Shown piece by piece: positions 1 through 64,000 of a stretch of 64,000 bases of DNA. The notes below the pieces were generated by a model. The model searched no databases, had not been told where the DNA came from, and saw nothing but the letters and a program-made list of their open reading frames with translations. The position numbers were made by a program, and so were the translations under genes. The DNA is taken from contig OZ023205.1 in NCBI GenBank assembly GCA_963995525.1, forward strand, positions 41,752,379 to 41,816,378, in the 5' to 3' direction. The stretch comes from Escarpia spicata (lineage: Eukaryota; Annelida; Polychaeta; Sabellida; Siboglinidae). The stretch's first letter is position 1, and each line of letters begins with the position of its first letter.

Positions 1-302
1 TTAAATCGTGTCAAGAGAATAAATTTGTTAAGCACGTGCTCGTTACCGAGGGCACTATCCGATAAGAACCATTAATTCTCGATAGTCTATCCTGCAATGT
101 CACCAACGGTGCAATTTTTCTTGAGAGAACAAAGCACCGAGGCCACACTTATCTCAATGCAAATGACCATCTGTTTTTAATAAATGTCGCCCTCAAAACC
201 TGAAGAGTAAGGACAATAGTTTGTCGCTGTCTAATACAAGAGAGCTTGATGCTTTGTATTAAATTCCCTCAACTGCACGAGAATTTAGCTGAATATATTT
301 TA
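1..302. other. No recognised feature
   Basis: AT-rich sequence without a convincing open frame, RNA gene or repeat that I can see. Confidence 0.5.
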
Positions 303-510
303 CATGCGCGTGCGCGCACACACACCATACACACCACGCGCACATACGCGTACACACACGAACCACACCACACACGTACAAAACCAAGCATGCGCGAACA
401 AACGCACATACGCGCATGCACACACGCGCAAACACACACGTGCACACGCACGCACACACGTGCACACACCACACACACACGCGTTCGCGCGCGCACTCAC
501 ACACACCAAT
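303..510. repeat. CA/CACG-rich simple sequence
   Basis: About 200 bp of impure CA repeats with many CACGCG and CGCGCA interruptions. The alternating purine-pyrimidine pattern has Z-DNA potential. It produces Cys/Val-rich or His/Thr-rich false frames on both strands, which I did not annotate. Confidence 0.9.
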
Positions 511-597
511 GCACCAGCAGTTCGCAAATCAACAAAGAGTACACACAAACAATTAGACCATGTAATGAAAACATCTTGTTTTACTCTTGTTTTACAG

Positions 598-690
598 GCA
601 TAGACGTATGTGCAAGCAGTCCGGGTCTTCATAGCGCTGTGTGTAATAATAAATACATAGATACGAATGCGAATGTTCTATCGGGTGTTC
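598..690 (+). pseudogene. EGF-like domain exon remnant A
   Basis: A polypyrimidine tract and acceptor (TTTTACAG) end at 597. The frame after it reads IDVCASSPG and then VCNNKYID, the first half of a calcium-binding EGF-like domain. The second half, with its last cysteines, cannot be found and no clear donor follows. It probably comes from the same multi-EGF gene as the next two exons. The right boundary is approximate. Confidence 0.45.
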
Positions 691-871
691 GGGACATAAG
701 TGTAAAACAGGTTCGGTGCCTGATATTAATAATTAAAATAAGTTATTCCAAACTGTTAACGTATTACATTACAATTTTCAAACGAATTAATATGAGGAGT
801 GTGTATAAAATATTGGTCATAAGTACATTATAATTATTTGACAAGGTAGTCGATCGTGATAAATGTTGCAG

Positions 872-985
872 ATAAAGATGAGTGTGCCAGTCAAACGAAT
901 CAGGTACATGGTACATGCGTTGAAGGAGTCAACTCTTGCAAGTGTATTTGCAGTCCTGGATATACAAGAAACACGTGTGAAATAG
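872..985 (+). pseudogene. EGF-like domain exon B
   Basis: A 114-nt exon (38 codons), phase 1 at both ends, as usual for a single EGF module. An acceptor (TGTTGCAG) ends at 871. The frame starts with KDEC, continues with GTC, then NSCKCICSPGY and ends TCEI, so the EGF cysteines and the Gly-Tyr turn are present. The donor is GC, not GT (G|GCACAA), and poorly matched, which suggests decay or a weak GC donor. The family is extracellular (Notch or fibropellin-like multi-EGF proteins); the parent gene cannot be named. Confidence 0.65.
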
Positions 986-1032
986 GCACAAAGCAATCGC
1001 TACATGTACTTGGTTAGTGACACAATTTCTTA

Positions 1033-1113
1033 ACGACGCAACATGCGTGGACCGAATCAATTCGCTTAAGTGCGAATGTAGTCCCGGTTAACTTGAAAAT
1101 AGCTGCGAAACAG
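1033..1113 (+). pseudogene. EGF-like domain exon C with stop codon
   Basis: The frame reads DATCVDRINSLKCECSPG, then a TAA (1089-1091) replaces the usual aromatic residue, then LENSCET and a good donor (CAG|GTAATA at 1113/1114). The first cysteine and the acceptor are not recognisable. Together with exons A and B this marks a decayed stretch of a multi-EGF gene. Confidence 0.6.
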
Positions 1114-2280
1114 GTAATAACATAGTGTTGTTTGTTATTTTTGTGAAAAACTTTTTCATAGGTCGATATATACATAGATGTGTCAATATTGCACACAAAC
1201 ACTTGTGCGCATGCGCAAACAAACACCTTTATGTCAAGGTCTGCTTTTAATGAGAAACTGCAGGAAACATTCCAGGGTTTCACATTAACTCCCATAAAGC
1301 ATTTGTCCCGTAGGACAACTAGTAATTCATGTTTACTTGTTCCAACAGAAACTTACTTGTCAACAAAAAAAAATGCTGTAAACATAAAACGCCAATGGTA
1401 TTGCCGTAACTGGCTCTGGGGTTGTATCTTCAAAATTACGAACGTTGTTACAGGCTTACTAACCACAAACTGGCGGGCAGTTTACCTTCAACATAGTCAA
1501 TCAAGTCTTAAAAACATTATATTAATTAATAAATTAAAAACTAGGAACAGACTGCCTCCATGTAACTAATTAAAATGCAAAGGTAAACCTGTCGTGACAT
1601 TTTACTGAACACAATTTGATATGAACACTAGGTACAATCATCCTCGCAAGCCAGGGCTGTTTGCCATGCAAAACTAGCCATGGCAGATCTCCTACGCGAA
1701 GTTCGGAAGTTAGCCGAGTCAAACTAGTAATTGACTTCGCCTGTCGCGACTGAGTGAGAACACCGTAAATACCCGCCCCAATTTGAAGATGGATAAACGA
1801 CTTCTGGGAATCCCAATATATAATTACCTGTTTGCCCATTAGCACGAGCAGCTGATCGGTATTGTGTATTCGAATAATTGCTTCTAGTTCCTAAACATTG
1901 CTTCTGACACGAGCCACGGTTGGTGAAATTAGTTTTATTAAGACCACCTGACCTGCCGACAACCACGTAAACACCAGGCGCGCGAGGATGTGTACAACGT
2001 TCTGAGTGATCATCTCGGCTACTAATTGAAAATATTGTTTGTAATAAATTCCAGATACAGTTATGTAATTGGACCAAGCCACGTATGCTACTTGGTAATT
2101 TTGTTGATATTTACAACCATAAGAATTATTTAAGCAATTGAATATTTTAAAGAAATCACACACATTTATTTAGAATGTATGTATGTCCATAAAGTATTCA
2201 CACAGGGAACATACTTATTTTGATACATTCCGACAGGAACACACCTTTTAGTGGGTGCATGCGTGTATGATATGATGCTT
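1114..2280. other. No recognised feature
   Basis: Short frames only, with no motif or splice structure that I could support. Confidence 0.4.
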
Positions 2281-2538
2281 GAAACACAACACCAGATTTT
2301 ATTGACTAAAGAAGGTACCAATGAATAATGACATGGCTTGCGGTTTTTTACAACTTCACCAGCAGTCGCGAACTTACGGGTCTTTACGACAACGCCATTG
2401 GGTCGTACATGCATGATATGACAACCATGTCATCGGTTCGATCGATGATGATGATCTTGTTGTTAATTAAACATGGTGCCGATCAATAACGAAATTATTA
2501 TATGTAATCGACGCCGAAAGTAAACATGAATCAGTGTC
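2281..2538 (-). repeat. Left arm of a large inverted repeat
   Basis: The reverse complement of this segment matches 2955-3437 over recognisable blocks: the CACTGATTCATGTTTACTTTC block, the ATTGATCGGCACC block, the ATGCATGTACGA block, and the end with CAATAAAAT followed by GGTGTTGTGTTT. The arms differ by substitutions and an extra block of roughly 200 bp in the right arm. Confidence 0.8.
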
Positions 2539-2680
2539 GATGAGTAGGCGGGCTATCTGAAGGGTCTCCATCTCATCAGAAGTCATAGATGACGTCGCGA
2601 TTCTTGTCGATCTCAAGCACGGCCTCGAACTCAGCGTAAGCGACGACGTTCACGGTTGTCGTCAGTGCATCGCGGAAATG

Positions 2681-2928
2681 ATTCTCGATGCGCAGTATGT
2701 CATGTTTCGCTATCACAGCTTTTTGATGAAGGCTTTTGCGAACGGTTTCGACACTGAATTAGTGGCAAACGATTGTCGTGTGTTTGATACTTTAAACAGT
2801 TGACATTCTCGATGCGCAGTATGTCATGTTTCGCTATCACAGCTTTTTGATGAAGGCTTTTGCGAACGGTTTCGACACTGAATTAGTGGCAAACGATTGT
2901 CGTGTGTTTGATACTTTAAACAGTTGAC
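2681..2928. repeat. Perfect 124-bp tandem duplication
   Basis: Positions 2681-2804 and 2805-2928 are identical by eye over 124 bp; both begin ATTCTCGATGCGCAG and end AAACAGTTGAC. The duplication lies in the loop between the two inverted-repeat arms. Identity in such decayed surroundings suggests a recent event or an assembly artefact. Confidence 0.95.
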
Positions 2929-2954
2929 ATACAATACATTGTAGTACCGTGTTT

Positions 2955-3437
2955 TGACACTGATTCATGTTTACTTTCGACGACGATTGTATTCATGTGT
3001 ATAGTATAGCTTCGTTTGTTTTACAAGTTGTTTCGCTACTGTTTGACATTTGGTGCTTGTTTCGCTATTGATCGGCACCGTATTTCATTGACAACAAGGT
3101 CATCGTTATCGATCGAGTCGATGGCGTGGTTGTCATATCATGCATGAACAAGTCAATGCCGTGGTGGTACCAGACTCGTAAACAGACCGTGTTTCATTGA
3201 CAAAAAGATATCGTCATCATCGATCGAGCCTATGCCTCGATTGTCAAACACCCGTAAACCCTGACCACTCGCGTGGTGTTAAGTCACCCGTAAGTCGAAT
3301 CATGCATGTACGAGCCAATGGCGTGGCCGTAATTACCCGTAAGCTCACGACAGCTGGCGATGTGGTAAAACACCCGCAAGTCATGTAATTATCCATTTGT
3401 ATCTTCTTTAATCAATAAAATATGGTGTTGTGTTTAA
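2955..3437 (+). repeat. Right arm of the large inverted repeat
   Basis: It matches the reverse complement of 2281-2538. Inside the arm the TTTCATTGACAA and ATCGATCGAG blocks occur twice (about 3080 and 3190), so the arm itself carries a diverged partial duplication. AATAAA-type signals lie at about 3413 and 3518. Probably a palindromic transposon relic; no coding sequence recognised. Confidence 0.75.
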
Positions 3438-4305
3438 TGCAGGATATCACACACACTCACGCATCTACTAAGAGATGTGCAAGTCATTGTGTCATTATAC
3501 GCTTGTATCTTTAGTCAATAAAATATGTGTGCACTTGTATACTATCATGTGTTTGTTTTTTTCATACGCGCACATATGCGATGAGACGCAACGATAGATG
3601 ACCTTTACATACACACGCACGCAAACGCGATGATATATACGATAAGTATGCCCACTAGGATGCGTTCATTGCCCACCCGTCAACCCACTCGTACCGATGG
3701 CGGACGGTAGACCTATATTAAGATGTGGTGTTGTGTTTAATTTACATAAAGTAGTTCGTTTTTCCTACTGTATACTTCAATAAGATGCTCATGACCCCTT
3801 CACCACCCCTGTCCTATACTAGACCAAGCCACCAACCCGCCCGTGCCGCCAGGGGCGCTACCTACTTCCGGCCACGTGACTACTACGACCTCAACACCAA
3901 AAGCTGAGTCAAAATCTTAGAATTTCATCATGCCACCACTGTGGTGGTCTAAGATGGCACAAAGAACTACTGGTAATAAACCTATATAATGCTTTAGTAA
4001 CTGCTCAATAACACTTAGCTGCACGTGAACATTTTTCATACCTATTCTAATTAATTGAAGGCTTTCACAAAGATTGTTAGTTCTTTCATCATAATTAAAT
4101 TTGCATTCTAAGTTAAACTACCATTTCAAGTGTTTTCTAAGGAATATGTATGCAGGATGTGAACAATATTTACTTTATTGTACGCATGCTTCTTTTGTAA
4201 TTGCTCAACAAGCCTTTTGATCATGATCAATATTAGATTTGCATCATTTGAATAGACATGACTACTTGTGAAACATCACCAAAGATAGGTAGACGAGAAT
4301 ACCAT
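3438..4305. other. No recognised feature
   Basis: Non-coding. The first 350 bp hold short CA-rich tracts and an AATAAA motif; nothing else is supported. Confidence 0.4.
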
Positions 4306-4311
4306 TTTATT
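4306..4311 (-). promoter_or_regulatory. Polyadenylation signal of the Cys-rich peptide gene
   Basis: AATAAA on the minus strand about 140 nt after the stop codon at 4450, the expected place for 3'-end formation of the gene at 4450-5480. Confidence 0.6.
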
Positions 4312-4449
4312 TCAATCACCAAACATCAGTGACACAGGCGACAATTAATGAAACATAACACAGTAAGAATCTCCGTTAGGTTCTGCTTTGATCTTGTGAT
4401 CGTTATTGCAATACAATCATAAAATCATCGACATCGTCCGTGTGTACGT

Positions 4450-5480
4450 TTACAAGTCACTGGCGTCGCAGCACATGCACGTACCGTAGACTGCATTCCT
4501 GCAGTAGCACATGGAGCAGTGCTTGCAGATCTTCTTGCATGAATCGTACTTGCACTTGGCATAGCAAATCACACCTGCAACAGCGAGAGGCATAATAAGA
4601 TTTAACAAGACAAGATTGCCATTGTCACAAACTCCAGATGGCATGGGGACAAGGAAGCCTTTGGCGTATCGAAAGTCCAACAATTTTCCATCTCATCTAC
4701 GTATAACCAGCCCTCCCCAGATAGCTGTCGATTTATGTTTGAACATATTCAAACTGCTAGCATTAGCATGCACACTCATCAGACACTGAACACATGCACA
4801 AACATTGCTTGGAATTACATCTCCTTACGGCGCGGGCCTTCAGAGCTTTACACATTTTCGAATCTAAGCTTGTTACGAATTAAGCAGACAATTAACATAC
4901 AATGATATTCTAAAAATACTGTGAGTTTGACACTTTGCACAGTTACGAGTTTACGTCTATTGCAGAGTACGAACATAACTTTCAGAAACAGATCCCGAAT
5001 AGCTTTCTATGAGTAATCTATGCCACTAAAGATATAAATGTGCATCATCGAAGAATTGATAACACCCATGCATTTAAAATTTCGTTATACTTATAATATC
5101 ATTTTAAGGAGATATGCCTATACATCAATGTATAACTTTAACTACTTTGAATATTATAATTTAGAGTGATCTCCTAAACTTAATTGTTTGCTGGTCTACC
5201 TTGCGAAAAATTTATTGTATCCCTCTCTATATATACATATATATATCTACATAATTATATATTGCTAATTGAATTACTGTCAAAAGGAAGCTAATTTCAA
5301 TGACAATCTTAAGATTCTGTAAGATATAAGTCTTAAGTGAAACACTATGTACTATTATGATCTTTTTGAGACGAATATCGATAACCACACACCTTCGCTA
5401 TCCTGAGGCATGACGAGAGCGATAATGAAAATAGCAGCGATGAAGACGACGATCTTCATTCTGACGAGTTCTTGTGCGAT
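4450..5480 (-). CDS. Small secreted cysteine-rich peptide, two coding exons
   Basis: Coding exon 1 is 5459-5393 and exon 2 is 4574-4450. Exon 1 encodes a start Met and a typical signal peptide (MKIVVFIAAIFIIALVMP) and ends phase 1 at donor GAAG|GTGTGT. Exon 2 starts after GCTGTTGCAG in the matching phase. The product is 63 residues. The mature part is short, basic and has ten cysteines spaced C-x3-C-x4-C-x3-C-x2-C-x2-C-x-C-x7-C-x-C-C. A 5' acceptor (TTCTAAACAG, ending 5481) before the ATG suggests an upstream non-coding exon. Size and layout fit secreted defence or toxin-like peptides, but the cysteine pattern does not match a family I can name. No break is seen. Confidence 0.8.
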
Positions 5481-7468
5481 CTGTTTAGAAATAATAATAT
5501 GTTGTTAATATAACTAATCAGAATTTAAAGTCGTACATAGAAGTAGTATATTAAAATTAAATATAGTAAATGTTGTCGGTTAATGGCTGTTGTTTAGATC
5601 ATACATGCTACCATATATGGCACTTTGGCAGGTCGCCATGTCCGGCTAGCAGAATAATAAACGTATGGCATACGGATATAATACTTAGTCTGTTGTGCCG
5701 TTTTATCTTAAAATTGCATATTAGAGAAATAGGGGGAGTGATGGTGAGGGGGGAGGAGAGAGGGAGACGGAGAAGGTAAGGGATTATATTGAGGGTGAGA
5801 GTATATGAGCCTTCATTCTCGTGCGAGAGTTGAGAAAAGTGATACATGATCTAAACGGCATGTTTAGTAACTGGAAATTTGCATTTAAAGATTGACCATC
5901 TCAATATGCAACTTTAATCGCCCGGATTATAGATAAGCCGCTTCCATATAGATCGATTGTTTATTAGGGATGTAAGATTGTTCACATATCAGTTTGGTTT
6001 AATTGTATTTATCTCTATTTCCCTCTGGTTTCCTGCCCAGAATCAGTGTTCAAAACATAGATCTGTATTGACACCAATAGTTCCGTGTGACGATAACAGT
6101 TACTAGCAGACGGAGGCATCTCAAACTAATCCTGTTCGTGATGTTTATGAACATATCCTTAACCTTCTTTCTTTGTGAACCTGTTGCTCCCGTCGACATT
6201 TATGTAGGCCTATTTGCCGAGTATTCTGGGGGTACTTGTGTTTGCGTGTTTACATGTAGTATAGCGATTGATCAATCACTGAGATGGATCTAATGTACGC
6301 GACTCGTCGTCCACGGACTGTTGTGTTATATGCAGTTGTTTGTAAAGACCCTACAACCATCTTGGACGTGTTTTTCGTCGAGTCATAATATCGTTGTATA
6401 AATTGAATATATTCAATTTTATAACGATTCATCGACGTTGATTTTGCATCGTCGTCTAGTGTGCGCCACTATACGTCAAACGCCGACCCGCGTGCGATAT
6501 AAGCCGCAAAGTGAACCCATTTTTTTTTTTTAGTCCCGCTCGGGGATTAAGGAATAATCAGAGTACGCGATATGTTGCACCTCCAAGAAAAAGTTTAACT
6601 CAAAATGTGTGCTATTTTAAAAGGTTAACTCGCGTTTATGTTGGACTATGCTGTTTCGTTCGGGAGGAGTAATTTTGAATCTGGACCAATCCCAGGGCTC
6701 AGTTGCGTCATGTGATGTAAACATGGCTGCCCCCATGGCGAAAGGAATATTGTTGTCTCGTCCTAAGGAAACCTTACATGTTTCGCACACGTCATCAATT
6801 ACACCACCCAGCCGATTACACCTCATACATGGGGTAGATATCGTGAATGTCAACATACGTGGCTGTATCTGGAAGGTGACAATCATGACTAGATACTTTT
6901 GCCTGCAATTTCAAATCAGCGACACGGCCACGTTCACAGCCATGACATTGGCGCCTGACCAACGATATTTCATAACGTAGAGTTCACCAACAGTCATGCA
7001 AAGCACTTCTGCAATTAACGTTGCCCTTTTTGTTAGTAAAACTGCTGAACTAGACTATGTTGTTATTGTGAATTTACGCACTTCACTTGGCAGGAGTCGT
7101 CACTGTCACACTCACATTGTTATTGTATGGTTGTACGTGCAAAGTTCGTGCATCGTCACATTTCAAATCAAATGTGTCATATTCTCATTTAAATGATTCC
7201 ACAAGATTTTTCATGGAGTTTATGACACTTTTATAATTTGTTGGATATCTTCACTATTTCCGACGTAAATCGACTTTATGGTCTCAGAAAAAGAACATTT
7301 ACTGGTATTGAATTTCAGTCCATTTCTAGTGACCAGGAAGCTCGTGGACTGTGTTTGTTTTATTTAAAAAATGGCAATATACCTGTACCTATTGAATATA
7401 TTTATGTGAAATAAAAAGTTATGTGATCCAATTTTGTTTATCAATATTAATTGTCTCTATTTGACCAT
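5481..7468. other. Non-coding, possible promoter near 6650-6980
   Basis: No supported gene. A more GC- and CpG-rich patch at about 6640-6960 contains AAACATGGCTGCC, which resembles a YY1-type element of metazoan promoters, but no first exon follows. A T12 run sits at about 6520. Confidence 0.3.
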
Positions 7469-7975
7469 GACCTAATTAGTTGACATTCACAGTGTATTTG
7501 ACCTATTTACTGGGATTAATTACATCAATTGGGTGTCATTAATTCAGAAAAGGGTCTTTTCAATGTTGGAGGATTGAACATTGTCAATATATAATGACTT
7601 TATTAAATAATTAATTGTGATGACCTAATTAGTTGACCCTGATTTAATATTTCACCTATTTACTTGGATTAATGACGTAAATCAGGTGTAATTAATTAGG
7701 AAAAATGCTAAACTATGAGGTTGAACACTGTCAAAATTGACTGTGAATATACTATGACTATGTCACTTTGTAAAATCTGTAATTTGGTGACTTATATTTA
7801 ATATCTAACATACTTACAGGGATTAATTGCATGATTCAGCCATAATTAATTAAGAAGTGGGCCAAACATATTTAGGAATGAAACAAATCAACATAAAATA
7901 CATTGTGACCTGGTATGCATGACCTAATTAATTGACCTACTTTTAACATTTGACCTATTTATGGGGATTAACAGG
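7469..7975. repeat. Diverged ~150-bp tandem repeat, four units
   Basis: Units begin at about 7469, 7622, 7786 and 7921 with variants of GACCTAATTAGTTGAC. Each has a later TTTACTGGGATTAAT-like block and an ATTAATTNAG block. Spacing is 153, 164 and 135 bp. An old AT-rich satellite. Confidence 0.75.
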
Positions 7976-10900
7976 GTTAGCTGTATTCTGTTATATAATG
8001 GAGCAATTAAACGTTCAGGGATCAACATTCAAGCAGATTACAGACCTAATGGGAGGATGTTTCTCTAAATAGTAGGACACAACACAGGTGAATATATAGG
8101 GAATAAATGGATATGGAACATAATAATTGCAAGAATGCTAAGAACATTTATTATAACATATTGCAGCATCATTGCAGTTTTATAAAGTATTGTATAAGTC
8201 CATGCAGATACACTGTATAAATGTACATATTAAGTCCATGTATGTGCACTGGTATCAAGTCTTGCAGGTACAACAAAAGTTGTAAGTCTTAAGTGGTTAA
8301 GCAATCTTTGTAATTGCGTTGGTATAGCAACCCGTATAATTCTGAGAATGTCATTATATGTAGCTAACAAAGAGTCTTGCAGGTAAAAGAACATTTGTCA
8401 ATATTCACAATGTAGTGAATATTGTAAAATCTTGCATGATCTGTAACATGTGAAGTTCTGCGGCAGTGTAGCAACTATTAGGTACAACAACATGTAATTC
8501 CAAGGCAATGCAACAAGTTTGCATTCAGAATTTAGAGAAATTGTTTTTTAACATTGATTTTCAGGTCAAATTTGAAAAGTAACTTTTAAAAGAAGAAGTG
8601 AAAATTATGGGATTCTAAATTTTGAAGATATATTTATAAAAGTTTCTGAGAGACAAGGCACATGGTGTAGATAACTGTCTAATAAGTTGATAGAATTTAT
8701 GTTGGACTTATTTGTATATGATTTTGCAAGAAGAGTATGTGATGTGATGCAGATTAATTATACAATTTAATTAAATCACAATTTCCATAATATGCTTTAC
8801 TCCCATTACCTGAAACTACAAAAAAAGGATTGTGAACAACAATTAATGCAATGGATATTCAAATACAACATTTCTGCTACAAAATGTAAACAATTTGCAA
8901 CAATTTCAATTGTATTCTAGCAACAATTTCACAAATAATTTTCACCCCCTTACAACAATGACTTAAGTAATGAAAAATAAACATTGACAACAATTTTAAT
9001 TATTTCAACAATTGCAGGCAGACTCTTTATTTACGATACATTCTTGAAAGGAACAATTAAGATTAATTAAAAAAGAACTAAGTCTAAACAACAACTTAAC
9101 TACATTTCACTTACAAATTACAAGGTATAAATTACATAATCATTTAATTTTGACAAAACAAAGCATTTAAACTACCACTTATTTTAGACTAACCTGTTGA
9201 TCTTCCAACACTGAATAACTTGCTAGATGTGAAGTTGTGCAGTATGAAAAAAGAAATACACAAAAACAATTAATTTATTATAATAAAACATGTAATAAAT
9301 AATGTTGGTTAAACAATCATGATATGCCTATAAGTATATAAATAAGTATACAGCGTAAACGCAATTCCTTTTAAAGTTTAAAATGCTTTCCGGTTTTAGT
9401 AACGATTCTATGGAAAACGGTTATTAATGACAACGCCAAAGTCACGTAACAATGCAAACAGACGCAGAGTTTGCATACATTTTCTTTTAAATATTTAATT
9501 ATGGCATTCTAATTATGATTAATATAAAACTAAAGACGGCTAAACGTTATTTATATATATATATATTTACTGCTATAAGTGAACAATAACATAACCAATA
9601 ATATGGCAATATACGATGATTGTGGTGGGAATGGTTTTAATTAATGCTGGAAAGCGCCTACTGATGCCATCACTGATGCTGTGATGCCGGCGGCCGACCG
9701 GCGTGATACGGCGTTGGCTATTGAATTTGTTTGCTCATCTCGTATAATTATTGCACGACAAGCAAGTACAACAATGCAACATACCATTCGGTTTCTGCCT
9801 TACGTAAGCATAATATGCTCATTGTGTCCGATATATTTGACTAAAGATGTATTTAATATGAGATCCAGCTATATAATCGTAATGAGGCAGAAACTCAGAT
9901 AGGGCAGAAACCGAGTAGGTGACTATACCATTTTAAAGCTAATCTTTCATACTAGACTGCCTTCGCAACTTCATACACCTCCTCGAACATTTTATGTAAT
10001 TGTGTAACAAGTGTTAAAATAAATCAAAAAATCAACCAAACCATTAAGCTCCACATACCTGTACCGGTACACAGAAACGTTCGCGTTCAAAATGAACAAT
10101 TCAAAAATGTGGCTTCATATGTAACAACGTTATCCATTGGTTGATTCCACGGTCAAGAGGGCATGTTTTCCTAATTTGCATATTAATTGGAACCAATCAA
10201 AAAAGGTTTTAGAAAACAGTGCGCAGCGGCGCTACGCAGGTCTGCACCAAAGACCGTATATCAATACAAGACGGTGCAGCGCGGTATCTACATTGTTCGA
10301 GGAAAGTATGTAAGCAGTTTGTCCGCCATTCTAGAGTTGCGCCAAGCCAGACCATACGCGTGCAAAAAATGCAGTTCTTTGCATTACCATTGCTCAACAT
10401 TTTCAACGATAACCGCAATATTTTAATTACATAACAGGTGGTACAGCCTGACGATTATTCTGATGAAACACGACGAAGTTCAGTTAGCTCAATAAATAAT
10501 TGCAAACTTTCTACGTGATTTGTTTGCAAATTTAATTATTTGAATTGTGATAAGTAACAAACTTCAAGGATTACTTTAATATCTTTCATTTTATATGACG
10601 CATCACAGCTTGGTTATTATTCTGATGAAATAAGGTCCCTGAACAAATACGCAAACATCGCGCGCTGCGGTCCCGCAGGCGCATGCGCTTGCCTCCCGAA
10701 TGGCGGACAAAAACCTTCAGTGTAGACTGCCATTTTCTCGCTCAGTGACGCCTCCTGTCCAAATAGAGGCTCCTTGGTCTGCACTTCCGTTTATAAGCTG
10801 CAGTATATTCGTCAATTTGTTTTATCTGCGCATTATTTATCATCGGGAACAATACATGATAGAGCCAAGTCGCAAATGTAAGATAATAAGAATGGTACAC

Positions 10901-13346
10901 GCGCGATGGAATTAGTACAGGTTAGTCGTTACTTACAACAATTCTGAGAACCACAGCACAGGCACATTGATTGGGATTCGGAAATTTAAGTTTCAATAGC
11001 ACTCGCCAGCATTGAGGCGTCGCACTAAATACACTATATATAATATAGTACATAGCGTGTGGTGATTTTGCGCGTGCGCGAACAAAAACCGGAAAAGACG
11101 GGCAAACATTGATGTTTCGGCATTGTTTACATGTTGGATCATTGGCGATAAAAGCTGTTGTATTTATGTATGTTAGGTTGCCAGTATAACACTGATTGTT
11201 CAGCATGGACATGGTTAACAACAAGCATTTCCATGGCCATGGCTGGCATTCGCATGGCCATGGCATGGGGCCATTGCAGTTATGCGTATGGGACTAGCAT
11301 TTTAACATTTACTAGCAAGAGTGATTCAAGATACGCTCATTGACAGCACCCGCGGGTGTTTATTTCTCCCCTTTCCCTAAGGCTAAACGTAGTTAAAGTT
11401 AAGTATGCACACCTCCCGACGCGAAAAACTTGTACCTTTTTAGTTGCAGTTGGTCCGAGGGAAGGCTTCGTCAACTTACAACCAATGCCGGGCTCCTGAA
11501 GACTAGGGACAATTTATCGACCTTACTGCAGCTAGGGATTTCGATGACAATTTCAGACTGCATATCCATCGGCACTGTGTTTTATAGTAGCACGTCCTAA
11601 ATTCGTGCACCGTCCAATTCAGTATCCCCTGGAGTCTGGACGTTGTCTCTTTTGACTGCTTCGGTGAAAGTGTATGTTAAACTGGCAGATACGCCTACAG
11701 TCTTAATAACCTGGTTGGTGTGCCATCATTCAGTACAAGTTTAGATTTAAAAAAAATACAATACAGTGTAATGCAATGCAACGGAATTTCGCGTCCAAAC
11801 GATAGCACAAGAATAAAATCATCCGAAACCAATGGCAATGCAGCAGCGTCAATCGGCGCTTATTACAAGTCGTTAAAGTTGCTAATACATATGTATTATT
11901 CCCGAAATGTTCCGTTTGTTGACTTCCTTACCACAGCATTGCCTACTCTATTAATGAGTTAATTTTTTTAACTACGTCTATGTCATGATGTATTGTATTG
12001 ATATGGCCTCTTTGGTTTTAATTTGTGATGGTATGTGTTGCTATCGAATTAATATTATTACAGAATACAGGGGTTATAAAAAAAGTTACTGTTGACAACA
12101 CTAATTATTGTGAGCTTACAGTAAAAGTTTGGGTTTTGGTATTGACAGCCTTATTATGTATACTTATTTCACAGTTGCAAATAATACTAGAACTATTACA
12201 CTTTTGAACTGAATACGAACAACGTTTATTTGTGTTAGATAATGTTAATTATTTCACAATTAAGACAACTCTTTAACAATTTGTTTGTACTCAATCGATA
12301 ACATAACATTAACAATTAGTAATTTAAAATATTGATTCTTCACACGAAGGTTTTCTCAGATTTGTGTGAAAACAACATGTATTAATGTAATTTAAGAGAG
12401 TAATTAAGCCTACACACACGCACATAAATTCATAATACTAATAAACTGCTAATTGTATAATGTCGTGTATCCGGATAAAAAAACCTTTCCATATTATAAT
12501 ACATCATTGGTAAAACATAATCACTATCATAACAATTTAAGAAAGATAATTAACCCTAATTTTGACATGGACACCTGTACAGCTCACCCTATATTTAGCC
12601 CAATGGCAAAGTATTAAGGTACCGCACTCTGCCCGATTGCCCAAGATCCGACTCATCTCGACCGTCGTAGCACAACCATGTATGAATGTAAGCTTCCTGC
12701 ACTCTGCTACGAATCTTCATCACTAGATGCAAAACGTGTTTGTCCAAACATCACAAGACATTTATTAGTTTCCATTAGTGCAAATATACTCTACAACATC
12801 GTGAATAAATAAATGTTTATGTTGAATATTCCAGTTCCCTTCACAAAATAATAAAAACAAAAGTTGTGTTGACATTACTTAAGATGTAAAAACATAAACG
12901 TTTTATCTTCTCAGAAATCATAACGAAAAAAGGAATTGAAGAACTGTCAAAATATTTACCAAATAATATGTGGTGATAGTCCACGTTTAGAAATTCAATC
13001 CCAAAAGTCATCTTATGTCTGCCCTTTGAATAGAAATGTTGCTCGAGTGGTCAATTATTCGCAAATATGGTAAGAAAACGAATCTCGACGTATCGTTAAA
13101 ACAGACCGCAGCTACGTATATTACCCATCAATGAATAGACAAATCAGTAATAAATCATTAATATAATTTCCCGAACAAAATTTCAATTTTTGTAGAAAAA
13201 TGCCCACCCATATTTTTTATTTTATGTCTCCCCGCAAAATAATGACAGTGAAGATTGCAATAACACGAACATTTACGTTGCAGCGCCTGCTCATTTGTTA
13301 CTTGCATTCGATGGAAGTGGTCTTTGTGTCGCGGGATACATCTCGT
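7976..13346. other. Long AT-rich non-coding stretch
   Basis: No supported gene over 5 kb. A cluster of CCATGGC-related words lies at about 11228-11270, a G+C-richer patch at 10600-10800, and a TA run at about 9550. Short frames have no recognisable motif. Confidence 0.4.
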
Positions 13347-14200
13347 TTAATGTTTGGTTGGTATATTTATTGCACTTTTAAAACCTAGGATTATTTGATT
13401 AACCCTACGTTTTTGTTTTTTGACCCAGTAGTCCGATCGGGACGAAACCAACCTGATCCCTGATGACATGTAGTCGAGGGCATTGTGACTTTTGGAGTGC
13501 TTTTGTTGCAGTTGTCTTTCCTTTTCCAAATGGATACGACACTGTGTCACACCCCGTGAGCGCATGCATGTGTAAAAGTTTGAGACATATGTCACCAAAC
13601 TTGTCAGCTGATGATGCGGTCGTCAAACCGTTTCATTGTGATATTTGAAGCAGAATAGACTGCACACCCCTGGATTTGCACCACTACGATATCCTTTCCG
13701 AAATGTAACTTCAGATTTACGAGACTGTTGCCCATTTTCATTTCGGTATAGCTCATGCAGCTCCATTGATGTCCACATCCTAGATGGATCCTAATTCATT
13801 TTGATGATGAGAGAATCGATTGAATCATCAGTCGTGTATTTTTCTTCACGGCATACTTCACGTTCCTTTGAGCAGTGAACTGTTTGTAGAAGCTGATATT
13901 GTGCATCAGCTGCATGTAGGTATCACACCTAGTCTTCTCTTCACCGCATCAGAAAGGCTGTCCTTTCTTTCTCTACATTTCCGACGCAGGTGGTCTTTCA
14001 ATGACGTACAACCAGGACGTTCAACCGTTCTGCACTGACGCACCTTTTGCCATCGACCTGGATTCTTCGGATTGAGGGAAAGGCATATTTTGCCACATAC
14101 AAAACATTGTTTCTTGAAATTTCAGTGCGCCTCCTTGTCCGAAGGGGAGCATATTCCTACTCACCTTTTCTCCTGAGGTGGCGTGTGGAATGGTGATGTG
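13347..14200 (-). pseudogene. Remnant of a conserved uncharacterised invertebrate protein
   Basis: Read on the minus strand from about 14190. A cysteine-rich part (KKQCFVCGKIC, later CRTVERPGC) is followed by SLKDHLRRKCRERKD, then an altered frame with LHAADAQY near 13930, and at the end (13626-13405) HALTGCDTVSYPFGKGK. This order recalls a large family of uncharacterised, often multicopy invertebrate proteins whose C-terminal GCDT...GKGK block resembles a FEN/PIN-nuclease helix-hairpin motif. Stops and frame changes are frequent and most of the middle is missing. Probably transposon-associated; function unknown. Confidence 0.45.
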
Positions 14201-14781
14201 ACGTGTATGACGAAACACAGCTTTTATGACATAATATTGCTTGCTTTGAATTGTCGATGTACCTTTGTACTAATTCGATATGGTATACATCATTCCTCTT
14301 CTTACTACTATCTATAATTGTTTTTATGCGGACTGGACCAGCAGTTATTAATGGTTCTGCTTTTAGGCAGCTAAGAAACAGACCTCAACACTGACGTCAG
14401 TGGCATCATTCATGCTCATTCAACAAATACATCTGAAATCAGCAAGACATATTCCAGTCTATAATTCTAAGAGGGGCAGCTCAATGGTGTTTGCTAAGAT
14501 AAAATATACATTATTAAATAACTGAGGTCCCTCGGTGGCTATAAATTTATTGAATATTACATAGTGTCAAACGTTATAATATTTACGGTAAATGACAGCA
14601 CTGTAACCTTTACATTAGACTTTCTTCCAGAGGCCATAACATTCCAAAAACAAAAGTTTCAATTTATATCAATACGTGTTATATTGATGTCACGCGTCAC
14701 GTGATACTCCAGTGTCAGCCATTTTGGACGGCAAAATCAGCACGACGTGTGGATGGGGGATTCGCTGAGTGTTTATTGACG

Positions 14782-16089
14782 ATGGCGATCGCCTGCTGCG
14801 CTGTTGGGTGCCACAATAGACAAGGACAGAGTCCTAGTATATCAGTTTATCGTTTCTCCACCGATATGGAAAACGATGCCAGTGGATTGCCGCTGTTAGA
14901 CGTGAAGGATGGGAACCGACCGAGTACAGTCAAGTGTGCAGTTCTCATTTTATATATGGTGAGTTGGTGTTGGTGGTAGACTTACACTCTGTGTCTACTC
15001 TCTAGGCTAGCCACAGCCACCCGATACGTTATAATAGATTAACTATGCCATCTGAAGCCCACACACACAATGGTACACTCGGGTGTGTGAACCTTGAGAC
15101 TCCAGAACTGGCAGAAGGCCTATAATATTAGTAATAATGAGTCTATTTAACTATTGAATCGATTATCACGATTTAGCCTAGCCCTAGCAGAATCTAGCCT
15201 AGCCTGCCGTACACAGTACTATAAAGTAATTTTTCCGTCCATTTGTCTGTTTTGCAGGTGCAAAGAGCAGCCACCTTCTGTCACCTGATTTTGTCCCATC
15301 ATGCTTCGCCCACAGAGCAAAAAAACATCGTCGCAGGTCAAAGCTAGATACCTTTGAAAGCCGAGAAGCAAGTAAGAGGAAACGGGAGGAAGTGAAGCGT
15401 ACTGCTGCTGAGGGTCTGCTCAACTTTTCATCAGAAGCTGGTGACAGTCGTGACAATGCTGATGAATTAGCAACACCTCACTGTGACGCAACTGGGAACC
15501 AGGTCAACAATGTGGAAAGAGCAGCCTCTCTCGCCGATTCTATGGACACTGCATATGACAAATGTACGGGTACACAGACTCAGTTGACTGTAACTGACAT
15601 TAGTGCCATGGAGTATGAGTGCCAGAGTCTGCGTACTGAACATTATGACTTGAAAATTCAGGTTGAAGTTGGCAGTGTTTTATGAAACTTCCTGTGAAGG
15701 AAATGATGAGAAGGTGAAGACATTCAGTGGCCTGTCTAGCTTTACAGTGATGATGACATTGTTCAGTGTTGCCAGGCCTTGCCTGAAAGACAATCATACG
15801 ATCAATCGGTTTCAGTAATTCCATGGCTGACCGACTGGGCCTTCACTGTGCCATACTTCAGATTCCTGCATTCACGAGGGGGAAGAACCAGCTGAGTGCG
15901 GTTGAGAAAACTAGAAACCTGTACGGATTCATGTTGAACGTGTTATTGGCATTGCAAGACAAGTACACAATGTTACAAGGGACTGTGCCAATAACAATGT
16001 TGCAGAATGACCCAGTGTCCCGGCTGACAACCTTGGACAAGATTGTGAGAGTAGCCTGTGCAATGACCAATACCTGTGAATATGTTTAG
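14782..16089 (+). pseudogene. THAP-domain DDE_Tnp_4-type transposase, deleted and frameshifted
   Basis: Exon 1 (14782-14958) starts at ATG with CCAVGCHNR and SVYRFSTDME, a THAP zinc finger. A one-base loss in the A-run near 14872 shifts the frame; the finger resumes with WIAAVRREGWEPTEYS and CSSHF and ends at G|GTGAGT. Exon 2 starts at 15258 after TTTTGCAG in the right phase with PDFVPSCF and a basic stretch, then a linker. Another frame change near 15665 leads to a KTFSGLSSF helix-turn-helix block. The catalytic DDE core is absent. The C-terminus (15823-16089) has PAFTRGKNQLS and LTTLDKIVRVACAMTN, typical of HARBI/ISL2EU-like transposases. Confidence 0.75.
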
Positions 16090-16097
16090 GGACACTG

Positions 16098-16240
16098 ATT
16101 TTCCGTTTCAAAGAAAGGCAAATTCTGTTTCAATTCCGTTTCAGAAAATGGCAAATTCTGTATTAAATTCCGTTTTAAACGATGTATTTTCCGTTTCAGA
16201 AAAAAAAAAATTCCCTTTCAAATGACGCATTTGTTGGTGT
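16098..16240. repeat. Degenerate TTCCGTTTCA tandem repeat
   Basis: Four to five imperfect copies of TTCCGTTTCANAAAATGGCAAATTCTG directly follow the transposase relic. They may be its subterminal repeats. Confidence 0.6.
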
Positions 16241-17430
16241 CAAATGATACATTTTACGTTTAAAAATGGCATACAAGCCAAAGAAGCCCATTTCTGTTCA
16301 GAAAAGAAATATTTAATTTCAAAGTTAACTTTGAAAAATAATACATTCTGTAAAATATCACAATGTTATGATCTATGCATAATTTTGTATACAAATAAAC
16401 CGTTTTACGGTGTGGCTAACTTTTCTAACAACATCATTTTTTTAAATATTAGCACCACAGTAACAACCGTACAAAAACAATTTAGATAATAAAATAATTC
16501 CTGTCATACAATTACATATAAATGGCAGATTGTTCCTAATGCAGCAGTACTTAAGGTGGCTGCATCGGCTATTATATGCTTCTTTTGAATTAATAATATA
16601 AGTTTTTAAGATAAGCTAACCATTTTTTCTCAGAGTTGCCTCAGATATTAAACATTACTCCAGACCGAAAATAATTTTTTGGTTTATGTTGTTTAGAGAT
16701 ATTTAAATGTGTTTAAAGACAATTTAAAAAATATGTTTAAAAAATCACCTTAAAATGGCATTTTATTTATTTTTGAGAAACTCCCCAAAAGAAAAATTTG
16801 TATGGTTGTAAGTACAAACATGTTATTGACATTCATACGGGTTTTTGTATAAACAAATGCATATTAAGTTTGATACAGCTTAATAAACATTTTGCTAGAA
16901 TGTTGAAAGACAGCAAAAATCCGTACTGCATTTTTGGCACGACCCCTTCACCAATCATAAAACCATCCCGTGCAATTTTGGGTAAACACAAGTCGAATTC
17001 ATATGGTAAGTTATGGCTTTGTAATTATTGTAGTTTTTATAAAAAGTTACATTAAGTAATACTTCCTGGTTGTCACTAACAATACATGTGTCACCAGATG
17101 CTTGTTTTTTGCTTAGAAATGTGACTACTGACATGTGGCTTATTTCAACACAATTTGACAGACACTTCTATTACTGAGATTTTCCCCCAAGGTTTTCCTG
17201 CCAAGTTGTCTCATGATATTGTGTTACGAAGGGCCATGTGTTGAACTTGTTGTAGTAGACATGATTGATTGACACCTCCTGGGGTCAGTCACGTGTCATT
17301 GCAAATAGCGGCTGAGGTCGGGCATTATCGGAGAATAAACAAAACTACCGCAAACTACTATTTGGTGATTTGACAGCGTGATGCATTTAGGTAATTATAA
17401 TACAACAGCATAGTGGCATGAGAATAACCA
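16241..17430. other. No recognised feature
   Basis: AT-rich; only unsupported short frames. Confidence 0.4.
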
Positions 17431-19065
17431 AACTATTATGATTAATAAACCCAAGCCAATATGGATTTCAACAAAATATGTCAACATGTCACGCACTAAT
17501 AGATCTTGTTGATGCAATAACCCAATCATTGGATGCAAAAAATATGCTATTGATGTTTTTATCGATTTAAAAAAGGCATTTGACACTGTCAATCACAAAT
17601 TGTTATGTACAAAAATGGAATTTCTTGGTATCCGTGGTGGGGCATTTAACTGGTTAAATAGTTATCTAGAAAACAGAAAACAATTTGTGTCCATTGACAA
17701 ATGTAATTCTACTGTGCGCAATATATCATGTGGTGTCCCACAGGGTTCGATCCTGGGCCCCAAACTATTCATTCTATACGTTAATGATATGTGTAACATA
17801 TCTAATCTAGTAAAGTACATTCTCTTTGCAAACGATACTAATATCTTTTATGCAAATAGTAACATCAATAAACTAAACGAAACTGTATGTAACCAAATGT
17901 ATACATGGTTTGCAGTAAATAAATTAACTCTGAACATATCTAAAACCAATTATATGTTATTTGGAAATCGTATGCTAAACTGAGAAATTAATATCAAACT
18001 ACAAAATGTTAATATCGAAAGAGTAAGGGTCACCAAGTTTTTGGGTGTGTTTATTGATGATCTACTAAATTGGAAAGCTCATATAAAATACGTACAATCA
18101 AAGCTTTCAAAAAGTACAGCTATAATGCATAGATGCAGTCATCTACTTGATAGAAATAATAGACGTATTCTATACAGTTCTCTCTTTTTGCCGTATTTAA
18201 ATTATTGTTCAGAGATATGGGGAAACACGTACCCAACGAATACTAACTGTATTTTCTTATTACAAAAAAGAGTAATCCGCATTATATTTGGTGCAAGATG
18301 GTTGGATCATACAAACTCACTTTTCCAACAATTACATGTTCTAAAATTTCCAGATATCATAGAACTGAAAACATCATTATTGATGTACAAAGCTTACTAC
18401 AGCTGCTTGCCATCAAATATTCAGTGTTTGTTTACTAGACGGGAAATAGCATACTCAATGCGAGCTAATCATGACCTAGAACGACAGAGAGTCTGTTCTA
18501 CCATGCGATCAATTTCTATATGTGTAAAGGGAGTGCAATTATGGAATTCTCTATGTGATCATTTAAAAACTACTAATACTATTACTGAATTTAAGCGTAA
18601 ATGCAAGAACCTTTTATTTGAGAAATATATGGTTGTGGAAACCTAAATAAAATCAAACACAAATATAATCATGCCATTGAGGAAATTACAATATGTATAA
18701 AGATGTGTACTTATCGCATACTTTAAATTTTTAATATGCACATATTCCATTGCATTTTTTCAATTATTGTAGCTAGATGGTTAGATGAATAGCAAATTCG
18801 AATAATATAATATTGATGTCTCAAAATACATGTACGTATGTATGTGAATATATGTGTGTATATGTGTGTATATATACATGTATATAATTATATATAAATA
18901 CATGTCAGGGGTAAATTTACACAAAAGTCAATGACTTCGTATTTACCCCCTTCAAACATTGTATATTCTAACTTGTATTATAGTTAAACTTGTTTGGTTG
19001 TCTTGTCTTGTATATATTGTTATCAATGTTCTGAATAAACGTTCATTCATTCATTCATCTGCATT
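17430..19065 (+). mobile_element. Non-LTR retrotransposon, 5'-truncated, defective RT
   Basis: Reverse transcriptase and C-terminal part of a CR1/Jockey-group LINE. Visible blocks are FIDLKKAFDTVNH (about 17560), GVPQGSILGP (about 17740), the catalytic region as LFANDTNIF instead of the usual ADD, NKLTLN and KTNYMLF, and the C-terminal region with LQKRVIRIIFGA and GVQLWNSL up to 18646. A frame change sits near 17540 and a TGA at 17981-17983. The loss of the first catalytic Asp shows it is dead. The 3' end is AATAAACG followed by ATTC repeats at about 19040-19060. Confidence 0.85.
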
Positions 19066-19547
19066 CGTGTTGAATGAATTTAAGTTTGAACTGGGCTGAC
19101 GCACACGTGATCGTCACTATGGAAACATCGTCTGTTTCCAAGAATCTGAAAAGGGACTTTCCACAGACACACTAAAAATACTAGTTTTTTTAAAGGACTT
19201 ATTGGTGACATATGGTGCCAGTGCCTTGGTTTTTTAATAGTACACATGTTCATACTGACACCTACTAATGTTCTATGAAGAAAAAAATAAAGAAACCAAC
19301 TGACGTGATAACCGGTGCAGCTACCTTAATATATAAGTCAGCAAATGTAAATTATGCAAGCAATCATATGAACAATTATGTATGTTCAAATCACTGCTGT
19401 TTCACTAATAATTTTGTTCAACAATTAAAATATTTAATGTTTAGCTAGCGCTATATATGTCGCCATCTAACGGAATTTGTTAGAACTACGAAACGCAGAA
19501 GCAGCAAGACCATTCGGCCTGACAATGAGCCCTCGGAAAACGGAAGT
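19066..19547. other. No recognised feature
   Basis: Spacer between two LINE relics of opposite orientation; nothing supported. Confidence 0.4.
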
Positions 19548-22466
19548 AATAATAATAAAGTCTTATATAGCGCTGTATCCAGTCGTTAGTTCTGTTGAAA
19601 GCGCTTTTCACAAAAGTTCACAAGTATATGTCACTCATTTAGGTAATGAAAGCGATTTTTAAAAGGTGTATCTTCAGTGCCGTCTTAAACGACGCAATGG
19701 CTTTACACTGTCTGACTGACTGTGGCAGATTGTTCCAAAGTATATTCAAGGGTCGCTTTGGAGAACGCGCGGTCTCCGAAATACCCGAGTGTGGTTGGTA
19801 CTGTCAGCAAACCAGCAGAATTTGATCGGAGGGAGCACGTGGGCATATCGGATATGAAACAAGAAGCTCGGAAATGTACTGCGGTGCAAGTCCGTGGAGT
19901 GCCGTGAAGGTGATCAGGAGAATTTTAAACGTATTTTTTTCTTGGATGGGAAACCAATGGAGAGATTTCAGGACTGGTGTTACGTGTTCGTGTTTCCTTG
20001 TTCGTGTGATTAGACGAGCAGTCATGTTCTGAATGCACTGCAGTCTACTTAGCCGACACTTGTTAATTCCGAACAGCAGCGAATTACAACCACCCACTCT
20101 GGATGTTATAAATGAATGGATGATTTGTTCGGCAGCTCCTGGTGTAAGAAATGTTATGATTTTACCCACACTTCGGATTTGCAGACCAGAAGATCTACAG
20201 ATGACACCGTCTTGTTGATCCATTTTAAGTCCAGCATCGAACATGACCCCAATATTTCTGCCACATGTACTGGGGGTAACTTGGGCGTCTCCAACGTCGA
20301 TCTTTGTTGTTTTAGGTATCTTTCTGCGCAGCGCCTCTGATCCCGTGAACACAACTTTAGTTTTGTCACCATTTAATTGAAGTTTGTTTGCTGTCATCCA
20401 ACCATTGATGTCAGCAATGCATGTTTCTAGCTGAGATATGGCAACATATGTGTCGGGGATCTTGACTGTCGTGTAGAGCTGCGCATCGTCAACGTACATA
20501 TGAAAATTCAAGACATGTCGAATTTTGCAACCCAGTTCACCAGCTGTATATATGGTGAACAATGACGGTGCCAAGACCGGCCCTTGGGGGATACCGCATG
20601 TCAGCACCGACACGTTCGAGATGGCTTATCCAATCTTAATAGCTTGTTTTCTGTTTTCGAGATACGAGGTAAACCAGTTTAGTGCTGTGCCCGAAAGGCC
20701 GATCTTCTTAGACAGACGTGTCTCAAGCACCTGGTGGTCAATCGTGTCAAAAGCAGCAGACAAGTCAAGGAGGACTAAACATGAGACACACCGATTATCC
20801 GCAGATAAAAGTGTGATGTAACAAACGTGACGACACTACCTTCTCAATTACTTTGGACAGGAAACTGAGATTATATATCGCTCGGTTACTTGTAAGACAT
20901 TCGGTATCCAGGGACGGCTTCTTAAGAAGCGGAGTCACAAGTGTCGTTTTCAAGTTAGCTGACACATCTCCTGTGGCCAGCGGGATGTTCATAATCCTGG
21001 TAATGACAGGGACAAGCGCGTCAAGGCAATTCTTCAGCATCCATGTCAGCAGAGGATCAAGAGTGCAGGATCGAGGAGCAGATGATGTAATCATGTTTCT
21101 GACCTCATCCTCAGAGAATGGCGACAGATTGTCCAACGGATGACTTCCATCGTGTTCATAGAGTTCTGGAGAGGCATGCGTTGGCAGTGGCGGGTCCACC
21201 CGAGGGTGCATCTATGTTTGCACAATATGGTAAATTTGGTTATGGTTGGGCATGGTTATCCAACAAGCCGCGCAAGATCGAGTCATACTGGCGAACGAGT
21301 CCATCCAAGTCATCAGCTGGAGCAGTGTACAGTTCTGACTGAGAAATGTCTGCCTGCATGTCAAACGAATTTACATTACGGTATAATATGTAGCTGATTC
21401 GTTTCTTAGGAGCACAAGGTTTACAACCTTGTATCTTGAATGTCCCTGCAGAGTGGTCGGATATACCCGGATTCTCAACCACGATATCACCAATGATATC
21501 TGCTTCGGATCGCGTGATTATCAGGTCTAGAGTGTGACCATGTGAATGTGTCTTTTCAATCACATGCTGATGCAGACCATTAGATTCTAGGACGTTGTGA
21601 AAGCTTACAGTCTTTGTATCATCCGACAAATCAACGTGTATGTTGAAATTTCGGACAATCACCAAGTTGTCATGGCCCATGCAGAAACACAGTACAGAAA
21701 ATCTGAGAATTCATCCATGCACATCGATGCGCTCAGACCATTACGGGCAGAAGGTGGAGGACCATAGATAACACATACCTGGAAACAGTATGATGTAGAC
21801 ATCAGCTGAAGACACTTCACTTCAAATGATCTGTATGTCTTTGTGGCAAGTTGCCTCATTTTGAAAGATGCACGGTAGATGACACCAACTTCTCCAACTC
21901 TGTCACTACGCGGTTTGTGGTCAAATTTGTAGTCCTTTGGTGACAGCGCATTTATCTCTGTCCGACTGGCATCATCCGGGCTCAGCCAGGTTTCTGTCAG
22001 TGCTAGAATATTAAGTTCGTTGTCATCAAGCAACTTAACAAGTTGATCCACTTTAGATTTTACAGATCGGGTATATAGTAGACATGTAGTTATTGTAGGT
22101 CTCGCACAGTTAAGTACATGTGAAGATATGTGAATGTCCACTGCAATCAGATTTTAGGCAGGCTTTGCGTCTCACAGTAAACAGGGGCGTAGGGCGAGGA
22201 TTAGTCAGTACAGCAATAAGTCTTTTCTTGGACTTGCCAGCCCTACAGCCCCGACGACGATGATTCAAGCGTTCACGCGGTGTAACACAATTGTCCAGTG
22301 CTGGGTAAAGTCGGGTCACAGAGGCACATCTAATCCGCAGTAATTCAGTCCTATTGTATGTGATCATGCTGTAGGAATGGATGTTCAATGTTCTTGTTGT
22401 CAACGTCACGCCTGGTCGACCAGGAATGTCGCAACACAGGTGCAATTCAACTGAACACGTGCACAC
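19548..22466 (-). mobile_element. CR1-like LINE, nearly full ORF2, frameshifted
   Basis: Read from 22466 down. A basic 5' leader (YNRTELLRIR) is followed by an apurinic-like endonuclease (LNILALTETWL near 22000; later IVRNFNIHVD and LDLIITR, 21660-21500), then RT with LLDLSAAFDTIDH near 20740, CGIPQGPVLAPSLF at about 20600, the intact catalytic motif YVDDAQLY near 20490, and the CR1-type tail to 19804. At least three frame changes and one in-frame stop separate the pieces. The 3' end contains GCGCTATATAAG followed by a TTATTATT tail at 19548-19575, and is shared with the SINE at 29.3 kb. Confidence 0.85.
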
Positions 22467-22580
22467 AATGTAAAAGTTACTAAAATTAAAACGTTTGCTA
22501 AAACAGCATAGTCCAGTATCATCATTAGACTTTCAAAAAACCAACTGTATAAACTTCGCCGTTGTTTCCTGGATAAAAAC

Positions 22581-23470
22581 TTGATAAAAAAAATTGAAAT
22601 ATTCCAGAGCTTGTTATGGTGCAACCACATACAGGCGCATCCCACAATTCCAAGTGATGCTTCAACCTGCACCCGACCTTCTCCCCCCGATCCATCCATT
22701 GAAATCAAGGGCATCAAACTGAACAGTTTCAACAGCTTTACTTACCTCGGGAGTTGCCTGACTTCAAGCGTGGACAGAGAGGTGTATAATCGGCCCGCCA
22801 AGGCTGGTACCATCTTTGATAGACTGTGGAAGCGCGTGTGGAACGAACGCGGCATCGCGTTGAACACAAAGCTGGCAGTCTATAAGGCTGTTGACCTGAC
22901 CTCCTTGCTGTACGGCTGTGAGACATGAACGCTGTACAGAAGACATCTGAAAATGCTTGATCAGTTCCACCTCCGCTGCCTCCGCAAGATCATGGACTGA
23001 AGTGCTCCGTCGTTCCAAAACATCCGACATCCAGGCACTCATCATGAAGGCCCAGCTTCGATGGGTTGGTCATGTTGTCCGAATGGACGACTAGCGACTG
23101 CCAAAGATGACCTTTTTCTCCGAGCTGGCATCTGTCAAAAAGAATACGGGCGGCTCAATCAGACGCTTTAAAGACTGTTTGAAGGCAGCGCTGACGACCT
23201 GCGGCATCCCCCTCCTGGGCTGGGAGTCAGTTGCAACATACCGCAGATCCTGGCGCCTGGCTGGGCTCAAGAGGTCCGTGTCCTTTGAGGAGAAGCACCT
23301 GCAGGACCTGGACCAGAAGCGCCAAGCCCGCAAACAGAGAAGACCAGACCCTACTTTTGCAGTAGCCTGCTCCAAGTGCGGCCGTGTCTGCACGTCCGAA
23401 TTTGGACTGCGCTCCCACCTCCGGCGTTGCTTACGTCTTCGTTGCTTACGACGGACTTCCATGAAAGTGT
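22581..23470 (+). mobile_element. Non-LTR RT C-terminal fragment with terminal zinc finger
   Basis: Blocks FTYLGSCLTSS, NTKLAVYKAV and LLYGCET are followed by frame changes and then the 23107-23460 frame. That frame has the conserved GGSIRRFKDCLKAAL and WESVATYRRSWR and a terminal C2H2 finger (CSKCGRVCTSEFGLRSHLRRC). The RT catalytic domain is missing. The clade is not certain. Confidence 0.75.
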
Positions 23471-23537
23471 GTGGGGGGAGGGGGTATCGATATCTTAGAA
23501 CTTGTCAGAAATTACACGAAACGCCCCCTCGTGGCTC

Positions 23538-23583
23538 CCGGAGGTGTGATCTCACAAGGAATTTACAGTGTGAACTGTGTTGT
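23538..23583 (+). repeat. Dispersed repeat, copy 1
   Basis: CCGGAGGTGTGATCTCACAA and what follows match, in inverted orientation, 27892-27939. Short, with no coding role visible. Confidence 0.6.
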
Positions 23584-23900
23584 GGGCGTATGGCAGTTTG
23601 TGTGTGTTAACATGAGATGGCAGTACAGGATCGACTCCGATCCACAAGTGTGTGTCGTCATTGGTGCGCACCCCATTTAGCGAATAGTAATCTGCTTTGT
23701 AAATACGGAAACGGTATCAATGTTCAACTGACGAACCTGAATGAGTAGGCCTGTTTGCAATTTATATGTCAGACCGATGCTTTGGTATACAAAATGGCGC
23801 TCGCTAGCCGATAAGAAAATAATGCACGTCTTGTTGGGTCGGATGGGAAACAAACCCACAAAACACTCGTTGGGTTCATCGATTTTTAGATATTAGTATA

Positions 23901-25085
23901 TTACTACAATCGCACTGATTGTTAAAATACTAAAGAAAGGTAACCTTACAGAGTGCGAAAATTGGAGAGGAATTACTCTAACATCTGTCCCCAGTAAAGT
24001 GTTCGGAAGAGTGATAATAGACAGAATAAGAGATGGAGTTGACAAGAAGTTGAGAGATGAACAAGCAGGTTTCAGAAGAGGACGAAGCACAGTTGAACAG
24101 ATATTCATCCTTCGAAACATAATAGAACAGGTAGTGGAATGGCAAGCAACGTTATATGTAACTTTTGTAGACTTCGAGAAGGCATTTGACTCAGTGCACC
24201 AAGAGATCCTTTGGGAAATCATGGCGAGCTACGGAATCCCACACAAGATAATCAGAATGGTCCAGATTTTGTACGAGGACAGTGAATGTGCGGTGTTAGA
24301 TGAAGATGAACAATCTGATTGGTTCAAGGTAACAACTGGAGTTAAGCAAGGAAACGTAGTGTCCGGATTTCTTTTCTTGATGGTAATCGACTGGATTATG
24401 AGGAAAACAACTGAAGAAAACTACACAGGGATAAGATGGAGATTCATGTCAAAACTTGAAGACTTGCACTTCGCAGATGACATTGCGCTTATGTAATCAA
24501 GTTACAGACACATGCAAGCAAAGGCAACAAAGATGAATGCATTCGCATCAAAAACCGGCCTAAAAATCAATAAAAGAAAACTGAAGTACTGAGGATAAAC
24601 AGCGAATGCAACAACAGAATACATATTGATGACCAACAACTGAATGAAGTAGAGAAATATACATGCCTGGGCGCAAACGTCAGCAAGCAAGGAGGAGGGG
24701 GTGACGATATTAACAACAGAATGCGAAACGTAAGGACATCATTCATGAAACTCAAGCAGATATGGATCTCAAATGTGTACACATTAAAAACTAAACTCAG
24801 ATTTTACAAAACGTTGGTCAAATCAGTGTTACTGTATGGATGTGAAACATGGAAAGTAATCAAAAGCGACAACAAAAAACTTGACATTTTCCATTTTAAC
24901 TGTCTCAGAAGAATTAAAAAAATTAGATGGCCAGTAGTAATTTCGAACAAAGACATCGACAACATAACAGCAGAACAGAAGGTCAGCACAGAAGTACAAA
25001 GAAGAAGGTGGGGTTGGATCGGGAATGTGCTGAGAAAGAAGGACCCCAACCACTGCCTGACAGCACTGACGATTGATATTTTGTT
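23901..25085 (+). mobile_element. RTE-like non-LTR retrotransposon fragment
   Basis: The RT domain is open from about 23901 to a TAA at 24494-24496: ENWRGITLTSV, EQAGFRRGRST, TFVDFEKAFDSVH, TTGVKQGNVVSGFLF and the intact catalytic LHFADDIAL. After the stop the sequence continues through KTGLKIN, a frame change, and the C-terminal 24721-25085 frame with LVKSVLLYGCETW and RRWGWIGNVLRKKD. The endonuclease part is absent. RTE-clade is my best reading. Confidence 0.8.
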
Positions 25086-25400
25086 GACATTAACACATAG
25101 CCATCTTTATAATATGTCAACTTTTCAAGACGGTGTAATGATTTTTAGATGCCTGTATTAAAATGTAAAGAAAATAAGAAATTAATGTCAAAAACTAACC
25201 AAATGTAATTAAAACCCTTTTAAAATATATTTTGTGTATCATAGCTAATTTTTCTTTGTTGATTGTAGACAAGTGTACATTTCATATAATTGATAGATGT
25301 CAGGCATAAGAAATGTGTCGCGACAAGGAAAAATAGAGATGCATTCTCACGTTACACCACATGGATCAAAATTTAGCACGGTGACCTATGCATTTTTTTT
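25086..25400. other. No recognised feature
   Basis: AT-rich spacer after the RTE-like fragment. Confidence 0.4.
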
Positions 25401-25401
25401 T

Positions 25402-26160
<759 letters not shown>

Positions 26161-26639
26161 CATGTATGAGTAAAATTATTCCGTGTTGCCGTTCGACACG
26201 AGTGCCTCAATGGATCATTTCAGGAGCTGTATTTTGACAGGGTTAAGTCGGTGTCACGTCATGAGAGTTAACTAAGGACAATTGGCGCTTTTTATGAACA
26301 CCGGTGAATTCTGTTTGACATTCAACAGGGAACTTATACAATTAAAACATGCAAGAGCATGGCAAAAGTCTCTCTGAGTGCAAGCTCTTTGATGATTCTT
26401 TTAGGAACAGCACCCATGGCCACGCGCAAATGTATAGATATTTGGTAAATGGATCCTCGTAATTCAGCATTGCCCTCTCTCGAAACTGACTTCGAAACGT
26501 GCAATAATGGCATTATTATTAAATACATTTCTTCTTTCACAATTAAGAAATATAACTTAATTCAACGTTTCGACTACCTTCGGAAGATTTCTCCAAGAAT
26601 GAAATTGTGGAGTTTCAGTTTTCCTATGCTCTTGGTAAT
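26161..26639. other. No recognised feature
   Basis: No supported gene or repeat. Confidence 0.4.
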
Positions 26640-26855
26640 GTACCGTAAAAATTACTGTGCCAACGGTATACGATTTACGGTGTACCGTATTTTTTACGGA
26701 ATAATACTGTAGAATATGAGGTAGCATATTGATGGTGTACCATATTTTATATGGAATTGCAGTGTAGGATATCCCGTGATTTTTGTTATGGTGCCATATG
26801 TTGTACAGCAGAGTATTTACGGCGTATAGTACTTTTATTATAATATTATTAGCGA
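26640..26855. repeat. Diverged ~55-bp tandem repeat
   Basis: Successive units share a GGTGTACCRTATTTT-like core followed by an ATGGAAT or ACGGAAT block. They are partly self-complementary (TACCGTA and TACGGT words). Confidence 0.5.
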
Positions 26856-27339
26856 ATATACAGAGATTATTAGGTAAAGTGATGGTAAAATGACTGACTG
26901 CACGAACGCCAACTAAATAGGGCCTACCACTAATGTAATGGTAGACAGAACACCTCTGACCTTGCCCCAAATGAAGAAAGCATTGCACATGGACTGTACT
27001 AAATGTATATACAGATGTATGCACATCACATTAATATCAAAATAAAGCATTTATATTATTATAAACTCTGCTGATGCTTAATGGCAATACTCCGAGCTCA
27101 TCTACTACAGGACGTTGTTGGTAAAGGTGATTTATTAATGAATCCAACAGAAACAATACATGCATATTGTCGAGATTAAAAGCTAACACAAACATCAACA
27201 TGCATGCTCATCAAGAAAACCGATAATTAATTAAAAAGAAAAGATAGCAAATGTTGGGGGGCCATTTGTCCTACAATATAAAGTGACATCAGCATAACAA
27301 TTATAATGCAGTCAAAGTTCACCTTTATGCAGACCTACC
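26856..27339. other. No recognised feature
   Basis: AT-rich spacer between two tandem-repeat blocks. Confidence 0.4.
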
Positions 27340-27750
27340 AGGTATGTATTTGAAATGCACAACGTATGTGGAAGATTAACAAACCCTGTAGGAAAATTTC
27401 AAAATAAAAGTGTTGAAACATACTGCATACGTATTGCAAATGCACCCAAAGTAAAGCATATACACTAAAACCTTCTAAAAACTCCATGGGAAAATGTACA
27501 TAAAACTTCAAAACACGATGTCAATTGTAATAAAGGACAACGTATTGTATTCATACTGAAATAAAAGTGTATATACTAAAAACAGTTTCAAAACTCAATG
27601 GGAAATATACGGGGAAGTCCTAAAACAATGTAAATTGTTACAAAGGTCAAAGGGATGCATACGTATTGTGTATGCATTTGAAATAAAAAATGTACACATT
27701 AAAACCTTCTCAAGACCCTATTGGGAATATTACTAGGAAAGTGTAAACAA
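27340..27750. repeat. Diverged ~115-bp tandem repeat, three to four units
   Basis: Recurring blocks are CATACGTATTG, GAAATAAAA, ACACTAAAACCTTCT and TGGGAAA. The ACTAAAA block recurs at about 27461, 27573 and 27693. Confidence 0.7.
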
Positions 27751-27891
27751 AGTGTTGGGCATTAAGTATTATCAGTATAGCAAAGAAAGTCACCGCGCCA
27801 GATTGACAAAAACAGCCAATACCATAAACGTACGACCAGTGTTACGGATTGCGTGATAGGTTGAACGTAGTAAACTCGCGTCTGATTGGGT

Positions 27892-27939
27892 GCACACAGT
27901 TCACACAATAAAATCCTTGTGAGACCACACCTCCGGTCC
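27892..27939 (-). repeat. Dispersed repeat, copy 2
   Basis: The reverse complement carries GGAGGTGTGGTCTCACAAGG and continues similar to 23538-23583. Confidence 0.6.
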
Positions 27940-29294
27940 CGTTGTTAACACTTTTGATTGCGTGCGATATCTCGTGACTACCGCTACACCCGTGACTACC
28001 TCTACATTCTTCCGTGCATTCATACCAGATTGCCTCCGACCATACGTCATCACTAACCATTCTGGCAAACTCACCCCATTGCATGGTCGCCTTACCTCCA
28101 GCCTGATGTACAACAGTTATTCAAACTTTATTTCTTCCTGCTCATACTTCTCGACCAACTCCTTCGACGGCATCACCAGCGCTTCTTGTAATTACGGATC
28201 CTGTGCACTTCCTTTCCTCAAACCGATCTTAACTTGAGAATCACTCTATATATCCCAGATCCTCCATTACTCTTTCTCTCGTTTTCTCATACATATCTTC
28301 CACAGTTCACTGACGCCCGCTTCTTCAACCTTTGCCACCACCAAAACACCTCTCTAGGCTGTGTTATTATAAGCCATTTGAACGGCCACAAAAATCAGTA
28401 CCTTATTCACACGCAAATTAAACCCGTTTTCTATCAGCTGACTTAGCGTAAAATCACATCGCCTTCCATCTTCCCCTTTGAAACCCCTTTAGCCGCCACG
28501 CAATTCCGTATCCAACATATTTTGTAGCATCTTAATATGGTTTACAAATAGACATATAGTGAAACATGTTCAGAAATGGCGATCATTTTTATAAAAACCA
28601 ATATGGCCGCCATCTTCCACCCCTCCAAGACTGACAACATGGCTTTTCCTATTCCTTGGAATGTATAGAAATCAAACAAATAGGTGGGATCTTCTAATTA
28701 GTTATTGCTCATTATCTCATGACGCAGTGCCCATGACAATCAGTTTAACGTAAGATGCCTCGGTACTTTCCCATGGATGGGTGTTTTTGGATATTTTGTG
28801 TTAACTATGCGCATTTGTATTTGTTAGTTCATTTCACATTACAGAATAGAAAACAACAATCCCGGTAAATCGGTTCTGTACACATTTGTCGTATCCTTAA
28901 AATGACCAGTATTTAAATATGGAACAGGTCAAATTAGAATGTCAGCATTCATCATATTTTATAGAACCTATGTTACTGCTGGGCTTAAGGAGAAGGCGTC
29001 ATAAACAAGGGTTTCCAAGAAGAAGTTGATTCGTTCGCCGCATTTGTATTACTTGAACTTATTCAAAACTGGAATCGATAGTTCGGACAGCTCGCGAGCT
29101 GATACTTTCTTTGATGTCTGCTTTTTCTCCTATGAACATGGGTCTGCTACAATACCGTAATTTCGATGCAAGCTATGTAACGAATGTTCGTGTTAACTAT
29201 GAAAAACGTATGTAGCGTATAGCGCAATTAGGGTATTGTGATGATCCAGTTGTATTACGGCAAATCATTTAGAGAAGTAGCAATGCCGAGTTAT
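27940..29294. other. No recognised feature
   Basis: No supported gene. The frame at 27962-28237 lacks motifs or a credible context. Confidence 0.4.
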
Positions 29295-29640
29295 TTCCCA
29301 GACATAAAGATACGTTCTTATATAGCGCAGTATCCAGTCCTCAGGACTGCTCAAAGCGCTTTACACTTTACTCCCTGGCAGATCTGTTCAATCGAACATC
29401 ATCTCGACTTGTCTGGGAAAATTCAGCCACTCTGTAATTAATGCGCGAAAACTATTCGAACACAAATAACGACCACTGTATATTGCCAGGTACTCATTCG
29501 TGCAGCTGAGTGAACTGAAGCAATGTAAAGTAAACGAACTTGCCCAAGGTTCGACACCGCCGCACAGGATTCGAACCCGCGTTCTCTCAGTCGAGTGTCC
29601 GGAGCTCTTATCGCTGCGCTGCTGCGCTTCACGAACAGGA
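29295..29640 (-). mobile_element. tRNA-derived SINE with LINE-like tail
   Basis: Read on the minus strand. A tRNA-like head has an exact B box, GGTTCGAATCC (29577-29567), and a plausible A box upstream. The middle carries CTTGGGCAAG and GTACCTGGCAA (29560-29480). The 3' part (about 29370-29300) contains AAAGCGCTTTGAGCAG and CTGGATACTGCGCTATATAAG. That tail matches the 3' end of the CR1-like LINE at 19548-19660, so the LINE probably supplies the enzymes for the SINE. Confidence 0.8.
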
Positions 29641-29945
29641 ATAGTAACAATTACATATCTTTCCCGCTGTTTGCTTCGTCACCTTACCGATCCTTCTCGT
29701 TGTTTTAATCATATTACCGATACTCTCCCCGTTTGTTTTGTCACAATATCGATCCTGCCCGCTACTTGTTTTGTAACAATACTGAACATGACCGCTGTTT
29801 GCCTTTGTCACATTGCCGATCATACCCGCTATTTATTCAATCACATTCTCGACCGGGTTGCTGTTTGTGTCACATTAACGATCATCCCCGCAGTTTGTTT
29901 TGTAACATTGCCGCTTCTGCCCGTTGCTTTTTTGCGTAATGGTCA
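29641..29945. repeat. Minisatellite, ~44-bp unit, about seven copies
   Basis: Units vary around TTTGTCACATTGCCGATCATNCCCGCTGTT. They start directly at the head of the SINE. Confidence 0.8.
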
Positions 29946-30194
29946 CTAGCTAATAACGTGGATTGTTTTGGGTTGAGGAAATACACTAAACGTTTTAACA
30001 CGGCAGTTGAATTGACCCGCTCTCAACATGAGCAGAAACATTTGGGTAAGCGTTTAGTGCATCTATGTAACGTGATTATAGACGTTAAGACGTTGCACGA
30101 AGTCCCGAAGAGACATATATTCAATAAGTGTTTGTACGTGGTGAATTATTGCCCACACAACGCACAGACAACTGATGCGTGACGGCTAGCCCCA

Positions 30195-30917
30195 TTGTTA
30201 AAGCCGCATAGCCAAAGTCCAGCTCGGCTATACAGCCTCACCAGGCACAAACAACAAACAATCACGGATGGGGCAGAAATCGCCGAAAACGTGCGCGGTG
30301 TCGAGGCCGCGCAAAGACAGCTAAGCTATAGCGACGACCCTATTACGGCTAAGCTAATGGACATTTTGACAGATGAACATTTTGTCGCGAATGTCGCCGA
30401 ACAAATCGCAGATATTCTCGCCCTGAAACTGAGCGCGCGCCTTGAAAAGCTAGAGAAAGAGGCTTCTGTACTTACCAAAAAAGGGCAACCGCTGGAGGAG
30501 AAGGTGGAAATGTTGAAGACAGAGGCGGACAGACGTAAACAATACACGCGTCGTCCGAACCTCCGCACCTCCGGCATTCCAGAGACATCAGACGAAGTCA
30601 CAAATAACTGAGTTATCAACACAATAAAGAAACTGGGGTTAGAAGGCATTGGTATCAGTGACCTGGAAAGAAGTCACCGCGTAGGTAAAAAGACCGACGG
30701 ACATTGACGCCACCGAAAACGAACAATAATTATACGTTTTCGTAGTGAGACGGTGAAAGACGAAGTGTACCGCCAACGCACCAAACTGAAGCACCATCGG
30801 GACGAACACATATACATAAACGAATATTTGACGTCGAGGAGAGCAGCACTTGCTTCCAAAGCAAGATTCCTCAAGAAGGAAAAGAAAAGCAATGATTGCT
30901 GGACATATGCAGGAAGT
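30195..30917 (+). pseudogene. Non-LTR retrotransposon ORF1p remnant
   Basis: Open from 30195 to TGA at 30609-30611. A coiled coil (LSARLEKLEKEASVLTKKG) is followed by an RRM-like part with RRPNLRTSGIPE. After the stop the frame goes on with DLERSHRVGK, and after a second stop with IIIRFRS, VKDEVYRQRTKLK and IYINEYLTSRRAAL. This is the usual order of L1/Tx1-type ORF1 proteins, which bind the element RNA. Confidence 0.7.
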
Positions 30918-31017
30918 TAAAACAAACGTGGGAATAGTAAAATAAATCCTTTCTGCAAAGGACCTGGATAAATATTAGACGGATCTATGTGTATCGGCAT
31001 TATTGCTACCAAAATAC

Positions 31018-31105
31018 TTAAAGGGAAACATAAGGGAACTTTTTGGTATTAAGCACCTAAAAGAGTTAATGCAAACTAACTATTTCCAACTATAATCATA
31101 TTTTT
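31018..31105 (+). repeat. Left terminal inverted repeat of TTAA transposon copy 1
   Basis: Starts with the target TTAA (31018-31021), followed by AGGGAAACATAAGGGAAC and CACCTAAAAGAGTTAATGCA. The same sequence occurs inverted at 36905-36996 with few mismatches over about 90 bp. Confidence 0.85.
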
Positions 31106-31236
31106 AACGTCAGTGGTTTACTATAGTAAAAAATATATGAACACACCCTCTATCGAATTTCATAAATCGCGCCATTGTTGAACAGAAAATGACGTAGGCA
31201 ATGTTGCGTACTTTTCTAGATTTTGTGTGTACTAGT

Positions 31237-32618
31237 GTTTCCTAGTGTTCTGATTCTTCGTCTGATGAAATGGATTCATAAGTAGCTGCATATCGGTTTC
31301 AACCGCAAAGACAAGGGCCAGTATTGCAAGATAGACCAGAGCGTTCTGGTGACCGTAAAGCATGATAAAGAAGACGCGTGGGAAGTAGAAATGCACAGGC
31401 GACTAACAAGCCGAGACGTAACTGACTGGCGACTGGTGTCGCTGTGGAAAGTGCCAAGTTGATTGTTTGGTTCAGAAAGGAGTGTCTGCTGTCAGAAAAT
31501 GGCTACGACTCGTCAGCACGCAGAGCATGTCAGTGAAGATAATTATTTATGTGTCTAGTATAAATAACTGCTCATTATGAGGTCCGGGCTGGGTAATAAT
31601 TTAAGTAAATAAACGTATGAACTGAGTGAGTTGATAGCTCGGTGGCACCTCGATACTGGACACTCATGCCAGTGCCGTGGGCTCGGTGTCCGATTGTCCA
31701 GTTTTACATTTTATGGGAATATTACCTTCGCCCTTTTAAAAACGGTTTCAGGAACCGAGTTCCAAATTGTCCACGGCTATGATAGAAAAGAAACAGGTTA
31801 ACTGTTGTGTCCCCATTATTATATTTACTATACCGAGGCTGTATTACCAAGGTGACCATATAGCGAGGTTCCACTGTAGTAATAACAATCCCTGTTTATT
31901 TATCATTCCTGTAATACTTTCATTTAAACGCTTGGTTCTTTGTTGCAGGTGGATTACGATGCGTTACGAATGCCCAAGGAAATATACTAGTTGCTATGAA
32001 TCACATTCGGTTAGATAACTGGCAACTAGACCCGCCAACGAAAAAGTAACTATATGTTATCACAGCAGTAAAATGTGTTGTTAAATATTTATTGACATAT
32101 TTCAACAATGAAGATAATACTACAGTAACCAGAACATCAAGGGAAGCAACAGCAATTTTTAAATGTATAAACATATAATGTGTATGAAGTTTCATAAACT
32201 GTATATACTAGGCATAGTTAGTAGAAACCTGCCAACATTTTTTAATGTTTAATAGTAAACAACATAGGATCATTCTAGAACATTTTGAGAAGCATGCCTA
32301 TGTGAGAATTGAAGAAAAGTTCAAATGATTTCATGCAAACACTGCTTGTTGATATATACAAATTTGACAAGAAAACCACCTCAAACCCATTTTCATACAT
32401 AACCTGCTGACAATGTTAGTAAATTTATTTGAGCCTTATTTTATTTCAGGTCTCTCAGGTGGGCTGCATATATATAGTTCATCTGGGGGATCCATGGCAG
32501 GCTGGGCCGAAAGGTACGGAGAGTTATACCAGCGTGTTCCAGCCATCAAATACGATCACACTTCCCTGCACTCGATGGAACACAACATGAGGGATTCCAC
32601 TTGCCACTTGAGGACTGA
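31237..32618 (+). pseudogene. P2X7 C-terminal (ballast)-like domain gene, copy 1
   Basis: Three exons: 31237-31538, 31949-32045 and 32450-32618. Exon 1 has a SDSSSDE leader, AAYRFQPQ, and the zinc-type cysteine block DWCRCGKC with a later VCCQK. Exon 2 has LRCVTNAQGN. Exon 3 has HGRLGRKVRRVIPAC, IRSHFP and HEGF. This order is that of the cytosolic C-terminal domain of the P2X7 receptor; there are no channel segments, so the protein was a free domain. Exon phases fit (1, then 2). Breaks: TAA and TGA in exon 1, a donor changed from GT to AT at 31539, a short deletion in exon 2, TAG at 32475-32477. Confidence 0.75.
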
Positions 32619-33639
32619 ACTAGACTAAACTAGAGGATGCATTTGTCACCTTATACAAAACTATTGCTGTAGGTGGAAATGCAAACAAAACAGCCAGTCC
32701 CTTGAAACGTCCTTGTCAATTGTCAGTCGATTTGTAAATAAATAGTTGGATTGATTATTTATTTACAAATGCCTCTTGATGCCAGCAGATCATGTTTCAT
32801 TGGCTTGGGCACATCTGCCCCAAGGACTGCAATTCCAGTTGGGACAGTGATTCCTGGCTGTTTCAGATTTCTCACAAAGACATCATTCACTCTTTCCATT
32901 AGCATGGGCAGGTGGGTTTGCAGGTAAATCTGCTGCTGTGTTGTATTTCGCAGCACCCACTGCTTGCGCCTTCTTGACCAGACATCCGCCACGTTAACAG
33001 GGTTGTCTGCGCTAGGGCTTGGCCAAAATTACCATACCAGAGCAGACAGCATTAGCCGTGGTTTCGTCCCTATAATAAACAGGACATACAGTATTGTAAT
33101 AAAATTCTTACCAACAAAAAGCAACAAACCCATCATCATCTATATCTTGTTAGTAAGCTGCTGTGAATTACATTCCTTACGACTGGTCGGCTTTCAGTGA
33201 ACTTTGAAACGCCATTTTCCAAATGACAATATATTTAATGTATAAATATGTCTTCTATAATTGCACTCGGTAATCGTGTTTTTAAATGTTGACTGTTTGA
33301 ATCGTACTCAAAGTGGCCAAGTATTCATAATCAGACATTGAACAAATAGTATTGATCCTTACAAACAAGGCATCCCATTATGACAGTCCTCCACAATTGC
33401 ATTTATCATCACTCGTTTTTGTCATGCGTCTTATATATGGTATATACAGTGACTGTATTTTGTTATCGTTACTATTACATGGATAATTTATTACACTAAA
33501 ATAAGTTAATACAGTTGTGAAGTATTCACGCCATCTCTGTGACATAGGTAACACCTGACAGTCCTGTCCATTCAACCACCATCCTCCTCTGGGAAGTATT
33601 TAGCTCCACACAGCATATACTACGAAAATAGTATCACTC

Positions 33640-33790
33640 TCAGGTACTCATTTATATATCCGAGTGAACTGGAACAATATGGAGTGAGCAAAACTCCACA
33701 AGCTTTGAAATGACAGACTTAACAGATTCTGATGATCTAACCACTATGTTACCATGCCACAATACGTTAGTGGTGCTATTATTAGAATGA
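33640..33790 (-). mobile_element. Decayed SINE copy
   Basis: The plus strand reads CAGGTACTCATTT, then CGAGTGAACTGGAACAAT and GAGTNAGCAAAACT, followed by TGATCTAACCACTATG. These line up with the central domain and tRNA head of the SINE at 29295-29640 in the same orientation. Confidence 0.55.
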
Positions 33791-34956
33791 TTGAGGTCAA
33801 TTTGTTTACAACTAATTGCAATGTATGACTTCTGTCCTACCTTTATAGAAGAAGTGCTGTATTTTGGAGCGGTACTTGAGCAGGTAACTGTAAAATACTT
33901 CAAGTTGTCCAGTGTGGCAGTAATTTGTCAGGTGGGGGAAGAGCTTGCAGAACATGTCGTGATGTAATGGTGGAAGTAGGAGCAACCTTCTTTCGTGGAA
34001 TCTGTAACACGTGACATTGTGTTTGTGCTCTATTACGGTAAATAATTTGCTAAATTATCACATTACAGAAAAAAGATAATGAAGAATTCTTTTTCAAGCA
34101 AGAAATCATAAAGAGTTTCCATGTGAATAATGCAGTACATACCGACTTGATGTGATGTGCAGTAGACTTGCTTGATGTAGTAGGAACTGGGGACAGCGGA
34201 ATGCGAGTGGACAATGGTTGTGTAATTGTCTGCAATAGAGACAGATACTGAATAAAGATCATGTCTGGATTAATTATGGAATGTTTGTTATCATTAATAA
34301 TAATATGGTCATATAGTGGGTCATTCTATGTAAAGCTAACCAATAATTATGAAATTGGTTACACTCATCTCTTCAGTTTTTGAATAATCAATTTGGTGAT
34401 ATCCCTTGAGAAGATGAACATGAAACCAAAATAGGAGCCTCTCAGCCCAATTTTTGGGCTACAGAAATTTGACATTTAGAACTTCAATTTATAATTACGT
34501 TGAGTTTAAAAAATTAAATAAAACAATCAATATTTCAAATGTTAATATATATTGCCATATTCAAGTTTTTTTTATAATGAATAAATAAAATCATAATATC
34601 AATAATGTTACTTTTGTGTTACTTTAATTGTGGTTACTCTTTATGTAGTTTTCTGACAACCAATTAAACCATACTGCTACAATGCTGCTTGGTTGAAAGC
34701 TAAGTATCAGTTCAAGTACAAATTGTAAAACCAGTACAAAAATAATATTGTGATATTTATCACACCAATGGGAGTTTAGATTCAATAGTTTGCAAGCAGC
34801 CACTAAACCTGTCGTATGTGAAAAGGATAGTGTGTCGCAAACATACTATCAAGTCTTATTTGATTTGGAATTGAACTGATAAAACATACACATAAATTTG
34901 AATAAAAAATCAAAACAGATTGAATTGGAATTGAATGAACTGATCAAAACAAATTA

Positions 34957-35401
34957 CAGTAAACCTCGCCTAAGTTGGATTCAATCGGAGCGAGTGATTT
35001 AATTCGAGTTGCGCAAAAATCTGACTTAGCCGAAGATGACATATCCCAGCGCCAAAGGCAACCCCCTAAAAGCCATTAGGGGACTGTAAATAACGCGGTA
35101 ACTCTGTAAATGTTGATGTCCACAAGCAACATACAACAACATGCAGTATTAAAACAGTTTTATGCTTTATTTGGCACGGATCTTTAAGGTTATAGCTTAC
35201 TAAGTGATTTGTTGAATACAGCGATCCGACTTAGGCGAGGAAAAACGCATTATCTCGGATAAAATGGACCGATTTAGTTATTCCGAGTTAGGCGAAGATC
35301 CGGCTTACACAAAGATTTTTATGGGAAATTCATTACAAATCAACCTTTCCTTGGAATTCTGTCCGAGTTGAGCGAAGATCCGACTTAGGCGAGGTTTACA
35401 G
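34957..35401. mobile_element. MITE with CAGTAAACCTCGCC ends
   Basis: Begins CAGTAAACCTCGCCTAAGT and ends ACTTAGGCGAGGTTTACAG, about 445 bp, with further inverted similarity inward (GATCCGACTTAGG and GAGTTGCGC-like blocks). The CAGT...AACCTC ends recall pogo/Tigger-type mariners. It lies in an intron of the antisense gene. Confidence 0.75.
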
Positions 35402-36904
35402 CATTTACAATGATTTCTTATGTAAATTTACATTTATAAATGGTAACAGTCCCAGTACACACGAAAAGGGTTTATCACCTGACAACACCTGAATTTGCGA
35501 ATACAAAACATAACACATTTTAACGTATATATATATTGATTGAATTTCAACATCACAAAAGTGACACTTATTCACCGGCATTTAAATAAATTATAAGACA
35601 CCAAATTAAAAAAATCAAAGATTTACCTCACACACTTTATTTTAACACAAAAATACTTTTATAATATATCAAATAATAATAATATAAACAGTGTGTTACT
35701 TTTTATACCGTTACACTGTGTTCGTTACTTTCTTTCCTCTAACTATAACAAGATACCTGTGCATCTGGAGCCTACGAATGTTTGTAAAATCAAATTAAAG
35801 TTGTCAAATTGTCAATTATCACTCCAAATACACCGGTAGAATTGTCACTCACTTTTAATGAAATAAAAACATTGTCACTGTTATGTAATGGGAGCTGATT
35901 ATCCAGCATTTCCCTGCTGCTCATTGATGGGTAGTTAGTGGAACCCTTATCAATGGTGACCAGTGGTGATTTTTATAAGACAAATTTTCAACATAATATA
36001 TTTACAACAAATTCATTTAACACACAAACACATTCTGCCTTGAAATGTTATTACAAAACATTCTGATGGGGTCACAGCGACAATTCCAGACTTTTCTGCC
36101 CGGTGACGTTAATTAAAGTGCTATATTATCGCCCACACGAATTTATTGCCGTTAGCTTTTGCTAGTCGTCGGCTTTCTTCTAGTCTTCAATGTGTCATGT
36201 AGTTCTAGATTATTTCCAGCATATATATGCCTTTGTTCACGCGGTCGTGATACCAATCAAAGTAAGACCAAATAAAATAATAATAATAACCGTCAAATTC
36301 CCGGTGGAAGGCATGCATTCCTCAGAGCCAGAGCTGAGGCTAAGACTAAGTCTGTCTGGTAACCGTCTGTCTGAGGTTCAGTTCCTGCCAACACCATTCC
36401 AAAATTAGAAAGTTGACTAATTAACATATATAACATCAGATCCTGCAATATGAAATGGTACAAGAGTGTCATTTAGGTACTCAATACTCAATACTAACCT
36501 TCTTGCGATCTGACTTCACTTGGCAGCACGCTCGACGGAGAATGTGCGGCGTTTCGACGGCTGTGGTCTGTAACTAAATATCGTCGGCATTGCTCCAAGC
36601 TTCAAAACCCGACGTCGCCGACGTTTCGACGGGTCCCATTAACTGATGAAATACATCCACTTCGAAACACGTTTCTTCAAAATGAGCCGAACAGAGTGAA
36701 CTGTACAGCGTATGCCGTAACATGTGTACATGTGTTGACAACATTCCTTACGTCATGGGAACACTGTGGTAAAAATAATGCTACTCGTTTATTGGTTGCT
36801 TTTGGTCAAGCCGCCGCGTCATCAATAAGATGGCAGCCTTCGTGTTATCTGAGATTTCATTAGAATTTACCACTTTGAGATAATATTACCAGTAACCCAT
36901 TTTA

Positions 36905-36996
36905 CGTTAAACATTTGATTTTAGTTGGAAATAGTTAGTTTGCATTAACTCTTTTAGGTGCATACCACCAAACAGTTCCCTTATGTTTCCCTTTAA
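36905..36996 (-). repeat. Right terminal inverted repeat of TTAA transposon copy 1
   Basis: The reverse complement begins TTAAAGGGAAACATAAGGGA and continues with CACCTAAAAGAGTTAATGCA and CTAACTATTTCCAACT, like the left end at 31018. It joins copy 2 directly through a shared TTAA (36993-36996), forming a near-palindrome of about 180 bp. Confidence 0.85.
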
Positions 36997-37630
36997 AGGA
37001 AAACAAAAGGCAAAGTTTTGGTGTTAAGCATCAAAAAGGGTTAATACAAACTAAGAATTTCCAACTATAATCAAATTTTTAACGTCAGCGGTTTACCAGG
37101 AAAACATTTTTTAACACACAACTACCGAATATCTACGGACTGCGTCATTGTTAGAAGAAAATGACGTCACACTCGTAAATTTTCTGCGTACTATTTGTTC
37201 ACAACTCCATAAGGTGGCGCTATTGTAAGTTCACCAATTATACTATGCGTGCATGCGCTATAACTGCGTGTACTGTGTAAATAAGATGGCATGTCGTTAT
37301 GGGTTTTCCGATTCTTCTGAAGACAACAAAAACCAAATTTATTCCGACGCAGCTGGTTACCGGTTTGAATCACAAAAACAAGGGCCTATGTTGGAAGATA
37401 GGGCAGAGGCGCGTGCCTGTGGGCACGAATAGGAAGACCCACGGGCAGTGAAAATGTCGAGGCGCATATCATGATGAAATTGACTGGTGTCGGTATGGAA
37501 AATGCCGCAGCGATCTCCGTGTTCAGGAACAAGAACTGAATATGTCTGCTGCCAGGAGGCGGTTGTGACTCGACAGAACGCCGAGCCTGTTGGTGAAGGT
37601 AATTATTAATCTGTCTAGTTTATTGTTTAA

Positions 37631-38337
37631 GGTAGGTAGTATGGACTCCACCAAAAATCTTTAGTTTTCAACACAGATCACCATATTTGGTATGCAGATA
37701 CATATCAACATAGTTAAGGTTTTTTTCATGTTTCGCATAAATTATGCAAATTAGGTATCCAATATGGCCGCCATAATAGGGAAAATTAGGTATCTTTTGC
37801 CGCGCTCTAACCAAAAACGTATTCAAGTTACAAGCTTGTAATTTAGCACAGGGATTACTGTTGTGCATATCTACTGCATGAATATCACAGAAATCAGATA
37901 CGTTGTGTTGTTTACAAGAAAAATGATTTTTTTCTCGAAAAAAACTCTTTTGTGTAACTTTTTCACATAATTAACGCCTATAATAAGAAACCATTAAATA
38001 TATTATGATTTCTTTTAATTCATGCAGTAGATATACTCATTAGGCATTGCGGTGCAAAATGTTTTGCAGTTATACCCAGTATTTATTCTACTAGAGCGCA
38101 GCAACTTTAAGTACTCACAACAAAAATGGTATTCCGAGAAAACGATGATAAGGTAATTTTTATAACAAAATTCTGCCAAAAGCCATCCGAAGAAACCTCA
38201 ATATTGCCACTTTTTATTACTTTTTCAGCTAATATACTAACTGCATATTGAGCTAAGGATATGAAAGTACATAAATAGCAAAGAAAGTTCTTTTCAAAAA
38301 AAGTCAAAAATCACTTTTTGAATCCATACTACCTACC
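37631..38337. mobile_element. TTAA MITE, 707 bp
   Basis: Ends GGTAGGTAGTATGGA and its inverse TCCATACTACCTACC, flanked by TTAA at 37627-37630 and 38338-38341. No coding capacity. It sits in intron 1 of the copy 2 ballast-like gene, so it is younger than that element. Confidence 0.85.
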
Positions 38338-39453
38338 TTAAATAACCGATGAGCCTAAATTCCTGGCTGCGGTGAACAGCAAGAGATAATCGCTCGGGCC
38401 GGGACACGTCACTTGTCTTACACTTGGGTTGACTTTAGACTTAGTTAGATCTCACTCTCAGTGCCACTGGACTCAGTGTTTGAACTCTGACGTGTCCATT
38501 TTCGAATACCACCCAAGGCTGTACCCTAATTTTTTAAACGAAATGTAGTTGAATGGTTCCATGATTCATGTGGACCATAATTGTACATGGCAGAGCCAGA
38601 GGCAGAGCTATGGTAGAAAATAAACAGGAATTAACTGCCCTTTTCAGGCTTTTGTTCTATCCCCGTCGACAATCTTCACATTCGCATTAATGGCAGATAG
38701 ATAGGTTTATTATTAACTTTATTCATACTGCAATTTTTCTGCCCAAAGTTTACAATGGGTCGTATAAATAAAATATTTATTGAACTTTTTTTAGCCAGAG
38801 CCCCCTTTTGTTTTGGTGACAAAGAAAATGACCACCATTTTGTGCAAATATTGGCACATTTCGAAACGGCCTTCCTTAATCTGCTTGATATTTCTATAGA
38901 CCCAGGTATAATACTGGGATGAATACAGTTAGAGGCTCGTAATGCATTCTTTGTGAAATCTGTTCAGAATAATAATCCATGTTTGCTTAACATTCGTGTA
39001 AAACTGTTATTTAATGCTTAATTCTTTGTTACAGGTGGACTGCTGTGCATTACAAACAGCAGGGGATTTAGAATTCTTTGTTTGGAGCAGGTGGTGCTGC
39101 AGAATGTACTAGTTGCCATTAACCATATACAGTTAATGACTGGGAACTAGACCGTCCAACAAACAAGTACGTATATATGGGCATGCGTTGTTACAAGACC
39201 AGTGAAATGTGTTTTTAAATATTTATTGAAATGTATTAATAATGAACACAATACAACATCATAGTAGCGCTAGCAATACAAATATATATATAGATAATTT
39301 CGTCAGCAATCTCGTGCCTAATGCCCAAATTATTAGCAATCTTCCAGGGAAATTACTTAGTGGACTTATCATACATCATCTACCATCCACATGCTAAGCA
39401 AATTCACATCATTGAACTGACTACCATTTGAAGCTAACGTCAAGAAAGATCAT

Positions 39454-39738
39454 GTGTTCAAAACTAAAGAGTATACCACACTAATCATTGATATGAACAA
39501 TAACATAATAAAATCAAAATTAACATGTATTGAAATAGGTTGCAGAGGCTATGTATCTGAACCCAACAAATCTAAGATTGACAGCCTCCTTAAAATCTCT
39601 TGGAATAAAACCACCAACAAAACAACTAATTCTATCGTATCCTTGTCTAAACTAGCCCTGCTAATGCCATTCACCCTTTCTAAATATAAAAACGAACCAC
39701 AATGGTTTAACCCAAGATTAATTGGACCATCATCCTAA
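39454..39738 (+). other. Short open frame, transposon-like, unknown family
   Basis: A 94-codon frame with KEYTTLIIDMNN and CIEIGCRGYVSEPNKSK. The EIGCRGYV block recalls C-terminal parts of mobile-element proteins seen in many invertebrates, but I cannot assign it. It lies in intron 2 of the ballast-like gene. Confidence 0.3.
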
Positions 39739-39960
39739 TATGACAATAATTACAAAATAAAATTCCCCTCAACAGCAAATAATCCTGCACATAAATGTGT
39801 TCATTTTCAGTATGACTTACTTTAAACGTTAGTCATTATTTACCCTAGCCTGCTACAATATACTACTATACATAGCTATTTACTATATTCACATATGTAC
39901 ATGGGTTATCGTTTCACACTTTATTGTATTCTACTGAATGAACAAAGTGATACTCTCTCA

Positions 39961-40061
39961 CCACAGAACAAATGATAATGGTTCCACTTATATTATTATA
40001 TACAAGTTATCATAACTTGTATATACAATGCTTGTGGAACCATCATAATTTGTTCTGTAGT
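39961..40061. repeat. About 100-bp near-perfect palindrome
   Basis: Outer blocks CAGAACAAATGATAATGGTT and AACCATCATAATTTGTTCTG, inner blocks TATACAAGTTAT and ATAACTTGTATA, centre at 40010/40011. It would form a long hairpin; probably a tiny foldback element. Confidence 0.85.
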
Positions 40062-40430
40062 GCAAAATTATCAATATTTGCCTTATTCCAGATGAACACA
40101 TGTTTAATGGTAAACAATTTATGTAAAGGAATAGTGTCATTATAGAATAAATTTGTATATGTCACTTATTTACAATGTCAGATGTTTATTTGAGCCAAAT
40201 TTATTTCAGGTCTCTCAGGTGAGCTGCATACAGACAGTTTACGTGGTGGATCCATGGCAAGCTGGGCCGAAGGGTACGGAGAGTTCTACCAGCACGCGCC
40301 AGCCTTGAAATAAGATCAAGGTTCCCTGTCCCCGATGGGGAACAACACGAGGGATACCACTCTGAACTTGAAAACTAAACTAGACAATGTACATGTGACT
40401 CATGAAGCTGTAGGTGGGTGGTGACAGTAT

Positions 40431-40505
40431 TTACTGTTTCTTTACAAGTCGACTGACTCTCGCTGCAGGCAGATCCTCCTTCTCTGGTTTTGGCACATCT
40501 GTATA
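40431..40505 (-). pseudogene. 3' end of the antisense transposon gene, copy 2
   Basis: On the minus strand the frame reads DVPKPEKEDLPAARVSRLVK and stops at 40431, matching the C-terminus ending at 32759 in copy 1. It confirms that the two genes travel together and converge. Confidence 0.6.
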
Positions 40506-40589
40506 TGTCTGGTACGTCACTTTATAATTCACAATGGATTGAAACGTCACGAGCGAAGTTCTGGAGTTTGCTCAACTCGACAGTTGCCA

Positions 40590-42022
40590 GCCCAGTGACA
40601 TGAAACCCGGTGTCGCCTGCTATGAGAGCGACCCAAAACGGCATCGGAGTGACGGGTGTCGTAGGAACACTTCTTGTCGTCAATGTTATTATTAAGTACC
40701 AGAAACTCTTCCAGCAGGTGAAGTCAATCTGCATTTTAAACCAAGGTTTCATCGACGGCGTTGTGTCCGCGTTCCTTATTTTCATGAACACATATTATGT
40801 ATATTTTCCGACAAAACGCCCCGATGGCTTCAACGAAGAATCGTTTTGTAAGCTGTGGGGACTGATGATGTCATAAACGTACAACCTGGTGGGCATCTCC
40901 TTTGAGCGTTAAATGACCATAATCCATTCAATGTGGCATAAGGTGTCGTTCACGAAGACTATAGCTAATGCAATGGTTGTTTTCATCTGGGTGGTCGGCG
41001 TTCTAATCATAGATTCCTTCATAATAACAAGTGGAGTGGGTTTGTGAAAGGATGGTGCTGTGCGCACTCGCACGCCAGGAGGCGTTGCTGATTACACCAG
41101 TCTCAGTACCCCTGGCAGATCGCTTGCCGAAACTCTGAAGATAAGCTGCGCCAATAATATCGCTTCCCGAAATTTCCAGTCTGTTCTGTGTGGTCTTCGT
41201 GGACTGTTTGGGCAGTAGACGTAATTATTTGAATACACAATGCCGCTCAGTGGCTCGTGAGAATGGTCGAATGGCTAATTTTATCGGAATTCCTTGAAAC
41301 GAGTCAGACGAGTGTCTGCACTGTTCTCACGGCTGGTACGGCGAAGTCAATTACGAGTTTGATTTTGCTAACTTCCGTACAATGCGAAGGGTAGTGAACG
41401 TAGTCACGCCACTGGCTTGCAATGATGATGCTATATGACGTCTTTTTGGTCATCTCGGCGGATCGCTATAGCGGTTGGGTTGCTGCAGATATTTTCAATA
41501 TATTACTGCCTATTCTCATCCACTGCGTATGTTATGCAAAATGTCTGACTACTGCGCAAGCGCATGATCAACGTAACAAACACAGGTATTCGCGGGAACG
41601 TCACTGACACTGCCTTCCAAATGCATAATATTGTCACAGTAGTGGCAAGTACGTTGTCATATATAGATTTAAATTTCTCAACATTTGCAACATGTGGAGC
41701 GGCTGAAGTGATGTAATTCAAAGCGAAATCTACAACACTAGAACGGTTAACAGCCAAGAAAGAAATGAAAGAGCAAAGAGAAACGTCATCAAAACGTTGG
41801 CCATTGTCAACCCATGTTACTTTTTTATGTTGGACCCCAAACAAAATTTATATCACTTTGTTTACGATGGGGCGACTATCTAGACTCGGCGACGTCTACC
41901 ACACGACAGTACTTCTTGTATTCACCAACTGTTGCATCAACCCGACTATCTACATCGCCAAGTACGAGGCCTTCAAAAAGGAACTGGCGATGTTGTTTAG
42001 ACGCTCTCGACATAATGACTGA
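40590..42022 (+). pseudogene. Rhodopsin-class GPCR pseudogene
   Basis: TM1 to TM2: GVTGVVGTLLVVNVII, then SICILNQGFIDGVVSAFLIF. TM3 and loop: TYNLVGISFER, then a TAA where the Tyr of the DRY/ERY motif should be, then MTIIHSMWHK, and TM4 FIWVVGVLII. TM6 to TM7 (41814-42022): CWTPNKIYI and LVFTNCCINPTIYIAKYEAF, with a good NPxxY. Stops at about 40874 and 40907 and a scrambled middle (41040-41760) show it is broken. The ligand class cannot be read; it resembles peptide-receptor-like invertebrate orphans. Confidence 0.8.
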
Positions 42023-42430
42023 AAATATTTATTTATAGTAACGTCAGCGGAGAAACCGCCGTTGTATAGTTCTTTATTATACGTGTTCTGTACGAAGAAC
42101 CTGCACTGGTATTGCCCACTCCGAGTGAATTTAAGTCTCCGCAGGGTATCTTCAGTGAGTTTAGTATATTTGATGTTTCGTATCTATATCTCTTCAGTGG
42201 CGCCTGGGTAGTCGATATGAAAGTTTTATAACGATTGTCAGTTACTCAATTTTATAATTCATTATTGTTTACAAAATCAATCAATCTAACAATACCACAA
42301 TGTGAAAGCAAATATTGACGTATCGAAAACTAGTGCCAAGGTCAAAGCGTGAAACTGTATTTCTGGAATGTTCAGCAACTCGTACGTAGTATTGCATGTG
42401 CTGGAGTAATATCCACTCTGAAAAAAAATT

Positions 42431-42540
42431 ATTCTGGTATTCATCTACTGTTGCATCAACCCGATTATCTACATCGCCAAGTAATACGTATTCAACACCG
42501 GATTAGCGATGTTGATATGACGCTCTCGACACATTGAGCG
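42431..42540 (+). pseudogene. GPCR TM7 fragment, second copy
   Basis: The frame reads LVFIYCCINPIIYIAK, then a stop, then a tail like that of the neighbouring GPCR (RSRH). A partial duplication of the 3' end of the receptor at 41940-42022. Confidence 0.7.
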
Positions 42541-42841
42541 AACTAAAATAAAGTCAAATATATGTAATTGCAAAGACAATGACAATGTAGTCAAACAAAT
42601 TGATGGTAACGACTTATTTGTGTTACAAATGTAATAGATGACTATTTTGAAACAAGTATGATTTCTCATCCCCTCCTTCCCCGAATCATACTTGTATCAT
42701 GGTGTATCACTGCTTTGACATGCAGCGTATTTACCCTATACATCTGTGTTTGTTATATTTCAACGGCGAGTCGTTTCGTCTTTGCATGTTCATGTTTCCT
42801 TGATAGTTGTCGACTTAATGTGACATACCTACGATGAATGT

Positions 42842-43300
42842 AACGTGACAATTGTCGAATTAATTTGGAGTCTATAGAGAACCTGAAATGATCGTGGTCG
42901 AGTTGATGTGTAGCCTTTAATAAGAACCAACAGTGACAAGAGTGTACTTGGGGTACAATTCTTTAACCACTACTGAGAACCAACAGTGGCAGTTGTCTAC
43001 GTGATGCGTAGTCAAGACTGAAAAATAACAACGCTTATTATTACTTGGTGTATAGTCTACACGGACAATCAATAGTGAATATAATCCTTGGTGGGTTGTT
43101 TATACGGAGAACCGCCAACGATAGTTGTCAGCTTGGTGTTTAGTGTAAATGGAGATACAACAATGCCAGAGAGAGAGAAAGAGAGATATATATATATAGA
43201 GAGAGAGATAAATCCAGCAATGGTAGTTTTTACGGTTAAACAACATTGACGTTTGTCTACTTGGTAATTAGTCTCCTCGGATAAACAACAGTGATAGACA
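42842..43300. repeat. Diverged ~50-bp minisatellite, left part
   Basis: Units vary around GGAGAACCAACAGTGACAGT followed by TGTCTACTTGGTGTGTAGT. A short GAGAGA/TATATA run interrupts at 43166-43208. The array resumes at 44920 after the RT-bearing insertion. Confidence 0.75.
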
Positions 43301-43301
43301 G

Positions 43302-44594
43302 AAGCCGAGCAAACCAATAGGTCCACTAACGAGTGTGCGTCCGATAGTCTTACTATCGGTGCTCCGAAAGACACTGTCTCTCATCGTACTATCGAGGATC
43401 GCGCCGAAAGTTGACGACTTCCTGTCGCCGTCGCAATCGGGATTCCGACGCGGACGCAGCACGGCCGACGTAGTCTTCGGGTATCGTTGGCTCTGTGCTA
43501 AAGCGCAGCGTCAGCACGTATCAATCGAATTCCTCGGCATCGATCTGAGTCGCGCCTTCGACACCATACGTCGCGACAAGCTGCTTGACACGCTACAAAC
43601 ATTCCTCGGCGAGTCGGAAATGCGGATGATTGGCTTCCTACTCGCCGCCACGTCGCTCGAGCCGCGTCTCTCAACAGGCGATTGTCATTCATTCGCCACA
43701 TCCATCGGGACGCCGCAAGGCGACAGCCTCAGCCCGGTGTTATTCATTGTATACCTCGAAGCGGCACTCCGTGACCTTCGTTCGCGCCTCCCGACACGTC
43801 CACCAGCTGATGCCACCCTACCGCTGGACGTCGAGTACGCTGACGATACGGACTTCGTCAGCTCTTCTCGTTCGTTCCTCGACGAGATCGAGCGCATCGC
43901 GCCAGCTTGCTTGGCGGAGTGGTCGCTGACGATCAACGCGTCGAAAACAGAACGAACAAGTATCAGCCGACACGCTGACCGCATTCAGGAAGAGTGGCGT
44001 ATGACACGCAAGCTTGGATCGCTCCTCGGTGAAGCCGAAGACGTCGCTCGCCGAAAGCAGCTGGCCAACGTCGCCTTCCGCAAGCTGTGGACACTGTGGT
44101 TCAGGCGATCACAGATCTCTCTACAGCTGCGGCTACGGCTATACGCATCCTTCGTTGTGCCCGTGCTGACGTACAACATGGGTACATGGGGACTCACGAA
44201 ATCAGAACTAGATCATCTGGATGCGTACCACCGTCGTCATCTACGCCAGATCATCGGCATATGTTGGCCACATCGCATTTCCAACGAGGCACTGTACCAC
44301 CGTTGCCGATGCCGTCCCATCAGCGAAGCTGTCATAACTGCAAGATGGAGTCTATTCGGGCACGTGCTCCGTATGCCACCCGATGCACCCGCTCAGCGAG
44401 CGATCGACAACTATTTCGCCGTGGACACAGGTGTCACGACATACATGGGTCGACCGCGAACGACACTGCCGACAGCGTTGAGCGCGGACCTGCGACGCAT
44501 AGGCTGTACGCTACGTTGCCGTGCCGATGTCGACGCTCTGCGCGCACTCGACCGTGAACAGTGGCGACAATTGGGGCTAGCCATTTCAAAATAA
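43302..44594 (+). CDS. Reverse transcriptase ORF, open, 5'-truncated retroelement
   Basis: One continuous frame of about 420 codons, more GC-rich than its surroundings. RT blocks in order: RPIVLLSVLRKTLS, SQSGFRRGRSTADVVF, IDLSRAFDTIRR, GTPQGDSLSPVLF, the intact catalytic VEYADDTDFV, LTINASKTE, then a C-terminal part with VVPVLTYNMGTWGLTKSELD, WSLFGHVLRM and YMGRPRTTLP. No endonuclease is present and the frame has no credible ATG at its start, so it is a 5'-truncated non-LTR-type copy. The open frame and base composition suggest a recent arrival. The clade is uncertain. Confidence 0.8.
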   Translation, partial: KPSKPIGPLTSVRPIVLLSVLRKTLSLIVLSRIAPKVDDFLSPSQSGFRRGRSTADVVFGYRWLCAKAQRQHVSIEFLGIDLSRAFDTIRRDKLLDTLQTFLGESEMRMIGFLLAATSLEPRLSTGDCHSFATSIGTPQGDSLSPVLFIVYLEAALRDLRSRLPTRPPADATLPLDVEYADDTDFVSSSRSFLDEIERIAPACLAEWSLTINASKTERTSISRHADRIQEEWRMTRKLGSLLGEAEDVARRKQLANVAFRKLWTLWFRRSQISLQLRLRLYASFVVPVLTYNMGTWGLTKSELDHLDAYHRRHLRQIIGICWPHRISNEALYHRCRCRPISEAVITARWSLFGHVLRMPPDAPAQRAIDNYFAVDTGVTTYMGRPRTTLPTALSADLRRIGCTLRCRADVDALRALDREQWRQLGLAISK

Positions 44595-44919
44595 GAAAGC
44601 ACCATATGAATCCATGGAATTGACCATTTTATATTATTTATTTACATTTTTATTACTTTTTAGTGCAATTTCTACTGACATTTTTTTAACGATTATTTTA
44701 TATATGTTTATATCATATGGACATTTTAATTATTCATGTATCTATTCATTTAAATATTTTTATTTATTTACATGTCTATTTAGTCCACTTCTACAAAGAA
44801 CTGTGATGGTATATTTCGTGCGGAATGGCACAAGCGAAACAGACGCGATCTACATCACGTCTGCCACGCGAAAGTGCACATAATAATAATAGATGTCTGC
44901 ATGAAGTGTCATTCATACC
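44595..44919. other. AT-rich 3' flank of the RT insertion
   Basis: T-rich sequence, possibly the 3' UTR of the retroelement up to about 44800. The end of the insertion cannot be set exactly. Confidence 0.3.
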
Positions 44920-45310
44920 GAAAACCAACACTGAAATGTGTATACATGGTGAGTAGTGTTTACGGATAAAAAACAGATGTCTACTTGGTAGTAGTATCTA
45001 CGGAGAAACATCAGTGACAGTTGCCTACAAGATGTGTAGAATCCACTGAGAATCTTGAGAGTGGTATATGTTGGTGGATAGTCCCTACTGGAACCAATAA
45101 CTGTATTTATCCATTGGTGTGTAGTTTCTGTGTAGAACCAACAATGATAGTTATGTACTTGGTATGTCGTATCTATGAAAACAAAATGGTAGTTGTCTAT
45201 AATAGTGTAATGTGTAATATCTACGGAGAACCAGCATTTGGTATTTGTCTAATTGTTGTACAGTCTCCACAAAGAAACAACATTGGCAATCGTGAAGATG
45301 AATTTATACC
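44920..45310. repeat. Diverged ~50-bp minisatellite, right part
   Basis: Units such as CTACGGAGAAACATCAGTGA and GTAGAACCAACAATGATAGT match those at 42842-43300. Weaker units continue at 45860-46080. Confidence 0.7.
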
Positions 45311-46209
45311 ATGTTTCACAAGTTTACGTGCGTAGTTGAATATGTTGAACACTACTGCTTCAGGAAAGTTAAGTTGATAAGGGCAAGATATAGTACCAGT
45401 ACAGTATTATGTTCCCGCTGACCAGTTAATTGCACCTGTCGTCAATTACGGCGACGGCTGAACTAACGTAAAACCACTCTTAGCCAACACTTGCTCACCT
45501 TCATGATCTTCCCGGTGAGGGTGACAAACGCTCAACTTCCGCACACCTAGGTAACCTAGGCTAATTCATCCCATAAATGGCGCCCTATGGATACATCACT
45601 TCTAGAAAAACTTATCACAAACACTAAGTAAATAACTCTAAATAACTACCTTTGTGTTTTAAACTACAACGCTAATTGGTAAATGGTTTCAGGAAGCGGT
45701 TGAACGTAGAACGAGGCGAGTGGATGATCGATACTTGGGAGGAGATATCGCAACACTGCACTAATCATAGTTATTGTATAAATAGTACACGTTGTGAACA
45801 TGGTAGCGATAGTTGTGTACTTGAAAAATTACAAGCAAATTACAGTTGTTTTATTTTGTGTGATCTCTAACAAGATCCTGCAGTGACGTTTGCCTACTAG
45901 AGATGACATGTGTCCGCACATTACCTAAAGTGACTTTTCTGCATTTTATGGGTCCTGTCCACGCAGAACCGCATTGGCAGTTGTCCACTTGATGTAACGT
46001 CGCTGCACATAATCTCCTGTGACATTGGTTTGCTTGATATCGTCGTCTACGCTGACTCAGTAATTGTCTACTCAATTGTTTTAAATTGTTTTCCAGTCAA
46101 AACAATCCTCATATGTGTTATTGAACATACAAAGCGAACTGTCGTGAAAACGATGATTTGGTGTTATAATATATGTTAATAGAACGTTGCCGAGTGCTGG
46201 AAACAACTA
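45311..46209. other. Mostly non-coding, weak minisatellite units
   Basis: No gene supported. CAGAACCGCATTGGCAGTTG at about 45964 looks like a decayed unit of the adjacent array. Confidence 0.35.
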
Positions 46210-46387
46210 GAACTAGAACTATATGTCCATTGAATCATGCATCGTTTTGCCTCTCTACATTCGGCGTCGTCAACCAAACCACAGGAATTCTGATGTTCAT
46301 CAACTGTTGCATCAACCAGATCATCTACATCGCCACGTATGACGAATTCAAGACCAGCATGTCGATATTTTTTGTATGCTCTTGAGA
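46210..46387 (+). pseudogene. GPCR TM7 fragment, third copy
   Basis: The frame ends FINCCINQIIYIATYDEF, matching TM7 and tail of the receptor at 41940-42022; the NPxxY Pro is replaced by Gln. With the two other fragments this indicates a local family of related receptors that has decayed. Confidence 0.65.
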
Positions 46388-47899
46388 TAATGGATGAACG
46401 CGAAACGTACATTTAAGATGTTTGTGCTCTTTATGTGATAGTTTTCGTTTTCTTTTTAATGTGCCTTTAGCAGGAATTGTTAAATATCATTGTGACATAC
46501 GTATAATGTTTATTAAAACAACATTTCACATACTTGTTGATGTTTACTAGCTGTAAAAAACTGCTATGGTTAGATCTTGCTGTTGCTATTTGGCATGATT
46601 TCTGTATTTATACGAAGGCCTGCGTTGGTTGTGCAAAGGGGTATGAATAGCAAGTTATTGTTTGTGCGAAATAGACTAGGCTACACCAAGCGTATCCGTC
46701 AGGTGGCGTTGTGTGTGAGTAACAGGTCGGCTTTAATTATAAAAAGGAATCCCGCTGCCTTATAATAATACTGTGTATCGATAAATTCTCAGAAGAAAGC
46801 CAATACCCACCAGGTAGTCTGACTGATGAGGCATGATATGTAATGTGAAAAGATAAACAGCGGGTAACTTCAACCGTTTTAACGTATTGATTCCTATTCC
46901 TTTACAAAAAAACAGCATGGTACTTGTCTGTGTACAATAGACAGTGTTATGTTTAGACCACCGCGACATCTTAATTATATTGTATCTTCTATCACATAAT
47001 GAGATCCACTCGAACGAGGTGTTATGCTAGCTAATGAGGAAACCCCATAGTGCTATGGCAATGCTTTGAATGTCCTCGTGCGACAGAATTACATAGAGCT
47101 TGTGTACCCCCGGGCACGTGTCTGTGTTCTATTTGGTAATTAAAAGATGACCGACCACAAACGTATTCATTACGCATCAACTAATCAAAACTCGCCTCAG
47201 CAACTTAGCACATGGAGCAATTGATTGACATATCCATAACGGGACCTATTGCCTAATAACATGGTCCACTTGCTGATCCCGAACAGGTAGAGCGTTCGGA
47301 CATTTCGTCGTATAGTCTGTTGATATTCTTACCCCATATGTTTTACAGTGACACATTAAAATCCTATTGTGTTAAGACAGAATGGCATCAACTAGAAGTT
47401 CAGGCTGGAAACACTACAATTGTTACACATGCGCATTCACTCCCGCGTAGGCTGTAGTCAATAGTCCCATATAATACTAACATATTAGCTTGGGGTTGTG
47501 CCCTTTGAGGCTAACGCCCGCCATGATAAATAAAAAAGGCTTCAAATAAAACTTGAATACGGTGTCGACCTACCACGCTAATTGTAGCATTGTCGATCAT
47601 TGGTCGCTCCGATCGCATTTAATGTTGTTTTCGTTTTCCTTTGTGCAATTGTAGTCCGGGTTAATCCAGACTGTTGTTCTGAGAACGTTGTTGTGGCTGA
47701 AATGACGCGCAACGATAGTTACAATGACCTTTATTTGTCCACAAATGGAAATTCATGTGGTAAAAATTCAAACATGAACACAAACATATTAGTACATGAA
47801 AAGCTAAATAAGTTTAGTGATGTACATATTGGTCAATCATTACATTACTATCACAATGTTACTAAATCATAATATAAGTTTGCTATCACAAAACACACT
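46388..47899. other. No recognised feature
   Basis: The frame at 47600-47872 begins with a hydrophobic stretch but has no ATG and no motif; nothing else is supported. Confidence 0.35.
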
Positions 47900-48430
47900 G
47901 TTTTTATTGAATTTATTTATTCAACATTCAACATAAGTACAACATGTAATTTCAAATAAGGTGTAAACATGCACATTTGTAAGCTAATCCTCCATAAACA
48001 GTGGAACAATGAAAACATTAGTTAAGCATTGAACAATAAGAAAATGTTGAAGAGAAATGCAAGAAGTTATAAACTTATAAGTAGCATTCCCCATATTATA
48101 CAATTGCACTGGTACAATACATACACGATATACAACTTAACATTAAGTTAGATTTAAAGTACCTCAAGGTATGGTAGTTGATACATAATAACAAACATTG
48201 AATCAAAACATGAATTCATCATATCTTTGCAGGAGTAAAGCTTTGTACAGCTTTTTGAATTGATAAATAGAATTGCACAATATAACGTCAGCATACAGGT
48301 CATTCCACATCTTAGGCCCCTTTATACTGATACATTCAGCTTTTTTAGAAGTCCTACTAAATTTTATTTTGAAATTGCATTTTTTCATACGGGTGTTATG
48401 ATGATGACTGTCATTACTTCCCTGGAAGTA
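47900..48430 (-). mobile_element. LINE 3' end fragment
   Basis: The minus-strand frame (48430-48203) carries HHNTRMKKCNFKIKFSRT and GPKMWNDL, then FKKLYKALLLQRY, the terminal block of CR1/Jockey-group ORF2 proteins. A long AT-rich 3' UTR ends with AATAAATAAATTCAATAAA near 47910. Confidence 0.7.
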
Positions 48431-49079
48431 CAACATAATATTTGCCGGTAAAGATTAGTATAAACCTTGTACATAAACACCATGCTATTGAAACCCACCA
48501 TGTCCTGTGCAGTTAAAGTTTTCAACTGAAAAAGGTTGGCCTTCTATGAGCTATGAAGTCGGCCTTTTGACAAATCCGAATAGCTCATTTCTTAATAATA
48601 TGCTAAGGTTGTATACGAGTCTCATAGGTGTAATGAATATAACACCGTCTGATGCTGCCACCTGTCGTATAGTTTATATTGATTTAGACATATTACGAGA
48701 ATAAAGAAGTTAGTTCTTTCACCGAAGCCATGATGTTCGTGTCACTATTTTATATTAGGCGACGAGAGATGCGCGAAACAGAACCAAAAGACAAGAGTGT
48801 GAGTGGTGTCGTCTACCACAGAGCACGGAGTCGTGTGCAAAATGCGCATACCAAGAAATGGTTAGTATTAAGTCCGTTATGAACGTGTTGTTCAATTTCA
48901 ATCCGTTGGCCGTGTTGTCAGCCACGAGACCCATACCATTGACAGTGACGTGTGCAAAATGAGCGGGAAACACGCATACTGTGAACATGTGACATTCGTA
49001 TCAAATCGGGTGTTTACTGTGTACAACTAGTAAACAAGCCAGCAGTCGTGATTCAGTATACTGTATCTGCATGGAGCAG
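48431..49079. other. No recognised feature
   Basis: No supported gene or repeat. Confidence 0.4.
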
Positions 49080-51668
49080 ACTTGTGCAGGATGCAGTCAT
49101 GGCAACGTCGTTAAATGTACGTGCGTACAGCCTTTTGAAAGCGAACTTTCCGGTATTGAGGCCTCGTTAGGTCCCAAATAGGATAAATGGCTACTCAGAT
49201 TCGAGAACTATCTGTCCGCCATCGCAGTAAATGACGAAGGACAGAAGATAGCACTGTTGTTGCATGCAGTCGGCAGTAAAATATTCCATATTGTTGTCAA
49301 CCTGCTGAACAGAAGGAAAACTTATGAACAGGCCAAAACAGCGCTAACAGCATACTAAAAACCGAAGGTTAACCGTGAGAATGAACGTGCCGTGTTTAGA
49401 TGCATGCGTCAAGACATAATCGAAGCGGGTCGAAATAACGAGCTAGCGCAAGCCCACATTTTGGACATTGAAACACACTTGACAGGCATCCAACAAGATG
49501 CCAAGGCAATCGGTCGCAAGTCCGGACAGTCGAACCGTAGAAAACCACAACAAGGTGTAACAAAATGTAGAAACTGTGGGAAAGGCTTTCCGCATGTAGG
49601 AGGCAAGAAAACTAGTCAGGCATTTGGTAAACAGTGTTTTGTGTGTCATGGAAGAAACTATTTGGCTAATTTTGTTCTTATGAAAGGTCAGAAAAAGACC
49701 ACAAACAAACAGTTTGTGAAGAAATCAGTCCGTGAAGTTAGTGATGTGGTTGAGGATTACGTATTTACAGTAGGGACTGTAAATGATGAAAGCACGGAGT
49801 GTGATAGTTGTGAAAATAGTATAAAAGATGTTTCCGAAAACACTGAGGGTGATGTTTGTGAAAGTAGTCTATATGGTGTTTACAATAGCACTTTTGTAGC
49901 AAAACCGTCGAAGTTCAAAATCGAGTTTAAAAAGTGTTCACTGATGATGACAGCTGATAGTGGTGCATCGTGTAGTTTAATTGATGAGAGAACGTTTCAG
50001 AACAAATTCAAGGGTGTTCGTCTTGAAACATGTCAAGACAAACTGACTGCATACGGTGGTACAGGTATAGTAACCATTGGAAAATGTCACAGTACTATTG
50101 TGTGTGGTCAGAAAACTGCTAGTGATGTTTTCTATGTAGTGAAAGGAAACTGTGGATGTTTGCTCAGTGTAAACGTGAGTCAAAAACTCGGACTCATTCA
50201 GGTTGCAGAGTTGAAAAGGAATGATGTGATCGAAAAGGTAGAGGGTCCAACTCCCTGGGTAGTGGTACCGAAACCCAAAAGACCCGGTGAGGTTCGTATC
50301 TGTGTCGATATGCGACAGGCGAACAAAGCAATCATGAGAGAGAGACACCCGTCGCCTACAGTTGATGACATTGTTCAAAAACTGAACAATGCGCGTGTGT
50401 TCAGCAAGATTGATCTAAGATCAGGCTATCATCAGTTGATGCTTGCAGAGGAGTCTCGCTATATCACCACATTCTCCACTCATGACGGTTTGTGGCGATA
50501 CAAACGCCTTAATTTTGGTATGTCGAGTGCGAACGAAGTGTTTCAGAATGTTGTTGTCAATGTCATCGTAGGAACTGAGGACATGTTTGTGTTCGGTAAG
50601 GGCAAAACCGACAAGAGTTTTGATCAAATGCTCAAAAGGCTCGATGAGAATGGACTCAGAGCAAATTTCGCCAAGTGTGAGTTCCAAAAGCCAAAGATGG
50701 TATTCTATGGTATTATGTTCTCAAAGAACGGAATCGAACCAGATCTGAAGAAAGTAGAAGCACTCCTAGAATTGGAGCCGCCTGTGAATGTAGGAGAAGT
50801 GCAGAGTTTGTTGGGAATGACAAACTACCTCGCAACGTTTATTCCCAATTACTCGACAGTAACAGCACCACTGCGGAAGCTCACATGCAAGAAGCAAGAG
50901 TTCAAGTGGGAGCTTGAACAATAGTCATCGTTTGAGATCACTGTAGATGCATCCCCTGTAGGGCTAGGTGCGATGCTAGTACAGTACCAAGACAAGAAGC
51001 CCCAAGTAGTTGCGTACGGAGGCAGAGCCCAAACACCAGTTGAGCAGCGGTACAAGAGTCAACTAAAAAAAGAAGCGCTGGCAGTTGTCTGGGCGTGCGA
51101 ATACTTTCATGTGTATGTCTACGGGGTGCCAGTGAAGTGAAAGTAATAACTGACCACAAGCCAATAGTAACGTTGTATGGGAATACCGGCGCCAAGCTGC
51201 TACTGAGTCTGGAAAGATGGGCTATGGGGCTGTTGCCGTACCAGCCAGTTATCGAGTACCGTCAGGGTAAAGATAATCCATCGGATTACTTATCTCGCCA
51301 TCCGTAAGTGTCAGACAGAAGTTCTCGAGAGGACCTTGCAGCAGAAGAATATGAGAACTTCGTCACAGAGTAAAGTATCCCAAAAGCAATGAGTCGTACA
51401 TAAGTCTTAGAAGCAACGTTGGCAGACCCAACTCTGGGTGCTGTGAAAGATCTTCTATTAACTGGAAAATTATCCATGCTTGAAACAAAGTATGGACAAG
51501 ATCCAAGTGTGGACATTGAAGCGATGCAATTGTACAGCAGAGTTGGAAATGAACTCACTGTAACACGAGATGGATTAATGTTGAGAGGAACCCGTATCCC
51601 GGTTCCGGCGAGTCTGCAGCACAGAGTAATCCATCTGGCCCACGAAAGTAGTAAAGAAGACCATCTGG
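49080..51668 (+). mobile_element. Gypsy-like LTR retrotransposon gag-pol, defective, truncated
   Basis: Gag remains at 49080-49390 (DKWLLRFENYLSAI, two stops). Pol is open 49392-50924: zinc-knuckle region (CRNCGKGFPH), aspartic protease MTADSGASCSLID, RT with VRICVDMRQANKAI, FSKIDLRSGYHQL and RYKRLNFGMSSA. The catalytic YxDD stretch between NVIVGTED and VFGKGKTDK is missing. RNase H (ITVDASPVGLGAML) and the connection domain (YRQGKDNPSDYLSRHP) follow with stops at 50922 and about 51138. The integrase N-terminus breaks off near 51665 where the Polinton starts. No LTR is visible. Confidence 0.85.
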
Positions 51669-51840
51669 AGGGGTATCCTGTGGTGTTTTCTTGTCATTTT
51701 TGGTTGATATTAGGGAGGTTTCGAAAGCCGCCCCCCTGAGTGAAGTGAGTAGTCACGTGACCGTATGTGTGAGCGTGTGTAGCGCGCCCCCTGGTGATGG
51801 AATGACCAGTCATGGAAGGGTTATTGTGTATATATGAGAG

Positions 51841-51947
51841 ACGAAAGACCAAAGAGGTAATTGTAATAACGAAAGATCAAAGAGGAAAGGTTTAAAAGGT
51901 GTTGAAAGAAACGAAAGATCAAAGAGTCATAACGAAAGATCAAAGAG
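51841..51947 (+). repeat. Four iterated 16-bp motifs near the left end
   Basis: ACGAAAGAYCAAAGAG occurs at 51841, 51869, 51911 and 51932, all in the same orientation, spaced 28, 42 and 21 bp (all multiples of seven). Such subterminal iterons could bind a replication or integration protein. Confidence 0.85.
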
Positions 51948-52026
51948 TGTATGTATGAATGAATAGGTAAGTTTACCTATGTTGTATACTGAAAGATGTA
52001 TGTGTATTTATAAATCGTATATAACG

Positions 52027-52027
<1 letters not shown>

Positions 52028-52058
<31 letters not shown>

Positions 52059-52527
52059 CTGTAAAATATGTATGTATGTATGTATGTATGAAAGAAGAAT
52101 TAGTGCTAAGATAATAACCGACAACAGTTTGAAAGTTGAATAGTTTTAATAATTATCATTCATCATCATCGTCATGGTTCAATGCCCCTTGTAGTCAAAG
52201 AGGGAAATAATTAATAAAATAATAATAGTGTCAATCATTAGTCGCTGCATTCCAGCACATTAGCTTTCGGCTGCATTCATCGCCGCATCCCAATCTTCTT
52301 CGATACCCTCCTCTGTATTCGAAGAGGGAACAGGGTCAAATTGGCTCCGTGTCCGTAATAGTTCACGCATTACGTGGCAGAAGGTGCACCAGTGGTTATC
52401 GCGTTCCTCCTCCTCTCTGAAACATATATATATATATATAAAACTTAGAAAATATGTATAATATATATATATATAATGAATGCATGAAGTACAGGCGGGT
52501 GGAATAGTCAGTGATGTAACCACACAG

Positions 52528-52578
<51 letters not shown>

Positions 52579-53019
52579 ACAGTCGGGTGGAATAAGCCAG
52601 TGATGTAACCAGACACCGCTTAGGGAATCGACACACGATAAAAGGGCAAGCTAGATCAACGGACTATGATACAATACGTAATGGAGACGTCTGCTGACGC
52701 GATCGGTAACCAAACACCGCGTAGCTAGTCGAAACGACAAGAGGTCGGTCGAGGTCAACACATTGAAGAGAACGAGAAACGCGGTATGAGAAAACAAAAT
52801 AAAGTAGTAAAATAATCGTTGAACACTCACGTGCAATCGTCAACACTCGAGTCACTCCCTGTCATACTCCAGGTATCGATGCCATCAGGAGACCTGAAAG
52901 GTAATAAGATAACCGTGAGTGACACATAACGAACGTAAGAGCATAAGGAATAATAGAGGTGAGACGTCACAGATATATATATATATATATATTGTTTATT
53001 ATAATAACAGCAAAGAATA

Positions 53020-53050
<31 letters not shown>

Positions 53051-53056
53051 TTTTAT
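52028..53056. repeat. TA/TATG microsatellite cluster
   Basis: Runs of TA at about 52028-52054, 52424-52440, 52460-52474, 52530-52574, 52974-52992 and 53018-53042, a (TATG)n at 52070-52090, and a T14 run at 53042. Several lie in the introns of the minus-strand gene. Confidence 0.9.
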
Positions 53057-53208
53057 TATAATAATAATAAAAGTACTTACACAAATTCGAGACCACGCCA
53101 GTCGTCACGTAGTTGCAGGAAAGGTATCGTCGACCATGCCATAGTCTGCATCAACTCGTTGCGAAGACGCCATTCAGCACGGAGTTGAGCCCAAGGTATC
53201 GACGACAT
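52260..53208 (-). CDS. Novel three-exon gene in the Polinton left arm
   Basis: Exons on the minus strand: 53208-53081 (ATG), 52893-52831 and 52416-52260 (TAA). Sites: T|GTAAGTACT, TACCTTTCAG, C|GTGAGTG, TGTTTCAG. Phases agree (2 then 2), giving a 115-residue acidic protein. Exon 1 encodes two similar units, SSIPWAQLRAEWR and STIPFLQLRDDWR; exon 2 is Asp/Ser-rich; exon 3 has EEEERDNHWCTFCHVM and an acidic end. No family recognised, no signal peptide or membrane segment. A TATA box lies 47 nt upstream. It faces away from the NADAR gene, sharing a ~390-bp upstream region. Confidence 0.65.
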
Positions 53209-53254
53209 AGCAATTGCGAATGAGATGATATGAAGAATGTAACAAACGAGCCGG

Positions 53255-53262
53255 TATATATA
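53255..53262 (-). promoter_or_regulatory. TATA box of the minus-strand spliced gene
   Basis: TATATATA in a GC-poor patch, 47-54 nt upstream of the ATG at 53208. Confidence 0.55.
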
Positions 53263-53597
53263 GATAGAGCATATGTATGCAGACACACTATGAAGACAAC
53301 TTGTAAGACACACTGTAGAGTGGAAATATACCGGAGTATGAAAAGCACTGAAGACCCAGGGACGTATGACGACATCATCTAGGGATGTCACCTGGACGAA
53401 GCCTGGTTATGTAGTTAACAACGCGGTTATGGAAAATGTCGACGTGGTAAAGTACAAACCGATACCAGTCATATGACCAAGGGACCAGCTGGCGATAAGC
53501 GCGTGATGTGTCAACTAGATGACAATGCATATGGAATGCGCCTTATCAGAACGCTAACAATACAGCCGGAAGAAAAGAACTCTGTGAGTGATCAGCG

Positions 53598-54090
53598 ATG
53601 AAACATATGGCGGTCAAGAGCTTGGATATACAATTCAGGGGTGCTGGTCACTTCCTATCGAATTTCTATCCATGCGAGATACATATATGGGGCGAAGACT
53701 TTACTTGTACAGAAGCAGAATATCAGTTTAAAAAAAAAAGCTAGTCATTTTCACGACGAGAACACAGCGAGAAAGATTCAGACCGCGCGCACTGGAATAC
53801 AGGCGAAATACTGGAGTAAAAGCATTCGTTGGACACCCGATCGAGTCGTTTCATGGCTGTTACAACGTCGAGCCGTGATGTACGCTATAGTAGCCGTCAA
53901 GTTTCGTACCTCTAAACTACGCCAACGCTTGTTGGCTACAGGTGACGCACGACTTATTGAGAATGTACCCAGTGCAGAGGGGTATTGGGGTAAGAGCTCA
54001 AACCGTAACAAACCAGGTAAGAATATACTCGGTGTGATACTTATGCAGGTGAGAGACTTCGTTAGACAGCGCTCTATACGGCTTACATAA
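53598..54090 (+). pseudogene. NADAR (YbiA-like) domain gene with a frame change at A10
   Basis: Two overlapping frames make one NADAR domain. The 5' frame starts at ATG 53598 and holds HFLSNFYPC and TEAEYQF, then meets TAG at 53742 right after a run of ten A (53730-53739). The 3' frame, one base ahead, continues with ARKIQTA, AVMYAIVAVKFRTSKLRQRL, LATGDARLIENVPS, YWGKSS and GKNILGVILMQVRDF. NADAR proteins are N-glycosidases acting on riboflavin intermediates or ADP-ribosylated guanine. The A-run could be a one-base expansion, a sequencing error, or a site of transcriptional slippage. Otherwise the domain looks complete. Confidence 0.8.
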
Positions 54091-54243
54091 GGCACCCATT
54101 AAAAAACAGACAGGCAGCCACGCGGTGACAAAGTACGGGAGAGTGAGAGATAAAGTCTCGCGCACGATAAGATGCAAACACCCAGGGGCGCGATATCATC
54201 ATCTAGGGGTATCACGCGGTCGATCCCTGGAGGGATTGAATTG

Positions 54244-54251
54244 TATATAAA
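54244..54251 (+). promoter_or_regulatory. TATA box before the OB-fold gene
   Basis: TATATAAA, 87-94 nt before the ATG at 54338, with a pyrimidine-rich possible start region at about 54272-54300. Confidence 0.65.
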
Positions 54252-54337
54252 CCCACGGTAAATCTAACAGGACAAACACTCTCTCTCAGTCTCGCTGCCG
54301 TTCGAAGCTCTTCTCACACCGATACCTACACGACAAG

Positions 54338-54832
54338 ATGGCGACATCCAACGTTAACATCGAGGAAATGCTCCTGTCAGAACTCGAACAAGTAAGTGAC
54401 GGAACGTACGCGTTTGTTCGTCCACTGACATTAGTAACATGTGCTCTGTCCCCCGAATACGTATGTTATCCGGCATGTAAAGTATGTAATCGGAAAGTTC
54501 TTCTTGAAACGACGAAAGGAGGGCACCATAACGTCAGTATATGTTCGGTGCACGGGCGTCAGAAGGGAACTGCCGTTTACAAGTATGCTATGGGGATGCT
54601 TTTCGCTGATCACAAGGGCAATGAAGTGTGGGCAACAGGATTTGACCGACTAGTACAGGAGGTCGTGGGAGGAATGACAGCAAGCGACTATATGTCGCTT
54701 AAATCCGGCGACGAACGCTACCAGTCACTGAATGTCCTATGTGGCAAACAGGCTAGGGTGACAATTAGAAAGGCAAGAAAGGCAGGCTATCAAAATTATA
54801 CCGTGATAGCACTGGAAATAATCCAGTCGTAA
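54338..54832 (+). CDS. OB-fold ssDNA-binding-like protein (RPA C-terminal type)
   Basis: A 164-residue open frame with ATG in good context (AAGATGG). Residues 45-75 have YPACKVCNRKV and later ICSVHGRQKG, a CxxC...CxxH zinc ribbon set in a strand-rich fold as in the C-terminal OB domain of RPA70 and related factor-A proteins. A ssDNA-binding role in element replication is plausible. The 3' end runs into three 81-bp repeats. An internal consensus donor (CAA|GTAAGT, 54391/54392) after codon 18 could alternatively join it to the ORF at 55244 in phase 0. No breaks. Confidence 0.6.
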   Translation: MATSNVNIEEMLLSELEQVSDGTYAFVRPLTLVTCALSPEYVCYPACKVCNRKVLLETTKGGHHNVSICSVHGRQKGTAVYKYAMGMLFADHKGNEVWATGFDRLVQEVVGGMTASDYMSLKSGDERYQSLNVLCGKQARVTIRKARKAGYQNYTVIALEIIQS

Positions 54833-55071
54833 GAGGCGCCAACTGACAGTGACTCACTGTTAGGTGGCGCCTTCTGACGGAGTATAGAGAGGTCCTGTTC
54901 CTAACTGTCGTAAGAGGCGCCAACTGACAGTGACTCACTGTTAGGTGGCGCCTTCTAACGGAGTATAGACAGAGCCTGTTCCTAACTGCTGTAAGAGGCG
55001 CCACCTGACAGTGTCGAAAGAGTAGGTGACGCCCCCAGACGGAATATAGAGAGAGAGCCTGTCCCTAGAGG
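54829..55071. repeat. Three 81-bp tandem units with hairpin potential
   Basis: Units start at 54829, 54910 and 54991, each with GTAAGAGGCGCC. In units 1 and 2, GGCGCCAACTGACAGTGA pairs with TCACTGTTAGGTGGCGCC (two mismatches). Unit 3 has lost part of the right arm. The first unit overlaps the stop codon of the OB-fold gene. Confidence 0.9.
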
Positions 55072-55078
55072 TTGATTG

Positions 55079-55194
<116 letters not shown>

Positions 55195-55243
55195 GTCTAC
55201 CTATTTGACACTATGATGTAATTTCCTCTGACGTATGTTGTAG

Positions 55244-56101
55244 ACGCCTCCTCGGTCAACTCCAATTCCATCCGAGGCAGTTCTGACAACCCCCGAGCGT
55301 GGGGTGAAACGTCGACTGTCATTCGATGACGAGGCAAGTGTCATTCATGTGGGGTCATGTTCATGGTCTAGTGATCAGGATGATGATGATGTTGCTAACG
55401 ATGGTGATTTTGATACTGATTGGTCTGACGACGACGAGGGTCGGAGACGTAGTGAATTACAGGGGGCAGTAGAGAGAGTGAATGCAATTCAGAAACGAGC
55501 GGATCACATGATAGATGACGACTTATTTATAGCCGCTATATCCCCTGCATGTATTCGCCAGGTAGCCGAAGGACTGTACCTTCGCTATGCGAACGTTCAC
55601 GAAGACGTGTATGAAGTGGATCGTTCGCGTATATTTCATGCCTTTGATATGGCAGTATCCGATCTGGTGTGCGAATCGCGCGCACCGTGGTTTGCTCGTG
55701 ATGTCGTGTCACGAGTGAAAATGAGTCTCCGTAGTCGCGGTATAACCGTGTCGGATGAGACGGAAGACGAAGCACCGAAGGCGCCGCAGCCCTGGTACCT
55801 ACAAGACGACACGATGGGGGAGGAGGCGGGAAGGCAGGTATGGCGCTCAGAGATGACCCTGGTAGCACGCGATGCTATCGTTCGGTTCGTGAGCAACGAA
55901 TTGTGGCGCACTTTCGAAAGTGAGACAAATGTCATCTACCTGGTACGTAGCGATCTGATCCAAGACAATGTGAGATATGCAGTACACCATTACAGGTTAA
56001 TGGTGGACACACCGATGCGGGCACGTGAACTCATAACACGTGTGCAAGCCATCCTGCGTGTACGCGGTATACCTCTGTTGGACGAGGAAACACCCTGCTA
56101 A
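55244..56101 (+). CDS. Acidic protein with internal ~65-residue repeat, unknown
   Basis: Open from a TAG that forms part of a good acceptor (ATGTTGTAG, ending 55243) to TAA at 56101. There is no ATG near the front, so the first exon must come from upstream; the donor at 54392 fits in phase. The N-terminus is Pro/Ser-rich with KRRLSFDD, followed by an acidic Asp-rich stretch. Two similar units follow: one with VDRSRIFHAFDMAV and ARDVVSRVKMSLRSRGI, the other with VRSDLIQDNVRYAV and ARELITRVQAILRVRGI. No family recognised. Nuclear or structural role possible; not assigned. Confidence 0.55.
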   Translation, partial: TPPRSTPIPSEAVLTTPERGVKRRLSFDDEASVIHVGSCSWSSDQDDDDVANDGDFDTDWSDDDEGRRRSELQGAVERVNAIQKRADHMIDDDLFIAAISPACIRQVAEGLYLRYANVHEDVYEVDRSRIFHAFDMAVSDLVCESRAPWFARDVVSRVKMSLRSRGITVSDETEDEAPKAPQPWYLQDDTMGEEAGRQVWRSEMTLVARDAIVRFVSNELWRTFESETNVIYLVRSDLIQDNVRYAVHHYRLMVDTPMRARELITRVQAILRVRGIPLLDEETPC

Positions 56102-56124
56102 TGTTGTTGTTGTTGTGTTGTCAG

Positions 56125-56679
56125 GTCAGCGATGCTCCCTCTAGCGGACTAGATCGCATCCGAAAAGCATATGATAATGAGAAGCCGCTAGAGTGGGCAC
56201 CGAGAAAAACACGCCGCCACCACACCCCTATGCCACTGCGATAGGATCTACTCATGCACCTACACGACCAGCGTCACGTGACGGGTCTAGAGATGACATG
56301 TGAGTGTACGACACCACCACCACCATCCAACGAATCACTGGACATGAGATGTGACGACGATGAACACTATGACGTCACCACATCCGTCACCGAGTACGGG
56401 GCACTGCGGACGAATTGGTCGACGCTCGATGTGGCTGCCGATGGTCATATCGTGTGGTCGAAAACTGATACATCGATGCCGTGGGCCTACTCGGCTCCGT
56501 TCAATAGTGTGAAGCACCTCGAGCTAAACATAGAGAGTTTAGCCGGGGTGCTGTTCGCTACAAAACGATGTAGCCTAGATACGGCCGTGCGCACGATCTG
56601 CGATGAAATTGCGCGTAACGTCAAGCGCGACGAACACGTCGCCTACATTACGGAGACATTCCAGAAGCGTCTGCAGTGA
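56125..56679 (+). CDS. Unknown Polinton ORF, with upstream in-frame coding segment
   Basis: The open frame with ATG at 56254 (141 codons) ends at 56679 and contains WSTLDVAADGHIVWSKT and RCSLDTAVRTICDEIARN; no family recognised. In the same frame, separated only by TAG at 56242-56244, lies 56125-56241, which reads SDAPSSGLDRIRKAYDNEK and looks coding. It is preceded by an acceptor (TTGTGTTGTCAG, ending 56124), so it may be a terminal exon of an upstream gene or the broken start of this one. An AATAAA follows at 56796. Confidence 0.5.
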
Positions 56680-56685
56680 CGACAA

Positions 56686-56740
56686 GAGGAAATGCGCCCC
56701 TACGCTATAGCTGGGGTTATAGGCGCCGCTTGTCTGTCAC
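56686..56740 (+). repeat. Conserved 3' element, copy A
   Basis: GAGGAAATGCGCCCCTACG, then TGGGGTTATAGGCGCC and CTGTCAC. Nearly the same as 60658-60709. Both lie shortly after a gene end, and GCGCC/GGCGC can pair into a stem. Confidence 0.8.
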
Positions 56741-56795
56741 TGTAGGCGCTTAGCTTTGCTTTCTTGTATACTCACTTTTATTTTGTAATTCAATG

Positions 56796-56801
56796 AATAA
56801 A
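56796..56801 (+). promoter_or_regulatory. Polyadenylation signal
   Basis: AATAAA about 117 nt after the stop at 56679, followed by a TATG-rich stretch. Confidence 0.5.
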
Positions 56802-56948
56802 GATGTATGTATGTATGTAATCCAGGAATCCGGTGTCTGTTGTTCTTGTCACCTTCATAGCTCGTTACGATCGATGAATACATACACAACCGCCTCCCCT
56901 CTGTCTATAGATCATATACACGCACACTCATACAAGCCACGGCTCCTA

Positions 56949-56970
56949 TGACGTCACACTAGGATATATA
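56949..56970 (+). promoter_or_regulatory. CRE-like site and TATA box before polymerase
   Basis: TGACGTCA (56949-56956) followed by TATATA (56965-56970), 43 nt before the ATG at 57013. Confidence 0.6.
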
Positions 56971-57012
56971 GAAACGTACAAGGATCTCCTATCCTTCAGT
57001 TGTAGGTAGACG

Positions 57013-60000
57013 ATGAAGCAGCACAAGTGTCGTCACTGCGGTCTCGTGCTCGATACACACGCCGACATACAACGCCACATAGATCAAACGCATTCATCAT
57101 CATCAACACACGTAGACGACGACGACGACGACGACGACCATGCTTACAGTAAACCACCAAACAGTTGTGACACCTTACAAAAAAAGCGATACACTACACC
57201 GCTGCGAGAGATGTGCACGTGAGTTCACGAGACGTGACAACCTAGTACGTCATATCAAGACGGTATGTAGCCGACGAGTGGAAGCGAGCGACCCACCCCT
57301 ACGCAAACGAGCGAGACGCACAGAGCGACCACGTGTGAGTGCCGCAGCCGCCGGCGACGATGACGACCCGATACAACCACCGCCCCGACTCCCCTTCGCC
57401 GATACTCTATCGAGGGAGCTACGAGACGTCGTCCGAGATCACTGGTCGACCATCCGATCCCACGTGGCTAGAGGACCCGTGCAATCCAGGTACAATTACA
57501 GAGTGTCGACACCGGACACGAGCGCCCTAGAACCGTCACTGAAGATCATGTTCCGCGAACAGACGCACGCCTTTAAGATTAATCTTAGTTATGGTTTTGT
57601 TCTAAGGAACAAGACCACGAACAGGTACAGGTATTTTCATTCGTCTTGTAACTGCTGCGGGCGTTACCTCGACGAACCGTGTCTGATCACAAACACTGCA
57701 GACTTTGATGCGTTTCTGGAACGTATCCGAGAAACAGACGTGCTGCAGTGGGTCATCAATCAGCGTCCGGACAGTCAATGGGTATGCGAGGTGGTCACGA
57801 ATGTCACCTTCTTCGTCAATCACATCGTAGATCATCCGATAGGATGTGTGGATATCACACTACCGAGGTACATCAAACGAAACAAAGCCGTCATCGGATT
57901 GGAAAGAGACACCGATCACAACAGGAAGTACACCGACAATCTGTGTCTCTTCCGGTGTCTGGCTCTGCACCGTGGATGCGACCGACACCACCTGGAACCC
58001 GCTGTGAAGCTACTCTACGCGAAGTACAACCGTGACGGAGTGGCAATGAAAGACTTTGACGGGGTGACAATGGACGATCTCTATCGCGTCGAGACCACCT
58101 TTGATACCAACGTGTGCGTCTACAAGCTCGTCGAACCGGAAGAAGAAGGCGGAAAGGCGACTGCCGAACTCGTACGCCGGTCCTTGTGTCACTATCCCGA
58201 AACGATGTATGTCAATCTTCACGAGACACACTGTTCCTACATACAAGACGTGAACATGTACTGTCACTCTTATCGATGTAGGAAGTGTGGCGACTCGCTA
58301 TGGCGCTACGCACACAAACTAGAACGACACGAGCGCGGGTGTACGGGAGGCGTGCGAAAGATCTATCCCGGTGGTGTCTACCGTCCGTCGCCGACAGTCT
58401 TCCAGTGCTTGGACGACGAAAACATTCACGTTACCGAGTGTTTGCGCTACTATCCGTATCGCGCCACCTTCGACTTCGAGTCCTGGTTCGATACGTCACA
58501 GCTTCCGTCGGACAGCGCCAAAGTCCACTGGGTGGCTCGTCACGTACCGTTGAGCGTGTCCCTGGCGAGTAACGTACCCGGATTCGAACAGGTACAATGT
58601 CTGATCACGGATGGTGACAGCAACAAGTTGGTAGCCGACATGATGGGTATCCTTCAGACGATGAGCGAAGCAGCCTACGACGCCATCGTAGACAGTTACG
58701 AGGGCACACTACACGAAATCGGGGAGGCTATCACGACGTGGGACGAACAGGAGGCATCCGCCGCAGAATGAGACGACAACGAGTCACGGCGAAAACCGAC
58801 CAATCCCTACAAAACTCTCATGGGTCAACTGTACAGTTGGCTTCATCAGTTGCCCGTCATCGGCTTCAACTCGAGCAGGTACGATCTGAATGTCGTCAAA
58901 CAGTTCCTGGTACCCTACTTCCTATCCGAAAAGAAAGCAACAGAGGACGGGGAGGGGAGGAGGGGGCGTTTCACGTGATCAAATGCGGTAACACGTTTAT
59001 ATGTCTATCGACGGACGACCTCAAATTCCTCGATATGACTCATTATATCGCCCCGGGATTCTCGTACGACAAGTACCTGAAAGCGTACGGTTGCGAGGTC
59101 ACGAAAGTTCACTTCCCGTACGAATACATGGACAGCTTGGAGAGACTCGACGACACCGCTCTACCTCCCAAAGAGGCCTTCTTCAGTCGACTGAAGAACG
59201 AAGGTATATCCGACGACGACTACACGCGATGTCGGAAGGTGTGGCGAGACAACGACATGGAGATTCTGCGAGACTTTCTCGTCTGGTATAACAACAGGGA
59301 CGTCGTGCCGTTCTTAGAGGCCATCGCCAAACAGTTCGACTTCTACCGACACCGCGGTATCGACATGTTCAAACAAGGGATCAGTATACCTGGTTTGACC
59401 TTGTCCTATCTGTTTACCAACGTGCCGGAGAGGACGTTCTTTACGCTCTTCAACGAGACGAACAAGGACGTCCACCAGCTCGTCAGAGAGAACATCGTCG
59501 GAGGACCGTCACTCATCTTCACCAGACACCACGAGAAGGGGGTCACGAAGATACGTCGTAACGACTACGGTGATGCGGCTCGAACGTGTCAGTCCATCGT
59601 TGGCTATGATGCGAATGCATTGTATCTGTGGTCGATATCGCAAGAGATGCCAACTGGATGGTACACGCGACGACGGGAAGAGAAGGAGTTCCGACCCGAA
59701 GCGGCACAGCCCACAGGTCAGATGGCTGCCGAATGGCTGACGTGGGAGTCCGAAAGCACGGGACTCACCATACGTCACCAGACCAACGGTCGAGAGAAGA
59801 GCATCGGTAAACTGTCGGTGGACGGTTGGTGCAGCGAAACGAAGACGGCCTATCAATTTCACGGGTGCTACTATCACGGTTGTCCGTGTACCGGTCGTGA
59901 GGTCAACGAGGTCAACGGGAAACAAATGACGCAACTGCTCGCCGAAACGCGAAAGAACACGGCCTATCTTCGACACCGACTATTACGCTCTGCCTACGCA

Positions 60001-60634
60001 CGTGGGATTCTTCGTGTTGCAGTGGGCCAAACTGCACATGTTGGAGTTCTACTACGACTTTATGATCAGGTACGTGGATCGTCCGCTGTTCTAGTACTGC
60101 GAAACCGATACGGATAGCGCCTATTTGGCTCTAGCCGGAGAGTCCGTCGACGACCTCGTGACCCCGGCACTACGTGACCACTACTATCGTCACCGCTCCG
60201 AATGGCTACCGTCCGAATGTTGCGACGATCATCGGAACGACTACATACGCTGTCGACTAGCCGGACGTCCGTGGAACGGCACCGAGACGTGTTGCAAGGC
60301 GCGCAAAGCGTACGACAAGAGAACACCGGGACTCTTCAAGGTCGAATGGTCCGGCGACAGTTTCCTGGGACTGTGCAGTAAGACCTACTATTGTTCGGGT
60401 ACGGTCGATAAATACACCACCAAAGGACTGAACAAACGACTCAACGCCATCGACTAGCAGGCGTTAATGGACGTGCTGACCAGTCGTCGTAGTGGAAGCG
60501 GAGTGAACCGTGGGTTCCGGGTCAATCACTCGTCCGTGCTGACGTACACCCAGGAACGCGCGGCGTTGACCTACTTCTATGCCAAGCGCGTGGTCAACGA
60601 GGACGGAATCACCACGGGTCCGGTGGACGTGTAA
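57013..60634 (+). pseudogene. polB: Protein-primed family B DNA polymerase, multiply broken
   Basis: N-terminal C2H2 fingers (CRHCGLVLDTHADIQRH; CERCAREFTRRDNLVRH) are split by a frame change at an A7 run (about 57178). Exo I is FDFESWF (58472), Exo II GFNSSRYDL (about 58865), Exo III YNNRD (about 59287). Motif A is YDANALYLWS (59605) and motif C DTDS (60107-60118). Breaks: TGA 58769, frame change near 58955, a deletion near 59970 that removes the motif B region, TAG 60092, TAG 60455. The tail has GLCSKTYYC and KGLNKRL. The enzyme would replicate the linear element from a protein primer; this copy cannot. Confidence 0.9.
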
Positions 60635-60657
60635 CACCGAACCACTGCTGACACGAT

Positions 60658-60709
60658 GAGGAAATGCGCCCCTACGTCAGTTGGGGTTATAGGCGCCTCT
60701 AGCTGTCAC
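60658..60709 (+). repeat. Conserved 3' element, copy B
   Basis: GAGGAAATGCGCCCCTACG, then TTGGGGTTATAGGCGCC and CTGTCAC, 24 nt after the polymerase frame ends. Matches 56686-56740. Confidence 0.8.
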
Positions 60710-60788
60710 GCGGTTAGTAGGTGGGAGACACACGAAAAAAATAACACTATTTAGTCAGATACCACGCAATCGATAGTCATAGCGCAGC

Positions 60789-60971
60789 ATGTCACGGACG
60801 GGAACGGTCGTAGCTGTAGCACTAGTGGGAATACTCGGTCTGTACCTGTACGTCTTGTACGTCTTGTTCCGCGATCCCTTCCTTCGTTGGTGTGGCGGAG
60901 GTGTCGTCGTCGTCGTATCTAACAGCACAGCGGACAACGTAACATTGTCGAACGGCACCAGCGACTACTAG
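60789..60971 (+). CDS. Small single-pass membrane ORF
   Basis: 60 residues with one membrane segment (VVAVALVGILGLYLYVLYVL), a short basic turn and a Ser/Thr/Asn-rich tail with two NxS/T sequons. Its TAG directly abuts the ATPase ATG (TAGATG), a compact arrangement expected for a viral-type operon-like layout. Function unknown; a small virion or membrane protein is possible. Confidence 0.5.
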   Translation: MSRTGTVVAVALVGILGLYLYVLYVLFRDPFLRWCGGGVVVVVSNSTADNVTLSNGTSDY

Positions 60972-61589
60972 ATGGACACGCGATGGAAACACCCCTTCAC
61001 CTGTATCGTCGCGGGTCCGATGGGATGCGGTAAGAGCACATTCGTGCTGCGTCTGCTACGTCACGCCGCGACGATTATCGATCCGCCTCCAGAGAAGATC
61101 ACGTGGTGTTACGGTGTATGGCAGAGTGCCTACGTCGACAACGACCAGGTACGCTTCGAGGAAGGCTTGCCGAGCGGTGCGTTCGATGCATCGACGCGTA
61201 ACCTCGTGGTCATCGACGATCTGATGGCGGAAACGGACGAACGGGTCACGACCTTGTTCACGAAAAAGAGTCATCACCAGAACACGTCCGTACTGTATCT
61301 CGTGCAGAACCTGTTTCCGAAGAACAAGGAGAGTCGCACGATCAGTCTGAACGCACACTACATGGTAGTCTTCAAGAATCCTCGCGACGCGTCACAGATC
61401 GGACACTTGGCGCGACAGATGTATCCGGGACGCCTGATGTTTGTACAGGAAGCGTACCGAGACGCCACGGCACCTCCGTACGGTTATCTCCTCGTTGATC
61501 TGAAACAGGACACGCCCGACGACATGCGTCTGCGCACGGGCGTCCTTCCGGATGACGGTGTCCAGTACGTGTACCAACCCAAAGTATAA
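60972..61589 (+). CDS. Genome-packaging ATPase (FtsK/HerA, A32-like)
   Basis: 205 residues, intact. Walker A is GPMGCGKST (residues 15-23), Walker B LVVIDD (78-83), followed by a conserved SHHQNTSVLYLVQNLF (about 96-111) and LNAHYMVVFKNPRD. Length and motifs are those of Polinton and adintovirus packaging ATPases, which push DNA into the capsid. It starts right behind the membrane ORF. It is the best-preserved core gene in the element. Confidence 0.9.
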   Translation: MDTRWKHPFTCIVAGPMGCGKSTFVLRLLRHAATIIDPPPEKITWCYGVWQSAYVDNDQVRFEEGLPSGAFDASTRNLVVIDDLMAETDERVTTLFTKKSHHQNTSVLYLVQNLFPKNKESRTISLNAHYMVVFKNPRDASQIGHLARQMYPGRLMFVQEAYRDATAPPYGYLLVDLKQDTPDDMRLRTGVLPDDGVQYVYQPKV

Positions 61590-61646
61590 GACGTCCGCGC
61601 GCACGCCTCGTCCCTTCAGTCGCAGTATGGTCGTGAAGACAACAGC

Positions 61647-62170
61647 ATGTCCGAACTCGTGAAGAAACACCTCTTCTGCATACAGACGCTGAACAGGTAC
61701 AAGAGCACGAAATTGAGACGAGCCATCATCAGAAACGCCGACGCCGATCTGTTGTGTGCACTAGCCGAGTGTGCCTACAACATATTGAAGAAGAACGTGC
61801 CCTTGACCAAAGACGCGCTCTGAGTGTGTACAAAACAAACCTGCGCGCTTTGGCAAAGAAAGACGCGCCGGCAGCGAGGAGACGTCGCATCTTGCTACGC
61901 GGTAACAACCAGGGCGGCGGGGGACAGACCGGTGGTTTCCTGTCGGCGCTGCTGGCACCTTTGGCCGGTGCGTCTTTTTCTACCCTTGTTAAAACAGGTG
62001 CTACTCAAGTAGACGACGATGGAACACACACGGAAGATGGCTTTGGTAGATCCACGACTGTTGGATATTCTACGCGCACCGGCACCGACGGATACCCTAG
62101 GACGCAAAGTACAGGTGCTCGACGACGAGATGAAAGTCATACTCGACAGACAAGATATCGCCGACGGTGA
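61647..62170 (+). pseudogene. Small basic virion-core-like protein, frameshifted
   Basis: The 5' frame (61647-61823) begins SELVKKHLFCIQTLNRYK and ends at TGA. The continuing basic part, VYKTNLRALAKKDAP, and a Gly-rich then hydrophobic tail, GGFLSALLAPLAGASF, lie in another frame (open 61754-62170). The order matches small basic proteins located next to the ATPase in Polintons and adintoviruses, probably in the virion core. The homologous part likely ends near 62000, where the next gene starts. A single-base indel near 61810 explains the break. Confidence 0.65.
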
Positions 62171-62293
62171 CAAGGTCGTCATGTATAATCAAGTGTTGCA
62201 ACGCCACAACGCGTTGGCCGATCGACGCGTGCGCGAACCAGTGCGCGTGATGACGGTCAACAAGGACACGTCCCCGATGGTCACAGCGGCGGG

Positions 62294-62325
<32 letters not shown>

Positions 62326-62792
62326 GGGTGACAGGTATGGAAGCGGCGGTGTCGGCAGGTATGGAAGCGGACGTCGTCGACAGCGTTCCCAAGGCACTGC
62401 GGACCAAAGCTAGACTACTGATGTAACGTCTGAAACGAGACGTCGTGTGGAATGCACGCGGAGAGCTCAAGCACAAAGGCGTAGCGGTACCCGGAAGTAA
62501 CGTGGTGGACCTCGTGAACGATCTGTTGCGTCAGCGCAAGACCGTTGGCAGTCCGACGGGGTGGCTGGTGTTTACGCGTCAACTCGGCACCATGAATCTA
62601 CCCATGGAGTTGGTGGGTAACGAGGTCAGGAGACTGGCCATTCAACAGGAACAAAGGAGGAGTGCCGTAGCGGCAGCGGCCACACGGTCGCTCGGTAGAG
62701 CGCGTCGATCGCTGCAGTGGACACCCCTCACGCGGAGACGAATGAGCCCGTCCACTCTACCTACGCCACCGGCCTCGACTAGTAAGGGATAG
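62019..62792 (+). pseudogene. Conserved Polinton protein with in-frame stop
   Basis: One frame from ATG 62019 (MALVDPRLLDIL) to 62792, interrupted only by TAA at 62424-62426. The middle has an Ala run from GCG repeats (about 62288-62326). After the stop come VVWNARGEL, NVVDLVNDLLRQRK and GWLVFTRQLGTMNLP, blocks I associate with a conserved protein found in many Polintons and adintoviruses, function not settled (a virion component is likely). The C-terminus is basic and Ser/Thr-rich. Confidence 0.65.
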
Positions 62793-62838
62793 GAGGATCT
62801 CAGATAAAGGAGGCGCACCGTCTCGATTCGTCGACATA

Positions 62839-63180
62839 ATGTGCGATTCACATGATAGTCTACGTCGTCTGTATACCGGTGTCGCTTACGCCGGACTTCC
62901 CATCGTGTGCGGCATTATCGGCGATTATATCATACGATCATGGTGCGACGACGAAAACAGCTGGAGGACGTCTACTTCAACCCCGCCAAGGTGGGAAGTT
63001 ACGGGGGAATCGCGTCTTTGCGACGAGACGTACCACGCGTACCGAGAAAGATGGTCGAACAATGGCTATCGGAACAGAACGCCTATACCCTACACAAACC
63101 GGTCAGAGTTCGTTTCAAGCGACGACGCACGGTCGTCGGAGGACGGGATCAACAGTGGCAAGCCGATCTCGTCGACGTGA
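62839..63180 (+). CDS. Possible small hydrophobic ORF overlapping integrase
   Basis: The first 35 residues (with TGVAYAGLPIVCGIIGDYII) form a likely membrane segment. After about 62940 the frame overlaps the integrase in another frame and looks non-coding. It may be a small membrane protein whose end has been lost, or chance. Confidence 0.3.
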   Translation: MCDSHDSLRRLYTGVAYAGLPIVCGIIGDYIIRSWCDDENSWRTSTSTPPRWEVTGESRLCDETYHAYRERWSNNGYRNRTPIPYTNRSEFVSSDDARSSEDGINSGKPISST

Positions 63181-63856
63181 CCAGTCTGAAAAAAGAAAAC
63201 GACAGTACGACGTTCCTGCTCACGGTGATCGACGTCTTCTCGAAAGTCGCCCGATGCGTTCCGCTGAAGACCAAGTCGGCGACGTCTGTATCGTGGAACG
63301 CTTCAATCGCACGCTAATGACGCGGCTGTGGCGATACCTGACACACAAAGAATCGTGGCGATACATCGATATCCTTCCGGATCTGGTGCGCACGTACAAC
63401 GACACGCCCCATCGCAGTATCGGGATGCCACCGTCACAGGTGGATGCGACTAATCAGGAAGAGGTGTGGCAGCGCCTGTACGGTAGTCATCACGGTAAGG
63501 GCGTACCCAAGTACCACGTGGGGGATCGTGTGCGTAGCAGCAAGGTCAAGAGACGATTCGAAAAAGGCTACACGGTGAATTGGACAGAGGAACTATTCAC
63601 GATACGCGAGGTGCATCCGTCCGATCCGCCCGTCTATCTTCTAGCGGACGATCTCGGAGAGATACTGGACGGTACCTTCTACGAACCGGAGTTGCAGAAG
63701 GTGACGGTTCCGGCTGATAAATTGTACCGCGTGGAATCGATAGTACAGCGCCGCAAGGTAGGCAGGCGACGGGAGGTGTTGGTGAAATGGTTCGGATACC
63801 CTTCGAAATTCAACAGCTGGATCGACGCCAAGGCCCTCGTCGGCTATAAAGACTAG
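62940..63856 (+). pseudogene. int: Retrovirus-like integrase with C-terminal chromodomain, core deleted
   Basis: Starts at ATG 62940. The first frame has FNPAKVGSYGG, EQNAYTLHKPVRVRF, the first catalytic Asp in WQADLVDV and LLTVIDVFSK. Near 63275 it switches frame to VERFNRTLMTRLWRYLT, which holds the catalytic Glu. The segment with the second Asp, about 60 residues, is missing, so a deletion caused the frame change. Downstream are GDRVRSSKVKRRF and a chromodomain (YRVESIVQRRKV, VKWFGY, NSWI). Polinton integrases join the linear DNA to host DNA; the chromodomain may direct target choice. This copy is inactive. Confidence 0.88.
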
Positions 63857-63889
63857 TCACGCGCCCGTCGCGATGTCAGTCGTCCACGC

Positions 63890-64000
63890 ATGGCAGACGA
63901 GACGACATCACGGATTACCGTTAGTGACGAAGAAGAAGAAGAAGAAGAAGAAGACGACATCGACGCCACTCCACCAATAAAGAAAGAGAGGACTCCGTGG
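63890..64000 (+). CDS. Start of an acidic ORF, cut by the window edge
   Basis: 37 codons are visible from ATG 63890. A run of eight Glu from GAA repeats is followed by DDIDATPPIKKERTPW. The frame is still open at the edge. Its product could be a capsid-associated or nuclear protein; nothing more can be said. Confidence 0.5.
   Translation, partial: MADETTSRITVSDEEEEEEEEDDIDATPPIKKERTPW

Follow-up and report, generated by a model that had tools for sequence, protein, structure and literature searches.

A decayed TTAA-flanked DNA transposon, very probably of the Kolobok superfamily, with relics of a P2X7 ballast-type gene in Escarpia spicata

Within the window, the whole 64-kb stretch of Escarpia spicata DNA that was analysed, two related elements lie side by side on the plus strand. 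The first is bounded by inverted ends and holds relics of two genes, a P2X7 ballast-type gene (KolX) on the plus strand and a transposase gene on the minus strand; the second is truncated. The features are as follows.

31018–31021: left TTAA target-site duplication, read from the sequence
31022–36992, plus strand: element 1, 5,971 bp, very probably a non-autonomous Kolobok-type DNA transposon, identified from its inverted ends, TTAA and eight two-ended sister copies
31022–31110, plus strand: left terminal inverted repeat, from an inverted-repeat scan
31237–31570, plus strand: KolX exon 1 relic, with WCRCGKC and VCCQK in different frames; approximate bounds, aligned in sister copies
31949–32045, plus strand: KolX exon 2 relic; putative bounds from splice-like sites, itself without a Pfam match
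32450–32618, plus strand: KolX exon 3 relic, RRVIPAC ... IRSHFP; putative bounds, P2RX7_C match on 32478–32615, below the cut-off
32762–33069, minus strand: probable transposase C-terminal relic, assigned by eye; its sole profile support is E = 0.48 in a sister copy (L012)
33841–34001, minus strand: relic of a transposase exon that contains the catalytic-glutamate block (HTGQLE); putative bounds, profile match
36480–36760, minus strand: decayed exon for the THAP domain of the transposase, aligning to 9 of the 12 copies compared
36904–36992, minus strand: right terminal inverted repeat, from the same kind of scan
36993–36996: right TTAA, common to elements 1 and 2, read from the sequence
36997–40385, plus strand: element 2, a truncated relative of element 1; its right limit is the last similarity to element 1 (blastn blocks)
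about 37286–37606, 39035–39147 and 40210–40378, plus strand: element 2 KolX exon relics; putative bounds

Element 2 at 36997, the minus-strand transposase relics and the right TTAA common to both elements were seen beyond what a first-pass annotation of this DNA had described.

That annotation had read element 1 as a TTAA-flanked transposon with ~90-bp inverted ends, and the boundaries were borne out. The two arms (31018–31110 and 36904–36996) measure 93 nt including the TTAA, with 92% complementarity; no other inverted pair in the surrounding 8 kb exceeds 29 nt once pairs involving the element 1 end sequences are set aside. Element 1 starts AGGGAAAC and finishes GTTTCCCT. These AG...CT termini have the 5'-RR ... 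YY-3' form of Kolobok, as do those of all eight two-ended copies found elsewhere in the genome. The 4-bp TTAA duplication was likewise present in the window and in 8/8 of these copies with differing outer flanks, its presence being partly imposed by an end query that contained TTAA.

When the host genome was searched with the end sequence, 40 of 1,048 candidates were scored as matches. A single contig (C2) carries 14 of the 40. Both ends were present in 8 of the 20 stretches fetched, and each of these copies was flanked by TTAA on both sides and by its own distinct 10-bp flanks, marking independent insertions. All eight matched KolX exons 1–3, the glutamate exon and the minus-strand THAP exon, in part as split or partial matches, so that the search for full-length copies devoid of the gene, suggested in the first pass, turned up copies matching all three KolX exons. 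A ballast match lay no more than 5 kb inward and in the same orientation at at least 11 of the 40 listed end matches, compared with about 0.03 expected; this is a lower bound, counted over all 40 listed end matches and 45 of the lower-scoring entries among the 150 P2RX7_C matches listed, with ~100 higher-scoring P2RX7_C matches (mostly of other families) and a few low-scoring ones omitted. Ballast matches do lie inside these ends, and the proposal that the ballast-like gene multiplies with the transposon held up; it explains why the gene is multicopy and by what route it could have entered an ion-channel gene. Since the gene is degenerate and its blocks were read by eye, ends and blocks might have been put down to chance or to an assembly artefact; nine insertions (the window and the eight copies) with different flanks and common ends, order and content refute this explanation. 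Incomplete copies (L020, L021, L024–L028) retain one end and at most a piece of exon 1. L014 and L019 contain long inserts that might have held the missing transposase core; this was rejected, since the long frames in them were read by eye as portions of non-LTR retrotransposons.

The spliced gene described in the first pass was found in part. Its WCRCGKC, VCCQK, RRVIPAC and IRSHFP blocks all lie on the plus strand, but they do not form one intact gene, the frames of WCRCGKC and VCCQK being different; KolX was out of frame wherever this was measured (the window and 7 of the 17 copies). The splice sites of the KolX exons were inferred by eye from the DNA, and the ballast family assignment was made with Pfam. 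Exon 3 of element 1 matched P2RX7_C with E = 0.003 and 18 bits (cut-off 23.5). In element 2, whose end repeat is 87% alike to that of element 1 over 104 nt, exon 3 was also below the cut-off (E = 0.00053, 20.4 bits) and the exon 2 counterpart reached only E = 0.2, while the joined reading, with X at the breaks, was above it (1.9e-5, 25.1 bits). Because of these scores (25.1 vs 18 bits), the P2RX7_C assignment stands above the cut-off for element 2 only and not for element 1. Searched against proteins, the joined KolX reading of element 2 gave 16 candidates, none at E ≤ 1, and among solved structures the element-2 reading matched P2X7 only at E = 0.34, next to an unrelated chain at E = 0.36.

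In this genome the ballast domain is also preceded by two other types of TTAA-AGG left end, by eye unlike that of the window. A young family (L031–L036) has a TTAA-AGG left end, seen next to three different flanks, and P2RX7_C exons matching at E = 3.8e-7 and 6.8e-18. Its near-identical copies hold open exons of both genes, including most of a Kolobok-like transposase. A third, TTAA-AGGG kind (L029, L030) shares the left boundary TTAA-AGGGG and has its ballast gene in a single frame, the intact copy in L029 matching P2X7 of known structure with E values as low as 6.9e-22. No long terminal arms were present among the 25 longest inverted pairs listed for each of these two loci, and the transposase profile described below found nothing convincing in them; their transposon nature rests on the common left TTAA-AGGGG boundary.

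These further ends bear on the source of the gene, which the first-pass annotation had taken for passenger cargo. A host ballast-domain gene captured by an unrelated transposon would fit the joint travel of gene and ends in 8/8 two-ended copies. Because other TTAA-AGG ends also precede the domain, such capture would have had to occur repeatedly and independently, which is less likely than ancestral possession. In the description by Kojima and Bao (2022), moreover, Kolobok transposons of the Kol0 lineage encode KolX, with its P2X7 ballast fold, as their standard second protein (PMC9587614). We therefore regard cargo capture as highly improbable and the gene, following that description, as KolX native to the Kol0 lineage. 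The same paper derives P2X7 from a fusion with KolX, so that both the transposon link and the idea on the origin of P2X7 had already been published in 2022.

The transposase was followed through the young family. A protein search with its exons gave 279 proteins at E ≤ 0.01 of 4,443 candidates; animal 'uncharacterized proteins' were among the 120 listed, some of which carry PF20700 (Mutator-like transposase). Five transposase relatives were scanned with Pfam, and PF20700 was above the cut-off in two and below it in three; no Pfam family matched the young family's own transposase exons, single or joined. A profile built from 27 of the 120 listed relatives found ten minus-strand blocks in order in the young family (profile positions 70–607), covering D, D and E; six of the ten had formed part of the query by which the relatives were retrieved, and four had not. 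In the 64-kb window the profile gave a single match, a minus-strand open frame at 34054–33815, with weak E = 0.001. This glutamate exon, absent from the query that had found the relatives, was present in 5/5 sister copies searched (E from 2.3e-8 to 0.0014). The profile search did not detect the two catalytic-aspartate blocks of the DDE triad in the window or in these five copies. The THAP domain was clear in sister copy L012 (Pfam E = 2e-18), where an AVPTIF box is readable; the decayed exon of the window still reads AMPTIF, and its pieces gave no Pfam match. Pfam returned nothing useful for the window transposase pieces, and a protein search with the joined transposase relic gave 158 candidates, none at E ≤ 1.

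Taken from the ends, the domains and the profile of relatives, with named Kolobok families compared by published description, the assignment of element 1 to a decayed, non-autonomous, Kol0-like member of the TTAA-targeting Kolobok superfamily is one we hold with high confidence. Speaking against it are the weak transposase signal of the window, its THAP exon unmatched in Pfam, the three of five relatives below the PF20700 cut-off and the joined young-family exons that match no Pfam family. A piggyBac-type element that acquired a ballast-like gene would share the TTAA target and is, in our judgement, very improbable. RR..YY termini, seen here as AG..CT, are reported to separate Kolobok from piggyBac, and the ballast-like piggyBac proteins described in the same paper are without most of the seven conserved cysteines (PMC9587614). 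A sister copy has the THAP exon, and the Kolobok-like profile picks up the transposase exon. Pfam scans of selected element pieces, covering some frames of an element whose catalytic core is missing, gave no piggyBac family.

The element of the window shares with the Kol0 lineage, which is represented by Kolobok-1_XT and reported from annelids among others, the TTAA duplications, the RR..YY termini and the pairing of a KolX/P2X7-ballast gene with a gene for a probable DDE transposase (PMC9587614); it differs in its frame-broken KolX and in having no detectable catalytic-aspartate region. With Xenopus T2-MITE / XKol it has in common the TTAA target, the AGGRR terminal motif (here AGGGA) and a THAP domain with the AVPTIF box, a Kolobok hallmark (PMC6004289), whereas neither KolX nor P2X occurs in the main text of that paper. 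Free-standing genes for the zinc-coordinating cysteine domain of the P2X7 ballast belong to the same Pfam family, P2RX7_C (PMC7016195); here the domain lies inside a transposon, and the string 'transpos' is absent from the main text of that source.

An intact relative would carry two convergent genes: the plus strand would encode KolX with its P2X7-ballast zinc domain, the minus strand a DDE transposase. In the window's own family a THAP exon is retained at the beginning of the transposase gene. The window element is non-autonomous, since the aspartate blocks were undetected and KolX is out of frame; the shared broken KolX frame, with no aspartate region detected, suggests that relatives probably mobilised its lineage in trans. 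A transposase supplied from outside the element may have bound the element ends through its THAP domain and, with its DDE core, would have moved the element into TTAA sites. KolX itself may, as the likeliest guess, serve the transposition complex as an accessory that binds zinc and perhaps nucleotides.

The raw sequence independently confirms the published protein link between the P2X7 ballast and transposons and leaves the known picture unchanged. With many broken-KolX copies beside young, near-identical KolX-bearing ones, the E. spicata genome offers a natural test bed for the role of KolX; we give about even chances to the view that KolX is a trans-acting transposition protein dispensable in cis and that several Kolobok branches are still expanding here.

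The inverted ends and the bordering TTAA that the first-pass annotation had described were borne out, the arms by an inverted-repeat scan:

31018-31110 and 36904-36996: inverted arms of element 1, 93 nt, 92% complementary
31018-31021 and 36993-36996: TTAA copies flanking element 1
31022-36992: element 1 proper, 5,971 bp, first bases AGGGAAAC, last bases GTTTCCCT

The next-longest inverted pair in the same 8 kb that did not involve those end sequences was 29 nt. Directly past the right TTAA, at 36997, lies the left end of element 2, a truncated relative arranged head-to-tail with element 1 (36997-40385); its end repeat is 87% identical over 104 nt, its gene blocks follow the same order as far as 40385, and no right end was found for it within the window. 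One TTAA is common to both elements, which is simply explained by insertion of one into the other's target duplication.

Just ahead of element 1, frames at 30183-30974 resemble by eye ORF1 of an L1-type retrotransposon, and Pfam gave no convincing match on 30183-30608. To the right of element 2, frames at 40604-42022 resemble by eye a broken rhodopsin-type receptor gene. A possible relic of another DDE transposon at 14596-16086 comprises a DDE_Tnp_4 match under the Pfam cut-off (15787-16086, E = 0.00068) and a frame at 14596 that is THAP-like by eye, with no Pfam match. Long plus-strand open frames in succession at 55244-63856, which we take to resemble Maverick/Polinton, include a Chromo domain (62840-63853, Pfam, 6.6e-8) and an A32-like ATPase under the Pfam cut-off (60972-61586).

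Four sequence blocks had been assigned to a spliced ballast gene, ballast being the fold of the P2X7 C-terminal domain. All four (WCRCGKC, VCCQK, RRVIPAC and IRSHFP) are present in the window; the gene itself is broken, since WCRCGKC and VCCQK are separated by 29 nt in element 1 and therefore do not share one frame (38 nt in element 2). The 29-nt spacing recurred in 7 of 17 aligned genomic regions (L011, L012, L013, L016, L018, L022 and L023), was shorter in L014, and the pattern gave no value in the other nine. The Pfam profile P2RX7_C (PF20478) matched four of ten pieces submitted, scoring under its curated cut-off against exon 3 of element 1 (E = 0.003) and of element 2 (E = 0.00053), and above it against the joined element 2 reading with X at frame breaks (1.9e-5).

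We searched the host's own genome (1.06 Gb, 1,097 contigs) with the 88-base left end of element 1. Of 1,048 candidates, 40 were scored as matches, and 20 of these places were fetched at 9,991 bases each. The opposite end was present in eight (L009, L010, L011, L012, L014, L016, L019 and L023), which measured 5.6-9.8 kb and were 85.8-90.1% identical to the window copy. These are independent insertions: TTAA stands at both borders, partly imposed at matched ends by the TTAA in the query, and the 10-bp outer flanks, which the query did not impose, all differ. The other 12 stretches had a single end, or two ends pointing the same way, and seven of them (L020, L021 and L024-L028) held an exon-1 piece of the gene at most. 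When contents were compared across 12 loci (the eight two-ended copies plus L013, L015, L018 and L022), exons 1, 2 and 3 of the ballast gene were matched in all eight two-ended copies, as expected had the domain travelled as transposon cargo; so were a transposase glutamate exon and a THAP exon, with some exon matches split or partial (L010, L011 and L019 among them).

Contig C2 holds 14 of the 40 listed end matches. Between about 47 and 74 Mb it carries large repeats (L024, L025, L026 and L028) with long blocks 92.6-98.7% alike, a common flank ACCGTG, the left end, the exon-1 piece and, roughly 8.1-8.7 kb further on, another end in the same direction. This suggests amplification on one chromosome.

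When the genome was searched with P2RX7_C, 150 of 1,007 candidates were scored as matches (best 5.6e-32). Counted with 45 lower-scoring matches of the 150, at least 11 of the 40 ends had a same-orientation ballast match within 5 kb inward; the chance expectation, computed with all 150, is about 0.03.

TTAA duplications and RR..YY termini are given as marks of Kolobok in Kojima and Bao 2022 (PMC9587614), and Kolobok transposases are described in sections of PMC6004289 as usually having a THAP domain (C2CH, PWF, AVPTIF box), a DDE domain and an H2CH finger. A right-hand minus-strand exon of L012 is a THAP domain (Pfam, E = 2e-18) followed by AVPTIF. The window's decayed THAP exon had no Pfam match and could be aligned to nine of those 12 loci. 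For the catalytic part, we used as protein query the exons of a young ballast-bearing family in the same genome (L031-L036), which drew 4,443 candidates; 279 of these proteins reached E <= 0.01, and 120 were listed. Hosts among the matches listed include molluscs, fishes, echinoderms, amphioxus and cnidarians; some of the listed proteins are annotated PF20700, Mutator-like transposase, and two of five scanned passed the PF20700 cut-off. Identity among those listed was highest for two partial matches, one in Ridgeia piscesae (71%, covering 44% of the query) and one in Lamellibrachia satsuma (75%, covering 27%), so a siboglinid tubeworm is the probable host.

We built a transposase profile from 27 of the 120 listed relatives and ran it on all 2,073 open frames of the window. 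It matched one, at 34054-33815 on the minus strand (E = 0.001); there the relic HTGQLE lines up with the profile's invariant glutamate block. This exon, absent from the query that gathered the profile relatives, was also matched in L010 (1.2e-7), L012 (3.3e-8), L016 (2.3e-8), L009 (2.2e-6) and L023 (0.0014). Element 1 holds relics of two convergent genes. The profile detected neither aspartate block in the window or in these five copies, and we therefore read element 1 as non-autonomous. A piggyBac-type TTAA element with an acquired ballast-like gene is very improbable beside the RR..YY termini and the THAP and glutamate exons; we are confident that element 1 is a decayed non-autonomous Kolobok-type transposon encoding KolX, the second protein of Kol0-lineage Koloboks. 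A DDE transposase from autonomous relatives would act in trans to move it into TTAA, its THAP domain probably recognizing the ends, and KolX may serve as an accessory protein.

According to Kojima and Bao 2022 (PMC9587614), Kol0-lineage KolX is clearly similar to human P2X7 residues 476-595 and adopts the ballast fold, P2X7 originated when a P2X4-like gene fused with KolX, annelids are among the hosts, and prior work on the free-standing domains had not noted their Kolobok membership. A 2020 paper on the free-standing domain (PMC7016195) has 0 occurrences of 'transpos' in its main text. The central claim of the first-pass annotation, that the free ballast domain may spread in a transposon and could so have been captured by an ion channel gene, is therefore not new, having been in print since 2022.

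Related ballast-bearing elements occur in the same genome. In the young family, L031, L032 and L033 start TTAA-AGGTGCACAATC within three different flanks. With L034-L036 as their extensions, these three copies show 97.6-99.5% identity along some 12.4 kb, which does not reach the right end. Its P2RX7_C exons scored 3.8e-7 and 6.8e-18, and ten minus-strand blocks follow profile positions 70-607 in order, including GDGRNDSPGH and TDAH; six of these blocks had been part of the query behind the profile, making their scores partly a matter of construction, and four had not. A third kind, L029 and L030, has the left boundary TTAA-AGGGGCAC(A/T)GTATAGATTGCGC in common, differing flanks, and single-frame ballast genes of 183 and 178 aa, the L029 protein matching solved P2X7 at 6.9e-22 and P2RX7_C at 8e-35. 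Of the two, L029 alone shows a candidate right end (12 of 16 terminal bases); the inverted pairs listed for the two loci included no long arms, and the transposase profile found no transposase there. These intact genes may represent a distinct Kolobok family or domesticated copies. The ballast domain in this genome thus follows TTAA-AGG left ends of three kinds, told apart by eye, which argues for ancestral possession of the domain over a single capture.
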